45,993 bases of DNA from Rhodospirillaceae bacterium (GTDB lineage Bacteria; Pseudomonadota; Alphaproteobacteria; Rhodospirillales; Casp-alpha2), in assembly GCA_018665815.1 (NCBI GenBank), contig JABJBP010000018.1:1-45993 (forward strand), given 5' to 3'. The position numbers and the translations under genes are program-made. This document shows, in pieces, positions 1 through 45,993 of the stretch. The number at the start of each line of letters is the position of its first letter. Positions within the stretch are counted from its first letter, which is position 1. The notes below the pieces were generated by a model. The model was not told where the DNA came from. It saw nothing but the letters and a program-made list of their open reading frames with translations, and ran no database searches.

Positions 1-73
1 CTTCATTCCCTTATCGGTCATTACGATGAACCAGAAATCCTCCCTTATGCAATCAGGCTAAGTTGTTCCATAG

Positions 74-418
74 GCGCTGACGTCAGACAGTCAGAAAACC
101 GATGGTTGCGAAACCAAAGGCGAAGCCTGGGACGCCTGGAAAGCCTTCTTCACCGCCGGTTTTCCGGTCCAGAAAATTGCCTTCCTTCCCGCCGGCACCT
201 CGCAGGCTGTGATCGACACCTTCGTGGCTGGTTTTGCTAAGGTTAAGGCTCAGCCTGACTTCGGCAAGATTTCCGCCAAGCGTCTCGGCAAGTACCCGAT
301 GTTCGTCGGTAAAGATGCTGCCGCTGCCCTTGGCCGCGCGACGTCAGTGCCGGCCTCGGCGAAAGCCTACGTCGTGAATTGGCTGAAAGCCGATTATGGC
401 GTCGAACTGAAGAAGTAA
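74..418 (+). pseudogene. TctC-type solute-binding protein, C-terminal remnant
   Basis: The open frame matches the C-terminal third of periplasmic binding proteins of tripartite tricarboxylate transporters. It reads EAWDAWKAFFTAGFPVQKI from 122 and ends KADYGVELKK. In the same frame there are stops at 59-61 and 71-73, and no usable start with a ribosome site precedes the conserved part; a GTG at 209 would give only 69 residues. Intact family members are about 320 residues with a signal peptide. It sits just upstream of the TctA-TctB fusion, which is the expected gene order. I read it as a decayed or mis-assembled binding-protein gene. The family call is inference from the C-terminal pattern and from the neighbour. 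Confidence 0.6.
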
Positions 419-430
419 CGCCGCATTGAG

Positions 431-461
431 GATGCCTCGCCTTTATTGGCGGGGCATCTTT
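431..461 (+). terminator. Hairpin between binding-protein remnant and tctAB
   Basis: An 11-bp stem (GATGCCTCGCC / GGCGGGGCATC, one G-T wobble) closes a 6-base loop and is followed by TTT. It lies between the binding-protein stop and the Shine-Dalgarno of the membrane component. Hairpins at this place commonly lower expression of the membrane subunit relative to the binding protein. The short T run suggests attenuation or mRNA stabilisation as much as full termination. Confidence 0.6.
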
Positions 462-486
462 CGTCAGTCAAGGAGGGGTCGCCATC

Positions 487-2520
487 ATGGATATTCTCGC
501 AACCGTTCTGCCTGCCTTGAGCGAGGCATTCGCCTTTATATTGCAACCCAGCGTGCTTATGTATTTGGGTTTGGGTGTTGTGATGGGTTTGGCGATTGGT
601 GTCTTTCCCGGTCTTGGTGGTATTGCGGGCCTTTCGCTCGTGTTACCGTTCATGTTCGGCATGGATACGGTCAGCGGCCTTGCGTTGATGGTCGGCATGG
701 TGGCTGTCGTTCCGACCTCGGATACTTTTGCTTCCGTTCTGATGGGCATTCCCGGCTCATCCGCATCCCAAGCGACCGTCCTGGACGGCTTTCCCATGGC
801 GAAACGTGGCGAAGCGGCGCGCGCACTTTCGGCGGCTTTCGCGTCGTCATTATTTGGCGGCCTTGTCGGCGCAACCTTTCTGACATTTTTCATACTGATT
901 GCTCGTCCCATTGTTTTGGCTTTCGCCTTGCCGGAAATGCTGATGATCACGATTCTCGGCCTGTCCATGGTGGCGATTTTGGCCGGACGCATTCCGCTCA
1001 AAGGATTGGCAGCAGCTGGGCTTGGGTTGATGGTCGGCACTATTGGTGAACCCGATGCGGGCGGCTCACTACGGATGGCAAGCTACGAAATTCCTTATCT
1101 GACCGACGGATTGAAGCTAGTGATTGTCGGGCTTGGTATTTTTGCCGTGCCGGAAATCGTCGCGTTATTGCGGCAAGATCGGTCGATTTCAAAGAATGCG
1201 ATGCTCGGCGCGGGCTGGGCGGACGGCGTTAAGGATTGGTGGCGCAATCGCTGGCTATCCACCCGCTGCTCGTTGATTGGGGTGGTGGTTGGCATTATTC
1301 CGGGCCTTGGCGGCTCGGTGGTCGATTGGATCGCCTACGGCCACACCGTGCAAACCACGAAAGACAAATCCAACTTCGGCAAGGGTGAAGTGCGCGGCGT
1401 TATCGGGCCGGAAAGCTCCAACAACGCAAAAGAGGGCGGTGGTTTGGTGCCGACCTTGATCTTCGGCATCCCCGGTTCCGGCTCAATGGCCATTTTCATG
1501 GGGGCAGTTGCGCTTTTGGGTTCAGGTGATCTGGAAGTCGGCCCGCAAATGCTGTCTGCGGATTACCTCGATATCACCTATTCCATCGTCTGGTTGCTGG
1601 CGCTCGCCAATGTGGTCGGCACGATTTTGTGTATCGGTCTTTCGGGCTCGATTGCCCGGCTGACGACCATCCGGTTTACGCTGCTGGCACCGTTCTTATT
1701 TATGCTGATTTCGTTTGCGGCATTTCAGTCGGGTCAAAACCTGGCTGACCTCGTCGCATTGTTCACCATCGGCCTTTTGGGGATATTCTTGCGCCGGTTC
1801 GACTGGTCGCGCCCAGCATTTTTGATCGGGTTCGTGCTTTCCAATCCGGCGGAAACATTTGCCAATCAGGCTTATCAGGTGGCCCGTTCCAAATTTCGGG
1901 TCGGATTTGATGTCGGCATTGATTACCTGTTTGGGCCGATTGTTATCATCCTGATTATCATCACGGTCATCTCCATCATTCTCGGCATCCGCCAAGCCAA
2001 GCTGATCATGTCCGAGGGTGATGTTCAAACCGGTACAAAGCGCGCACCACTGGTATTCTTGCTGGCAATCACGGCCTATTTCGCCATTAGCTTCTATGAT
2101 GCCTCGTTGATCTCCGATCGCTTAATCACAGACAAAATCTTCCCCCTGTTGATCTCTGGGATTGCAATGGCATGTTGCACCGTCTTGTTAGTCGCAATGA
2201 TGCGGCGTCCCGAAACGGATACCATATTCGCAGACCGGGAATCGTCAGGCGAAGACGCCGACGCGACACATGGGCTGTGGTCTACATTGGCTTGGTTCGG
2301 GTTCTTGTTGGTACTGTCGTCCATTGTGGGCTTCATCTTGGCGCTGGGCGTGTTCCTCCTGAGTTTCATGCGGGTCAGCGCCGGCGTAACGTGGGCGCAG
2401 TCGGCTATCTATACCGCTGGCGGCATCGGGTTTATGTGTGCCATGGCGTGGATTTTGAACCGCGACTTCCCGCCGGGCTTGCTGCAATCGTGGGTCGATC
2501 TTCCGTGGCCGTTGAAATAA
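487..2520 (+). CDS. Tripartite tricarboxylate transporter, fused TctA-TctB membrane protein
   Basis: This 677-residue inner-membrane protein is the permease of a secondary, binding-protein-dependent carboxylate transporter. Residues 1 to about 500 are TctA, the large 12-helix subunit, with hallmark loops FPGLGGI (40-46), GIPGSSASQAT (from 87) and GIPGSGSMAIFMGA (about 330). About 515-670 is a four-helix TctB-like small subunit that is usually encoded separately, so this is a fusion. The start at 487 is well supported by AAGGAGGGG nine bases upstream. The matching binding-protein gene upstream is broken, so the system may lack its own receptor or borrow another. The substrate is unknown; the neighbouring GalD/PrpF-like gene hints at a di- or tricarboxylate from aromatic or propionate metabolism. 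Confidence 0.88.
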   Translation: MDILATVLPALSEAFAFILQPSVLMYLGLGVVMGLAIGVFPGLGGIAGLSLVLPFMFGMDTVSGLALMVGMVAVVPTSDTFASVLMGIPGSSASQATVLDGFPMAKRGEAARALSAAFASSLFGGLVGATFLTFFILIARPIVLAFALPEMLMITILGLSMVAILAGRIPLKGLAAAGLGLMVGTIGEPDAGGSLRMASYEIPYLTDGLKLVIVGLGIFAVPEIVALLRQDRSISKNAMLGAGWADGVKDWWRNRWLSTRCSLIGVVVGIIPGLGGSVVDWIAYGHTVQTTKDKSNFGKGEVRGVIGPESSNNAKEGGGLVPTLIFGIPGSGSMAIFMGAVALLGSGDLEVGPQMLSADYLDITYSIVWLLALANVVGTILCIGLSGSIARLTTIRFTLLAPFLFMLISFAAFQSGQNLADLVALFTIGLLGIFLRRFDWSRPAFLIGFVLSNPAETFANQAYQVARSKFRVGFDVGIDYLFGPIVIILIIITVISIILGIRQAKLIMSEGDVQTGTKRAPLVFLLAITAYFAISFYDASLISDRLITDKIFPLLISGIAMACCTVLLVAMMRRPETDTIFADRESSGEDADATHGLWSTLAWFGFLLVLSSIVGFILALGVFLLSFMRVSAGVTWAQSAIYTAGGIGFMCAMAWILNRDFPPGLLQSWVDLPWPLK

Positions 2521-2530
2521 GAGCACGGGC

Positions 2531-3622
2531 GTGACGCAAACATCTATTCCATACCTGTTCATGCGCGGCGGCACATCGCGTGGGCCGTATTTCAGGCGCG
2601 CTGATCTGCCCGATGACCAAAGCGCCCTTGCCGACGTGTTGATCGCGGCGGTCGGCTCCGGCCACCCGTTGAATATCGATGGTATCGGCGGTGGCGCGTC
2701 GGTGACTACAAAAGTGGTGATGCTATCGGAAGGAACGGATGGTTGGGCGGACGTGAACTATTTCTTTGCCTAAGTTAGCGTCGATGACCGGACGGTGGAT
2801 TTCAAACCCACCTGCGGCAATATGCTCTCAGGCGTTGGTCCGGCGGCCATAGAGATGGGCATCGTGGCGGCTCAAGATGGTGAGACCATCGTGAAAATCC
2901 ACGCCGTCAACGTTGGTGCGCGGGTGGAGGCAAAGATCAAGACGGATGGCGGCGAAGTTGTTTATGAAGGCAATACCGCTATTGATGGCGTTCCCGGAAC
3001 TGCCGCACCGATTGAGCTGAACTTTATGGATATCGTTGGCTCCGCTACGGGATCGTTATTGCCGACAGGTACTTTGCGCAATGTGATCGACGGCATTGAG
3101 GTCACCTGCATGGACGTTGCCATGCCCATGGTGATCGCCCGTGCCGCAGACTTCGGATTGACGGGCTACGAAAACGCAGAAGAACTGGATTCGAACCAGG
3201 GCTTCTTTGACAAAATGGAAGCCATCCGGATCAACGCCGGGGCTCTAATGGGTATGGGTGATGTTTCGCGTTCAGTGATCCCGAAATTCGGTCTGTTGGC
3301 TCCTGCGCGTGACGGCGGCACCATCGCCGCCCGGTATTTCGTGCCCTGGAAAGCTCACCCGACCATGGCTGTGACTGGCGCGCAGTGTTTGGTGTCTTGC
3401 GCCTTGGCAGCGGGAACAATTTCAGATGGTTTGTTGAAGCGACCTCAAACAAGCCCGGCAACAATCGTTCTCGAACATGCGTCCGGCGCCATCGCTTTTT
3501 TGGCGGATTACGAAATCTCGGAATCAGGTTTGATGATGAACTCTGCCGGTCTCGTCCGCACCGCACGAAAACTGGCAGATGGACATGTCTTCGTCCCATT
3601 GCCAGTTTGGGGAAAGGTATAA
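2531..3622 (+). pseudogene. PrpF/GalD-family isomerase (4-oxalomesaconate tautomerase-like), in-frame TAA
   Basis: Read through one stop, this frame gives a full-length PrpF-family protein of about 363 residues. It starts at GTG 2531, ten bases after the tctAB stop, and opens with YLFMRGGTSRGPYF. The stop is TAA at 2771-2773 (codon 81), in the context NYFFA-stop-VSVDDRTVDFKP. The second half has KPTCGNMLSGVGP, where the family carries its conserved catalytic cysteine. Family members isomerise 4-oxalomesaconate (GalD, gallate/protocatechuate pathway) or aconitate isomers (PrpF). From memory the family usually has Gln at the stop position, so CAA to TAA is likely. Either a recent nonsense mutation or a base-call error explains it. 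GalD versus PrpF cannot be decided here. Confidence 0.8.
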
Positions 3623-3630
3623 ATGATCAC

Positions 3631-3677
3631 GATGCGCGTTGAGGGCGGCTATATTTCCCTCAGCCGCATCCAATTTT
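3631..3677 (+). terminator. Hairpin downstream of the PrpF/GalD gene
   Basis: Nested inverted repeats GATGCG (3631-3636) with CGCATC (3665-3670) and TGAGGG (3640-3645) with CCCTCA (3657-3662) give a 12-bp stem with a small internal loop. It is followed by CAATTTTGA. It lies 8 bases past the stop codon and probably ends the tct/prpF transcript. Confidence 0.55.
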
Positions 3678-3888
3678 GACTTATTATCGTCTGGTTCGGG
3701 TCACAAGGGAGAATCAACGGCATGAATTACCGATAACCGCTTTAATCCGGAAAGCTGACAAAAAACCATTCCGTCCTGGCAGCGTGACAAAAACGTGCCA
3801 CGCTTATTCGGTTTTATGCGGCTTTATCCGGGTTTAGTGTGCGACAGCACCCAAATAACTCATTGATTTATAACAATATTACCCTCGC

Positions 3889-4611
3889 TTGTGTCCATTC
3901 GGAACCGACGAGCTGGGCCGCGATCTGCTGGTTCGATTACTCTATGGCGGTCAGGTCTCGTTGTTCGTCGGATTGACGGCAGCCGTATTCTCCGCCGTTG
4001 TCGGCACCGGCATCGGATTGATCGCGGGCTATCGTGGCGGGCGCACGGACGCCCTATTGATGCGGCTGACCGATGGCGTGATCGCGCTGCCATTGTTGCC
4101 GTTGCTGATCGTGTTGGCGGCGCTTGATCTTTCCAAGCTGGGGTTGCCAGCCGCTATCGTGAACGCTGAGAACGTCAGCCTTTATCGCATCATTGTCATC
4201 GTCGCGTTGGTCGGCTGGACGACGGTGGCACGCCTGGTCCGGGGGTCGGCGTTGGCACTTCGTGAACAGGCCTTTGTGAAAGCCGCCGAAGCCCAGGGTG
4301 CCGGAACAATCAGGATCATGCTTGTCCACATCCTGCCAAATCTGGCTTCACCAATCATCGTCGCGACAACGCTAGCAGCCGGCAATATTATCTTACTGGA
4401 ATCGGTGCTGTCGTTTTTGGGGCTTGGTATCCAACCGCCAATCCCAAGTTGGGGAAACCTGCTGACCAATGCCCAGGAACTGATTTGGGAAGCCCCGGCA
4501 CTAGCCTTTTACCCCGGCGCATTGATTTTCATCACCGTCATCGCGTGTAATTTCCTTGGCGATGGTCTGCAAGAAGCGCTCGACCCACGGACCGTCAGGC
4601 GCAGTTATTAA
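3889..4611 (+). pseudogene. Peptide/nickel-type ABC transporter permease (DppC/OppC), 5' truncated
   Basis: The frame encodes 240 residues of a DppC/OppC-type permease. It starts exactly at the conserved region PFGTDELGRDLLVRLLYG and continues through the BPD_transp_1 helices. The cytoplasmic loop that contacts the ATPase is present (EAQGAGTIRIMLVHILPN), as is the typical GLGIQPPIPSWGNLL end. Complete members are about 280-300 residues, so the first helix and periplasmic loop are missing. In-frame TAA codons at 3856 and 3871 block any upstream extension, and the only start is a TTG at 3889 without a ribosome site. Nothing else of the transporter is present. At 3722 an ATG behind AAGGGAGAA stops after four codons and may be another scrap of the same locus. 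Probably non-functional. Confidence 0.75.
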
Positions 4612-4690
4612 GACTGTCTACGGTGTTCGTCACAGCAGATTGCACAATTGATGTGCCAAAATACTTAGAGATTAATCTGTCCAATCAAAA

Positions 4691-5107
4691 ATGAGATATC
4701 CCATGTTGAAGTCGAATGATACGAGTTTTGTTTCCGGCGAAATCAAGGAACTTGCCACTCAGGATGACGACCCAGCTCTTATCAACAAAGCTGCCGGCGA
4801 GATCATTTTCAAGATGGGTGACAAAGGCAAATTCATGTTCGTGGTTCAAATAGGGCGCATCGATATCATGGTCGAGGATGTCTGCGTTGAGCAGGTCAGG
4901 AAAGGTGGATTCGTCGGTGAGATGGCATTGATTGATCAAGCCGCGCGAAGCGCGACGGCAATCGCTGGTTCCGATTGCGCTCTCATACCAATCAGCCGCT
5001 GGCGGTTTCTTCACTTGGTCAAGGCACAACCGGACTTCGCCCTGCAGGTCATGGGTGCCATGGAAAAACGACTGCGCGAAATGAATGCACGGCTGAGCAA
5101 TTCCTGA
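4691..5107 (+). CDS. Cyclic nucleotide-binding domain protein, stand-alone
   Basis: This 138-residue protein consists almost wholly of one cNMP-binding beta-barrel. GEIIFKMGDKG (36-46) opens the roll. The phosphate-binding cassette GEMALID followed by RSATA (76-90) matches the family pattern with its Glu and Arg. A C-terminal helix follows, but no CRP-type helix-turn-helix, kinase or channel domain. It is therefore probably a soluble sensor or adaptor acting through protein contacts; its ligand is unknown. The start may be 4691 or the ATG at 4703; neither has a strong ribosome site. It converges on the universal stress gene with a 17-base gap. Confidence 0.8.
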   Translation: MRYPMLKSNDTSFVSGEIKELATQDDDPALINKAAGEIIFKMGDKGKFMFVVQIGRIDIMVEDVCVEQVRKGGFVGEMALIDQAARSATAIAGSDCALIPISRWRFLHLVKAQPDFALQVMGAMEKRLREMNARLSNS

Positions 5108-5124
5108 ACGGCAATTGCCCCCAA

Positions 5125-5961
5125 TTAATGTGACATAAGAACCGGTACAGGCATGTGCTCAAGCATATGCTTTGTCACACCACCCAACACCAGTTCCCGC
5201 CAGCGCGCATGCCCATAGGCGCCCAGGACAATCAAATCAGCTTGGAGGTCAGCGGCTCGTGACAGCAATAGATCTCCAATATCGAGATCCTCGCTTACTG
5301 TATGATCCGCTTCGACAGAAACACCATGACGAGCGAGATGCACGGCTAAGTCAGCGCCCGATATGCCACCATTTCCACTTTCATTCGTTGTCGGGTTGGC
5401 AGTCATGATTGTTACTTTCTCTGCCGTCTGAAGCACACTGAGCGAATCATGAACGGCGCGAGCTGCCATGCGGCCCCGATCCCAACCCACTAGCACGTGC
5501 TTACCAATCTGTTCATCCTTGTATATCCTGGGCACAATCAGCGCGGGCCGTCCGGATGTAAGAATGACTCTCTCCGGGATTTCCTGGCCACCTAACAGAA
5601 TATCGTTTGCCGTCTCATCCTGGCTTAACACCATCAGGTCGCTATAGCGGGCTTGTTCGCTCAGTATATCCGATGGCTCACCTTCCAAGATGCGCCATTC
5701 GCCGGTGACACCGGATTGGCCGGCTTGTTCATCAAAAACGGCACCAACGTCTTCCAAGGCGTCGCGCATTTGTTGCTGGCGTTCCTTGATGATTTCCATG
5801 CCGATCTCGACTTCGGCATAGGCAGGAATATAAGGTCGGGAAACAATCGCCACACCTGTCAGATGCGCAGCATGTTCCCTAGCCAGCATTAGCGCCGCAT
5901 TGACACGGCGTTCACAGGCGGCGGAAGTATCTAGATGCACGAAGATATCCTTCAATGACAT
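5125..5961 (-). CDS. Tandem universal stress protein (UspA family)
   Basis: At 278 residues this has two Usp folds: about 1-145 and about 150-278. The second ends with the ATP-binding signature GAYGHARWRELVLGGVT (247-263), matching the family G-x2-G-x9-G-S/T motif. The first lacks a clear signature, as is common in tandem forms. Such proteins bind ATP and support survival in stress and low oxygen. The start is supported by AGGAGA eight bases upstream. An FNR/FixK-like box lies at 6042-6055, about 87 bases before the start codon, suggesting induction under oxygen limitation. It is divergent from the gene at 6142. Confidence 0.9.
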   Translation of the reverse strand: MSLKDIFVHLDTSAACERRVNAALMLAREHAAHLTGVAIVSRPYIPAYAEVEIGMEIIKERQQQMRDALEDVGAVFDEQAGQSGVTGEWRILEGEPSDILSEQARYSDLMVLSQDETANDILLGGQEIPERVILTSGRPALIVPRIYKDEQIGKHVLVGWDRGRMAARAVHDSLSVLQTAEKVTIMTANPTTNESGNGGISGADLAVHLARHGVSVEADHTVSEDLDIGDLLLSRAADLQADLIVLGAYGHARWRELVLGGVTKHMLEHMPVPVLMSH

Positions 5962-6041
5962 GGGTGAATTCTCCTGCGTTGATGGTCGTCATTACTCAGA
6001 TGATGATGTTGTTATTTGATACTATGAAATTCGACTGTGCA

Positions 6042-6055
6042 TTGACCCTCATCAA
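6042..6055. promoter_or_regulatory. FNR/FixK-type box (anaerobox)
   Basis: TTGACCCTCATCAA matches the FNR-family consensus TTGATNNNNATCAA at 9 of 10 defined positions. It lies in the divergent region between the universal stress gene and the winged-helix-like gene, centred 87 bases before the first and 93 before the second. No strong -10 is clear on either side. Alphaproteobacterial usp genes are frequent FnrL/FixK targets, so the minus-strand gene is the more likely client. Confidence 0.6.
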
Positions 6056-6141
6056 GTAAACCAATGACCAACCTTGCGAATTTCTGCGCCATCCTGTAGG
6101 TGTTAGTTGAATTAGCGACACGAGATTAGGGAAATTCCGCC

Positions 6142-6681
6142 TTGTACGCTGACAATACCTTGACCCCGAAAGAAGTGTCCCGGCTTTGTGCACTCGGCAC
6201 ATTGGCGCGTGGCGCAATGCCCTATGGTGAGCTCGCTTCGACCATTCGCCATTTCATGGACCGGGTGCAAGGGCCATCATTGGATGTCATGGGGACCTCG
6301 CTTGAATTCCTCAAATATGAAGGTCTCGTCCAGGCTGCGGCGCCTGATCAAGGTGAAGACACCCGGTTGACGATCACTGACTCCGGACGGGCAGAGCTTG
6401 AATTATTGCTGACGACCAATATTCGGCCGGGTGCTACAGACATCAACAAATTGATCGTCGCTTTAAAATTCAGGTTCCTTCATCTTCTTGATGGCACCGC
6501 CCGCCAAGCGCAGGTTGACGCTTTGATTGATGCCACGGAAGTCGAATTAGCAAGGCTTGCCGATCTTCGCGGGCATCATACTGGGGATGGTGGTTACCTT
6601 TTGATGTGGCTGGACCACGAAATCGATACATTGGAAGCACGGGTCAATTGGCTCGGAACGCTGGATTCCAAACTCAACTGA
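6142..6681 (+). CDS. Winged-helix-like protein, possible transcription regulator
   Basis: This 179-residue protein has an N-terminal half (LTPKEVSRLCALGTLA to about residue 80) that reads like a winged-helix DNA-binding domain: a helix pair, then a strand region LTITDSGRAELELLL typical of PadR/MarR-like wings. The C-terminal half is helical, rich in Leu, Glu and Arg, and could dimerise, as in PadR proteins. The start is TTG at 6142 with TAGGGA about 8 bases upstream; no better start is present. It faces away from the stress gene and shares its regulatory region. I do not recognise a precise family, so the regulatory role is inference. Confidence 0.6.
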   Translation: MYADNTLTPKEVSRLCALGTLARGAMPYGELASTIRHFMDRVQGPSLDVMGTSLEFLKYEGLVQAAAPDQGEDTRLTITDSGRAELELLLTTNIRPGATDINKLIVALKFRFLHLLDGTARQAQVDALIDATEVELARLADLRGHHTGDGGYLLMWLDHEIDTLEARVNWLGTLDSKLN

Positions 6682-6700
6682 AGCCTTTCAGGCTTTTAAT
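6680..6700 (+). terminator. Short rho-independent terminator
   Basis: AAGCCT (6681-6686) pairs with AGGCTT (6690-6695) across a TTC loop, followed by TTAATTT. The hairpin overlaps the stop codon of the winged-helix gene. The stem is short, so termination may be partial. Confidence 0.45.
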
Positions 6701-6851
6701 TTCAAAATTTGCAGATTGTAGCGATCAATACGCTCGGATCACTTTGCCCAGTGTTCATGGTCAAATCGGCATGCGCACTAGCGCAATATTTTTTCCTTAA
6801 CCTTTTCCAGGCCGAGCATTATCTGGTCGCCCGCCTGTCCGCCATTTCCAG

Positions 6852-7262
6852 TCATTTTTGGGCAATCACCAGTTTCATGGCACCGATATGAACTTCAATA
6901 GCATTAACTTCGGCGTCGCCCACGGTGTCTACTTTTTCAATCATGCGACACAACTGATTACCGATTGCAGTAATCAAATCATAACCAAAACTACCGCCTT
7001 GGCCTTTCATGTCATGGGAAACCTGGAAGACGGCATCGACTTCTTGCGCCCGATCGCCCGTTGCCGCCTTCAACGCGACAAAAGCCGCATCGATCTTCCC
7101 AAGGTCCTCTTGAACCCAATCGAGATATTGGTCACCCATTGCAGCGATGGCTTGCTCAGCCCGCTACAATGTCGCCACATCCACGGCACCCGGTCCGCCG
7201 ACCTTGACCTTCGCCTTAACGGCGTTGGGTGGATTGATGATTTGAACCTTTTCGTCGCTCAT
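6852..7262 (-). pseudogene. HPt (histidine phosphotransfer) domain protein, in-frame TAG
   Basis: Starting at ATG 7262 the frame reads MSDEKVQIINPP, continues 32 codons, meets TAG (plus-strand 7164-7166), and then resumes as RAEQAIAAMGDQYLDW to the end at 6852. The joined product is 136 residues. The HPt core is VSHDMKGQGGSFGY with the phosphorylatable His at joined residue 83, followed by the usual helix. Such small HPt proteins relay phosphate between histidine kinases and response regulators; no partner is encoded nearby. A restart at the internal ATG (7139) would give a 95-residue protein that still contains the whole HPt bundle, so some activity may survive. CAG or GAG to TAG is the simplest origin. 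Confidence 0.75.
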
Positions 7263-7373
7263 ATCGCTTTGACTGCCAAGCTCATATCGGCACACCGAAA
7301 ATCAAGGGCTACGGATATATCGCTTATATTCTGCGCTTCAATTTCAAACCGCAATCTGTAATTCCCCCAATCC

Positions 7374-7390
7374 ACTATCTTAAAGATAGT
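7374..7390. repeat. Perfect 17-bp inverted repeat
   Basis: ACTATCTT and AAGATAGT flank a single A. It lies in the 194-base gap between the HPt gene and the end of the long liu operon, upstream of the HPt start. The compact, AT-rich symmetry resembles an operator rather than a hairpin. No cognate regulator can be named. Confidence 0.45.
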
Positions 7391-7414
7391 CTGCTATCTC
7401 ACTTGTATCTTCAA

Positions 7415-7428
7415 AATCATTAATGATT
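7415..7428. repeat. Perfect 14-bp palindrome AATCATTAATGATT
   Basis: It lies 29 bases beyond the stop codon of the DUF1489 gene. On the minus strand it reads into TT, so it could act as a weak terminator of the liu operon, or as a second operator next to the repeat at 7374. Confidence 0.35.
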
Positions 7429-7456
7429 CTCTAATGGTGGACGAACTGGGGCGCAA

Positions 7457-7894
7457 TTAAATCAGACCTAAGTCCCTGAGCTCAGCGGCCATGGCCGGCG
7501 GCAGTTCGGCACCACCGTGCAGGGATTCGGCTAAATCCCGGGGCGTGTCATCGACTGGATAGTAGCGCCACCCTTGAAAAGCGCGAAACTTCCGAGGTTC
7601 TGTACGAATGTGCTGATGGTCGAGAATAATTGCGCAGGCCGGCCGGCCGTCCTCGCGTTTAAAGCTTTCAAGCCCGAGGATTCGCTGGCGCACCATAACA
7701 ACCCGACGAATAACCCAATACAGCGACCCCCCATCCAGGACTTCCTGGCTTCGCCGTGGCGTGTTGCGGGTAACATGCTGCAAGATTTCCGGCTCGCCCT
7801 TGGCCTGCGCCGCCTCCAAACGGGTTCGGTGAGCACGGACCAAATGGTCGACGTCATCAATCCCAACGCACAATTTGATCAGGTTTACGGTCAT
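7457..7894 (-). CDS. DUF1489 family protein
   Basis: This 145-residue soluble protein opens [18 protein letters not shown] and contains [19 protein letters not shown], the pattern of DUF1489, an uncharacterised family found almost only in alphaproteobacteria. Its start overlaps the LiuE stop by four bases (ATGA), so it is translationally coupled as the last gene of the liu run. No function is known. Linkage to the leucine operon is positional and need not mean a metabolic role. Confidence 0.85.
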
Positions 7895-8799
7895 GCGGCT
7901 TTTCTACCCGCCAATGCCCGGGCAACCTTCGATGCCGGTGGCCGTCCGATGGCTGCGGCGATGAATTCGGAAGTGTCGAGGATGGCGTCTAGGCTGACAC
8001 CCGTTTCAATACCCAATCCGTCGAGCATATAAAGCACGTCTTCAGTGGCGACGTTTCCAGATGCGCCGTTCGCATATGGGCAGCCACCAAGCCCGGCGAC
8101 CGACGCATCGATGACGGCAACCCCCTGCTCCATAACGGCTAAAATATTCGCCAGTGCCTGGCCGTAGGTGTCGTGAAAATGAACGGTAATTCTTTCCAGC
8201 GGAACTTCCCGGGCGACGGCATCAATCATCGCTTGGGCACGGCGTGGCGTACCACGGCCGATGGTGTGGCCTAAGGAAATTTCATGGCACCCCATGGCGT
8301 AAAGCAGCTTGGAGACACGCGCGACCTGTTCGGGCGGGACCGGCCCCTCATAAGGGCAATCGAGGATCGTTGAGACATATCCATGGACCGGTATTTGGTT
8401 GGCCGCCGCCGCTTCGCAGACTGGCTCGAAACGCGCCAGGCTTTCGGATATGGAACAGTTGATATTCTTATTTGAGAACGTCTCCGACGCAGCCCCAAAA
8501 ATCGCGACCTCACTGGCATGCGCCGCCAACGCACCATCAAAACCCTTCATATTCGGCACCAGCACGGAATAGACGACACCGGACACGCGTTTGATGGCGG
8601 CCATCACGTCGGATGAATCGGCCATTTGCGGAATCCATTTTGGCGACACAAAACTGCCGGCCTCAATGAATTTCAGGCCGGCAACGCCTAACCGGTCGAT
8701 AAGTTCGATTTTTACGGATGTGGGAACAATCTCGGCTTCGTTCTGTAGGCCGTCGCGAGGCCTCATTTCGACGATTTTGACCTTCGACGGCAATTCCAT
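7891..8799 (-). CDS. liuE: Hydroxymethylglutaryl-CoA lyase (LiuE/MvaB)
   Basis: This 302-residue TIM-barrel enzyme cleaves HMG-CoA into acetyl-CoA and acetoacetate, the last dedicated step of leucine degradation. The catalytic set is largely visible: Arg15-Asp16 (PRDGLQNE), metal ligands His207 and His209 (VHFHDTYGQ), and the signature GLGGCPYA with the loop Cys240. It differs from the common sequence at [11 protein letters not shown], where His178 replaces the aspartate of SLGDTIG (Asp204 in the human enzyme). The segment before the first motif is EMRPRDG instead of EVGPRDG. The gene follows liuD with 9 bases between them and has no strong ribosome site of its own. Confidence 0.93.
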
Positions 8800-8808
8800 G
8801 GCGCGGGC

Positions 8809-10821
8809 TTAGTCCTCTTCGAATTCGACCAGATCAACACCTTCCTCAACCTGATCACCGACACTATAATGAACCGCCACGACCGTGCCGTCCACCGGTG
8901 CCTTGATCGCGTGTTCCATTTTCATGGCCTCCAAGACAACCAGCGTATCGCCCGTCGAAACCTTTTCGCCGGCGACAGCATTGACCGCCACAACCTTGCC
9001 CGGCATCGGCGCGCCGAAAGCGGCCGCGTCTCTTCCAATCTCATCGCCCGTGTCAGCGGGGTCGGCCAGGCTCAATCGGCTTTCATGGCCGGCATTGAAC
9101 ACGCTGATCTCGTTGCCCACCAAGACAACACAGGCCGAAACGTACCGACCATCAATTTCAGCTTCGAGACCATGACCCGATATCAACTGTCCGGAAACGC
9201 TTGGTGCTGAGCCCTCGTCGAGTGAGCCCGCCCAAGTCAATGCGTACACGCCATGAGCTGGACTGGCGGAAACCGTCACCTCCGCAACACCATGACGCAA
9301 TATCAAATCTTGATGCGCTTCATCGTTCAGACGCCAACACGTGGTCTGGTGCCAAGGACTGCCCTGATCGGACGAACGCTCGGCCCGATTGCGGGCCGCG
9401 TCTTGGCGCATCAACAATATCCGCAATGCCGCCAATACAACGGCCGTGCGGTCCGGCGCATGGTCCGTGACGAAATCGGCGTCAGGCATCCGGTCAATCA
9501 ATCCGGTATCGGGAGTGCCGTCTCGAAAATCTTCATTCTCCACAAGTGCCAGAAGAAAATCGCGGTTCACCGTTGGGCCGACCACTTCAACGCAGCCCAA
9601 TGCTTCCAAGAGTTTGCGCCGCGCCGCGTCGCGATCTTTATCCCAGACAATCACCTTGGCGATCATCGGGTCGTAATGCGCGGTCACGTCCTGTCCGGCT
9701 GCGACGCCCGCGTCGATACGGATATGCTGATCTTCCTTGGCGAAGGCCAGATGATGGATCCGGCCCGGTGACGGCAGAAACCCCTTAGCGGGGTCTTCGG
9801 CATACAAGCGTGCTTCCATGGCATGCCCGCGCGACACCAACAGTTCCTGCGTGCAGGGCAAGGGCTCACCGGCGGCGACCCTGAGTTGCCATTCGACCAG
9901 GTCCTGGCCGGTTATCAGCTCGGTAACCGGATGCTCGACCTGCAGGCGGGTGTTCATTTCCATGAAATAAAATCGCTCATCCGTGTCCAAAAGAAATTCA
10001 ATGGTGCCGGCGTTTTGGTAATCAACGGCGCGCGCCGCCGCTACTGCAGCAGCCCCCATTTTGGCCCGCAGGCCATCGGACAACCCCGGCGCTGGGGCCT
10101 CTTCGATTACTTTTTGATGACGGCGTTGCAGGGAACAATCGCGCTCAAACAGATGCACACAATTTCCCCGTCCATCGGCAAAGACCTGGACTTCGACATG
10201 GCGCGGCTTATCAATCAATTTTTCGACCAGCATCCGCCCGTCACCGAACGCCGCCTCGGCTTCGCGCCTGGCCGACGCAATGGCCTCGCTCATCTCGCCC
10301 GCCGACGTCACGGCTCGCATGCCTTTCCCACCACCACCCATGGCCGCCTTCAACAACACGGGATAGCCAATTTTGTCGGCTTCGGCGCGAAGTGTTTTGT
10401 CGTCCTGATCAGCGCCGTAATAACCCGGAACCACCGGCACGCCGGCACCTTCCATCAACGCTTTGGCGTGGTCCTTGCCGCCCATGGCACGAATGGCGTC
10501 CACGGGCGGGCCAACAAACGTCATGCCCGCCTCAGCCACAGCCTCGGCAAAGTCCGCGTTTTCGGACAAGAATCCATAACCCGGGTGGATCGCATCGGCA
10601 CCGGCCTGCGCCGCGGCGCCCAAGACCGCATCAACATGCAGATAACTTTCCACCGCCGGCGCCGGGCCGATTCTGATGGCTTCATCGGCCATCAAACCGT
10701 GCGGCGCATCGCGGTCGGCATCGGAGAAGACAGCGACGGTGGACACGCCCATACGCTTCGCCGTCCGCATGACCCGACAGGCGATCTCGCCCCGGTTGGC
10801 AATGAGCAGTTTATTGAACAT
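8809..10821 (-). CDS. liuD: Methylcrotonyl-CoA carboxylase, biotin-carrying alpha subunit
   Basis: This 670-residue subunit carboxylates its own biotin with ATP and bicarbonate for transfer to 3-methylcrotonyl-CoA by LiuB. Domains run biotin carboxylase (KLLIANRGEIACRV at the start, HPGYGFLSEN, MGGGGKGMR, EMNTRLQVEHPVTE), then a linker domain, then the biotinyl domain with EAMKME, biotinylated at Lys634. Length is normal. The call of methylcrotonyl rather than propionyl rests on its place between liuC and liuE; a second alpha subunit lies at 34457. Start is ATG 10821 with GGTGGGA upstream. Confidence 0.93.
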   Translation of the reverse strand: MFNKLLIANRGEIACRVMRTAKRMGVSTVAVFSDADRDAPHGLMADEAIRIGPAPAVESYLHVDAVLGAAAQAGADAIHPGYGFLSENADFAEAVAEAGMTFVGPPVDAIRAMGGKDHAKALMEGAGVPVVPGYYGADQDDKTLRAEADKIGYPVLLKAAMGGGGKGMRAVTSAGEMSEAIASARREAEAAFGDGRMLVEKLIDKPRHVEVQVFADGRGNCVHLFERDCSLQRRHQKVIEEAPAPGLSDGLRAKMGAAAVAAARAVDYQNAGTIEFLLDTDERFYFMEMNTRLQVEHPVTELITGQDLVEWQLRVAAGEPLPCTQELLVSRGHAMEARLYAEDPAKGFLPSPGRIHHLAFAKEDQHIRIDAGVAAGQDVTAHYDPMIAKVIVWDKDRDAARRKLLEALGCVEVVGPTVNRDFLLALVENEDFRDGTPDTGLIDRMPDADFVTDHAPDRTAVVLAALRILLMRQDAARNRAERSSDQGSPWHQTTCWRLNDEAHQDLILRHGVAEVTVSASPAHGVYALTWAGSLDEGSAPSVSGQLISGHGLEAEIDGRYVSACVVLVGNEISVFNAGHESRLSLADPADTGDEIGRDAAAFGAPMPGKVVAVNAVAGEKVSTGDTLVVLEAMKMEHAIKAPVDGTVVAVHYSVGDQVEEGVDLVEFEED

Positions 10822-10836
10822 GCGTGCGTCCCACCA

Positions 10837-11616
10837 TCAGCTCTGTATCCAATTTGGTTTTCGCTTTTCCAAGAACGCCGCGATGCCTTCCTTGCCCTCA
10901 TCCGTGCCACGAATATCGGCGATGCGCTTGGCCGTATCATCCAAGACGCCTTGATCGACGGGCTTATTGGCCACCGCGAAAATTAGCGCCTTGCTGGCGG
11001 CCATGGCGGCGGGGCCGTTCTTTAACAGCGTTGCAACCAAGTCATCGACGGCGGCGTCCAATTCACCCATTGGCACCACATCGTGCACAAAGCCAATCTC
11101 ATAGGCCTTCATGGCATCAAAGCGTTCGCCGGAAAGGAAATAGCGGTGTGCCATGCGCTCCCCCATGCCAGCGACGACATAAGGCGCGATGGTTGCCGGG
11201 ATCAACCCCAGCTTGACCTCGGATAATGAAAACGCCGCCTCTTCGGACGCAATCGCCATATCGCACGTCGCTGCCAAGCCGACCCCGCCGCCGTAACATG
11301 GTCCTTGAACCGCTGCGATAGTGGGCTTCGGACATGTCGCGATGGCGTGTAGCATTGCCGCCAATGCGTTCGCATCGCCCAAGTTTTGCTCTTGGGTGTA
11401 GGTCGACATCCGCTTCATCCAATTGAGATCAGCGCCGGCGGAAAAGCTCCGCCCTTCCGCCGCCAATACGATGCAGCGGACATCGTCGTTCTCACCCAAT
11501 TGCGTGAACGCGTCATGCAAGGCGGCAATCAACGCTTCATCAAACGCGTTGTGCATCTCGGGCCGTTGCAACGTCACCGTCGCCCGACCGGTCTCCATGA
11601 TTTCAATATTGATCAT
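10837..11616 (-). CDS. liuC: Methylglutaconyl-CoA hydratase (LiuC), crotonase family
   Basis: This hydrates 3-methylglutaconyl-CoA to HMG-CoA. The 259-residue protein shows the crotonase oxyanion segment SFSAGADLNWMKRM, typical of this subgroup, and GPCYGGGVGLAATCDMAIA with the second oxyanion Gly. A catalytic-Glu region SLSEVKLGLIPATIAPYV follows. I place the start at ATG 11616 (MINIEIMETGRATVTL), which overlaps the liuB stop; an ATG at 11664 would add 16 unrelated residues. It sits between liuB and liuD, the usual order. Confidence 0.9.
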   Translation of the reverse strand: MINIEIMETGRATVTLQRPEMHNAFDEALIAALHDAFTQLGENDDVRCIVLAAEGRSFSAGADLNWMKRMSTYTQEQNLGDANALAAMLHAIATCPKPTIAAVQGPCYGGGVGLAATCDMAIASEEAAFSLSEVKLGLIPATIAPYVVAGMGERMAHRYFLSGERFDAMKAYEIGFVHDVVPMGELDAAVDDLVATLLKNGPAAMAASKALIFAVANKPVDQGVLDDTAKRIADIRGTDEGKEGIAAFLEKRKPNWIQS

Positions 11617-11629
11617 CCGTGAATGTCCA

Positions 11630-13237
11630 TCACATCCTGAATACGCCGAATTTGGTTTCTTCAATAGGCGCGTTCAGTGATGCCGAGATCGCAAGGCCCA
11701 GGACCATGCGGGTGTCCTTCGGGTCGATGATCCCGTCATCCCAAAGCCGCGCACTGGCGTAATACGGATGCCCCTGATGTTCGTACTGATCGAGGATGGG
11801 TTGCTTGAACGCAGCTTCTTCGTCGTCGGACCAAGCTCCGCCCTTGGCTTCGATGTTGTCGCGTTTGACCGTCGACAATACCGACGCGGCTTGCTCGCCA
11901 CCCATGACGGATATGCGCGCGTTCGGCCACATCCACATGAACCGCGGCGAATAGGCACGCCCGCACATGGAATAATTACCGGCGCCGAAGCTACCGCCGA
12001 TGATCATCGTGAACTTCGGCACATTAACGGTAGCCACCGCCGTGACCATCTTGGCGCCGTCCTTGGCGATACCACCCGACTCGTACTTTGAGCCGACCAT
12101 GAAACCTGCAATGTTTTGCAAGAACACCAACGGAATTCGGCGCTGGCCACACAGTTCGATGAAGTGCGCGCCTTTCAATGCAGACTCGGAAAATAAAATG
12201 CCGTTATTGGCGACGATGCCCACGGGATAGCCGAAAATCCGGGCGAAGCCGCAGACCAGCGTGGTACCGTAGTTCTGTTTAAACTCATCGAAGTTTGAGC
12301 CATCGACCGTGCGCGCAATTACCTCGCGCACATCGAAGGGTTTTTTCAGGTCAGTGGGCACGACGCCGTAAAGTTCTTCCGCCGGGAAAAGCGGCTCTTG
12401 TGGGTCCCTGACGTCGATGTCGATAGACTTCACTCGGTTCAAATTTCCAACAATTCGACGGGCTGTGGCCAACGCATGATCGTCGTCTCGGGCCATATGA
12501 TCGGTAACACCAGAAACCTTTGAATGCACCTCGGCGCCACCCAAATCCTCGGAACTGACAATCTCGCCCGTTGCCGCCTTCACCAGCGGTGGGCCGCCCA
12601 GAAAAATGGTGCCCTGCTTTTCGACGATGATGCTTTCATCGCTCATGGCCGGCACATAGGCCCCGCCGGCCGTGCACGACCCCATAACGACGGCGATCTG
12701 CGGAATGCCCAGGCTGCTCATCCGGGCCTGATTATAAAATATCCGTCCGAAGTGATCGCGGGCCGGAAAGACGTCATCTTGAGCGGGCAAAAAAGCGCCG
12801 CCGGAATCTACTAGATAAATGCACGGTAACCTGTTCTGCTCCGCAACCTCTTGAGCACGCAGATGCTTTTTTACGGTGATCGGATAATAGGTACCGCCCT
12901 TGACCGTGGCGTCATTGGCGACAACCACAACCTCGTTCCCTGAAACCCGCCCAATACCGGTAATAATGCCGCCGGCGGGAACCGGATCGTCATACATCTC
13001 ATGGCCGGCCAGTTGCGAAAACTCCAAGAACGGCGAGCCCGGATCCAATAGCCTTCGAATGCGTTCGCGTGGCAACATTTTACCCCGCCCCGTATGCTTT
13101 GTCCGCGCGGCCTCGCCACCACCTTGTTTGATGGTAGAAACAGTTGCATGCAGTTCGTCGATAACCCCCTGCATGGCATCCGTATTGGCGCGGAACTCCG
13201 CAGACGTTGGCTGCGCGGTGGATTTTAGGATACTCAC
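11630..13237 (-). CDS. liuB: Methylcrotonyl-CoA carboxylase beta subunit
   Basis: This 535-residue carboxyltransferase moves CO2 from biotin on LiuD to 3-methylcrotonyl-CoA. Both crotonase-fold halves are present: [22 protein letters not shown] near the start, [21 protein letters not shown] in the first half, and [19 protein letters not shown] and [17 protein letters not shown] in the second. These are signatures of the methylcrotonyl rather than the propionyl type. The start is GTG 13237, six bases after the rhodanese stop, with AAGGGA upstream. Length is normal for the family. Confidence 0.94.
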
Positions 13238-13243
13238 GCTGGC

Positions 13244-13669
13244 TTATCCCTTGTCTGTGCGGGGCGGCCGTTCGCCGACCGGGCCGCCGGCTTCTTTCCA
13301 AGCTTTGAACCCATCGGCAAATTGCACGGCATTGGGATATCCCATGTCGTGCAGCGTCTTGCACGACAGCGCCGAACGCCACGCGGCGGCACAATACAAC
13401 ACGTAGGTTTTGTCTTCTTCGGTCAGGATTTCCTTGTGGTATGGGCTTTCCGGGTCGAACCAAAACTCGACCATGCCACGCGGCACGTGCACGGCGCCCG
13501 GCACCATGCCATCGCGTTCCAATTCACGGACGTCACGGACGTCAACGAATACGATGCTCTCGTCGCCGTCATTGTGGCGTTTGATGGCCTCTTCAATACT
13601 CATCGTGGTAACGACTGCTTCGGCCTCGGCAACCAAATCCTTGATGCCTTTTTTGAGTTTAATCGCCAT
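13244..13669 (-). CDS. Rhodanese-like domain protein
   Basis: This is a single-domain rhodanese of 141 residues. It has the substrate segment VFVDVRDVRELERDGMVPGA and the active-site loop CAAAWRS with Cys93. Such proteins transfer sulfane sulfur or act as redox or arsenate-type modules; the substrate here is unknown. It is embedded between liuB and the DsbA-like isomerase, sharing a TAATG junction with the latter, so it is co-expressed with leucine degradation. A role in handling thiol or thioester by-products is possible but unproven. Confidence 0.88.
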   Translation of the reverse strand: MAIKLKKGIKDLVAEAEAVVTTMSIEEAIKRHNDGDESIVFVDVRDVRELERDGMVPGAVHVPRGMVEFWFDPESPYHKEILTEEDKTYVLYCAAAWRSALSCKTLHDMGYPNAVQFADGFKAWKEAGGPVGERPPRTDKG

Positions 13670-14271
13670 TACGCCGCTTCTCCCTTAATCCACCGTTTGA
13701 TCATCCAAAGCCGGTCATTGCCCCAAAAACCTTCGCCATCAACAATAAAGAACGGCGCCCCAAAGACCCCGGCATCAATGGCAGCCGCCGTCTCGTCTTT
13801 CAGGCGTTGCTTGACTGCGTCGTCATTGACCGCGGCCAGCAAGGCGTCTTGATCAACCCCCAAGGGTGCCGCCACCTCAGCTATGGCGTCCGCCGATGTG
13901 ATGTCGCGTCCTTCACCGAAATAGCGCGCGAAGGCCGCCTTGGCGAAAGATTTCGCAAGGTCCGGATTGTCGTCGTTCAGCCAATAAAAGGCGCGCGCTG
14001 CGGCCTGTGTTGGGATGGGAAACGGGTCAGGCATGGTCCAAGCGATATCCATCATCTTGCTCATGCGTTCCCAATCGTGGCGGCAATAATCGCCCTTCAT
14101 GGGGATTGTCGTCAGTGGCTGAGAGTTCGTGACTTTGAACAATGCGCCCAACAGAAACGGCTTCCATTCGCAGGTGCGTCCGCAGGCCTCAACTGTGAAA
14201 TCGATTTTCTGCGCCGCGAAGTATGAATACGGCGAAGAGAAATCAAAGTAGAACTTAACCGGATCGCTCAT
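13669..14271 (-). CDS. DsbA-family isomerase (2-hydroxychromene-2-carboxylate isomerase-like)
   Basis: This 200-residue protein is a thioredoxin-fold kappa-GST relative. The N-terminal FYFDFSSPYSYFAAQKI carries the serine (Ser13) that replaces the DsbA CxxC and binds glutathione. The C-terminal part GVFGAPFFIVDGEGFWGNDRL is the second family hallmark. NahD members isomerise hydroxychromene carboxylate in naphthalene degradation, but many homologues lie in fatty or amino-acid catabolic operons with unknown substrates. It overlaps the upstream acyl-CoA dehydrogenase by four bases, so coupling is tight. Treat the name as a family label. Confidence 0.87.
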   Translation of the reverse strand: MSDPVKFYFDFSSPYSYFAAQKIDFTVEACGRTCEWKPFLLGALFKVTNSQPLTTIPMKGDYCRHDWERMSKMMDIAWTMPDPFPIPTQAAARAFYWLNDDNPDLAKSFAKAAFARYFGEGRDITSADAIAEVAAPLGVDQDALLAAVNDDAVKQRLKDETAAAIDAGVFGAPFFIVDGEGFWGNDRLWMIKRWIKGEAA

Positions 14272-15407
14272 TCCTGTTCCTCCTGAATGGCGCGGGCGAT
14301 AACGAGTTTTTGGACCTCGCTGGTGCCTTCGTAAATTTGACAGACCCGGGCGTCACGATAGAGGCGCTCGACCGGGAAATCGGTCAGATACCCATAACCG
14401 CCGTGAATTTGGATGGCATCGGAACAAACACGTTCCGCCATCTCAGACGCGAACAGCTTCGCCATCGAGGCTTCCTTCAGGCACGGCTCACCGGCGACTT
14501 TCAGGCGCGCCGCGTTCAGCATCAATTGCCGGCCAGCCTCGATTTGGGTCGCCATTTCGGCCAACTTGAAGGCAATCGCTTGATGATCAGCGATCTTCCT
14601 GCCGAAGGTCTCGCGCTCATTGGCATAGGCCTTGGCAGCGCGGAACGCTGCATTGGCGAACCCGACAGACTGCGCCGCGATGCCGATGCGCCCGCCTTCC
14701 AAGTTTGAAAGCGCAATCTTGTAACCCTCGCCCTCTTCCCCCAGCAACAGGTCGGGGGGCAGCTTCACGTTGTCCAAGACAATCTGCGCCGTATCAGATG
14801 TCTTCTGGCCCAATTTGCGTTCAATGCTGGCGACTTGGTAGCCGGGGTTGTCGGTCGGCACGATAAACGCCGAGATGCCACGTGCCCCCTTATCGGGGTC
14901 GGTGACCGCGAAGGTCACCGCAACATCGGCATTGGCACCGGTGGTGATGAACTGCTTTGTGCCGTTGAGGATATACTGATTGCCATCCTTTTCCGCCTTG
15001 CAGCGGATCGAGCCCGCGTCCGATCCAGTGTGCGGCTCGGTCAGCATGAAAGCGCCGAGTGTTTCACCAGATGCCATTTTCGGCAAAAACCGTTTTTTCT
15101 GCGCCTCATTGCCGTAAGCCAACAAACAGGTTTCGGTGACGGTCTGAACAGCCATGGTCGTTGACGTACCGCCATCGCCGCCGGCGATCTCGGATAATGC
15201 GAGGGCGTAGGAGATAAAATCCGCACCGGCGCCGCCCCATTCTTCAGGCACCAGAATGCCCATCAAGCCCAACTCACCCATTTCCCCGACGGCATCTTTC
15301 GGAAAATGTCCCTCGCGGTCCCACTCTTCGGCGTTCGGCGCCAGTCGATCAGCGGCAAAGCGCCTGGCGGTTTCCTGAATAAGCAGATGTTCTTCACTAA
15401 GCTGCAT
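14268..15407 (-). CDS. Acyl-CoA dehydrogenase, short/branched-chain type
   Basis: This 379-residue FAD flavoenzyme oxidises an acyl-CoA to the 2-enoyl-CoA and passes electrons to ETF. Visible motifs are MLTEPHTGSDAGSIRC (FAD and substrate loop), the central SNLEGGRIGIAAQSVGFA, and QIHGGYGYLTDFPVERLYRDA. The C-terminal IYEGTSEVQKLVIAR carries the catalytic Glu position of short-chain enzymes. It differs from LiuA, whose base is in the middle. Isobutyryl-, 2-methylbutyryl- or butyryl-CoA are candidate substrates. It follows the SDR gene with a 21-base gap. Confidence 0.9.
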   Translation of the reverse strand: MQLSEEHLLIQETARRFAADRLAPNAEEWDREGHFPKDAVGEMGELGLMGILVPEEWGGAGADFISYALALSEIAGGDGGTSTTMAVQTVTETCLLAYGNEAQKKRFLPKMASGETLGAFMLTEPHTGSDAGSIRCKAEKDGNQYILNGTKQFITTGANADVAVTFAVTDPDKGARGISAFIVPTDNPGYQVASIERKLGQKTSDTAQIVLDNVKLPPDLLLGEEGEGYKIALSNLEGGRIGIAAQSVGFANAAFRAAKAYANERETFGRKIADHQAIAFKLAEMATQIEAGRQLMLNAARLKVAGEPCLKEASMAKLFASEMAERVCSDAIQIHGGYGYLTDFPVERLYRDARVCQIYEGTSEVQKLVIARAIQEEQE

Positions 15408-15428
15408 GACGATGTCCTAACAAGGGGC

Positions 15429-16112
15429 CTACCAAGGGATTTTTGAGCCGTCGTGATTGAAGAAGTGCCCATTGTCAGCAGGTCCGAGGCCGGCAATGAC
15501 TTTACGTAACCGTGCGATGCTTTCCGTTGGCGTCAGATCGCCACCGTCGCCACCCATGTCGGTCTTCACCCAACCCGGATGCAGGAGGGCGACGATCAGG
15601 CCCCGGTCCGCAGTGTCATGAGCAAAGCTCACCATAGCGGCGTTCACGGCGGCCTTCGATGAGCGGTAAACATAGAAATCACCCGACGTGTTATCGGCGA
15701 TGGACCCCATCCGCGACGACACGGTGACCAGCTTTTTCTGATCACCTGCCGCGACATTTCCGGCGAACGCCGCAGCTACCTTTAGAGGCGCCATGACATT
15801 CACCCGCATGACTTCTTCCCACGCGGCATAATCGATGTCTTCCGGCTTGTAGTTCCGCGGCCCGTATATGCCGGCATTGTTGATCAGCACATCAATCGCC
15901 ACGCCATTCAAATCCTTGGCCAGGTGATCGACTTGTGGGTGGTTGGCGACATCCAACCCATGAACCTGGATATCACCTTCGATCGTTGCCAGTTCGCCCG
16001 GATTAAACGGATCGCGGCAGGTGCCGATCACCGTCCAGCCGTCGGCACCATATTGGCGCGCAAATTCCAACCCCAATCCCCGGTTCGCACCGGTAATCAT
16101 CACTGTCGGCAT
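15429..16112 (-). CDS. Short-chain dehydrogenase/reductase (SDR)
   Basis: This classical SDR of 227 residues has the cofactor loop TGANRGLG (7-14), NNAG (78-81), catalytic Ser132/133, and Tyr149-x3-Lys153 in YRSSK. Arg32-Asp33 after the second strand (TCRD) suggests NADP(H) preference. It resembles the sniffer/CsgA-like group of small SDRs. The oxidised or reduced substrate is not evident; in this operon a hydroxyacyl or carbonyl intermediate is plausible. The RidA gene ends three bases upstream of its start, so they are co-transcribed. Confidence 0.88.
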   Translation of the reverse strand: MPTVMITGANRGLGLEFARQYGADGWTVIGTCRDPFNPGELATIEGDIQVHGLDVANHPQVDHLAKDLNGVAIDVLINNAGIYGPRNYKPEDIDYAAWEEVMRVNVMAPLKVAAAFAGNVAAGDQKKLVTVSSRMGSIADNTSGDFYVYRSSKAAVNAAMVSFAHDTADRGLIVALLHPGWVKTDMGGDGGDLTPTESIARLRKVIAGLGPADNGHFFNHDGSKIPW

Positions 16113-16115
16113 AGC

Positions 16116-16502
16116 TCACCTCTCCCCTTGTCGTTTTGCCGTCACTTCAATTTCGATTTTCATACGCGGATCAATAAGATCGGCGATGATCGCCGTGGCG
16201 GCCGGGCGTGCGTCGCCCAGTATCTCGCCTAGCACCACGCCGATGATGTCCCAATCATCCGCATTTTTGACGATGTAGCGCGCCCGGACGATATCGCCTA
16301 TGGATGCATCCGCTTTGCCGAGCGCTGTTTCAATATTCGCGAAGGTCTGGCGGGTTTGTTCAGCGGCGTCATCGGAAATGGTTCCCGCTGCATAATCGAA
16401 ACCCGTTGTGCCGGCGACGAAAATCCAATCTCCGTCGACCACGGCGCGTGAATAACCGTAGCGCGCTTCCATGTCCGAACCAGATGAAATCAGTTTGCGC
16501 AT
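16116..16502 (-). CDS. RidA/YjgF-family protein
   Basis: At 128 residues it has the length of a single RidA subunit. It contains the pattern GDWIFVAGTTGFDY near the start, QTRQTFANIETALGKA in the middle and RARYIVKNADDWD later. The last lacks the exact C-terminal IEIEA form but ends MKIEIEVTAKR. RidA proteins hydrolyse reactive enamines and imines from PLP enzymes; Rid subgroups also sit in amino-acid catabolic operons, as here. The arginine after VKN-type strands that defines deaminase-active RidA is not clearly placed, so activity is uncertain. Confidence 0.85.
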   Translation of the reverse strand: MRKLISSGSDMEARYGYSRAVVDGDWIFVAGTTGFDYAAGTISDDAAEQTRQTFANIETALGKADASIGDIVRARYIVKNADDWDIIGVVLGEILGDARPAATAIIADLIDPRMKIEIEVTAKRQGER

Positions 16503-16510
16503 CGTCGTCC

Positions 16511-17701
16511 CTAATTCAATCGTTCGACCGACAAGGCCGTGGCTTCACCGCCGCCAATACACAAGCTGGCGACACCTTTTTTGAGATCATATTTCTTCAA
16601 GGCGTTGAGCAGGGTCACAACGATCCGCGCCCCCGATGCCCCGACCGGATGACCAAGCGCACACGCGCCGCCATGCACATTGATTTTGTCGTGGGGGATA
16701 TCCAGATCGCGCATCGCCGCCATGGTGACCACGGCGAAGGCTTCGTTGACCTCGAACAGATCAACGTCGTCCTTGGCCCAGCCAGATTTGTCCAAAACCT
16801 TTTCGATGGCGCCGATGGGCGCCGTGGTGAACCAGTTCGGCGCCTGGGCGTGGGTCGCGTGGGCATGGATCACGGCGATCGGCGCGAGGCCGCGCTTTTC
16901 AGCTTCAGACCGGCGCATCAGCACCAATGCCGCCGCGCCGTCGGAAATTGACGACGAATTCGCCGGCGTGACCGTGCCGCCCTTGCGGAAAGCCGGCTTC
17001 AATTGTGGAATTTTTTCAATATTGGCGTTGTGGGGTTGCTCGTCGGTTTCAACGACGATGTCCCCTTTGCGCGTCGTCACGATGATCGGCTCAATCTCGG
17101 GTGCGAAGGTGCCGTCCTCAACAGCGGTCTTGGCGCGGTTCAGTGATTCGATGGCGAAATCATCCTGCGCCTCGCGGGTGAACTGATAGTGCTCGGCGCA
17201 ATCCTCGGCGAAGGTACCCATCAAACGACCTTCATCGTAGGCGTCTTCCAGACCGTCAATGAACATATGGTCCTTGGCCACGTCGCCATGGCCCAGCCGA
17301 TAGCCGGCCCGTGCCTTGGGTAGGATATAGGGCGCGTTGGTCATGCTCTCCATGCCGCCGGCGACCATGACATCGTGCGAGCCGGCCAAAATGTTGTCAT
17401 GCGCCAGCATCGTTGCCTTCATCGCCGAGCCGCACATTTTTGATATCGTCGTCGCACCCGCGCCCCACGGGATGCCGGCGTTGTGGGCTGCCTGGCGGGC
17501 CGGCGCCTGCTTGACGCCCGCGAACAGACAAAGCCCCATGATAAGGTCTTCGACATCTTCCGGCGCGACCCCAGCGCGGCTCAATGCCGCCTTAATAGCG
17601 TGACCGCCAAGTTCCGGCGCAGACAGGGCCGACAACGCACCCTGGAACCCACCCATGGGGGTTCTGGCGGCGCCGACAATGACAATGGGGTCTTCCTGCA
17701 T
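16511..17701 (-). CDS. Acetyl-CoA acetyltransferase (thiolase)
   Basis: This 396-residue biosynthetic/degradative thiolase interconverts acetoacetyl-CoA and two acetyl-CoA. The nucleophile is Cys90 in ISKMCGSAMKA. The C-terminal pair is His351 in GHPVGASGAR and Cys381 in CIGGGEATAL. The start is set at ATG 17701 because AGGAG lies upstream and the protein then begins MQEDPIVIVGAARTP; a longer frame to 17770 would run into the cupin gene. In this operon it would consume acetoacetyl-CoA made from the leucine product acetoacetate. Confidence 0.93.
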   Translation of the reverse strand: MQEDPIVIVGAARTPMGGFQGALSALSAPELGGHAIKAALSRAGVAPEDVEDLIMGLCLFAGVKQAPARQAAHNAGIPWGAGATTISKMCGSAMKATMLAHDNILAGSHDVMVAGGMESMTNAPYILPKARAGYRLGHGDVAKDHMFIDGLEDAYDEGRLMGTFAEDCAEHYQFTREAQDDFAIESLNRAKTAVEDGTFAPEIEPIIVTTRKGDIVVETDEQPHNANIEKIPQLKPAFRKGGTVTPANSSSISDGAAALVLMRRSEAEKRGLAPIAVIHAHATHAQAPNWFTTAPIGAIEKVLDKSGWAKDDVDLFEVNEAFAVVTMAAMRDLDIPHDKINVHGGACALGHPVGASGARIVVTLLNALKKYDLKKGVASLCIGGGEATALSVERLN

Positions 17702-17711
17702 CTCAACACTC

Positions 17712-18209
17712 CTAGGATTGGTCTTCGAAAGGCGAGCCATCTTTGTGGGCGAACTGCATACTGCGCCCATCCTTGGACTCGCCGTGTAAATCGATATCGG
17801 GATAGTTACAGCTGTCGCCGGGAACCCGGTCGCCGACTTCCAGATAGACGGCGACTTGATCGGTTTTGTTCATCAACTGATGGCCATCTATCTCGCCGGC
17901 GGGAAACCCCATGGCCATGCCGGGCCCGAGCGTTTGTTCACCGTCGTCCATGATCAACGTCAGGTGGCCTTCCAGGACATAGACGAATTCGTCTTGTTCC
18001 GTGTGCCAATGGCGTTGCGCTGAGCCCTCGCCGGGCGGCACATGGACAATGTTGACGCCATAGTGTGTCAGCCCGAAAGCATCCCCCATGGAACGCTTTT
18101 CGCGATCCATCGACACGGCGTCATAAGGCGCCGGATAGGCGGACCCGATCCGGGGCGATAACGTCATCGGGTCAAGCGCCGTCTTACGTGGTGTCTCAAT
18201 GGCCATCAT
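17712..18209 (-). CDS. Cupin domain protein
   Basis: This 165-residue single cupin has motif 1 QRHWHTEQDEFVYVLEG with two His and a Glu for a metal, and a looser motif 2 FPAGEIDGHQL with the third His. The order and spacing fit the Cupin_2 fold. The N-terminal 40 residues and a charged tail (DLHGESKDGRSMQFAHKDG) are outside the barrel. Its reaction is unknown. It lies between the small membrane protein gene and the thiolase with gaps of about 10 bases, so it belongs to the same transcript. Confidence 0.85.
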   Translation of the reverse strand: MMAIETPRKTALDPMTLSPRIGSAYPAPYDAVSMDREKRSMGDAFGLTHYGVNIVHVPPGEGSAQRHWHTEQDEFVYVLEGHLTLIMDDGEQTLGPGMAMGFPAGEIDGHQLMNKTDQVAVYLEVGDRVPGDSCNYPDIDLHGESKDGRSMQFAHKDGSPFEDQS

Positions 18210-18218
18210 ACGCGTCCT

Positions 18219-18677
18219 TTATCCAATAATGTAATCAGCTACCGGCAGCACCAGTGCGGTGGCATAACCGACAACAATCACCCGCGCCCAAACGCCCCGG
18301 GTCTTGACCTCACAATTATCTGCGCAGCGCCAAACCGAAACCAACGACCAAACGATAAACGGCAGATAAATTGCGGCCAGCAAGGCCGCCCCGCCAGCTA
18401 GTCCCCACGCACCCGCGCCGATGGAACCGGGATCAGAGACGAACCCAGCCAACATGCCAAAGACCATCAGACCACAGCCGACCCCCAGAACGACGCCGTG
18501 CCCAAAGACAAAATAAACCCAAAATATTTCCTGCAATTCGAGATGCCCTTGCCAAGCCAGCTTCCAGACAGACCCTTCCCTTTCGGGTTGCCAGTTGGGC
18601 CCCCGATCAGGGCCGCCACCCGACGGGCCGCGGCCGGTACCGAACTGATCAACAAAAATGGGGCCTTGGTCGCTCAA
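18219..18677 (-). CDS. Small membrane protein, unknown function
   Basis: From a TTG at 18677 this gives 152 residues. GAGGG overlapping the liuA stop lies 8 bases before that TTG, which makes it a better start than the frame limit at 18719. The first 48 residues are polar and Gly/Pro-rich (GRGPSGGGPDRGPN). Three hydrophobic segments follow at about 50-78, 88-113 and 130-148. A motif SLVSVWRCADNCEVK with two Cys lies between the second and third. I do not recognise the family. Position in the operon implies co-expression with liuA. Confidence 0.65.
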   Translation of the reverse strand: MSDQGPIFVDQFGTGRGPSGGGPDRGPNWQPEREGSVWKLAWQGHLELQEIFWVYFVFGHGVVLGVGCGLMVFGMLAGFVSDPGSIGAGAWGLAGGAALLAAIYLPFIVWSLVSVWRCADNCEVKTRGVWARVIVVGYATALVLPVADYIIG

Positions 18678-18687
18678 TGCATCACCC

Positions 18688-19860
18688 TCAAGCCGTCTCT
18701 TCAAACAGTTCGCGGCCAATCAGCCAGCGGCGGATTTCAGACGTGCCGGCGCCGATCTCGTAGAGTTTGGCGTCACGCAGCAATCGTCCGGTGGCGTATT
18801 CGTTGATATAGCCATTGCCGCCCAGGCATTGGATCGCTTCCAGAGCCATCCAAGTGGCTTTTTCAGCGGCGTAAAGTATGGCCCCGGCGGCATCCTTGCG
18901 GGTTGTCTGGCCGCGGTCGCAGGCTTGAGCGACAGTGTACACGTAGGCCTTGGCCGCATTCATCGTGGTGTACATATCGGCGATCTTGCCCTGCATGAGC
19001 TGGAAAGAGCCAATGGGCTCACCAAACTGCTTGCGCTCGCGCACGTATGGCAACACCACGTCCATGCAGGCCTGCATGATGCCGGTCGGCCCCGCTGACA
19101 GCACCGCGCGCTCATAATCCAGGCCGCTCATCAAGACGTTGACGCCGCGCCCGACCTCACCCAGGACGTTTTCTTCCGGCACCTCGCAATCGACAAAGAC
19201 CAGTTCACAAGTGTTGGAGCCGCGCATGCCCAACTTGTCGAGTTTCTGTGCCGTCGAAAACCCCTTAAAACCTTTTTCGATAATGAACGCCGTGATGCCG
19301 CGCGACCCGCTATCAGGGTCGGTTTTTGCATAAACCACCAGGGTGTCGGCATCCGGGCCGTTGGTAATCCACATTTTGTTGCCGTTGAGGATATAGCGAT
19401 CACCCTTCTTTTCCGCGCGCAGGCGCATGGAAACGACGTCGGAGCCCGCACCCGGCTCGCTCATGGCCAGCGCGCCGATGTTTTCGCCGCTGATCAGCTT
19501 CGGCAAGTATTTGGATTTCTGTTCGGCATTGCCGTTGCGGTTGATCTGATTGACGCAGAGATTGGAATGCGCGCCGTAGGACAAACCGATGGAGGCGGAC
19601 GCCCGGCTGATTTCCTCCATGGCGACGACGTGTTCCAAATACCCCATGGCAGCGCCGCCGTATTCCTCATCAGCGGTCACGCCGAGCACGCCAAGCTCGC
19701 CCATCTTCAGCCAAAGGTGCATGGGAAACTCGTTATTCTCATCGGTTTCCGCAGCCAATGGCGCTATTTCATTGTCGGCGAAACTGCGCACGGAATCGCG
19801 CATCATATCGGCGGTTTCGCCCAGACCGAAATCGAGGCTTGGCAATTCATTGGGAATCAT
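18688..19860 (-). CDS. liuA: Isovaleryl-CoA dehydrogenase
   Basis: This 390-residue acyl-CoA dehydrogenase turns isovaleryl-CoA into 3-methylcrotonyl-CoA, donating electrons to ETF. Diagnostic is the catalytic Glu250 in [10 protein letters not shown], the central location typical of isovaleryl-CoA dehydrogenases (Glu254 in the human enzyme). [13 protein letters not shown] (133-145) and [21 protein letters not shown] are present. The start at ATG 19860 has GAGGAC upstream. A 57-base gap to paaI is the longest in the operon and could hold a secondary promoter, though I see none that is convincing. Confidence 0.94.
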
Positions 19861-19917
19861 GTGTTCGTCCTCGGGTCTGGGTCTGGGGCTGGGCCTTAAA
19901 CGTATATTAAATACAGA

Positions 19918-20373
19918 TTAGCCGCTCACGTCCGAGCGGCCAACGATCCTCATCATGGTTTGCTGCATGATGGCGCAGACGGTTTCCTTGCCGTCATCCA
20001 CGGCGATCACTTCGCCTTTGGTCACCGTCAACGTCCTTCCCGGCTTGATGACTTCGCCCCGCGCAATCAATTTGTCACCTTTCGCCGGCGCCGTCAGGTT
20101 GAGCTTGAATTCAACGGTCAATACACCGTCGCCTTCCTCGAACAATGAAAATGCCGCGTACCCGCCGGCTGAATCGACAATCGCCGAGGTCGCCCCGGCG
20201 TGAAAGAAGCCGTGTTGCTGGGTCAATTCGTCGCGGAACGGCAGATGAATTTCGCAAAACCCCGGTTGGATTTCAGTAATTTCAGCGCCGATAAACGCCA
20301 TCATCGCCTGGTTGTCGAAACTACCCTGGACCATGGCTTCGAAATCGGATGTTCTGGGTTGCAATGCGTTCAT
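19918..20373 (-). CDS. PaaI-family hot-dog thioesterase
   Basis: This 151-residue protein has the core HGFFHAGATSAIVDSAGGYAAF: the HGG-like segment and the acidic residue of PaaI/4HBT hot-dog thioesterases. The strand pattern LTVEFKLNLTAPAKGDKLIARGEVIKPGRT completes the fold. Such enzymes hydrolyse acyl-CoA esters to free CoA; the substrate is unassigned. The start overlaps the AidB-like gene's stop by four bases. In the operon it may relieve CoA sequestration by stalled branched acyl-CoA. Confidence 0.88.
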   Translation of the reverse strand: MNALQPRTSDFEAMVQGSFDNQAMMAFIGAEITEIQPGFCEIHLPFRDELTQQHGFFHAGATSAIVDSAGGYAAFSLFEEGDGVLTVEFKLNLTAPAKGDKLIARGEVIKPGRTLTVTKGEVIAVDDGKETVCAIMQQTMMRIVGRSDVSG

Positions 20374-22055
20374 GTGGCGAGCGCTCGTTGAAGCAATTCG
20401 CTCACCGCCCGGCTATCATCCAGGCGCCCAAATAACGGCCCGTGCCCGGCAACAATGCGGGTCGTAATGAAAGCATCCGCAATCGCTGTCGGGGCGTTTT
20501 GGATCAATAACGCGGCTTGCCACAAATGGGCCAACTTCTCGACCAACAGGCGAGATAGAAACTCCCTTTTGCCTTTGTCGGCGAATGCATCCTTCAACGC
20601 GTCACAGGCCGCACCGAGCGCCGCGTTGCCACTTCGGGCCGCGTTGACTTCATCGAACACCGCCTCAAGGCATCCCGGATCGCGCTCGTCGGCGCGCAAT
20701 ACATCAAGCGCCACCATGTTCGAGCTGCCTTCCCAAATCCCGTTCAACGGCGCTTCGCGGTAAAGCCGGGCCATCGGTGCGTCTTCGATGTAGCCGTTGC
20801 CCCCCATGCATTCCAAAGTTTCGGCGATGAATGCCGGCGCCCGTTTACAGCTCCAGTACTTGGCTATCGGTGGGCCGATGCGTGCCAGCTTAGCCGCAGT
20901 TTCATCACCGCCGGCTTCATCCAACGCACGCGCGACACGCATTGCCAGCGCCAGCGAGCCTTCCACATCAAGCGCCAGGTCAGCCAAGACATTCGACATC
21001 AGCGGCAAATCCACCAAGGACCGCTGGAATGCAAGGCGATGACGGCCATAGTGCAGCGCCAGGCTAAGCGCCTGGCGCATCAATCCGGTCGAACCGACGG
21101 CGAAATCGAGGCGGGTGAAATGGACATCGGTCATCGCTGTCCGTACGCCGTCACCCTCGTCACATAACAACACCGCCCAGGCATCACGGTATTCGATATG
21201 TGACGATGCATTTGAACGGTTGCCGCACTTGTCCTTCAAGGCTTGAATGAACATGCGGTTGCGGCTGCCATCGGGCGTGAAGCGCGGTGCGGCAAACAGC
21301 CCGGGGCCGTTTTCCGTCAATGCCGTGGTCAGCCAGATATCGCCCATGGGCGCCGAACAGAACCATTTGTGGCCGGTCAAAAGGTAAGGTTGGCCGGCAC
21401 CGCGGCCATTGACCGGTTTGGCTCCTGTCGAATTAGCGCGCAGATCACATCCACCGTGTTTTTCGGTCAAGGTCGTCGCCACGGTGATTGCCGTTTTGTC
21501 TTCGATGGGCACCAGCCTTGGATCATAGGTCGTGCCCAGCATCTTTTCCGCCCAAGGCCTGGTTTCGGCCTGGCTTTTCAATATCGGCACGGCAGCGTAA
21601 GCCATGCCCGTCGGGCAACCGACGCCATTCTCGATCTGATTCCAAAGATAACTCAGCGCCGCGCGGGCGACATGCCCGCCGGGCTCGCTTGCGGTCCAAG
21701 CCAGGCTATGGACCTCGGCCTTCATGGCTTCGCCCATCAAGTCATGATAGGCGGGATGATACTCGACCACGTCAACACGCTGACCATAACTGTCGTACCC
21801 CCGGAATTCCGGCAGGTTGCGATTGGCGAGGCGCGCCTTGGTCTGGATACTCGGATCGCCCACCAGCGCACCAAGATCTCGCGCACGCTCTTCCGCCCAT
21901 CCCGCACCTTCGCGGTGCAAAGCTTCGCCGAGTGCCGGGTCTGCATCAAAGGCGTTATAGCCGGCCAATACCGGCGGTGTATTGAAGACCTCGTGGGTGT
22001 CGTCGTCAGTAGCACCGATTGGTACCACCGTGTCGGCGAAGGTAAATTCCGTCAT
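20370..22055 (-). CDS. AidB-like acyl-CoA dehydrogenase
   Basis: This 561-residue protein is longer than ordinary acyl-CoA dehydrogenases, with the AidB architecture: an extra N-terminal region (FNTPPVLAGYNAFDADPAL), the dehydrogenase core, and a C-terminal domain. Hallmarks are GHKWFCSAPMGDIWL, SSHIEYRDAWAVLL and ECMGGNGYIEDAPMARLYREA followed by NGIWEGSSN. In Escherichia coli AidB is linked to alkylation response, but homologues in catabolic operons are thought to act on acyl-CoA. Its place as second gene after the LiuR-type promoter favours metabolism. It overlaps its neighbours on both sides by four bases. Confidence 0.9.
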   Translation of the reverse strand: MTEFTFADTVVPIGATDDDTHEVFNTPPVLAGYNAFDADPALGEALHREGAGWAEERARDLGALVGDPSIQTKARLANRNLPEFRGYDSYGQRVDVVEYHPAYHDLMGEAMKAEVHSLAWTASEPGGHVARAALSYLWNQIENGVGCPTGMAYAAVPILKSQAETRPWAEKMLGTTYDPRLVPIEDKTAITVATTLTEKHGGCDLRANSTGAKPVNGRGAGQPYLLTGHKWFCSAPMGDIWLTTALTENGPGLFAAPRFTPDGSRNRMFIQALKDKCGNRSNASSHIEYRDAWAVLLCDEGDGVRTAMTDVHFTRLDFAVGSTGLMRQALSLALHYGRHRLAFQRSLVDLPLMSNVLADLALDVEGSLALAMRVARALDEAGGDETAAKLARIGPPIAKYWSCKRAPAFIAETLECMGGNGYIEDAPMARLYREAPLNGIWEGSSNMVALDVLRADERDPGCLEAVFDEVNAARSGNAALGAACDALKDAFADKGKREFLSRLLVEKLAHLWQAALLIQNAPTAIADAFITTRIVAGHGPLFGRLDDSRAVSELLQRALAT

Positions 22056-22480
22056 CCCGTCTGTCCCGCCAAAATGGCCACGCCGTTGGCGATAATTTCA
22101 CCAGGGAACGGCCGGGACTTACGGGCTTCGGCGTCCACGCACAAGGCCAATTGATCGGTAATCGCGGCTTCTTCGCCGGTAACACCATGAGTCATCACAT
22201 GACGGAACCGTATTTTCTTGCCAGCGAGTTCCAACAGTTGGGTGCGAACGATCAACACATCTCCCGGCAACAATTCACGTTTGTAGGTAATCACCTGTTC
22301 CACGGCGGCCATGAAAATCTTGTTGTCGCGAATGTAGTCCAGCGTCAGGCCAACGTCGGCGAAGAAATTCCAGGTCGCCTGATCGAACTTCTGCACATAG
22401 TACGCGACGTTCAAATGCCCCATATGGTCACATTCACGAATGTACACGCATCCCCGATGTGTAATCGGCGCTTCAGTCAT
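22052..22480 (-). CDS. 4HBT-type thioesterase, first gene of the liu operon
   Basis: This 142-residue hot-dog protein of the 4-hydroxybenzoyl-CoA thioesterase/YbgC group has the active-site helix RECDHMGHLNVAYYVQKFDQA with the catalytic Asp. The strand VITYKRELLPGDVLIVRT is also typical. Substrate not assigned. The start at ATG 22480 has GGGGAG seven bases upstream. It lies about 37 bases downstream of a TTGACG-N17-TATGAT promoter whose -35 and spacer form the LiuR-like operator, so it is the first gene of the 17-gene run. Confidence 0.88.
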   Translation of the reverse strand: MTEAPITHRGCVYIRECDHMGHLNVAYYVQKFDQATWNFFADVGLTLDYIRDNKIFMAAVEQVITYKRELLPGDVLIVRTQLLELAGKKIRFRHVMTHGVTGEEAAITDQLALCVDAEARKSRPFPGEIIANGVAILAGQTG

Positions 22481-22516
22481 AATTGCTCCCCGAATTTCCT
22501 GCAGAAATTTGGAATA

Positions 22517-22545
22517 ATCATAGTTTACGTTTACGTAAACGTCAA
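22517..22545 (-). promoter_or_regulatory. liu operon promoter
   Basis: On the minus strand TTGACG (22540-22545) and TATGAT (22517-22522) are separated by exactly 17 bases, a near-consensus sigma-70 promoter. The predicted start falls about 30 bases before the first gene. The spacer contains overlapping copies of the unit TTTACGTAAAC, so a bound MerR-type regulator would sit directly between the two hexamers. Confidence 0.75.
22530..22545. promoter_or_regulatory. LiuR-like operator, copy 1
   Basis: TTTACGTAAACGTCAA, containing the perfect palindrome GTTTACGTAAAC (22529-22540), is identical over 16 bases to the site in front of the liuR gene. From memory it closely resembles the LiuR motif described for proteobacterial branched-chain amino acid regulons. 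It overlaps the -35 of the liu promoter. Confidence 0.75.
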
Positions 22546-22632
22546 TTCATACACACGGCCCTGTTGCCAATCACATCGATACCGATCAACCTGCCAAAAA
22601 TTTGACATTAGCCAATAGCAACGGACCAAATT

Positions 22633-23223
22633 ATGCCTCGCCTTTCATCTATCACCACAGACACCATGACCGCCCCGCAACACCGTCTTTTTGATGCCAT
22701 CACCGGGGGCAAACGTGGTGTTGGCCGGCCTATTGAGGATTTTTTGATGCCCGACGGCGGGATGCGGGGGCCGTTTAATGCCTGGCTGCATCATCCGGAA
22801 GTTGGCGAAGCAGCACAGCGGATGGGGGAAATGCTGCGGTTTGAAGGGAGCCTCCCTGCCCCATTGCGAGAACTGATCATCTTAACGGTGGGACGCCATT
22901 GGCGGGCCCAGTATGAATGGTGGGCACATGCCAAAATCGCCCAAAAGGAAGGCCTAGCGGATGACATTATCCAGGCGGTTTACGACGGCACGCCGTTGCC
23001 AAGTGACAATCCTCAAACCCTGGCCACTCACGCGTTTACCCAGGAATTGGTCGAGACCCGTGAGGTCAGCGACGATACCTACGCCCAGGCCCGCGAGGTG
23101 CTTGATGAACGCGAGATTGTCGAAGTCGTCATGCTGGCCGGTTATTACAGTCTGATATCGGCGACGCTGAATGCTTTTCAGATTCCCCTGCCCGATGGCG
23201 AAACACCGCCATTCGGGAAATAA
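22633..23223 (+). CDS. Carboxymuconolactone decarboxylase-family protein
   Basis: This 196-residue all-helical protein has the CMD fold. RELIILTVGRHWRAQYEWWAH aligns with the family core, in which AhpD-type members carry a CxxC; here the positions are occupied by Trp and other residues, so a peroxidase role is unlikely. Members of this longer subgroup have no firmly known reaction. It is transcribed away from the liu operon across 152 bases that hold the LiuR-like operator. That operator might influence it, although no promoter in this direction is convincing. Confidence 0.85.
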   Translation: MPRLSSITTDTMTAPQHRLFDAITGGKRGVGRPIEDFLMPDGGMRGPFNAWLHHPEVGEAAQRMGEMLRFEGSLPAPLRELIILTVGRHWRAQYEWWAHAKIAQKEGLADDIIQAVYDGTPLPSDNPQTLATHAFTQELVETREVSDDTYAQAREVLDEREIVEVVMLAGYYSLISATLNAFQIPLPDGETPPFGK

Positions 23224-23262
23224 CGTTCAGCACCGTCAAGGCGGCCTATAAAACATACCGGC

Positions 23263-24201
23263 CTAGTCATCACCACCCGGCTGATGACCTACGGAATCGC
23301 TGTATTTCTGCAGCTCCCCTTCCTGCAAATAAGCCTCTTCCCAGTCCTTGATTTGATCGAAACCGGCGAAGGTGTGGAAATCGCCAACCGGATGATCCTG
23401 GAAGTCCTTGAAGAATTCAGCTTCCGCCATGGGGCCTTCGTCGCGCATTTTGACAGCGAAGTCATAGACCGCTTTCAGCGTCACCCGCATGGTGGCGCCG
23501 GGTAAGATGGTCAGGGCAATCCCCAATTCATTCATCTCACCCTCATTAAAGCGCGGCGAGATACCCGTCTGGTTATAGAATATAGGCCCGTCGACTTCCT
23601 TACAGATGCGCTCAACCTCACCCCGGTCCGTGGGCCCTTCAACAAAAGCCATGTCGGCACCTGCGGCCAAATACGCATTTGCGCGCTCAATGGCGATATC
23701 GAGGTTGCCGCCATGGGCACCCCGTGAATCGGTTCGGGCAACGATGACGAAATCAGGGTCGATTTCATTTCGCGCATCGGATGCCGCCTTGTATTTACCC
23801 ACGGCCTCGTCGATGGGAATGACTTGGCGTCCGGCGACGTGGCCACAGCGCTTCGGGATAATCTGGTCTTCGATATGCACACCGGCGGCACCGGTCTGGA
23901 TGTATTCGCGAACCGTTCGGATGACGTTGATGGCATTGCCGTAGCCATTATCGGAATCAGCAATCAACGGTACATCGACGGCATTCGCGATATAGCGCGC
24001 GTTGGCATGCATTTCGGTCATGGTGGCCAGGCCTGCGTCGGGCATCCCCAACAGCGACAACGAGGTCCCGTAGCCGGTCATATAGACGGCGGGAAACCCG
24101 ACCTTTTCCAAGATTTTAGCACTCATCGCGTTGTAGCAACCCGGGACAACGAGTGTCTTTCCGGATTTCAAAAGCTCGCGCAGGCGTGTGGTTTGACGCA
24201 C
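23263..24201 (-). CDS. Isocitrate lyase/PEP mutase superfamily lyase
   Basis: At 312 residues this is a TIM-barrel enzyme with the metal-binding DSDNGYG (82-88), EDQ (111-113) and the flexible catalytic loop KRCGH with Cys119. The cysteine loop marks a lyase such as methylisocitrate or dimethylmalate lyase rather than a PEP mutase or oxaloacetate decarboxylase. A methylisocitrate lyase (propionate) role is possible but no prpC/prpD is nearby. The start is GTG 24201 with AGGGAG upstream. It is the last gene of the apparent liuR-led group. Confidence 0.85.
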   Translation of the reverse strand: MRQTTRLRELLKSGKTLVVPGCYNAMSAKILEKVGFPAVYMTGYGTSLSLLGMPDAGLATMTEMHANARYIANAVDVPLIADSDNGYGNAINVIRTVREYIQTGAAGVHIEDQIIPKRCGHVAGRQVIPIDEAVGKYKAASDARNEIDPDFVIVARTDSRGAHGGNLDIAIERANAYLAAGADMAFVEGPTDRGEVERICKEVDGPIFYNQTGISPRFNEGEMNELGIALTILPGATMRVTLKAVYDFAVKMRDEGPMAEAEFFKDFQDHPVGDFHTFAGFDQIKDWEEAYLQEGELQKYSDSVGHQPGGDD

Positions 24202-24253
24202 GGTTAATCTCCCTCAATTCTAATAAATTTAAATTTTCAACTTATTCAACTCG

Positions 24254-25402
24254 CTACTCATCAACGGGGAACCCATAGAGCTGTCCGGCATTCGTGCAGA
24301 TCACTTTGCGTTTCGTTGCGTCCGGCAAGTGGGCCACTTCGCGGGCGATGAATTCCTGGGAATCGGGCCAGACACCGTCAGGGTGCGGGAAATCGGACCC
24401 CCACATGACATTGTCTTCGCCCAGCACATCCAACAGCCTGAGCCCGATGGGATCGCTCTGATATGTCGCGCGGCATTGGCGCTTCCAGTATTCGGACGGC
24501 TTCATGGTGAGCGTCAGATCGGTGAACTGATCTTCCCATTCGAGGTCCATGTGGTCGAGCACATAGGGGATCCACCCGATGCCGCTTTCACCGATGACGA
24601 TGATTAGGTTTGGATTGGCTTCCAATACGCCGCCGTAAATCACCTCCATGACAACCCGCGACATGGCCACTTGGAAGCCCGTGATATGGCAGGCGAAGGC
24701 TTGACGTTGTTGCAATACCGCCAAATGATCCATCGCCGGTTTCGGGGTGCCGATGGTGTGCATGTGCATGGGCAAGCGCGCTTCATCGCAGGCCGCCCAA
24801 AGCGGTGCCCACTCGGGCATGTAGAACGGCAACATGTCGTGAGACCCGGCTATCTCAACGCCCCGGACGGCGCCGCGCTTGGCGACCCGTTCCACTTCGG
24901 CCACGGCGGCGGTGATGTCGTCACTGGGGATGCAGGCAATACCGGCAAAGCGGTCCGGATAGGTTTCGCAAAATTCCGCCAGCCAATCGTTGTAGATTTG
25001 CAGCATGACGACAGCGGCTACTGGGTCGTTCAAACGGTTGCTGGCGCCGAGAATACCATAGAGCACTTCCGCCTGAATGCCGTCGCGGTCCTGATCTTTG
25101 ACCCGCAGGTCGGGCTCGGTCAGGCGCCGGATACCGTTCTTGCCGTCCTCGTAAAGCCCTTCGGCTGCCATCTTGTCGGAACGGTTGATAACGCCCGGCA
25201 CATATTCCCGGCCCGCCGACCCCATGCCGTTGACCAGCCCGAACTCGGCGCCACCCCGGCTGACCCACTTCGGCCCGATGTCGCCCTCGACCACGTATGG
25301 CATGCGGTCCTTGAACGTGGTCGGTGCGTTGTTGGTGAATAAATCCGGTGCCATCCAGGGCAAATCCAGATGGCAGTCGGCAGATATGACGTCGTATTTC
25401 AT
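24254..25402 (-). CDS. Amidohydrolase (ACMSD-like, Amidohydro_2)
   Basis: This 382-residue metal-dependent TIM barrel has VISADCHLDLPWMAPDLF at the N-terminus, PMHMHTIG in the middle, a GESGIGWIPYVLDHMD strand and the terminal GSDFPHPDG with the metal-binding Asp. These are features of the decarboxylase/hydrolase group related to aminocarboxymuconate semialdehyde decarboxylase. The ATG at 25402 is chosen because GGAGG lies seven bases before it; the frame limit at 25426 has no such site. The substrate is unknown. It lies downstream of the AspDH-like gene with a 73-base gap. Confidence 0.87.
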   Translation of the reverse strand: MKYDVISADCHLDLPWMAPDLFTNNAPTTFKDRMPYVVEGDIGPKWVSRGGAEFGLVNGMGSAGREYVPGVINRSDKMAAEGLYEDGKNGIRRLTEPDLRVKDQDRDGIQAEVLYGILGASNRLNDPVAAVVMLQIYNDWLAEFCETYPDRFAGIACIPSDDITAAVAEVERVAKRGAVRGVEIAGSHDMLPFYMPEWAPLWAACDEARLPMHMHTIGTPKPAMDHLAVLQQRQAFACHITGFQVAMSRVVMEVIYGGVLEANPNLIIVIGESGIGWIPYVLDHMDLEWEDQFTDLTLTMKPSEYWKRQCRATYQSDPIGLRLLDVLGEDNVMWGSDFPHPDGVWPDSQEFIAREVAHLPDATKRKVICTNAGQLYGFPVDE

Positions 25403-25475
25403 GCGGTCCTCCATCATTGCCGCCACGGTGGCGGATTAGTGCCGAAGTCCCAACCTCCTGCCCGAAAGTTTCGCC

Positions 25476-26291
25476 TCAGGTGCCAACGGTCAGGGGCGCC
25501 ACCAAGCGCTCCAACGTCGCCATCACCGAAAGCGGTGTCAATTTGCCCGTTGCTGGGTTCTCTTCCGTGGGCACGCCGGCGATGGTCAGCTCAAAACTGG
25601 TCGAGTCCGCATCGACGTTGATGACGTGGGTGTTGCGCTGCATCGCCGGGTCTGCCCAAATTTCATATTCCGTCCGATCAACCCCAATGCCCGCCAGCGC
25701 CAACGCCACGGCGACATTGACGTTGGCCGGAAACTTCGCGGCCGCGTCCCGCACACTACCACTGTACAAACACAGTGGTTCACTGAGATCATCCAGATTG
25801 ATTCCCTGCTCGACCACGAAGGTGGCTTTCTTTAATCCCTCCGGCGGCTTTCGGGTTTTCATGGTGATTGAGGTAACCTCACCCTTGGCCGCCGCGCGGA
25901 CTGCATCAAAACCCACCAAGGCGCCGGTGGCGCAAATGATCTGGGCGCCCGTTTCGCGGGCCGTCTCGACCAAATCCATACGGGTCAGTAGCGACGTCAG
26001 AGTCAAGACGATTAAGGTCTTGCCGGCCGCTACCGTAGGCTCGGCCAACCCTAAAAATTGATCGGGCGGCAAAGCTTCGACCAAAACATCGGAAGCGGCG
26101 ACCAATTTGGCCAAGTCGCTGACAACCGGCGGCGTCTTGAAGTCCGATACGCGCCGGGCGGCGCGTTCTTTTTTACCCGCCGACACGCCGGACAAGCTCA
26201 GTCTCTCAACGCCTCCGTCCAGCCAGCGCGCCACCGGCATGCCGATCGCGCCGAGCCCCGCAACGCCTACTTTCAAATTCTTTCCGCTCAT
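25476..26291 (-). CDS. Aspartate dehydrogenase-like protein (AspDH/DUF108)
   Basis: This is a 271-residue NAD(P)-dependent oxidoreductase with Rossmann loop GLGAIG (12-17). The conserved catalytic His222 lies in RNTHVINVDADS, and NVNVAVALALAG is the AspDH-specific stretch. The family oxidises L-aspartate to iminoaspartate/oxaloacetate. NAD biosynthesis genes that accompany NadX are absent here, so a catabolic or alternative amino acid role is more likely. It follows liuR by 42 bases on the same strand and may be co-transcribed with it. Confidence 0.85.
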   Translation of the reverse strand: MSGKNLKVGVAGLGAIGMPVARWLDGGVERLSLSGVSAGKKERAARRVSDFKTPPVVSDLAKLVAASDVLVEALPPDQFLGLAEPTVAAGKTLIVLTLTSLLTRMDLVETARETGAQIICATGALVGFDAVRAAAKGEVTSITMKTRKPPEGLKKATFVVEQGINLDDLSEPLCLYSGSVRDAAAKFPANVNVAVALALAGIGVDRTEYEIWADPAMQRNTHVINVDADSTSFELTIAGVPTEENPATGKLTPLSVMATLERLVAPLTVGT

Positions 26292-26333
26292 ATTTCCCCC
26301 GAATGTCGTGCCGCCAAAGCCTAAAGCGATGGC

Positions 26334-26753
26334 TCAGCCGGACGCCTGTTGGCCCGCTTTGGGCTGACGTGGCTCTGATTGTTTATCGTTCAGCAGATTT
26401 TCGCATTGTTTTTCGCGCCGGTCGATTTCGTCTAACGCCATTTCGATGTCATCGCGCTGGCCCAGCAACTGGGCTTTGCGTTGGCGCAGTTTATCAAGAA
26501 ACAACTGAAGCTGCGAAACTTCTGAAGGGTCGGCATCATAAAGATCAATCATCGCTTGGATTTCATCCAAGGAAAATCCAAGGCGCTTGCCGCGCATGAT
26601 CAATTGCAGCCGGACCTTGTCACGGGGATGATAGACGCGGCGCTGGCCTCGGCGTTCCGGCGAGATCAGCCCTTTGTCTTCGTAAAACCGGATGGTTCGG
26701 GTGGTCACCCCGAACTCCGCCGCCAACTCGGCAATGCCCCATTGTTCTGTCAT
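26334..26753 (-). CDS. liuR: MerR-family regulator LiuR
   Basis: This 139-residue MerR protein has an HTH and wing (IAELAAEFGVTTRTIRFYED, then GLISPERRGQRRVYHPRD), a helix-loop RLGFSLDEIQAMIDLYD, and a long coiled-coil dimerisation helix (about 80-120). It lacks a metal-site cysteine pair and ends in a polar tail. This matches LiuR regulators of branched-chain acyl-CoA degradation. The start has GGAGG seven bases upstream. The 16-bp operator at 26805-26820 before it is identical to that of the liu operon, implying autoregulation and control of the operon. The inducer, perhaps an acyl-CoA, is not visible. Confidence 0.9.
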   Translation of the reverse strand: MTEQWGIAELAAEFGVTTRTIRFYEDKGLISPERRGQRRVYHPRDKVRLQLIMRGKRLGFSLDEIQAMIDLYDADPSEVSQLQLFLDKLRQRKAQLLGQRDDIEMALDEIDRREKQCENLLNDKQSEPRQPKAGQQASG

Positions 26754-26804
26754 GTTCCCTCCGCCACGGTCACCATGCGACCGCTACAATCCTCACAACG
26801 TTAC

Positions 26805-26820
26805 TTTACGTAAACGTCAA
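26805..26820. promoter_or_regulatory. LiuR-like operator, copy 2 (liuR promoter)
   Basis: TTTACGTAAACGTCAA lies 52 bases upstream of the liuR start codon. On the minus strand it begins with TTGACG, a likely -35, but no clear -10 follows at 16-19 bases. It is identical to copy 1 at 22530. Confidence 0.75.
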
Positions 26821-26860
26821 GGTAAAGGTGGTCAGATCACAGAACCTGATCCTGGGGCGA

Positions 26861-27733
26861 TTACGGCGCAACAACTTTGTTTTTCAATACACCGATTCCG
26901 GACCACTCAATTTCCAGCTCATCGCCGACATTCAAGAACCGTTGCGGGATGCGGCTGCCGCCGGAGCCCTCGGGCGATCCGGTCGAAATGATGTCGCCGG
27001 GTTTTAAATGGATGAGATTGGAGACGTAATTGATGAGCGTCGGGATATCGAAAATCATTTGATCGACGGTGGTGCTCTGGACTTCCTCGCCGTTCAACCG
27101 CGTCGATAGTTTCATGGCAAATGGATCATCAATCTCATCAGCCGTCACCATCCACGGCCCACACGCGCTCATGCCATTGAAATTTTTGCCGGCCGGCACA
27201 CTGTGCTTTTGCCATTCGCGGACGGAACCGTCGTTCATAATGGTATAACCGCAGATGTGATCGAAGGCGTCTTCCTTGGCGATAAAGCGTCCTTCTTTGC
27301 CGATCACCAAAACCAATTCACCTTCATAGTCCATGGTGTTGGCCGCATCGCCCGGCGGCTGGATCAACGGGTCCTTATGGCCAACAACCGACCCCTCGAA
27401 CTTGCCGAACATGGAAATATTGTCGGGCGGCGGCACGTCGCCGTTGACTGGATGGCGCTTCGGATAATTGACACCGATGCAGATGACCTTTTCCGCATCA
27501 TGCAGCGGCGGCACGTAGATAATTTCATCCAAGCTCAAGCTTGGGACTTTGCCTTCCATTCGCGAGGCAATTTCATCGAATGCGCCGGCTTCGATGACCG
27601 CGCGGATGGTCGGATAGCGGTGGATCAAATCATCACTGACTGGAATGACGCCGCCGCCCTCGCCTTCGATAACGACACCCCAGCCGATGCCTGTGATCAC
27701 ATCTTCGTCCGTCCGATAACTAACCAGCTTCAT
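26861..27733 (-). CDS. Fumarylacetoacetate hydrolase-family protein
   Basis: The 290-residue protein has an N-terminal cap, then the FAH barrel. MDYEGELVLVIGKEG holds metal-binding acidic residues, CGYTIMNDGSVREWQ follows, and PGDIISTGSPEGSG is the signature end region. Family members cleave or decarboxylate 2,4-diketo acids or acylpyruvates. The start is set at ATG 27733 (MKLVSYRTDED) with AGGGGA six bases before it; the frame extends 20 non-conserved residues further. It lies 10 bases after mgtE and ends before the liuR promoter. The substrate is unknown. Confidence 0.88.
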   Translation of the reverse strand: MKLVSYRTDEDVITGIGWGVVIEGEGGGVIPVSDDLIHRYPTIRAVIEAGAFDEIASRMEGKVPSLSLDEIIYVPPLHDAEKVICIGVNYPKRHPVNGDVPPPDNISMFGKFEGSVVGHKDPLIQPPGDAANTMDYEGELVLVIGKEGRFIAKEDAFDHICGYTIMNDGSVREWQKHSVPAGKNFNGMSACGPWMVTADEIDDPFAMKLSTRLNGEEVQSTTVDQMIFDIPTLINYVSNLIHLKPGDIISTGSPEGSGGSRIPQRFLNVGDELEIEWSGIGVLKNKVVAP

Positions 27734-27743
27734 GTCATTTCCC

Positions 27744-29171
27744 CTAAAGCAAGATGAGGGCGGCAAGCCCCAGAAATACAAAAAACCCGACAACGTCAGT
27801 AATGGTTGTCAGCAACACACTCGACGCAATGGCCGGATCGACGCCGGCGCGATCAAGTGCGACGGGAATGACCGTGCCGGCAAATCCCGCGACCATCATG
27901 TTGACGATCATCGCCAAGCCGATCACCAGCCCCAATGCCTGGCTTTCGAACCAGAACCACGCCACAAGCCCCGCGAGAACGGCAAACAACACGCCATTGA
28001 TGCTACCGACGATGAACTCCTTGCCAACCAAACGCATCGTGTTGGTCGCCGTCAGTTCCTTCATCGCCAAAGCACGTACCGCCACCGTTAGGGTTTGCGT
28101 GCCGGCATTGCCGCCCATCGAGGCAACGATCGGCATCAAGATCGCCAACGCCACGACTTGATCGATGGTCGCGTCAAACATGCCGATCACCACCGACGCA
28201 GTAATCGCTGTCAACAGATTCACGAATAGCCACGAAAACCGCGCCTTGGTGGTGTCGATGGCGGCGTCATAAAGATCATCCTCGCGGACCCCACCCATGC
28301 GCATAATATCTTCTTCGTGTTCCTCGTGGATGACGTCGACAATGTCGTCAATGGTGATCGCGCCAATCAGTCGCCCATCAGTATCGACCACGGGGGCCGA
28401 GACCAAATTGCGCTTCGAGAATAGAAGTGCCACGTCTTCTTGGTCCGTCTCAACCGGAATGACCCTCATCTCAGGCTCTGTGATTTCGAGCAAAGGTACG
28501 GAGCGGCGCGAGCGCAACATATCCCCGAGCATGACTTTGCCCACCGGGTGGTGCTTCGGGTCGACCAGATAAATGCTGTAAATTTGGTCGGGCAACGTGT
28601 TGTCATCGGAATCGGCATTGGACCGCATGTAGTCGATGGTGTCGCCGACGGTCCAGAATGCCGGTGCGGTAACCAACTCACGCTGCATGAGGCGCCCGGC
28701 ACTGTCCTCGGCGTATGCAAGCCCTTCCGCGATGAGCGCGCGGTCACTTTCCGGGATGGCCTCCAGGACCTGTTGTTGCTCATGCTCTTCAAGCTCTTCG
28801 AGAACTTCAACCGCATCGTCGGAATCAAGCTCTACGACGGCGGCGGCAAGATCATCAAGGCCCAAGACATCAATGACCTGATCGCGGACCGTGTCGTCAA
28901 GCTCGGCCAGAATTTCCGGATGAAAGTCGCCGCGGATAAGCTCAATGATCAAACCGCGATCTTGCTCATCGACACGCTCCAGGAGATCGGCGATGTCGGT
29001 GTAATGAATGAGCCTAAGAAGTTCGTGCGCGCGCTCAAGATTGTTGTCGTCGAGGGCTTGAACGACGGCTTCCTCGATTCCCGACTCGAGATCGTGAATC
29101 AGGTCCTCGGATTGACCTTCGGTATTTTCAGAATCCGGCAAGGATGGGGCTTGCGGTGTCGGATCGGCCAT
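27744..29171 (-). CDS. mgtE: Magnesium transporter MgtE
   Basis: This 475-residue inner-membrane Mg2+ channel has an acidic helical N domain (DLLERVDEQDRGLIIELI onward), a CBS pair with VSAPVVDTDGRLIGAITIDD and the conserved HEEHEEDIMRMGGV plug-helix entry. About five membrane helices follow, with the pore segment MPIVASMGGNAGTQTLTV. The start is placed at ATG 29171 with GGGAAG close upstream. A start at 29246 adds 25 residues (MAQQRLQNYL) and cannot be excluded. No recognisable magnesium-sensing leader precedes it. Confidence 0.92.
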   Translation of the reverse strand: MADPTPQAPSLPDSENTEGQSEDLIHDLESGIEEAVVQALDDNNLERAHELLRLIHYTDIADLLERVDEQDRGLIIELIRGDFHPEILAELDDTVRDQVIDVLGLDDLAAAVVELDSDDAVEVLEELEEHEQQQVLEAIPESDRALIAEGLAYAEDSAGRLMQRELVTAPAFWTVGDTIDYMRSNADSDDNTLPDQIYSIYLVDPKHHPVGKVMLGDMLRSRRSVPLLEITEPEMRVIPVETDQEDVALLFSKRNLVSAPVVDTDGRLIGAITIDDIVDVIHEEHEEDIMRMGGVREDDLYDAAIDTTKARFSWLFVNLLTAITASVVIGMFDATIDQVVALAILMPIVASMGGNAGTQTLTVAVRALAMKELTATNTMRLVGKEFIVGSINGVLFAVLAGLVAWFWFESQALGLVIGLAMIVNMMVAGFAGTVIPVALDRAGVDPAIASSVLLTTITDVVGFFVFLGLAALILL

Positions 29172-29495
29172 GACTTCCCATTCCTCTAGTGCAAATCGCG
29201 GATGATGGCCACCTCGGAGATAATTCTGTAGCCGTTGTTGGGCCATTGTTCTCGAGGAAAATTTGCCGAAAATCCACGATCATCCAATCTTTTAGGCTAA
29301 CAAAACAGTTGAGCATCAATGGCAGTAGCCATCAACGCATGCGTCGATACTTGAATTGCCTAAACTATTGAATTAACAGTTAATTTATGAAAATTAGTGA
29401 TCGAAATTTACAAACACATTTTGATGCACTGTAAATACCAAGCGTCTTATGTATATCATAAAAATAGATTTTTATTTTATATAGGTTCAGTAAAG
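29172..29495. other. AT-rich intergenic stretch between mgtE and a short gene
   Basis: This 324-base stretch becomes strongly AT-rich from about 29370. It contains the possible N-terminal extension of mgtE up to 29246 and no other convincing coding frame. I found no riboswitch, tRNA or repeat in it beyond short A/T runs such as TTTTTATTTTATATAGG before the promoter at 29496. Confidence 0.6.
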
Positions 29496-29524
29496 TTGAA
29501 AAATTTCAAAATTTCTGCCATAAT
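29496..29524 (+). promoter_or_regulatory. Sigma-70 type promoter with symmetric -35
   Basis: TTGAAA (29496-29501), 17 bases, then CATAAT (29519-29524). The -35 is part of the inverted repeat TTGAAA-AA-TTTCAA (29496-29509). A start near 29531 would give a leader of about 40 bases before a strong ribosome site at 29561. Confidence 0.65.
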
Positions 29525-29570
29525 CTTTTGATACATTTGATGGCACAAATCGAATTCTCGGGAGGTCCGA

Positions 29571-29861
29571 ATGTCAGAAGAATCTGAGCCCGTCGTCTAT
29601 ATTGGACGCAAACGAGCCGCAATCCTTGCGATGTTAGGAGGTCTTGTTGCTACTGTCCTCGACACTGCCGCGCACGCCGATCCATTTTGCAGTAAATTTG
29701 GATTGGCCCTACATAAGTTATTTTGAACCAACCAATTCTTCGCTGTTGAGACTGCGGGTGCCGTGTTCGCCATAGGCTGTGCGGGTGGTATCGCTTACCT
29801 AACCCCCCATTACCCAGATAAATCCAATATTTCATGCGGCGTCACTATGATTCTGATATAA
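29571..29861 (+). pseudogene. Short unrecognised gene with in-frame TGA
   Basis: ATG 29571 follows GGGAGG seven bases upstream and a good promoter at 29496. The first frame gives 51 residues: an acidic start (MSEESEPVVYIG), then RKR, a hydrophobic segment AAILAMLGGLVATVL, AHADP resembling a signal-peptidase site, and DPFCSKFGLALHKLF. TGA stands at 29724-29726. The same frame stays open for 44 more codons to TAA 29859-29861, including a second hydrophobic stretch GAVFAIGCAGGIAYLT. The whole would be a 96-residue protein with two membrane segments if TGA were Trp (TGG). It may equally be a true 51-residue protein. No family recognised. Confidence 0.45.
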
Positions 29862-30000
29862 GAATCAATGACCCGAAATATCGAAGTCGAATAATTATCA
29901 CTCGTTCGACATCAGATATCCAAGATTTTGATCAATTCGAAAAGCGTCACATTTTAAAGCTTTCCTAGCTCGATTAAGTTTCTATCTCGAAATGATCCTT

Positions 30001-30038
30001 CAAAAAACAAAACCCCGCCCCGGTTGCCCGGGACGGGG
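30001..30038 (-). terminator. Rho-independent terminator of tRNA-Leu
   Basis: On the minus strand an 11-bp GC-rich stem (CCCCGTCCCGG / CCGGGGCGGGG, one G-T wobble) with a GCAA tetraloop is followed directly by TTTTGTTTTTT. It begins six bases after the tRNA 3' end. It is textbook in form. Confidence 0.92.
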
Positions 30039-30043
30039 GAGAA

Positions 30044-30131
30044 TGGTGCGGTCGAGAAGACTCGAACTTCCACGGGATATTATCCCACAGCGACCTCAAC
30101 GCTGCGCGTCTACCAGTTCCGCCACGACCGC
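30044..30131 (-). tRNA. tRNA-Leu (anticodon GAG)
   Basis: The 88-base gene folds as a class II tRNA. The acceptor stem is GCGGTCG/CGACCGC with discriminator A and encoded CCA. The D arm is GTGGCGGAACTGGTAGACGC, the anticodon arm CAGCG-TTGAGGT-CGCTG with anticodon GAG, a long variable arm holds GGGAT/ATCCC, and the T arm is TTCGAGTCT. It reads CUC and CUU codons. It is transcribed away from lipB and ends in the terminator at 30001-30038. Confidence 0.95.
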
Positions 30132-30254
30132 AAAACTCTTGCCACAACCTCTCGGTTGCTCAATCTTGCTTGACGGCGGAGATAGCAAACCCCAGCCGCT
30201 GGAGCAAGCGTTCGATTATCTCTGAGTGGTCCCCGAGCAGCACATGAGCAGACA

Positions 30255-30980
30255 ATGAATACCGCAGAAATCCATACCTTAGCGGATGACACGCTGCCAT
30301 CGCCCGAAACCGGGCCGGTGTCATGGCTGATCAGTGACACGCAGGTCGATTACTCGGCTGCACTGGCGTTCATGGAAGAGCGCGCTGCCGCCATTCGTGA
30401 CGGCGACGCGCCGGAAACCATCTGGCTGATTGAACATCCGCCACTTTATACCGCCGGCACCAGCGCCGAGCCCGACGAGCTTTTAGATCGTAACCGTTTT
30501 CCGGTTTACGAGACTGGGCGCGGCGGGCGCTACACCTATCACGGCCCCGGTCAGCGGGTCGCCTATGTGATGTTGGACTTAAAAGAACGCGGCCAGGACA
30601 TCCGGCGGTTTGTTCATGACCTTGAGGAATGGGTGATCCGCACATTGACCACGTTCAACGTCATCGCCGAGCGGCGCGAGGGCCGGGTCGGGCTTTGGGT
30701 CGCCGACGGTGCGCCCGCCAATCCGGCCTACAAGGAAAACAAGATCGCCGCCATTGGCGTCCGCGTGCGCAGGTGGGTCAGCTTTCACGGCGTGGCTATC
30801 AACGTGGAGCCCAACCTTGAGCATTTCGACGGCATCATACCCTGTGGCATTGCCGAGCACGGCGTCACGTCGCTGTTTGATCTGGGCATCACCGCAACCA
30901 TGCCTGATATCGACATCGCGCTCCGCCAGGCGTTTGAAGAGGTCTTCGGCCGCACGACCGAGGACGGTGCAGACATATGA
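30255..30980 (+). CDS. lipB: Octanoyltransferase LipB
   Basis: LipB moves octanoyl groups from acyl carrier protein to lipoyl domains, the first step of lipoate synthesis in the cytoplasm. In this 241-residue protein the key residues are visible: [13 protein letters not shown] (substrate loop), Lys163 in [19 protein letters not shown], and the acyl-thioester Cys197 in GIIPCGI. Length is usual for alphaproteobacteria. Lipoate is the cofactor of branched-chain 2-oxoacid dehydrogenase, which feeds the liu pathway, though this gene is probably housekeeping. Its stop overlaps the next gene by four bases. Confidence 0.95.
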
Positions 30981-32110
30981 ATAAGCCTTTCGGCAATGGC
31001 ACTCTGCCGCCCGCCATCCGTTCGCGCCATGTCCCCGACGTCAACGGATTAAATATTCATATCCTGGAAGCGGGGTATAAAGGCGCCGAGGACAAACCTT
31101 GTGTCCTCTTGCTGCATGGGTTTCCGGAATTGGCCTACAGCTGGCGCAAAGTCATGCCGGCGCTGGCGGACGCGGGCTATTACGTGGTTGCGCCGGATCA
31201 ACGGGGTTACGGTCGGACCACCGGGTGGGACCCCGATTATGACGGTGATTTGCATTCCTTTCGGTTGCTGAACCTTGTGCGCGATATGCTGGGTCTACTG
31301 ACGGCACTTGGCCGCTGGGAAATCGCTGGTGTCGTCGGGCATGATTTCGGCGCGTCGGTCGCGGCCAACGCAGCATTGATCCGACCGGACGTCTTCAAGG
31401 CCCTGGTCCTCATGAGCGCACCGTATGGTGGCCCACCGGCATTGTCCGTGGGCGCGCCAGCCGAGGCACCGGATATCCATGCCGGCATGGCCGCGCTGCC
31501 CCGCCCGCGCAAACATTACCAATGGTACTATTCAACCCGCGAAGCCGACGCCGATATGTGGCGCTGCCCCCAGGGCGTGCATGATTTCCTGCGGGCCTAT
31601 TTCCATCAAAAAAGTGCCGATTGGAAAGCCAATAAGCCAGCACCTCTTTCTGATTGGACAGCGGAAGAACTGGCAAAGCTGCCGACTTACTACATCATGG
31701 ACCAAGCCCAAAATATGGCTGAGACAGTCGCAGCCGAGATGCCCTCGGCCGATGAGATTGCCGGTTGCGCTTGGCTCACCGAAGAAGAGCTTCACGTCTA
31801 CAGCGGGGAATACGACCGGCAGGGATTCCGAGGCGGCCTGCAATGGTACCGCTGCCGCACCGATGGCATTCAGAACGCCGAGTTGGATGCCTTCGCCGGG
31901 CGCACCATCGACGTCCCGTCGTGCTTTATTTCCGGCGCGTCCGACTGGGGCGTGCACCAAGTCCCGAGCGCGTTGGAGACCATGCGGACAAAGGCATGTA
32001 CCGACATGCGCGGCGTGCATCTGATCGACGGCGCCGGTCATTGGGTGCAACAGGAACAATCAAAAGCGGTCAATCGATTGTTAGTTGAATTCCTGGCATC
32101 GCTCGCGTAG
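30977..32110 (+). CDS. Alpha/beta hydrolase, epoxide hydrolase-like
   Basis: This 377-residue soluble enzyme has oxyanion segment HGFPE (47-51), nucleophile Asp123 in VGHDFGAS, and base His355 in GAGHWVQQE. An acidic candidate lies in [10 protein letters not shown]. The Asp nucleophile and HGFPE point to epoxide hydrolase or haloalkane dehalogenase relatives rather than esterases. The lid region 150-280 is longer than usual. The natural substrate is unknown. It is coupled to lipB by an ATGA overlap and is followed closely by the HAD remnant. Confidence 0.88.
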
Positions 32111-32127
32111 CCAGGCGTCTCCCCAGT

Positions 32128-32797
32128 ATGCAAAAACCTCCTGATATTTGACTTCGACGGCGTCATTGCCGACAGCAAGGTTCTGGCCAACACCGTGTTG
32201 GCGGAGATGGTGTCCGAGCTTGGAGTGCCGACGACGTTGGAGGATTCGTATGCGCGTTATATGGGCAAACGATTTGACGAAGTCATGGCGGCGGTGGCGG
32301 AAACGATTGGCGCCCCCCTGCCGGAAGATTTCCCCGAACGTTTTCAGGGGCGCGGCCTGGAAAGGTTTCGCGGCGATTTGGAGCCGGTGCCCGGTGCGCT
32401 GGAATTCATCAACGACTTCGCCGCCACACCGCAATGTATTGCGTCGGCATCTTCACCGGCCCGCCTTCAGGTCTGCCTTGAGGTCCTGGATCTTACGGCG
32501 AGCTTCGGCGCCAACGTCTACAGCGCCGCCTAGGTGGCGCGCGGCAAACCGCATCCGGATATCTTCCTGCATGCGGCGGCGGAAATGAATGTGCCGCCGG
32601 CGCACTGTTTGGTGATTGAAGACAGCGCGTCGGGTGTCCAAGGCGCCCGCGCGGCGGGAATGACGGTAATCGGTATGTTGGCGGCGTCGCATATTCAGGG
32701 CAACCATGCGGATCGTTTGTTGGACGCCGGCGCTGATCATGTCACCGAGACTTTCGCCGCCGCCGCCGTCATTACGCGCGAATTCCTGGCCAGTTAA
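32128..32797 (+). pseudogene. HAD-superfamily hydrolase (phosphoglycolate phosphatase-like), frameshift and TAG
   Basis: Two lesions break an otherwise complete HAD protein of about 220 residues. Just after ATG 32128 a run of five A (32132-32136) has one base too many: with four, the frame would read MQNLLIFDFDGVIADSK, joining the DxD nucleophile motif. At 32531-32533 TAG interrupts NVYSAA-stop-VARGKPHPDIFLHAA, where I expect Gln or Glu. Motif II (IASASSPARL), the motif III Lys (RGKPHPD) and motif IV (VIEDSASGVQGARAAGM) are intact. The last bases overlap the convergent MFS gene. The family acts on phosphomonoesters or sugar phosphates. Probably inactive as sequenced. Confidence 0.85.
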
Positions 32798-34014
32798 GCA
32801 CGCCTCAGCCCATAGGCCGCTAAACCGCTTGTACCTGCTGTGATCACAACGGAAGCCGTGCATATGGCGTAAATGGATACATCCGCATCCAAGGCCCAGC
32901 CGACGACAACCGGCCCCAAGGCCGAGGCGAACACCATCAACACAGCGCCGACGGCACGAATGGCGCCCAGGTGCTCGGTCCCATAAAGCTCGGCCCACAG
33001 CGACGAATATGACGGGTTCGTGGCGCCTGCGCTCAATCCCATCGTGGCCATGACAACGGGCGCCCAAACTTCGGTTTCGCTGATGCCCAAAATCGCCACG
33101 GAGATGCCAAACGGCACGAGAACGAAAGGTGCAATACGTTTGGCGGAAATGCGATCGACCAGCCATCCGGTTGAAAAACTGCCGGCGACCTGACAAACCG
33201 CAAAGACGCCAAAGCATACGCTCCACCATAGGAAATCCCACTGCTTGGCGGTAGCGATGATGAATTTCTGATGAAAGATGATCCCGGTGAAAATCGCCGA
33301 CATGGTCATGACCAAGGGCGCAACCATCAAAAACCTGCCGTCGCGTAGCATTTCGCCTCGCGTCCACTGGCGTTGCGCCCCATCGTGTTTCGACAAGGCG
33401 TCCGGTCCCTGACCGTCCTGCCCGGCGGTTCGGCGCAATAGGAACGGCACGCTCGGCAGCATGGTCAGGGCCACACCTAGCCCCAAGACAATCCAAATGT
33501 TCTGCCAACTGGTCATCGTTAGACCAATGGTGATCAAAGGTGGCAGGACACCTTCGGCAATGGGGAACCCGAACCCGGCGATGGCGATGGCACGGCCCCG
33601 CTCACCCACATATCGCCGTGCCATGGCGGTGACAGCAATATGCGACATCATCCCCTGGCCCAAAAAGCGAACGAACAGAATGCCCAAAAACAACGTCACC
33701 GGCCCCGAAACCAGGGAGAACGCTGCCGCGCTAACGGCCATGGCCGCACACACCCACCAGACGAACTTGGCCAGGCGGAGCCGATCAACCAGCCGGCCCG
33801 CCGGCCAGAGAATAGCGGCGCTGACTAACGTTGCCCCGGTATACAGCAAACCGAATTCGCCATGACCCAGACCGAAATCGCGGCGCAGTTCATCACCAAA
33901 CAGGGAAATTAGATAAGTCTGGCCCGGACTGGTCCAAAACATCACCAGCGCGCCGAACAGCAAAAACCGCCATTCACGGCGCACGAAAGCGATTGTGGGT
34001 GTGCCGTCCCGCAT
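32794..34014 (-). CDS. Major facilitator superfamily transporter
   Basis: The 406-residue protein has about twelve hydrophobic helices in two halves separated by a polar loop (RRTAGQDGQGPDALSKHDGAQ, about residue 195-215). The first-half loop GRLVDRLRLAKFVW carries the MFS G-x3-D-R signature, and the second-half equivalent is GWLVDRISAKRIAPF. Start taken at ATG 34014 (MRDGTPTIAF); a frame to 34086 adds 24 residues that look non-conserved. The substrate is unknown; the pattern resembles monocarboxylate/oxalate-type or drug-efflux carriers. It converges on the HAD remnant. Confidence 0.87.
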   Translation of the reverse strand: MRDGTPTIAFVRREWRFLLFGALVMFWTSPGQTYLISLFGDELRRDFGLGHGEFGLLYTGATLVSAAILWPAGRLVDRLRLAKFVWWVCAAMAVSAAAFSLVSGPVTLFLGILFVRFLGQGMMSHIAVTAMARRYVGERGRAIAIAGFGFPIAEGVLPPLITIGLTMTSWQNIWIVLGLGVALTMLPSVPFLLRRTAGQDGQGPDALSKHDGAQRQWTRGEMLRDGRFLMVAPLVMTMSAIFTGIIFHQKFIIATAKQWDFLWWSVCFGVFAVCQVAGSFSTGWLVDRISAKRIAPFVLVPFGISVAILGISETEVWAPVVMATMGLSAGATNPSYSSLWAELYGTEHLGAIRAVGAVLMVFASALGPVVVGWALDADVSIYAICTASVVITAGTSGLAAYGLRRA

Positions 34015-34129
34015 GGTGTGTTCCAAATTTATTGGCAAAATCGAGATGAAGCGTCGCTCATCATGGCGCTGAGCGGACGTTATCACAATCTTTCAATATG
34101 AACGAAGTTGGCCCGTGAAGTCTGAGGCC

Positions 34130-34441
34130 CTAGACCGTCGGCAAATCAACAAAGTCCATTTTTTTGGGGACTTCCGCGGGTTCCACCCGCACGGCCTTTA
34201 CCGACGCCACTGGCGGCCCTTTCCAGCACTTCGCGAGCATCGCATCGACGTCGTCGGGCACGCCGGCAAAGACGGGCTCGACGGTGCCGTCCCGGCGATT
34301 GCGGACCCAGCCACGAATGTTAAGGCTGTGCGCTTGTTTTTTTGTCTACCCCTGGAACCAACCCCCTTGGACGCGGCCCGAGATGATGACGTGAACGGAT
34401 TTAAGCAAAACGTCTACGGGGGCGTTCACCTCTGCGTTCAT
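34130..34441 (-). pseudogene. Acylphosphatase, in-frame TAG and lost catalytic Arg
   Basis: Translation of the minus strand from ATG 34441 gives 103 codons that match acylphosphatase: SVHVIISGRVQGGWFQG, then TAG (plus-strand 34346-34348), then TKKQAHSLNIRGWVRNRRDG and TVEPVFAG. Acylphosphatases have G-x-V-Q-G-V-x-F-R with the catalytic Arg. Here that Arg is Gln (codon 30), and the stop takes the place of the usual Trp two codons later. Both changes are single G-to-A steps. The catalytic Asn (WVRNRRDG) is still present. It starts 15 bases after pccA, so it was probably co-transcribed. I read it as a dead gene. Confidence 0.8.
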
Positions 34442-34456
34442 CGGGGACACCAGCGG

Positions 34457-36442
34457 TTATTCAAATTCCATGATGATCTGGTCAACGGCCAAACTGTCAC
34501 CGGCGGCGGCTTTGACTGTGCTGATCCGGCCGTCGCGTTCGGCGCGGAGCACGTTCTCCATCTTCATGGCTTCAATGACCGCTAATTCCTCACCGGATTT
34601 GATCTCTTGTCCTGACTCCACGGCAACGGAAACCAAAAGCCCCGGCATCGGCGACAACAGAAGCTTTGACGTGTCCGGCGGTTCCTTAACCAGCATATGG
34701 GTGTTCAATTCGGCATGGCGTGGGCTCAGGACCAAGATATCGTCCTGCGACCCGGCGTGGGTCAAACGGTAGGAAATATTCTGGCGTTCGACCTGAATAC
34801 AGATATTGCGACCATCCAAATTGCCACGCATCAACGTCTCGCCAAGCTTCCAATCGGTTTGAAGCTCGTGCGTGGTGCCCTCAATAATGACGAAGAAACC
34901 ATCCGCTGCGACCCGGACAGTGACTGGATGCTCGCCGTCTTTCAGCACCACCACCCAATCATCCGATACCTGACGTTCGTGATCCGGTGTCTGGCCGCTA
35001 ATTTCGGCGGCGCGTTGTTGATAGGCGCGGTGGACGGATGCCGCGACGGCGATTTGAATGGTCGGGTCCTCTGACGGTAGGTCTTGAGGATGGAAACCAT
35101 CGGGATATTCATCGGCGATGAAATTCGTTGTCGTATCGCCAGCGGCGAACTTCGGGTGTGCCACGAGGGCCGCCAAGAACCCGATATTGTGGCTGACGCC
35201 CCGGATGTAATAGGCATCCAAAGCGGCCTGCATATGTGACAAGGCTTCGGCGCGGTCATCGCCATAAGTGACCAATTTGGCGATCATCGGATCGTAGTAC
35301 ATGGAAATTTCGCCGCCTTCATAGACCCCAGTATCAACTCGCACGTTGGCATTCTCTACAGGGCCCTTGTAGCGGTTCAATCGGCCGATGGAGGGCAGGA
35401 AATTTCGGAACGGGTCTTCGGCGTAGACACGAGCCTCAAGCGCCCACCCGGTCAGCGTCACGTCTTTTTGGGTAATTGGCAGTTTCTCGCCGTTCGCGAC
35501 GTTGATCATCATCTCAACCAAATCGCAGCCGGTGATCAGTTCGGTTACCGGGTGCTCGACCTGCAAACGGGTATTCATTTCCAGGAAAAAGAAATTCTTA
35601 TCAGAATCAACAATGAACTCGACGGTGCCGGCGGAGTAATAATCAACGGCTTTGGCCAAAGCGACCGCTTCCTCACCCATAGCCTTTCGGGTCTTTTCAT
35701 CGAGGAACGGCGACGGTGCTTCTTCCAGAACCTTCTGGTGTCGACGCTGAATAGAGCATTCGCGCTCGCCCAAATAGACCGTGTTGCCATGTTTGTCGGC
35801 GATAATCTGAATTTCTATATGGCGTGGTTGTTCGATGAATTTCTCAACAAAGACCCGGTCATCGCCGAACGATGACATCGCTTCATTGACGGCGCGCTCC
35901 AGGCCGTCGCGGCATTCCTCATCGTTCCACGCCAGCCGCATGCCCTTACCGCCACCACCCGCCGAGGCCTTCAGCATCACCGGATAGCCGATGTCATTGG
36001 CGATCTTCACGGCGTCATCAGGATCGAGAACCGCTTCGGTGTGCCCGGGCACGGTCGAGACATTGGCTTTTTCCGCGAGTATCTTTGATGCGATTTTATC
36101 GCCCATGGCATTAATCGCACCGACCGGCGGGCCGATGAAAATCACGCCTTCTTTCTCTAGCGCTTCGGCGAAACCGGCATTTTCCGACAAGAACCCGTAG
36201 CCGGGATGCACTGCATCCGCACCCGTTTGGCGGATGGCATCCAGGATTTTGTCGATAACCAGATAGCTTTCGGCGCTCGGCGCGGGACCGATATGCACGG
36301 CCTCGTCGGCCATCTGTTTGTGCAGGGCATCCGTGTCCGCATCGGAATAAACGGCGACAGTGGCGATGCCCATTTTCTTCGCCGTCTTAATGACCCGGCA
36401 GGCAATTTCTCCGCGATTGGCGATCAGTATCTTCTTGATCAT
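34457..36442 (-). CDS. pccA: Propionyl-CoA carboxylase, biotin-carrying alpha subunit
   Basis: In this 661-residue enzyme a biotin carboxylase domain (KKILIANRGEIACRV, HPGYGFLSENAGF, GGGGKGMRLAW, FFFLEMNTRLQVEHPVTE) is followed by a BT-type linker and a biotinyl domain with EAMKME, biotin at Lys627. It carboxylates propionyl-CoA to methylmalonyl-CoA together with PccB at 40289. Start is ATG 36442 because GGTGGAG lies eight bases before it; a GTG further up has no such support. The methylcrotonyl enzyme is separate at 8809, so this is assigned to propionyl-CoA. The acylphosphatase remnant follows. Confidence 0.92.
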   Translation of the reverse strand: MIKKILIANRGEIACRVIKTAKKMGIATVAVYSDADTDALHKQMADEAVHIGPAPSAESYLVIDKILDAIRQTGADAVHPGYGFLSENAGFAEALEKEGVIFIGPPVGAINAMGDKIASKILAEKANVSTVPGHTEAVLDPDDAVKIANDIGYPVMLKASAGGGGKGMRLAWNDEECRDGLERAVNEAMSSFGDDRVFVEKFIEQPRHIEIQIIADKHGNTVYLGERECSIQRRHQKVLEEAPSPFLDEKTRKAMGEEAVALAKAVDYYSAGTVEFIVDSDKNFFFLEMNTRLQVEHPVTELITGCDLVEMMINVANGEKLPITQKDVTLTGWALEARVYAEDPFRNFLPSIGRLNRYKGPVENANVRVDTGVYEGGEISMYYDPMIAKLVTYGDDRAEALSHMQAALDAYYIRGVSHNIGFLAALVAHPKFAAGDTTTNFIADEYPDGFHPQDLPSEDPTIQIAVAASVHRAYQQRAAEISGQTPDHERQVSDDWVVVLKDGEHPVTVRVAADGFFVIIEGTTHELQTDWKLGETLMRGNLDGRNICIQVERQNISYRLTHAGSQDDILVLSPRHAELNTHMLVKEPPDTSKLLLSPMPGLLVSVAVESGQEIKSGEELAVIEAMKMENVLRAERDGRISTVKAAAGDSLAVDQIIMEFE

Positions 36443-36514
36443 CTTTGTCTCCACCGTGCTTGGCCCCCGGTATGGACTGTATTAACGGCTCAGACGGGAA
36501 GAATCCAGCGGCCT

Positions 36515-36769
36515 TCAGCGTTGAAACAACTTGAACAACCCCATGGCATAGGCGGCATGAACGGCCAACACTGACCCCCAGCCGATCAACGGTAGCAAAA
36601 ACCACGCCTCATCAGGGAACAGCCAAAAATTTAGCGGCACGATTACGATCAAGCAGACGAAATACCCGATCAAATGCATGCCGAAACCCTTGACCCGCCG
36701 GCGCGCGGCCTGAGCTTGCGCGTCATTCGGATCATAACCATCCAAATTTCGGCTTGGTTCTTCACTCAT
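36515..36769 (-). CDS. 2TM domain small membrane protein
   Basis: This 84-residue protein has a charged cytoplasmic start (EEPSRNLDGYDPNDAQAQAARRRVKG) and two hydrophobic helices, MHLIGYFVCLIVIVPLNFWLF and LLPLIGWGSVLAVHAAYAMGL, joined by a short turn. It matches the 2TM domain family, which also occurs next to histidine kinases. Start at ATG 36769 is preferred; an ATG at 36790 adds seven residues. It lies upstream of pccA on the same strand with a 72-base gap. The function is unknown. Confidence 0.75.
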   Translation of the reverse strand: MSEEPSRNLDGYDPNDAQAQAARRRVKGFGMHLIGYFVCLIVIVPLNFWLFPDEAWFLLPLIGWGSVLAVHAAYAMGLFKLFQR

Positions 36770-36878
36770 GCAGCGTGCGCTCACATCCATAGTTTCGAGG
36801 GCCGAAACGGCTGCGGGCGCGGACTCGCCCGAGACCTAAGAATGCCATAAAGTGCCGCCAAGGTGGAGGTTTTGTCCA

Positions 36879-37306
36879 ATGGAAAACTCAAGGAGAGACC
36901 TAGGGCCCCTGCCCGGTCCCGACATCAATGCCGACGCGCGGACCTATTGGGCAGCGGCGGCCGAGGAAAGGTTGGTTGTTCAGTGCTGCGATGAATGTGG
37001 CATTTACCGTTTTTACCCCCGGCCTCTATGCCCCGACTGCGCCAGTGATCAAGCTACATGGACCGAGGTGTCCGGTCAGGGAAGGGTCCACACCTTCACG
37101 ATCGTCCACCGCGCGCCGAACAAAGAATTTCAGGCGATCACACCCTACGTCATTGCCTTGATCGATCTAGATGAAGGGCCGCGCATGATGGCAAATATTT
37201 GGGCAACGACGCCATTGAGGTGGCCATTGGCGACCGGGTCCGCGTTATCTTCGAAGAGCGCGATGGCGGCGCCAGGGTGCCGCAGTTCGTCCGCGCCGGG
37301 GATTAA
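36879..37306 (+). pseudogene. DUF35/OB-fold zinc-ribbon protein, one-base frameshift
   Basis: From ATG 36879 (GGTGGAGG upstream) the frame encodes the rubredoxin-like Zn ribbon CDECGIYRFYPRPLCPDC, then the OB-fold region FTIVHRAPNKEF. At the T run 37198-37200 one T seems missing. In the next frame the protein continues GNDAIEVAIGDRVRVIFEE to TAA 37304-37306, which is the normal DUF35 C-terminus. The intact length is about 142 residues. These proteins bind and assist thiolase-like partners, such as ChsH2 with the aldolase Ltp2. The partner gene starts six bases later. Frameshift by slippage or read error are both possible. Confidence 0.82.
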
Positions 37307-37311
37307 CCAGT

Positions 37312-38475
37312 ATGCTCCGCAACAAGGTCATTATCGCTGGCGTTGGTGATTCCGATATCGGCAAAGTGCCCGACATGAGCGGCCTGGCGCTGAATGCTCA
37401 GGCGGCGAAGCGCGCCCTGGATGACGCCGGTATGCGGATGAAGGACGTTGACGGCCTGCTTACCGCCTACTCCTTGACCGAGCCCTATTTCATGCTGGGC
37501 ACGGTGCTGGCGGAGTATTTGGGACTGCAACCCACCTATTGCGCGTCATTGGTGGTTGGCGGCGGCACGCCGGGTGCGGCGTTGCATCACGCCGCCATGG
37601 CCGTCACCACGGGCCAAGCAAAAGTCGTCCTGGTCACATGCGGCGAAAATCGGGCGACCGGCCAAAGCCGCGACGAAGCGGTCAACGCACTGACCCAAGT
37701 CGGCCATCCTTACTTTGAGAATCCCTATGGGCCCCTGGTGCCGGCGTTTTATGCCATGGTTACCCAGCGTTACATGCATGAATTCGGTACCCAGCGCGAA
37801 GACCTAGCCCACGTCGCCGTCCGCGCCCGTCATCATGCCGTACGCCATCCCAATTCGCCGATGAAGAGCGAGATCACTGTTGACGACGTCCTCGCATCAA
37901 AGCCCATTGCCGAGCCGCTCAATATGCTCGATTGCTGTTTTATATCGGATGCCGCCGGCGCTTTTATAGTGACCACGCCGGACCGCGCTGCTGATCTGGC
38001 AAACCGGCCCGCCTGGCTTTGGGGCATTGGTGAATGTCACACCCACGAACACATCACCCTGGCGCCCAGTCTCACGGAATTCGGCGCCGTGCAATCCGGG
38101 AGCCAGGCCTATGAGATGGCCGGCGTCGGCCCCAAAGACATCGACTTTGCCGAATTATATCACTGCTTCACCATCGTCCCGATCATCGAAGCCGAGGAAT
38201 TAGGTCTGGCCGAGCGAGTTAGCGGAGGTGAATTATTCGCCAGCGGAGAAACCGCCATCGAGGGCCGGTTGCCGATCAACACCCATGGTGGGTTGCTGTC
38301 CTACGCCCAGGCTGGCGCGTCAGGCGGTATTCACGGCATCGTCGAGGCGGTACGACAATTGCGCGGAGGTGAAAGTGCACGCCAGGTTCCTAAACACGAT
38401 ATTGCCTTGATCCACAATGAGGGTGGCGTGCTATCGTGGCATTGCACGATGATCCTAGGGAGAGACAAAAGATGA
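37312..38475 (+). CDS. Thiolase-like protein (SCP-x/lipid-transfer type), nucleophile Cys not apparent
   Basis: This 387-residue protein has a thiolase fold: NAQAAKRALDDAGM, the helix region SLVVGGGTPGAALHHAAMAV, and the C-terminal INTHGGLLSYAQAGASGGIHGI with the His-Gly motif. In catalytic thiolases the N-terminal helix begins with Cys (Cys-x-Ser-Gly); here that place reads GGGTPG, so no classical thiolase nucleophile. Such Cys-less members paired with DUF35 proteins act as retro-aldolases or of unknown type. It starts with an ATG six bases after the DUF35 stop and overlaps the next gene at ATGA. The carbon-carbon substrate is unknown. Confidence 0.87.
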   Translation: MLRNKVIIAGVGDSDIGKVPDMSGLALNAQAAKRALDDAGMRMKDVDGLLTAYSLTEPYFMLGTVLAEYLGLQPTYCASLVVGGGTPGAALHHAAMAVTTGQAKVVLVTCGENRATGQSRDEAVNALTQVGHPYFENPYGPLVPAFYAMVTQRYMHEFGTQREDLAHVAVRARHHAVRHPNSPMKSEITVDDVLASKPIAEPLNMLDCCFISDAAGAFIVTTPDRAADLANRPAWLWGIGECHTHEHITLAPSLTEFGAVQSGSQAYEMAGVGPKDIDFAELYHCFTIVPIIEAEELGLAERVSGGELFASGETAIEGRLPINTHGGLLSYAQAGASGGIHGIVEAVRQLRGGESARQVPKHDIALIHNEGGVLSWHCTMILGRDKR

Positions 38476-39404
38476 GCCGCCTGCTTCGCATTGCCGCCGC
38501 CCAATCGGGGCCTATCCAAAAAGCCGAGCCCCGTCAGGCCGTGGTTGCCCGGCTCTGTACCATGTTAGGAAAAGCCGCCGATGAGGGTGCCGATCTGGTT
38601 GTTTTTACGGAACTCGCGCTAACGACGTTCTTCCCGCGCTATTATGAAGAAGACCGCGATGAGATGGATTTATGGTTTGAGCGCGACATGCCCAATGCCG
38701 CGACGGAGCCCCTGTTCCGCCTGGCCCGCGAGCGCAGTGTCGGATTCTATTTGGGATACGGTGAACTGACGCCCGATGGACAACACTTCAACACCTCAAT
38801 CATTGTCGATAAATCGGGCACCTTGGTCGGCAAGTACCGCAAGGTGCATCTACCGGGCCATGACGAATTTGATCCGGAACGCGAGTTTCAACATCTGGAG
38901 AAACGCTATTTTCTGCCCGGCGATTTAGGCTTCCCCGTATGGCGCACCATGGGCGGTGTCATGGGCATGTGTATTTGCAATGATCGGCGCTGGCCGGAAA
39001 CCTTCCGGGTCATGGGCCTGCAAGGCGTTGAATTGGTCATGCTCGGTTACAACACGCCGTCGGTGAATTCACAAAAGCCCGATGAAGCCATCGAGAAACG
39101 CACCTTCCACAACCGCCTGGCTCTGCAGGCCGGCGCTTATCAAAACGCCACCTTCGTTGTCGGTGTCGCAAAAGCCGGTGATGAAGATGGCTTCCACCTG
39201 TTCGGCGAAAGCTGCATCGTCAATCCGGATGGCGAAATCATCGCCATGGCGGAAACCGAAGCTGATGAGGTCGTGATGGCAGAAATTGACCTGGATGACT
39301 GCAACTTCGGCAAATCGACGATGTTCGACTTCGCCCGCCACCGCCGGATTGAGCATTACGGGCGGATCACATCGCAGACCGGCGCGGAGCCACCGGCTGA
39401 ATAA
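38472..39404 (+). CDS. N-carbamoyl-D-amino acid hydrolase-like carbon-nitrogen hydrolase
   Basis: This 310-residue nitrilase-superfamily enzyme has the catalytic triad visible: Glu47 (VFTELAL), Lys124 (KYRKVHLPGH) and Cys169 in MCICNDRRWPETFR. The ICNDRRWPE segment and the Glu position are those of D-carbamoylase, which converts N-carbamoyl amino acids to free amino acid, CO2 and ammonia. Start is ATG 38472 with AGGGAGAG upstream, overlapping the thiolase-like stop. No hydantoinase is nearby, so the true substrate may be another carbamoyl or amide compound. Confidence 0.9.
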   Translation: MSRLLRIAAAQSGPIQKAEPRQAVVARLCTMLGKAADEGADLVVFTELALTTFFPRYYEEDRDEMDLWFERDMPNAATEPLFRLARERSVGFYLGYGELTPDGQHFNTSIIVDKSGTLVGKYRKVHLPGHDEFDPEREFQHLEKRYFLPGDLGFPVWRTMGGVMGMCICNDRRWPETFRVMGLQGVELVMLGYNTPSVNSQKPDEAIEKRTFHNRLALQAGAYQNATFVVGVAKAGDEDGFHLFGESCIVNPDGEIIAMAETEADEVVMAEIDLDDCNFGKSTMFDFARHRRIEHYGRITSQTGAEPPAE

Positions 39405-39407
39405 CAG

Positions 39408-40280
39408 TCAAACCGTCGGTGCATCGCCGGCGACCGTGGTCCGCCGCATGACGCGGCGATAGCGTTGAGAATCCCATGGCCGGCCGCGGTGATTGACGCA
39501 GCGGTTATCCCACATGACCAAATCGCCAACCGACCATTTATGGACATAGACGAATTTGTCGTTCGCCGCGTGGGCCAGCAATTCATCCAATAGCGCCCTC
39601 CCCTCACCCCGGTCCATGTCACGGATATAGGCCGCATGAGAACCGACGTAGAGCGACTTGCGCCCATTGACCGGGCTAATGCGCGCCAGGGTTTGTGGCA
39701 CCGGCGGCACCTCGGCTTTTTCGATATCAAAAAATGTCTCGCCCGCGTCGTAGCCCATGGAGGCCCGGGAATAGGCCAGGCTGTGCTCTGCGACCAAGCC
39801 ATCAAGGCGCGCCTGCATGTACGGCGCCAATGCATCCCAGGCTGCCCGCATGTCGCAAAACTCTGTCTCGCCAGCATCTGGCGGGACTTCGCGCGCCGAC
39901 AACAATGATGCCTTCGATGGTGTGCGTTTAAACGATGAGTCGGAGTGCCAAAGCTGATTGCCCCGGTTGTAGGACATGGCTTCGGCGTTCTCGGGCAATA
40001 GATTGCCATCCGGGCCTATGTTCGATATGTCCGAAATATACGGATTACTGACAGAGCGCTCCCGGTGGCGGCGGACCGACGGTTCCAGATCGCCGAAGCG
40101 TTTAGAAAAAGCGATCTGCTGATCATCGGTGATATTTTGGTCTGGAAAGATCGCCACGCCATGCGCCTCGAAAGCGGCTTCGATATTGTCGAAGATACGC
40201 TGATCCAGCGGCCCGCCTAAATCCACGCCGGAAATGCGAGCAACGAAATCACCTTTAACGGATGTAACCTGAACGGACAT
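39408..40280 (-). CDS. TauD/TfdA-family Fe(II)/2-oxoglutarate dioxygenase
   Basis: This 290-residue jelly-roll enzyme has the iron triad visible as His112-x-Asp114 in LWHSDSSF and His264 in CVNHRGRPWD. The 2-oxoglutarate-binding Arg is in RVMRRTT. The pattern NPYISDISNIGPDG is closest to TfdA-like (aryloxyalkanoate) members rather than taurine dioxygenase, but the substrate cannot be set. The start is 8 bases after the pccB stop, so it is in a pccB operon. Its 3' end converges on the carbamoylase with a 3-base gap. Confidence 0.9.
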   Translation of the reverse strand: MSVQVTSVKGDFVARISGVDLGGPLDQRIFDNIEAAFEAHGVAIFPDQNITDDQQIAFSKRFGDLEPSVRRHRERSVSNPYISDISNIGPDGNLLPENAEAMSYNRGNQLWHSDSSFKRTPSKASLLSAREVPPDAGETEFCDMRAAWDALAPYMQARLDGLVAEHSLAYSRASMGYDAGETFFDIEKAEVPPVPQTLARISPVNGRKSLYVGSHAAYIRDMDRGEGRALLDELLAHAANDKFVYVHKWSVGDLVMWDNRCVNHRGRPWDSQRYRRVMRRTTVAGDAPTV

Positions 40281-40288
40281 GGCGGAAC

Positions 40289-41821
40289 CTATAGTGGGAT
40301 ATTCGCGTGTTTTTTCCAGGGGTTTTCGAGCTTCTTATCCCGCAGCATACGGAGGCTTCGAGCGACCCGCATTCGGGTATTGTGCGGCATGATGACGTCG
40401 TCAATGAACCCCCGATGACCGGCAATGAACGGATTGGCGAAGCGCTGACGGTACTCCTCCGTGCGTTGCTCGATCTTCTCAGTATCACCGATATCCGATC
40501 GAAAGATGATTTCCACAGCCCCCTTCGGCCCCATGACAGCGATCTCGGCCGACGGCCAAGCGAAATTGACATCGCCACGCAAATGTTTGGAACTCATGAC
40601 GTCGTAGGCGCCGCCATAGGCCTTGCGCGTGATCACCGTAATCTTCGGCACCGTCGCCTCGGCAAATGCAAACAGCAACTTCGCGCCGTGCTTGATGATG
40701 CCACCGTATTCCTGGGCAGTCCCCGGCATGAAGCCCGGGACATCAACCAGCGTGACGATCGGAATGTTGAAACAATCGCAAAAACGCACGAAGCGCGCGG
40801 CCTTGATTGATGAACTGATATCCAAGCACCCTGCCAGCACCATCGGTTGATTGGCAACGATGCCAACCGTTTGGCCCTCGACACGGCCAAACCCGATGAT
40901 GATGTTGCCGGCATATTCCGGCTGCAATTCAAAAAAATCGCCCTCATCGACCATCTTGGTGATCAATTCCTTCATGTCGTAGGGCTTGTTCGGATTGTCG
41001 GGGACCAACGTGTCGAGCGACATTTCAACCCGGGACGCCGGATCAGGGGTCGATCGGACGGGCGGCTTTTCCTTGTTGTTGGCCGGCAGGTAATCAATGA
41101 ACCGGCGCAGATACAGCAACGCCTCCATATCATTTTCAAAGGCCTTGTCGGCGACGCCGGATTTCCCCGTGTGGGTTTCAGCACCACCCAGTTCCTCATG
41201 CGTGACTTCTTCGTGGGTGACGGTCTTCACGACATCCGGGCCGGTGACGAACATGTAACTCGAATCCTTCACCATGAAGATGAAGTCAGTCATCGCCGGC
41301 GAATACACCGCACCGCCGGCACACGGCCCCATGATCATGGAAATTTGCGGCACGACGCCCGACGCCAGCACATTGCGTTGAAACACTTCGGCGTAGCCGG
41401 CCAGCGAGGCGACACCTTCTTGGATGCGGGCACCACCCGAATCGTTCAAGCCGATGACAGGCGCGCCAACCTTCATGGCTTGATCCATGACTTTGCAGAT
41501 CTTCTCGGCGTGAGCTTCCGACAGCGATCCGCCGAACACCGTGAAGTCCTGGGAGAACACAAAGATCAAGCGGCCGTTGACGGTACCGTATCCGGTGACG
41601 ACGCCGTCGCCCGGAATGGTTTGTTCTTCCATGCCGAAATCCGTGCAACGGTGGCCGACAAACATGTCCCATTCTTCAAATGAGCCAGGATCGAGAAGCA
41701 ACTCAATGCGCTCACGCGCCGTCAATTTGCCTTTCTTGTGTTGGGCTTCGATTCGCGGCTCGCCGCCGCCAAGCCGCGCTTTGTCGCGTTTTTCTTCGAG
41801 CTGCTGAATGATGTCTTGCAT
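40289..41821 (-). CDS. pccB: Propionyl-CoA carboxylase beta subunit
   Basis: The 510-residue carboxyltransferase takes CO2 from biotin on PccA to propionyl-CoA. Both halves are clear: [54 protein letters not shown] in the first, [20 protein letters not shown] and [14 protein letters not shown] in the second, the signatures of the propionyl type. Start is ATG 41821 behind GGAGG; an upstream frame to 41878 is not conserved. The TfdA-type gene follows. Confidence 0.95.
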
Positions 41822-41982
41822 GCCAACCTCCTGGACTTTGGGGCCTCGGGCCCGAAATTGCTCCCCGAACGCCTCCAAAATAGGAAAGCCGGGCTGGCGC
41901 GGCTAGCAAAAACTCATTCCCCACGTCGAAACCCCATGCTATCCCGATAAGTGAAGTTTCAGTTTCAGTGGATCAACACCCC

Positions 41983-42057
41983 ATGGCGCTCAGCGAAACC
42001 GAGGTTCAGCGCTACCATGAAGACGGGTTGGTCATCGCGTCGGAGGTCAGGGTGAGA
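41983..42057 (+). pseudogene. Phytanoyl-CoA dioxygenase N-terminal fragment
   Basis: MALSETEVQRYHEDGLVIAS, from ATG 41983, is the typical first 20 residues of PhyH-family dioxygenases (the Q-Y-H-x-D-G motif). Similarity ends after about 25 codons, where the frame turns into the antisense of the PAS-like gene's end. There is no Fe-binding His-x-Asp region. It looks like a relic left by a deletion. Confidence 0.55.
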
Positions 42058-42082
42058 GAAATTCGAATTTCAATCTCATGGT

Positions 42083-42622
42083 TTACTCCACTGGATCAAA
42101 ATCCAGACCCGTCACCAGATGTGCGACCTCACAATCACCGCCGCCATCGCTGCCATCGCCGGCCGCAAGCGGCAGCACCAAGGAATGGAACGACCGATGT
42201 TCCTTGCCGGCAACCCACGTCACCTTGCCTTTGTTGAGCACTGGAATGGCCGGTTCGAGAACCATTTGGAATCCGTCCAGGGCGATACCAAGCATCTCGC
42301 CATCATATATTTCGCGCATCTGCTTTCCGGTGCCCTCGAACCCAAGCACGTCGGTCAATCCCGTCCCCCAAAAGCGGACCGTAAACTCGGCCCAACCATC
42401 AATGACGTCACGGACATGGATATAAGGTGCGATCTCAAATAGCACCATTAAATCGAATTCCCGCCAACCCGGATAGGGCCGCGAGCCCCGCTTGGCGGCC
42501 CAATATTCGAAGAGTCCAATCAACGGCTTGGATTGAAGTTGATCAACCGAGGTGATGCGCACTCGCTCGAATGGTCCGCCCTGATCTTCAGCGTTTGAAA
42601 ACGGTTCCTCGGTGGACGTCAC
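42083..42622 (-). CDS. PAS-type domain protein (PAS_5-like)
   Basis: This 179-residue protein has the pattern of a single PAS-like sensor common in Rhodospirillales: PLIGLFEYWAAKRGSRPYPGWREFD, then DVIDGWAEFTVRFWGTGLTDVLGFEGTGKQ and a strand-rich end with VTWVAGKEHRSFHSLVLPL. No kinase or cyclase domain follows, so it may act as a stand-alone small-molecule sensor. The ligand is unknown. The relic at 41983 ends just past its 3' end. Confidence 0.75.
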   Translation of the reverse strand: MTSTEEPFSNAEDQGGPFERVRITSVDQLQSKPLIGLFEYWAAKRGSRPYPGWREFDLMVLFEIAPYIHVRDVIDGWAEFTVRFWGTGLTDVLGFEGTGKQMREIYDGEMLGIALDGFQMVLEPAIPVLNKGKVTWVAGKEHRSFHSLVLPLAAGDGSDGGGDCEVAHLVTGLDFDPVE

Positions 42623-42760
42623 GCACTAACCCTCAACCAATTTATCGGATCATTATGATATGGGGATCTGTCGTAAAGATTACGTACGAAAAATAATTTC
42701 ATGTCATGTGACGCCCGTCACCGATTTACACACCTAGTCCCTATAGAATCACGCCTTCAC

Positions 42761-42795
42761 TGTCCGAGCCCGAAAATTCATTTGCGGGCCGGACA
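42761..42795 (+). other. Stem-loop in the leader of the homocysteine methyltransferase gene
   Basis: TGTCCG and GCCCG (with a bulged A between them) pair with CGGGC and CGGACA around a 12-base loop, giving an 11-bp stem. It ends 39 bases before the start codon, with no T run. It could be a regulatory leader, but I cannot match it to a known SAM or SAH riboswitch. The rest of the 212-base gap shows nothing else. Confidence 0.5.
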
Positions 42796-42834
42796 ATAAT
42801 TCTCAGTCACAACATTGTTTTGCAGGAGAATAAA

Positions 42835-43773
42835 ATGGCACGATATCGCCATGCTCTACCACAACTGAACGGCGACATTTTTCTTACCGACGCCGGCCTC
42901 GAAACCGATTTGATCTTCAACCACGGCATCGATATCAGGGAATTCGCAGTTCACACGCTTCTCCCCGAATCAAGCGGCCGCGCCGCTTTGGCGAAATACC
43001 TTCGCGGTTATTTAGATCTTGCCAAATCCCAAGGCACCGGTCTGGTCCTGGACAGCCAGACCTGGAAAGCCCATATGCACTGGGCCGATGATCTCGGCGC
43101 GACGGAAGCCGAGATTAGAACGGCTAACCAAGACGCCATCAAATTTATCGCCCAGCTCCGCGAGGAATTTGCGGGCAACACGAGTGCCGTCGTCTTGAAC
43201 GGCGTTGTCGGGCCTTGTGGTGACGCCTATGCACCGGAAGCCGCTGTCGCCATCGATCAAGCCGAGGCCTATCACGCTAAGCAATTGGCCTGGCTGGCGG
43301 AAACCGATGCCGACATGGTCACCGCCCTGACCTTCACGCAATCCGATGAGGCCGCCGGGTTCGCCCGCGCGGCGCGCACCGTAGGATTGCCTTCAGTCAT
43401 CTCATTCACCGTTGAAACCGATGGCAGCCTGCCGACCGGCCAACCGCTGAATGAGGCCATCGAGGCCGTCGATGCGGCCAGCGACAACGCACCGGCGTAC
43501 TACATGGTCAACTGCGCACATCCCGACCACTTCGCCCATGTCCTTGGTAATGAGGCCTGGGCGCAACGCATTCGCGGTCTACGTTGTAATGCGTCGCGCC
43601 AAAGCCACGCGGAATTGGACGCCTGCGAGGTGCTGGATGATGGCAATCCGCATGAGCTTGTCCAGCAATACCGCGACATGCGCCAGAAAATGCCCTGGCT
43701 CAACGTCTTCGGCGGTTGTTGCGGCTCGGATATCCGTCACGTCACGGAGATCGCCTACGCGATTGCGGCTTAA
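42835..43773 (+). CDS. Homocysteine S-methyltransferase family protein
   Basis: This 312-residue Zn-dependent barrel has the ligand Cys227 in VNCAHP and the pair Cys295-Cys296 in FGGCCGSD, which form the zinc thiol site. LTDAGLETDLIF near the start is the family pattern. It transfers methyl groups from S-methylmethionine, betaine or SAM to homocysteine; the B12 and folate domains of MetH are absent. Start at ATG 42835 has GGAG eight bases upstream. It ends in a hairpin shared with the convergent CbiX gene. Confidence 0.88.
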   Translation: MARYRHALPQLNGDIFLTDAGLETDLIFNHGIDIREFAVHTLLPESSGRAALAKYLRGYLDLAKSQGTGLVLDSQTWKAHMHWADDLGATEAEIRTANQDAIKFIAQLREEFAGNTSAVVLNGVVGPCGDAYAPEAAVAIDQAEAYHAKQLAWLAETDADMVTALTFTQSDEAAGFARAARTVGLPSVISFTVETDGSLPTGQPLNEAIEAVDAASDNAPAYYMVNCAHPDHFAHVLGNEAWAQRIRGLRCNASRQSHAELDACEVLDDGNPHELVQQYRDMRQKMPWLNVFGGCCGSDIRHVTEIAYAIAA

Positions 43774-43798
43774 GGCAGCCGTTACACAAAGCTCGTTC

Positions 43799-43837
43799 GA
43801 TTAGGGCGGCGAGAAATCGTTGCCCTAATCACTTTTC
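43799..43837 (+). terminator. Hairpin at the HMT/cbiX convergence
   Basis: A 14-bp stem (43799-43812 with 43817-43830, two G-T wobbles) and GAAA tetraloop is followed by ACTTTTC. It overlaps the stop codon of cbiX on the other strand, so it can end both transcripts, with a T run only for the plus strand. Confidence 0.8.
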
Positions 43838-44985
43838 AAGTGTTTGCGTACGCTTTCCGGCCCGAGCGGATGATCGGCTTGTGGGTAGGGTTGATGTTCG
43901 TGGTCGTGGCCATGGTCGTGACTATCGTGATCATGGCTATGGTCGTGCCTGTGATCATGCCCATGGTCGTGATCATGACTATGATCATGATCGTGGCTGG
44001 GTTCGTGATCATGAGAATGATCATGATCCATATCCAACCGGCAAGCCCCCGTACAGAACGTGTCGCAAAGATCGCAATCTTCGACGTTTGAGCCCGGTGC
44101 GCTGGCGCCCTGGCCTTCAACGTGATGATGATGACTCTCCTGGGCTAGACCGACCTCGGCTTCAAAGCCTAAGACCTGTTCGCGGTATTTGCAGAGCGCG
44201 CAATTCATAGCGTTGTCGCCGTCGAGAATTTCACTCACCCGCTCGGCAAACGTCGCCAACACTTTCGGGTGATCGTTGAGATAATCCGCCTTCACAAATT
44301 CAATATCGGGATTGGCTTCGGCAACCATGTCGGTGAACCCATAAATGCGATCGATCAACACCCCGGTAAACAGAAAATACGGGAATACAACGACCCGTTT
44401 GTAGCCAAGCTTCGTGACATGCTCCAAACACGGCTCAACCAGCGGGAACGTCACCCCGGAATAGCCGACCTCGCACCAGCCGAACCCCATGCCTTCCCAT
44501 AGCAAACGCGCGATTTTCGATACATTTGAATTGGCGTCCGGATCACTGGCGCCGCGGCCAATAACGACCAAGCACGTCTCGTGCAACGCAACCTCACCGT
44601 TCGCCGTATTGGCGCCGTCGAGGGCGTCTTGAATCCGCTCGGCAGCGGCGGCGACCATTTTGGTGTCCACACCCAAGTCACGCCCGTATTCGATTTTGAT
44701 GTCGTGCTTGGCGGCATAGGTGTTCAGCACAGTCGGAATGTCGTTCTTCGCGTGCATGGCGGCAAACAGCATGCCGGGCACAGCCAGGATATGATCACAG
44801 CCTTGTTCGCGTAGCTTATCCAATCCGTCGCGGATCACCGGGTTGGCGAATTCCAGATACCCGTACTCCACCGGCCAATCGAGGAAAAACTCCGGCAGCC
44901 GGTCGGCCAGCACGGCAAACTCATCAACGGCCGCCTGGCTCCGTGAGCCGTGACCGCAAACCATGACACCGATTTTTCCGCCCAT
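43825..44985 (-). CDS. cbiX: Sirohydrochlorin cobaltochelatase CbiX with Cys clusters and His tail
   Basis: The 386-residue class II chelatase inserts cobalt into sirohydrochlorin for anaerobic-type cobalamin synthesis. The two lobes are visible: GHGSR near residue 11 with the catalytic His, and VIGRGASDPDANSNVSKIA about 141-159 in the second repeat, with FPYFLFTGVL at 201. After residue 255 comes an MxCxxC motif (MNCALC, 260-265) like the Fe-S site of long CbiX, a second CDLCDTFCTGAC cluster (304-315), and a tail (319-364) of Asp-His repeats. The tail may store or hand over Co or Zn. No cobalamin riboswitch is seen upstream. Confidence 0.92.
   Translation of the reverse strand: MGGKIGVMVCGHGSRSQAAVDEFAVLADRLPEFFLDWPVEYGYLEFANPVIRDGLDKLREQGCDHILAVPGMLFAAMHAKNDIPTVLNTYAAKHDIKIEYGRDLGVDTKMVAAAAERIQDALDGANTANGEVALHETCLVVIGRGASDPDANSNVSKIARLLWEGMGFGWCEVGYSGVTFPLVEPCLEHVTKLGYKRVVVFPYFLFTGVLIDRIYGFTDMVAEANPDIEFVKADYLNDHPKVLATFAERVSEILDGDNAMNCALCKYREQVLGFEAEVGLAQESHHHHVEGQGASAPGSNVEDCDLCDTFCTGACRLDMDHDHSHDHEPSHDHDHSHDHDHGHDHRHDHSHDHDSHDHGHDHEHQPYPQADHPLGPESVRKHLKSD
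43894..44031. repeat. DNA repeat encoding the Asp-His tail of CbiX
   Basis: Imperfect short repeats of CATGATCATGACCAT-like units encode 46 residues, of which about half are His. It is coding, in frame with CbiX. Length is likely to vary among strains by slippage. Confidence 0.8.
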
Positions 44986-45137
44986 TTGAAGGCTCCTTCA
45001 CGCGAGAGGGTAATTTGGATGCCCGGGCACAAAAAAACGATAAGCCCTAGCCACACTCACATATCAAGCCCGCCCTGCCCCGGCAAGCCGCACCGGGTGC
45101 ATGGGTGTGTGCGGCGGCCAGTTGGGTGAGTATAGCG

Positions 45138-45284
45138 TCAGTCGGACAACGCGAATTTGGCGACCGGGTCGATCCAGACCGGCTCCGGTGTATAAAACAA
45201 ATTGTGGCCCTTGCCGGTGGTGAACGTGAGATTTCGGTAGTCAACGCCGGCCTCGCCCATGGCCAGATCGCATTCACGGGTCAC
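45138..45284 (-). CDS. Small orphan coding remnant, unknown
   Basis: From GTG 45284 a 48-residue frame with GC-rich third positions reads through RECDLAMGEAGVDYRNLTFT and HNLFYTPEPVWIDPVAKF to TGA 45138-45140. Coding-like reading continues upstream to about 45350 (IICFLVAWDVDDSVT) with no ATG and an in-frame TAG near 45375. No ribosome site is seen. I read it as either the tail of a gene that lost its start or a small unknown protein. The surrounding 342 bases (45141-45482) also hold a stem-loop; no other gene is seen. Confidence 0.35.
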   Translation of the reverse strand: MTRECDLAMGEAGVDYRNLTFTTGKGHNLFYTPEPVWIDPVAKFALSD

Positions 45285-45430
45285 GCTATCGTCAACATCC
45301 CAGGCAACTAGGAAACAAATGATGACTTTTGCTGATGATTGCTGACAAAGTAAAATTGGTGGGTGGGTTATGTGCTACATGAGGGATTCGGACATTGCAC
45401 AATTGTACAGCGCTGTGTCGGTTTCAGAGC

Positions 45431-45463
45431 GCGGGATTGCCTCACCGGCCATCCCAATCCCGC
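45431..45463 (-). other. Stem-loop after the ATP12 gene
   Basis: GCGGGATTG (45431-45439) pairs perfectly with CAATCCCGC (45455-45463). It lies about 20 bases after the stop of the minus-strand gene and lacks a T run. Two short palindromes, ACAATTGT and ACAGCGCTGT, stand side by side at 45399-45416. Confidence 0.45.
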
Positions 45464-45482
45464 TAGAGACTGAATTTACCGG

Positions 45483-45992
45483 TTAGCATTCCCGGCATAG
45501 CGATAAAAACCTCACCGCCGCGTCAGCGTCTGCTTTCAGGTTCCGGCGGCGGTCCATGGCCTCATGGTCCTCGCCCCACTGCTCGTTCTGAAAGGCCTCA
45601 TCAATCCACGCGGCGCTCAAGGCGTCATCCCGGTCAAGCCGGCCGCGTTCAACGGCCAACGCCAGGCCAAGAGAGCTGTATACTTGGGCGATTTCGGCAA
45701 CCACCGTCAGCTCGAATTCATCATAGGCCGCCAAGACATCGGCTAGTGCAGCCAAGCTTTCTGCGGGTTGGGCGATATGAGTGATACCAGACGTGACATT
45801 TAACGCGGCACCCAATTCATCGGCCAACCAATCCAGGATCGGCTGCCAGGCATCAGTTTGGCGAGCGACCAGATCGGCGGGTTCAGTCGCGCGGTAGCAA
45901 AGCAGGTCGGCATTGCCGAAATCGGCTATGCGGGCGGCGACCGCATCGCGTTCCGCCCCGACCCGATCAAGCGCCGTGCAGGCCAATTGCAT
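45483..45992 (-). CDS. ATP12-family F1-ATPase assembly chaperone, 5' partial
   Basis: This 169-residue C-terminal part continues past the window edge. ADLLCYRATEPADLVARQ, PILDWLADELGAALNVTSGI, and the end WIDEAFQNEQWGEDHEAMDRR are the ATP12 patterns. The mitochondrial homologue binds F1-alpha during ATP synthase assembly; alphaproteobacteria keep it. The start lies outside. The family helps place the organism in the alphaproteobacteria. Confidence 0.88.
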   Translation of the reverse strand: MQLACTALDRVGAERDAVAARIADFGNADLLCYRATEPADLVARQTDAWQPILDWLADELGAALNVTSGITHIAQPAESLAALADVLAAYDEFELTVVAEIAQVYSSLGLALAVERGRLDRDDALSAAWIDEAFQNEQWGEDHEAMDRRRNLKADADAAVRFLSLCREC

Positions 45993-45993
45993 C

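Follow-up and report, generated by a model that had tools for sequence, protein, structure and literature searches.

Two exact copies of a 16-bp sequence, TTTACGTAAACGTCAA, lie in the 45,993-nt stretch of Rhodospirillaceae DNA analysed here (the window), and they are very probably, as judged from sequence, the operators of a LiuR-type MerR repressor encoded nearby, which would control the liu operon, its own gene liuR, icmF and more. The LiuR-type circuit is supported by the co-occurrence of regulator and site, by the finding that in relatives the site lies again at these genes, and by the fixed geometry of the -35 element, the 17-bp spacer (N17) and the -10 element, and repression is deduced from this promoter geometry together with papers on LiuR elsewhere. 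LiuR and its box are already known in Proteobacteria, and as a circuit this one is well supported but ordinary.

Operators and promoters in the window

An earlier note on this DNA had reported the two copies of the 16-mer, and both are found exactly where it placed them (Table 1). When up to three mismatches are allowed, the window holds four matches, two of which overlap the first site; shuffled sequences give a mean of 0.14 matches and none of 100 shuffles reaches four, which rules out a chance repeat as the source of the copies. The first operator exceeds the reported 16-mer, since TTTACGTTTACGTAAACGTCAA consists of two 16-mers that overlap with a 6-bp shift. Three ACGT elements are present in all 20 liu-operon promoters (18 genomes) of the genome comparison described below. 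The note's idea of equivalent operators does not hold, because the third ACGT element at liu is absent at liuR; with three elements against two, binding is probably tighter at the liu operon than at liuR.

Table 1. Coordinates of the features discussed, in positions of the window
Feature	Position	Strand	Basis
MerR-family regulator, LiuR-like, 139 aa	26334..26753	-	
22-bp operator of the liu operon with three ACGT elements at 6-bp intervals, includes 16-mer 22530-22545	22524..22545	-	
16-bp operator of liuR with two ACGT elements	26805..26820	-	
-35-like hexamer TTGACG inside liu operator	22540..22545	-	consensus scan; TTGACG in 20/20 liu promoters
-10-like hexamer TATGAT, 17 bp from -35	22517..22522	-	TAnnnT at N17 in 18/20 liu promoters
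TTGACG, possible -35 of liuR	26815..26820	-	
17-gene leucine/isovalerate degradation operon	7457..22480	-	
Aspartate-dehydrogenase-like gene	25476..26291	-	NF009825 above its cut-off
Amidohydrolase (Amidohydro_2), possibly part of liuR operon	24254..25426	-	
PEP mutase / isocitrate lyase family gene, possibly part of liuR operon	23263..24201	-	
Carboxymuconolactone-decarboxylase-like gene, divergent from liu operon	22633..23223	+	

The first site is followed by 17 same-strand ORFs with gaps of at most 57 bp, in agreement with the 17-gene operon proposed earlier. They comprise a 4HBT thioesterase, an AidB-like acyl-CoA dehydrogenase, a PaaI-like thioesterase, a LiuA-like acyl-CoA dehydrogenase, a small ORF, a cupin, a thiolase, RidA, an SDR, a further acyl-CoA dehydrogenase, a DsbA-like protein, a rhodanese, LiuB, LiuC, LiuD, LiuE and DUF1489; the liu content includes an MCC-type biotin carboxylase (PF21139), a carboxyltransferase, a hydratase, a member of the HMG-CoA-lyase family and acyl-CoA dehydrogenases. 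On the other side, the aspartate-dehydrogenase-like gene is probably co-transcribed with liuR, which it adjoins in 15 of 21 LiuR-bearing relatives. The divergent carboxymuconolactone-decarboxylase-like gene shares one intergenic region with the first operator and may thus be co-regulated; its homolog adjoins the site in three genomes (G001, G004 and G022).

The TTGACG-N17-TATGAT promoter claimed at the first copy is indeed present on the minus strand. Overlap with a -35 element had been noted for this copy, and it stands there, but the second copy too begins with TTGACG and thus offers a potential -35; the hexamer 17 bp past it, TGTGAG (26792-26797), makes a poor -10. A promoter consensus scan recovers the liu promoter with 10 of 12 matches, and we rejected the consensus alone as evidence, since the scan found 3 sites against 2.8 expected in shuffles. 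Across the genomes compared, TTGACG starts the site in every liu-operon promoter, with TTGACG-N17-TAnnnT in 18 of the 20, and TTKACG-N17-TAnnnT is found in 10 of 12 liuR promoters. TAnnnT at N17 is rare before icmF (2 of 15 promoters) and the hydratase gene (3 of 11), so it is only at liu and liuR that the geometry of occlusion can be taken as firm.

The model in which LiuR represses the liu operon and itself is thus retained as a LiuR-kind MerR regulator acting on both through a site in sigma-70-type promoters, the repressive sign being the deduced part. On sigma-70 promoters of normal spacing, a LiuR dimer would lie over the -35 element and the 17-bp spacer, shutting out RNA polymerase, and a signal from leucine/branched-chain acyl-CoA breakdown would, by extension from other species, release it. 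Most of the best-known members of the MerR family are activators, and the operators of MerR, CueR and SoxR are dyad-like and lie within or overlap the -35/-10 spacer, as does the dyad-like operator described here, one 16-bp register of which is centred in that spacer at liu. On these grounds LiuR might be an activator that twists a poorly spaced promoter, but we consider this very unlikely: the promoters of MerR activators have a spacer of 19-20 bp, whereas in the 18 liu and 10 liuR promoters just counted it has the normal optimal length of 17 bp, which fits repression by occlusion and led us to reject a MerR activator with a long spacer. LiuR is, moreover, described as a repressor (PMC3223726, PMC8871633).

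The regulator and its site across genomes

The regulator carries three Pfam domains above their gathering scores (PF13411, PF09278 and PF00376); against NCBIfam it reached no equivalog at cut-off, and none of the 14 NCBIfam matches recorded is to a model named LiuR. Its gene lies about 4 kb from the start of the liu operon, and homologs lie near liu genes in Rhodospirillales relatives. The layout is similar in Terasakiella (loci L020 and L021), a relative that can be cultured. The arrangement extends to the gamma-proteobacterial genus Microbulbifer, where regulator homologs lie near liuA-D homologs in 7 of 7 named loci, and where the site precedes the regulator, 53-59% identical to ours, in a slightly relaxed form in 7 of 7 loci and in its strict form in 6 of 7.

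We scored 41 genomes of the order, our own included, for a LiuR ortholog at E <= 1e-30. All 22 LiuR-bearing genomes contain the exact pattern, as against 1 of the 19 others; the reversed pattern is found in 2 of 41. In a class sample scored for a LiuR-like protein at E <= 1e-15, the exact pattern is found in 28 of 47 genomes with the protein, leaving 19 of 47 without an exact site, and in 6 of 95 genomes that lack the protein (reversed pattern: 3/47 and 9/95, respectively); Fisher p values on these genome counts ignore relatedness. Of the 27 class genomes (own genome excluded) that have both a site and a liuR-like match, 22 have the two within 300 bp of each other, with the site upstream. In the order sample, 12 of 21 LiuR-bearing genomes carry the exact pattern upstream of liuR, and 18 of 21 carry it with at most two mismatches, counting our own genome and leaving out G004, where liuR meets a contig edge. 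Among named loci that encode a LiuR-like protein, only 27 of 80 have even the relaxed site in the 250 bp upstream, namely 23 of 36 above 50% identity and 4 of 44 at or below it; thus a good many of the distant homologs either recognise a different site or do not belong to LiuR.

It is extremely unlikely that the 16-mers serve another regulator, such as a different MerR or a TetR protein, with the adjacent MerR gene merely incidental. The genome does encode at least two further MerR-like proteins, and the TetR protein LiuQ governs branched-chain amino acid use in some Proteobacteria (PMC5343134), but the two further homologs found in our genome are only 36% and 39% identical to the regulator, and the site tracks the liuR ortholog across genomes and sits just upstream of it in most class genomes that have both.

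icmF and other proposed targets beyond the window

The genome search for further copies suggested in the earlier note did find sites outside the two operons: icmF is preceded by a third exact copy and an HpaB-like gene by a copy that differs at one position, and an acyl-CoA ligase gene has a weaker copy at its 5' end, on the side of acnA. A regulon of two operons, as first proposed, is therefore too small, and the strict form of it, for which it speaks that the window contains only these two, is hardly credible given these three copies, the presence of the ligase site in four relatives and the recurrence of the icmF site described below.

Across the order sample, 64 of 69 sites (our own four included) could be assigned to a target, 13 of these 64 by hand from ORFs, for example where the first start codon of the ORF lies upstream of the site. 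They precede 20 liu operons (in 18 of the 22 LiuR-bearing genomes), 15 icmF genes, 12 liuR genes (in 12 genomes), 11 genes for a second enoyl-CoA hydratase, 4 for the acyl-CoA ligase, 1 HpaB-like gene and 1 SDR gene. The five sites without an assigned target are in G032 (C29), G024 (C28), G006 (C11), G019 (C12) and G030 (C355, at a contig end), and six of the seven forward matches of G040 were taken into account. No exact site was found at the liu operon in 4 of the 22 LiuR-bearing genomes (G007, G009, G020 and G037). The ortholog of the second enoyl-CoA hydratase in our own genome has no upstream site (best match, 6 mismatches) and thus is not claimed as a target here.

The icmF gene here encodes a true fused isobutyryl-CoA mutase, which scores 1876 bits with NF045497 (cut-off, 1500). 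Such enzymes depend on vitamin B12 and rearrange short fatty acids. With at most one mismatch, the icmF site is present in 20 of 20 LiuR-bearing order genomes with readable upstream DNA; G001, whose copy starts at a contig edge, was excluded, and in G004, G006, G008, G014 and G030 a contig end truncates the icmF gene that follows the site. The same site is also found in 3 of 5 readable genomes scored LiuR-less (G002, G003 and G015; G016 ends at a contig edge), so the dependence on LiuR is less clean than the exact pattern had suggested. That exact-pattern count (15/20 LiuR-bearing against 0/6 LiuR-less) was dropped after inspection of the upstream regions with 0-1 mismatch allowed. Among the three LiuR-less genomes, G003 is 93% complete and the other two assemblies 81% and 71%; in G002, liuR is interrupted.

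The circuit would thus reach, besides the liu operon and liuR, distant units, icmF above all and possibly the HpaB-like gene and the ligase gene near acnA. We see about an even chance, on these comparisons, for a broader proposal: that LiuR control of icmF is as constant across the order as that of liu, and that the operators are graded, liu promoters having three ACGT elements and liuR promoters mostly two, so that self-repression is released first. Were this true, the interconversion of butyryl-CoA/isobutyryl-CoA and of isovaleryl-CoA/pivalyl-CoA would be switched together with leucine/valine breakdown.

Relation to known LiuR regulons

LiuR belongs to the MerR family and represses the breakdown of leucine/branched-chain amino acids (PMC3223726, PMC8871633); it is reported for 103-104 genomes (PMC5343134), and the system described here resembles its regulon in Proteobacteria such as Shewanella, Pseudomonas and Rhodospirillum rubrum. 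It differs in that its liu operon has 17 genes, with the AidB-like dehydrogenase, thioesterases, cupin, RidA, rhodanese and DsbA-like protein, and in that liuR stands apart from this operon, at the head of a probable operon with the aspartate-dehydrogenase-like gene. In R. rubrum, an ILV box precedes liuR itself, the ivd cluster and the liu cluster (PMC7238569); that paper names the box, and its text contains neither TTTACG nor ACGTAAA. The two 16-mers described here would be such ILV/LiuR boxes. According to the same paper, R. rubrum raises its pathway of branched-chain breakdown on butyrate; its authors looked for an isobutyryl-CoA mutase there and judged one unlikely; in contrast, icmF is present here and bears the box. 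The literature that we searched yielded no link between LiuR and icmF.

What is added to the known circuit is thus the gene of a B12-dependent mutase with the same box in every LiuR-bearing genome of the order that could be checked. The icmF box would tie the conversion of butyrate and branched acyl-CoA to leucine breakdown, and the genomes of this order with icmF under LiuR would offer a direct testing ground for the butyrate/mutase idea raised in R. rubrum (PMC7238569).

The two proposed operators and the genes around them

The exact 16-mer TTTACGTAAACGTCAA, which the earlier note had placed before both the liu operon and liuR, was confirmed at both positions, and the two copies have the same orientation relative to their downstream minus-strand genes. 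Allowing up to three mismatches gives 4 matches across the window, of which two overlap the first site (shuffle mean 0.14; none of 100 shuffles reaches 4). The TTGACG-N17-TATGAT promoter proposed there is borne out on the minus strand; at the second site, this strand reads TTGACG, 17 bp, then TGTGAG. The first site is indeed present, but its extent is larger than the 16 bp described: it covers 22524-22545 and contains three ACGT elements spaced 6 bp apart, so that it consists of two 16-mers overlapping with a 6-bp shift. The second site has only two such elements.

Downstream of the first site, the claimed 17-gene operon holds: 17 same-strand ORFs follow each other, never more than 57 bp apart. 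Among their products are a LiuA-like acyl-CoA dehydrogenase, the LiuB carboxyltransferase, the LiuC hydratase, an HMG-CoA-lyase family protein and the LiuD biotin carboxylase, which has a methylcrotonyl-CoA carboxylase BT domain. Judged by this gene content, the operon is one of leucine/isovalerate breakdown, a pathway whose substrate is isovaleryl-CoA. A 12-bp hairpin runs from the end of the PaaI-like gene into the first part of the operon's widest gap, the 57 bp before the liuA-like gene, and is a possible partial terminator or RNA-processing site; terminator-like sites were no commoner in our scan than expected (17 found vs 19.2). The first operator lies in an intergenic region that also borders a carboxymuconolactone-decarboxylase-like gene, whose homologs occupy the same position in three genomes of the order sample (G001, G004 and G022). 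Elsewhere in the window, another biotin carboxylase (44% to LiuD) and another carboxyltransferase (33% to LiuB) are encoded, perhaps together a propionyl-CoA carboxylase.

The liuR product reaches no NCBIfam equivalog cut-off, so its name rests on context. A sequence comparison with the PDB gave 19 matches, TipA being the best (E 1.2e-10); most of them carry names of MerR-family members, among them CueR, CadR and mercury regulators. Next after liuR come genes for an aspartate-dehydrogenase-like protein, an amidohydrolase and a member of the PEP mutase/isocitrate lyase family. The first of these adjoins liuR in 15 of the 21 LiuR-bearing relatives, and mgtE lies directly 5' of liuR in 14 of them; in the window, a fumarylacetoacetate-hydrolase-like gene stands between the two, as in relative G008.

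Features of the window
Feature	Coordinates	Strand	Remarks
16-mer within the liu-operon operator	22530-22545	minus	16-mer
liuR operator	26805-26820	minus	16-mer
liu operon	7457-22480	minus	
liuR (MerR-family regulator)	26334-26753	minus	139 aa; PF13411, PF09278
Hairpin	19917-19944	minus	
Carboxymuconolactone-decarboxylase-like gene	22633-23223	plus	
Aspartate-dehydrogenase-like gene	25476-26291		
Fumarylacetoacetate-hydrolase-like gene, mgtE-liuR arrangement	26861-29246		
Second biotin carboxylase and carboxyltransferase	34457-36454 and 40289-41878	minus	

Site, regulator and promoter geometry

The site recurs among relatives, it co-occurs with the regulator, and its geometry is fixed at the liu and liuR promoters. 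Among 41 genomes from this order, the window's own being one of them (LiuR ortholog at E <= 1e-30), exact TTKACGTNNACGTMAA was found in 22/22 LiuR-bearing genomes vs 1/19 LiuR-less ones (Fisher p 9e-11, relatedness ignored), and the reversed control in 2/41. Across 142 genomes of the class, own included (LiuR-like protein at E <= 1e-15), the pattern occurs in 28/47 genomes with such a protein vs 6/95 without (p 9e-12, relatedness ignored), and the reversed pattern in 3/47 and 9/95. In 22 of the 27 class genomes having both (own excluded), the liuR-like match has the site upstream at a distance of no more than 300 bp. Of 80 named loci that encode a LiuR-like protein, 27 carry the site in slightly relaxed form no more than 250 bp upstream: 23/36 above 50% regulator identity and 4/44 at or below it.

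All 20 liu-operon sites start with TTGACG and carry three ACGT elements, and TAnnnT follows exactly 17 bp on in 18/20. Every other spacing from 13 to 24 gives at most 2/20; spacing 12 gives 9/20, but there the hexamer falls inside the operator and includes the T that opens the -10. TTKACG-N17-TAnnnT is found in 10/12 liuR promoters, and in these same 10 the ATG comes 6 to 10 bases past the -10, as in leaderless genes. The window's own liuR departs from this pattern, with a poor -10 and a leader with GGAGG before the ATG. The N17 rule fails at icmF (2/15) and second enoyl-CoA hydratase (3/11) promoters. Three ACGT elements occur in 4/12 liuR vs 20/20 liu sites (Fisher p 5e-5), and in 10/15 icmF and 7/11 hydratase sites.

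Further candidate targets

The regulon had been described as two operons; searching the whole genome from which the window comes (157 contigs, 3.89 Mb) raises this to three likely units at minimum, with as many as five candidates. A third exact 16-mer lies at C144:56698-56713 (contig C144), 5' of icmF, whose product matches the IcmF equivalog NF045497 (1876 bits, cut-off 1500). A one-change copy precedes an HpaB-like monooxygenase gene (contig C109). Another, weaker copy is found on contig C13, 5' of an acyl-CoA ligase gene and on the acnA side. This last copy is inside the longest acnA ORF; since the acnA family match starts only at residue 89, translation of acnA probably begins 3' of the site. 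At up to one mismatch, TTKACGTNNACGTMAA has 9 forward and 9 reverse matches in this genome, vs 2 and 2 for the reversed control.

Among the fetched and own loci, 64 of 69 sites were assigned (13 by hand; 5 unassigned): 20 to liu operons (18 genomes), 15 to icmF, 12 to liuR, 11 to a second enoyl-CoA hydratase (above the NF006008 cut-off in 3/3 examples scanned), 4 to acyl-CoA ligase, and 1 each to HpaB-like and SDR genes. The own-genome ortholog of this hydratase lacks the site. No exact site is found at the liu operon of four LiuR-bearing genomes (G007, G009, G020, G037); in G020, liu-type genes directly follow liuR.

The icmF site is present at up to one mismatch in all 20 LiuR-bearing genomes with readable icmF upstream DNA. 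It is also present in 3/5 readable icmF upstreams of genomes scored LiuR-less, which counts against LiuR-dependence; these are G002 (81% complete, interrupted liuR), G015 (71%) and G003 (93%). G011 and G013 have neither LiuR nor the icmF site. G002 has no exact site genome-wide and a one-mismatch site before icmF instead. In this same-genus relative, a liuR-like gene is split over frames (L225, G002:C7:36000-38000), as a pseudogene or through an assembly error.

A probable LiuR circuit of a known kind

In Proteobacteria, LiuR is described as a repressor of the MerR family that controls the use of branched-chain amino acids (PMC3223726). In P. aeruginosa it represses the liu cluster, and its activity is antagonised in the presence of leucine or citronellol, according to a review (PMC8871633). 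Since LiuR regulons are catalogued in 103-104 proteobacterial genomes (PMC5343134) and one has been proposed in R. rubrum from an ILV box (PMC7238569), the circuit reported here belongs to a known kind. The link between icmF and LiuR was not found in the literature searched; icmF may already stand in the lists of Kazakov et al. 2009 and RegPrecise. IcmF, the B12-dependent fused isobutyryl-CoA mutase, interconverts isobutyryl-CoA/butyryl-CoA and pivalyl-CoA/isovaleryl-CoA (PMC10481361); the R. rubrum study considered an isobutyryl-CoA mutase unlikely in that species (PMC7238569).

We propose that LiuR would bind the site and thereby block RNA polymerase at the normally spaced promoters, and that a signal from branched-chain breakdown would release it. 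The differing numbers of ACGT elements suggest that liu may be bound more tightly than liuR. With the icmF, HpaB-like and acyl-CoA ligase copies of its own genome, the regulon of this bacterium would thus be larger than two operons.
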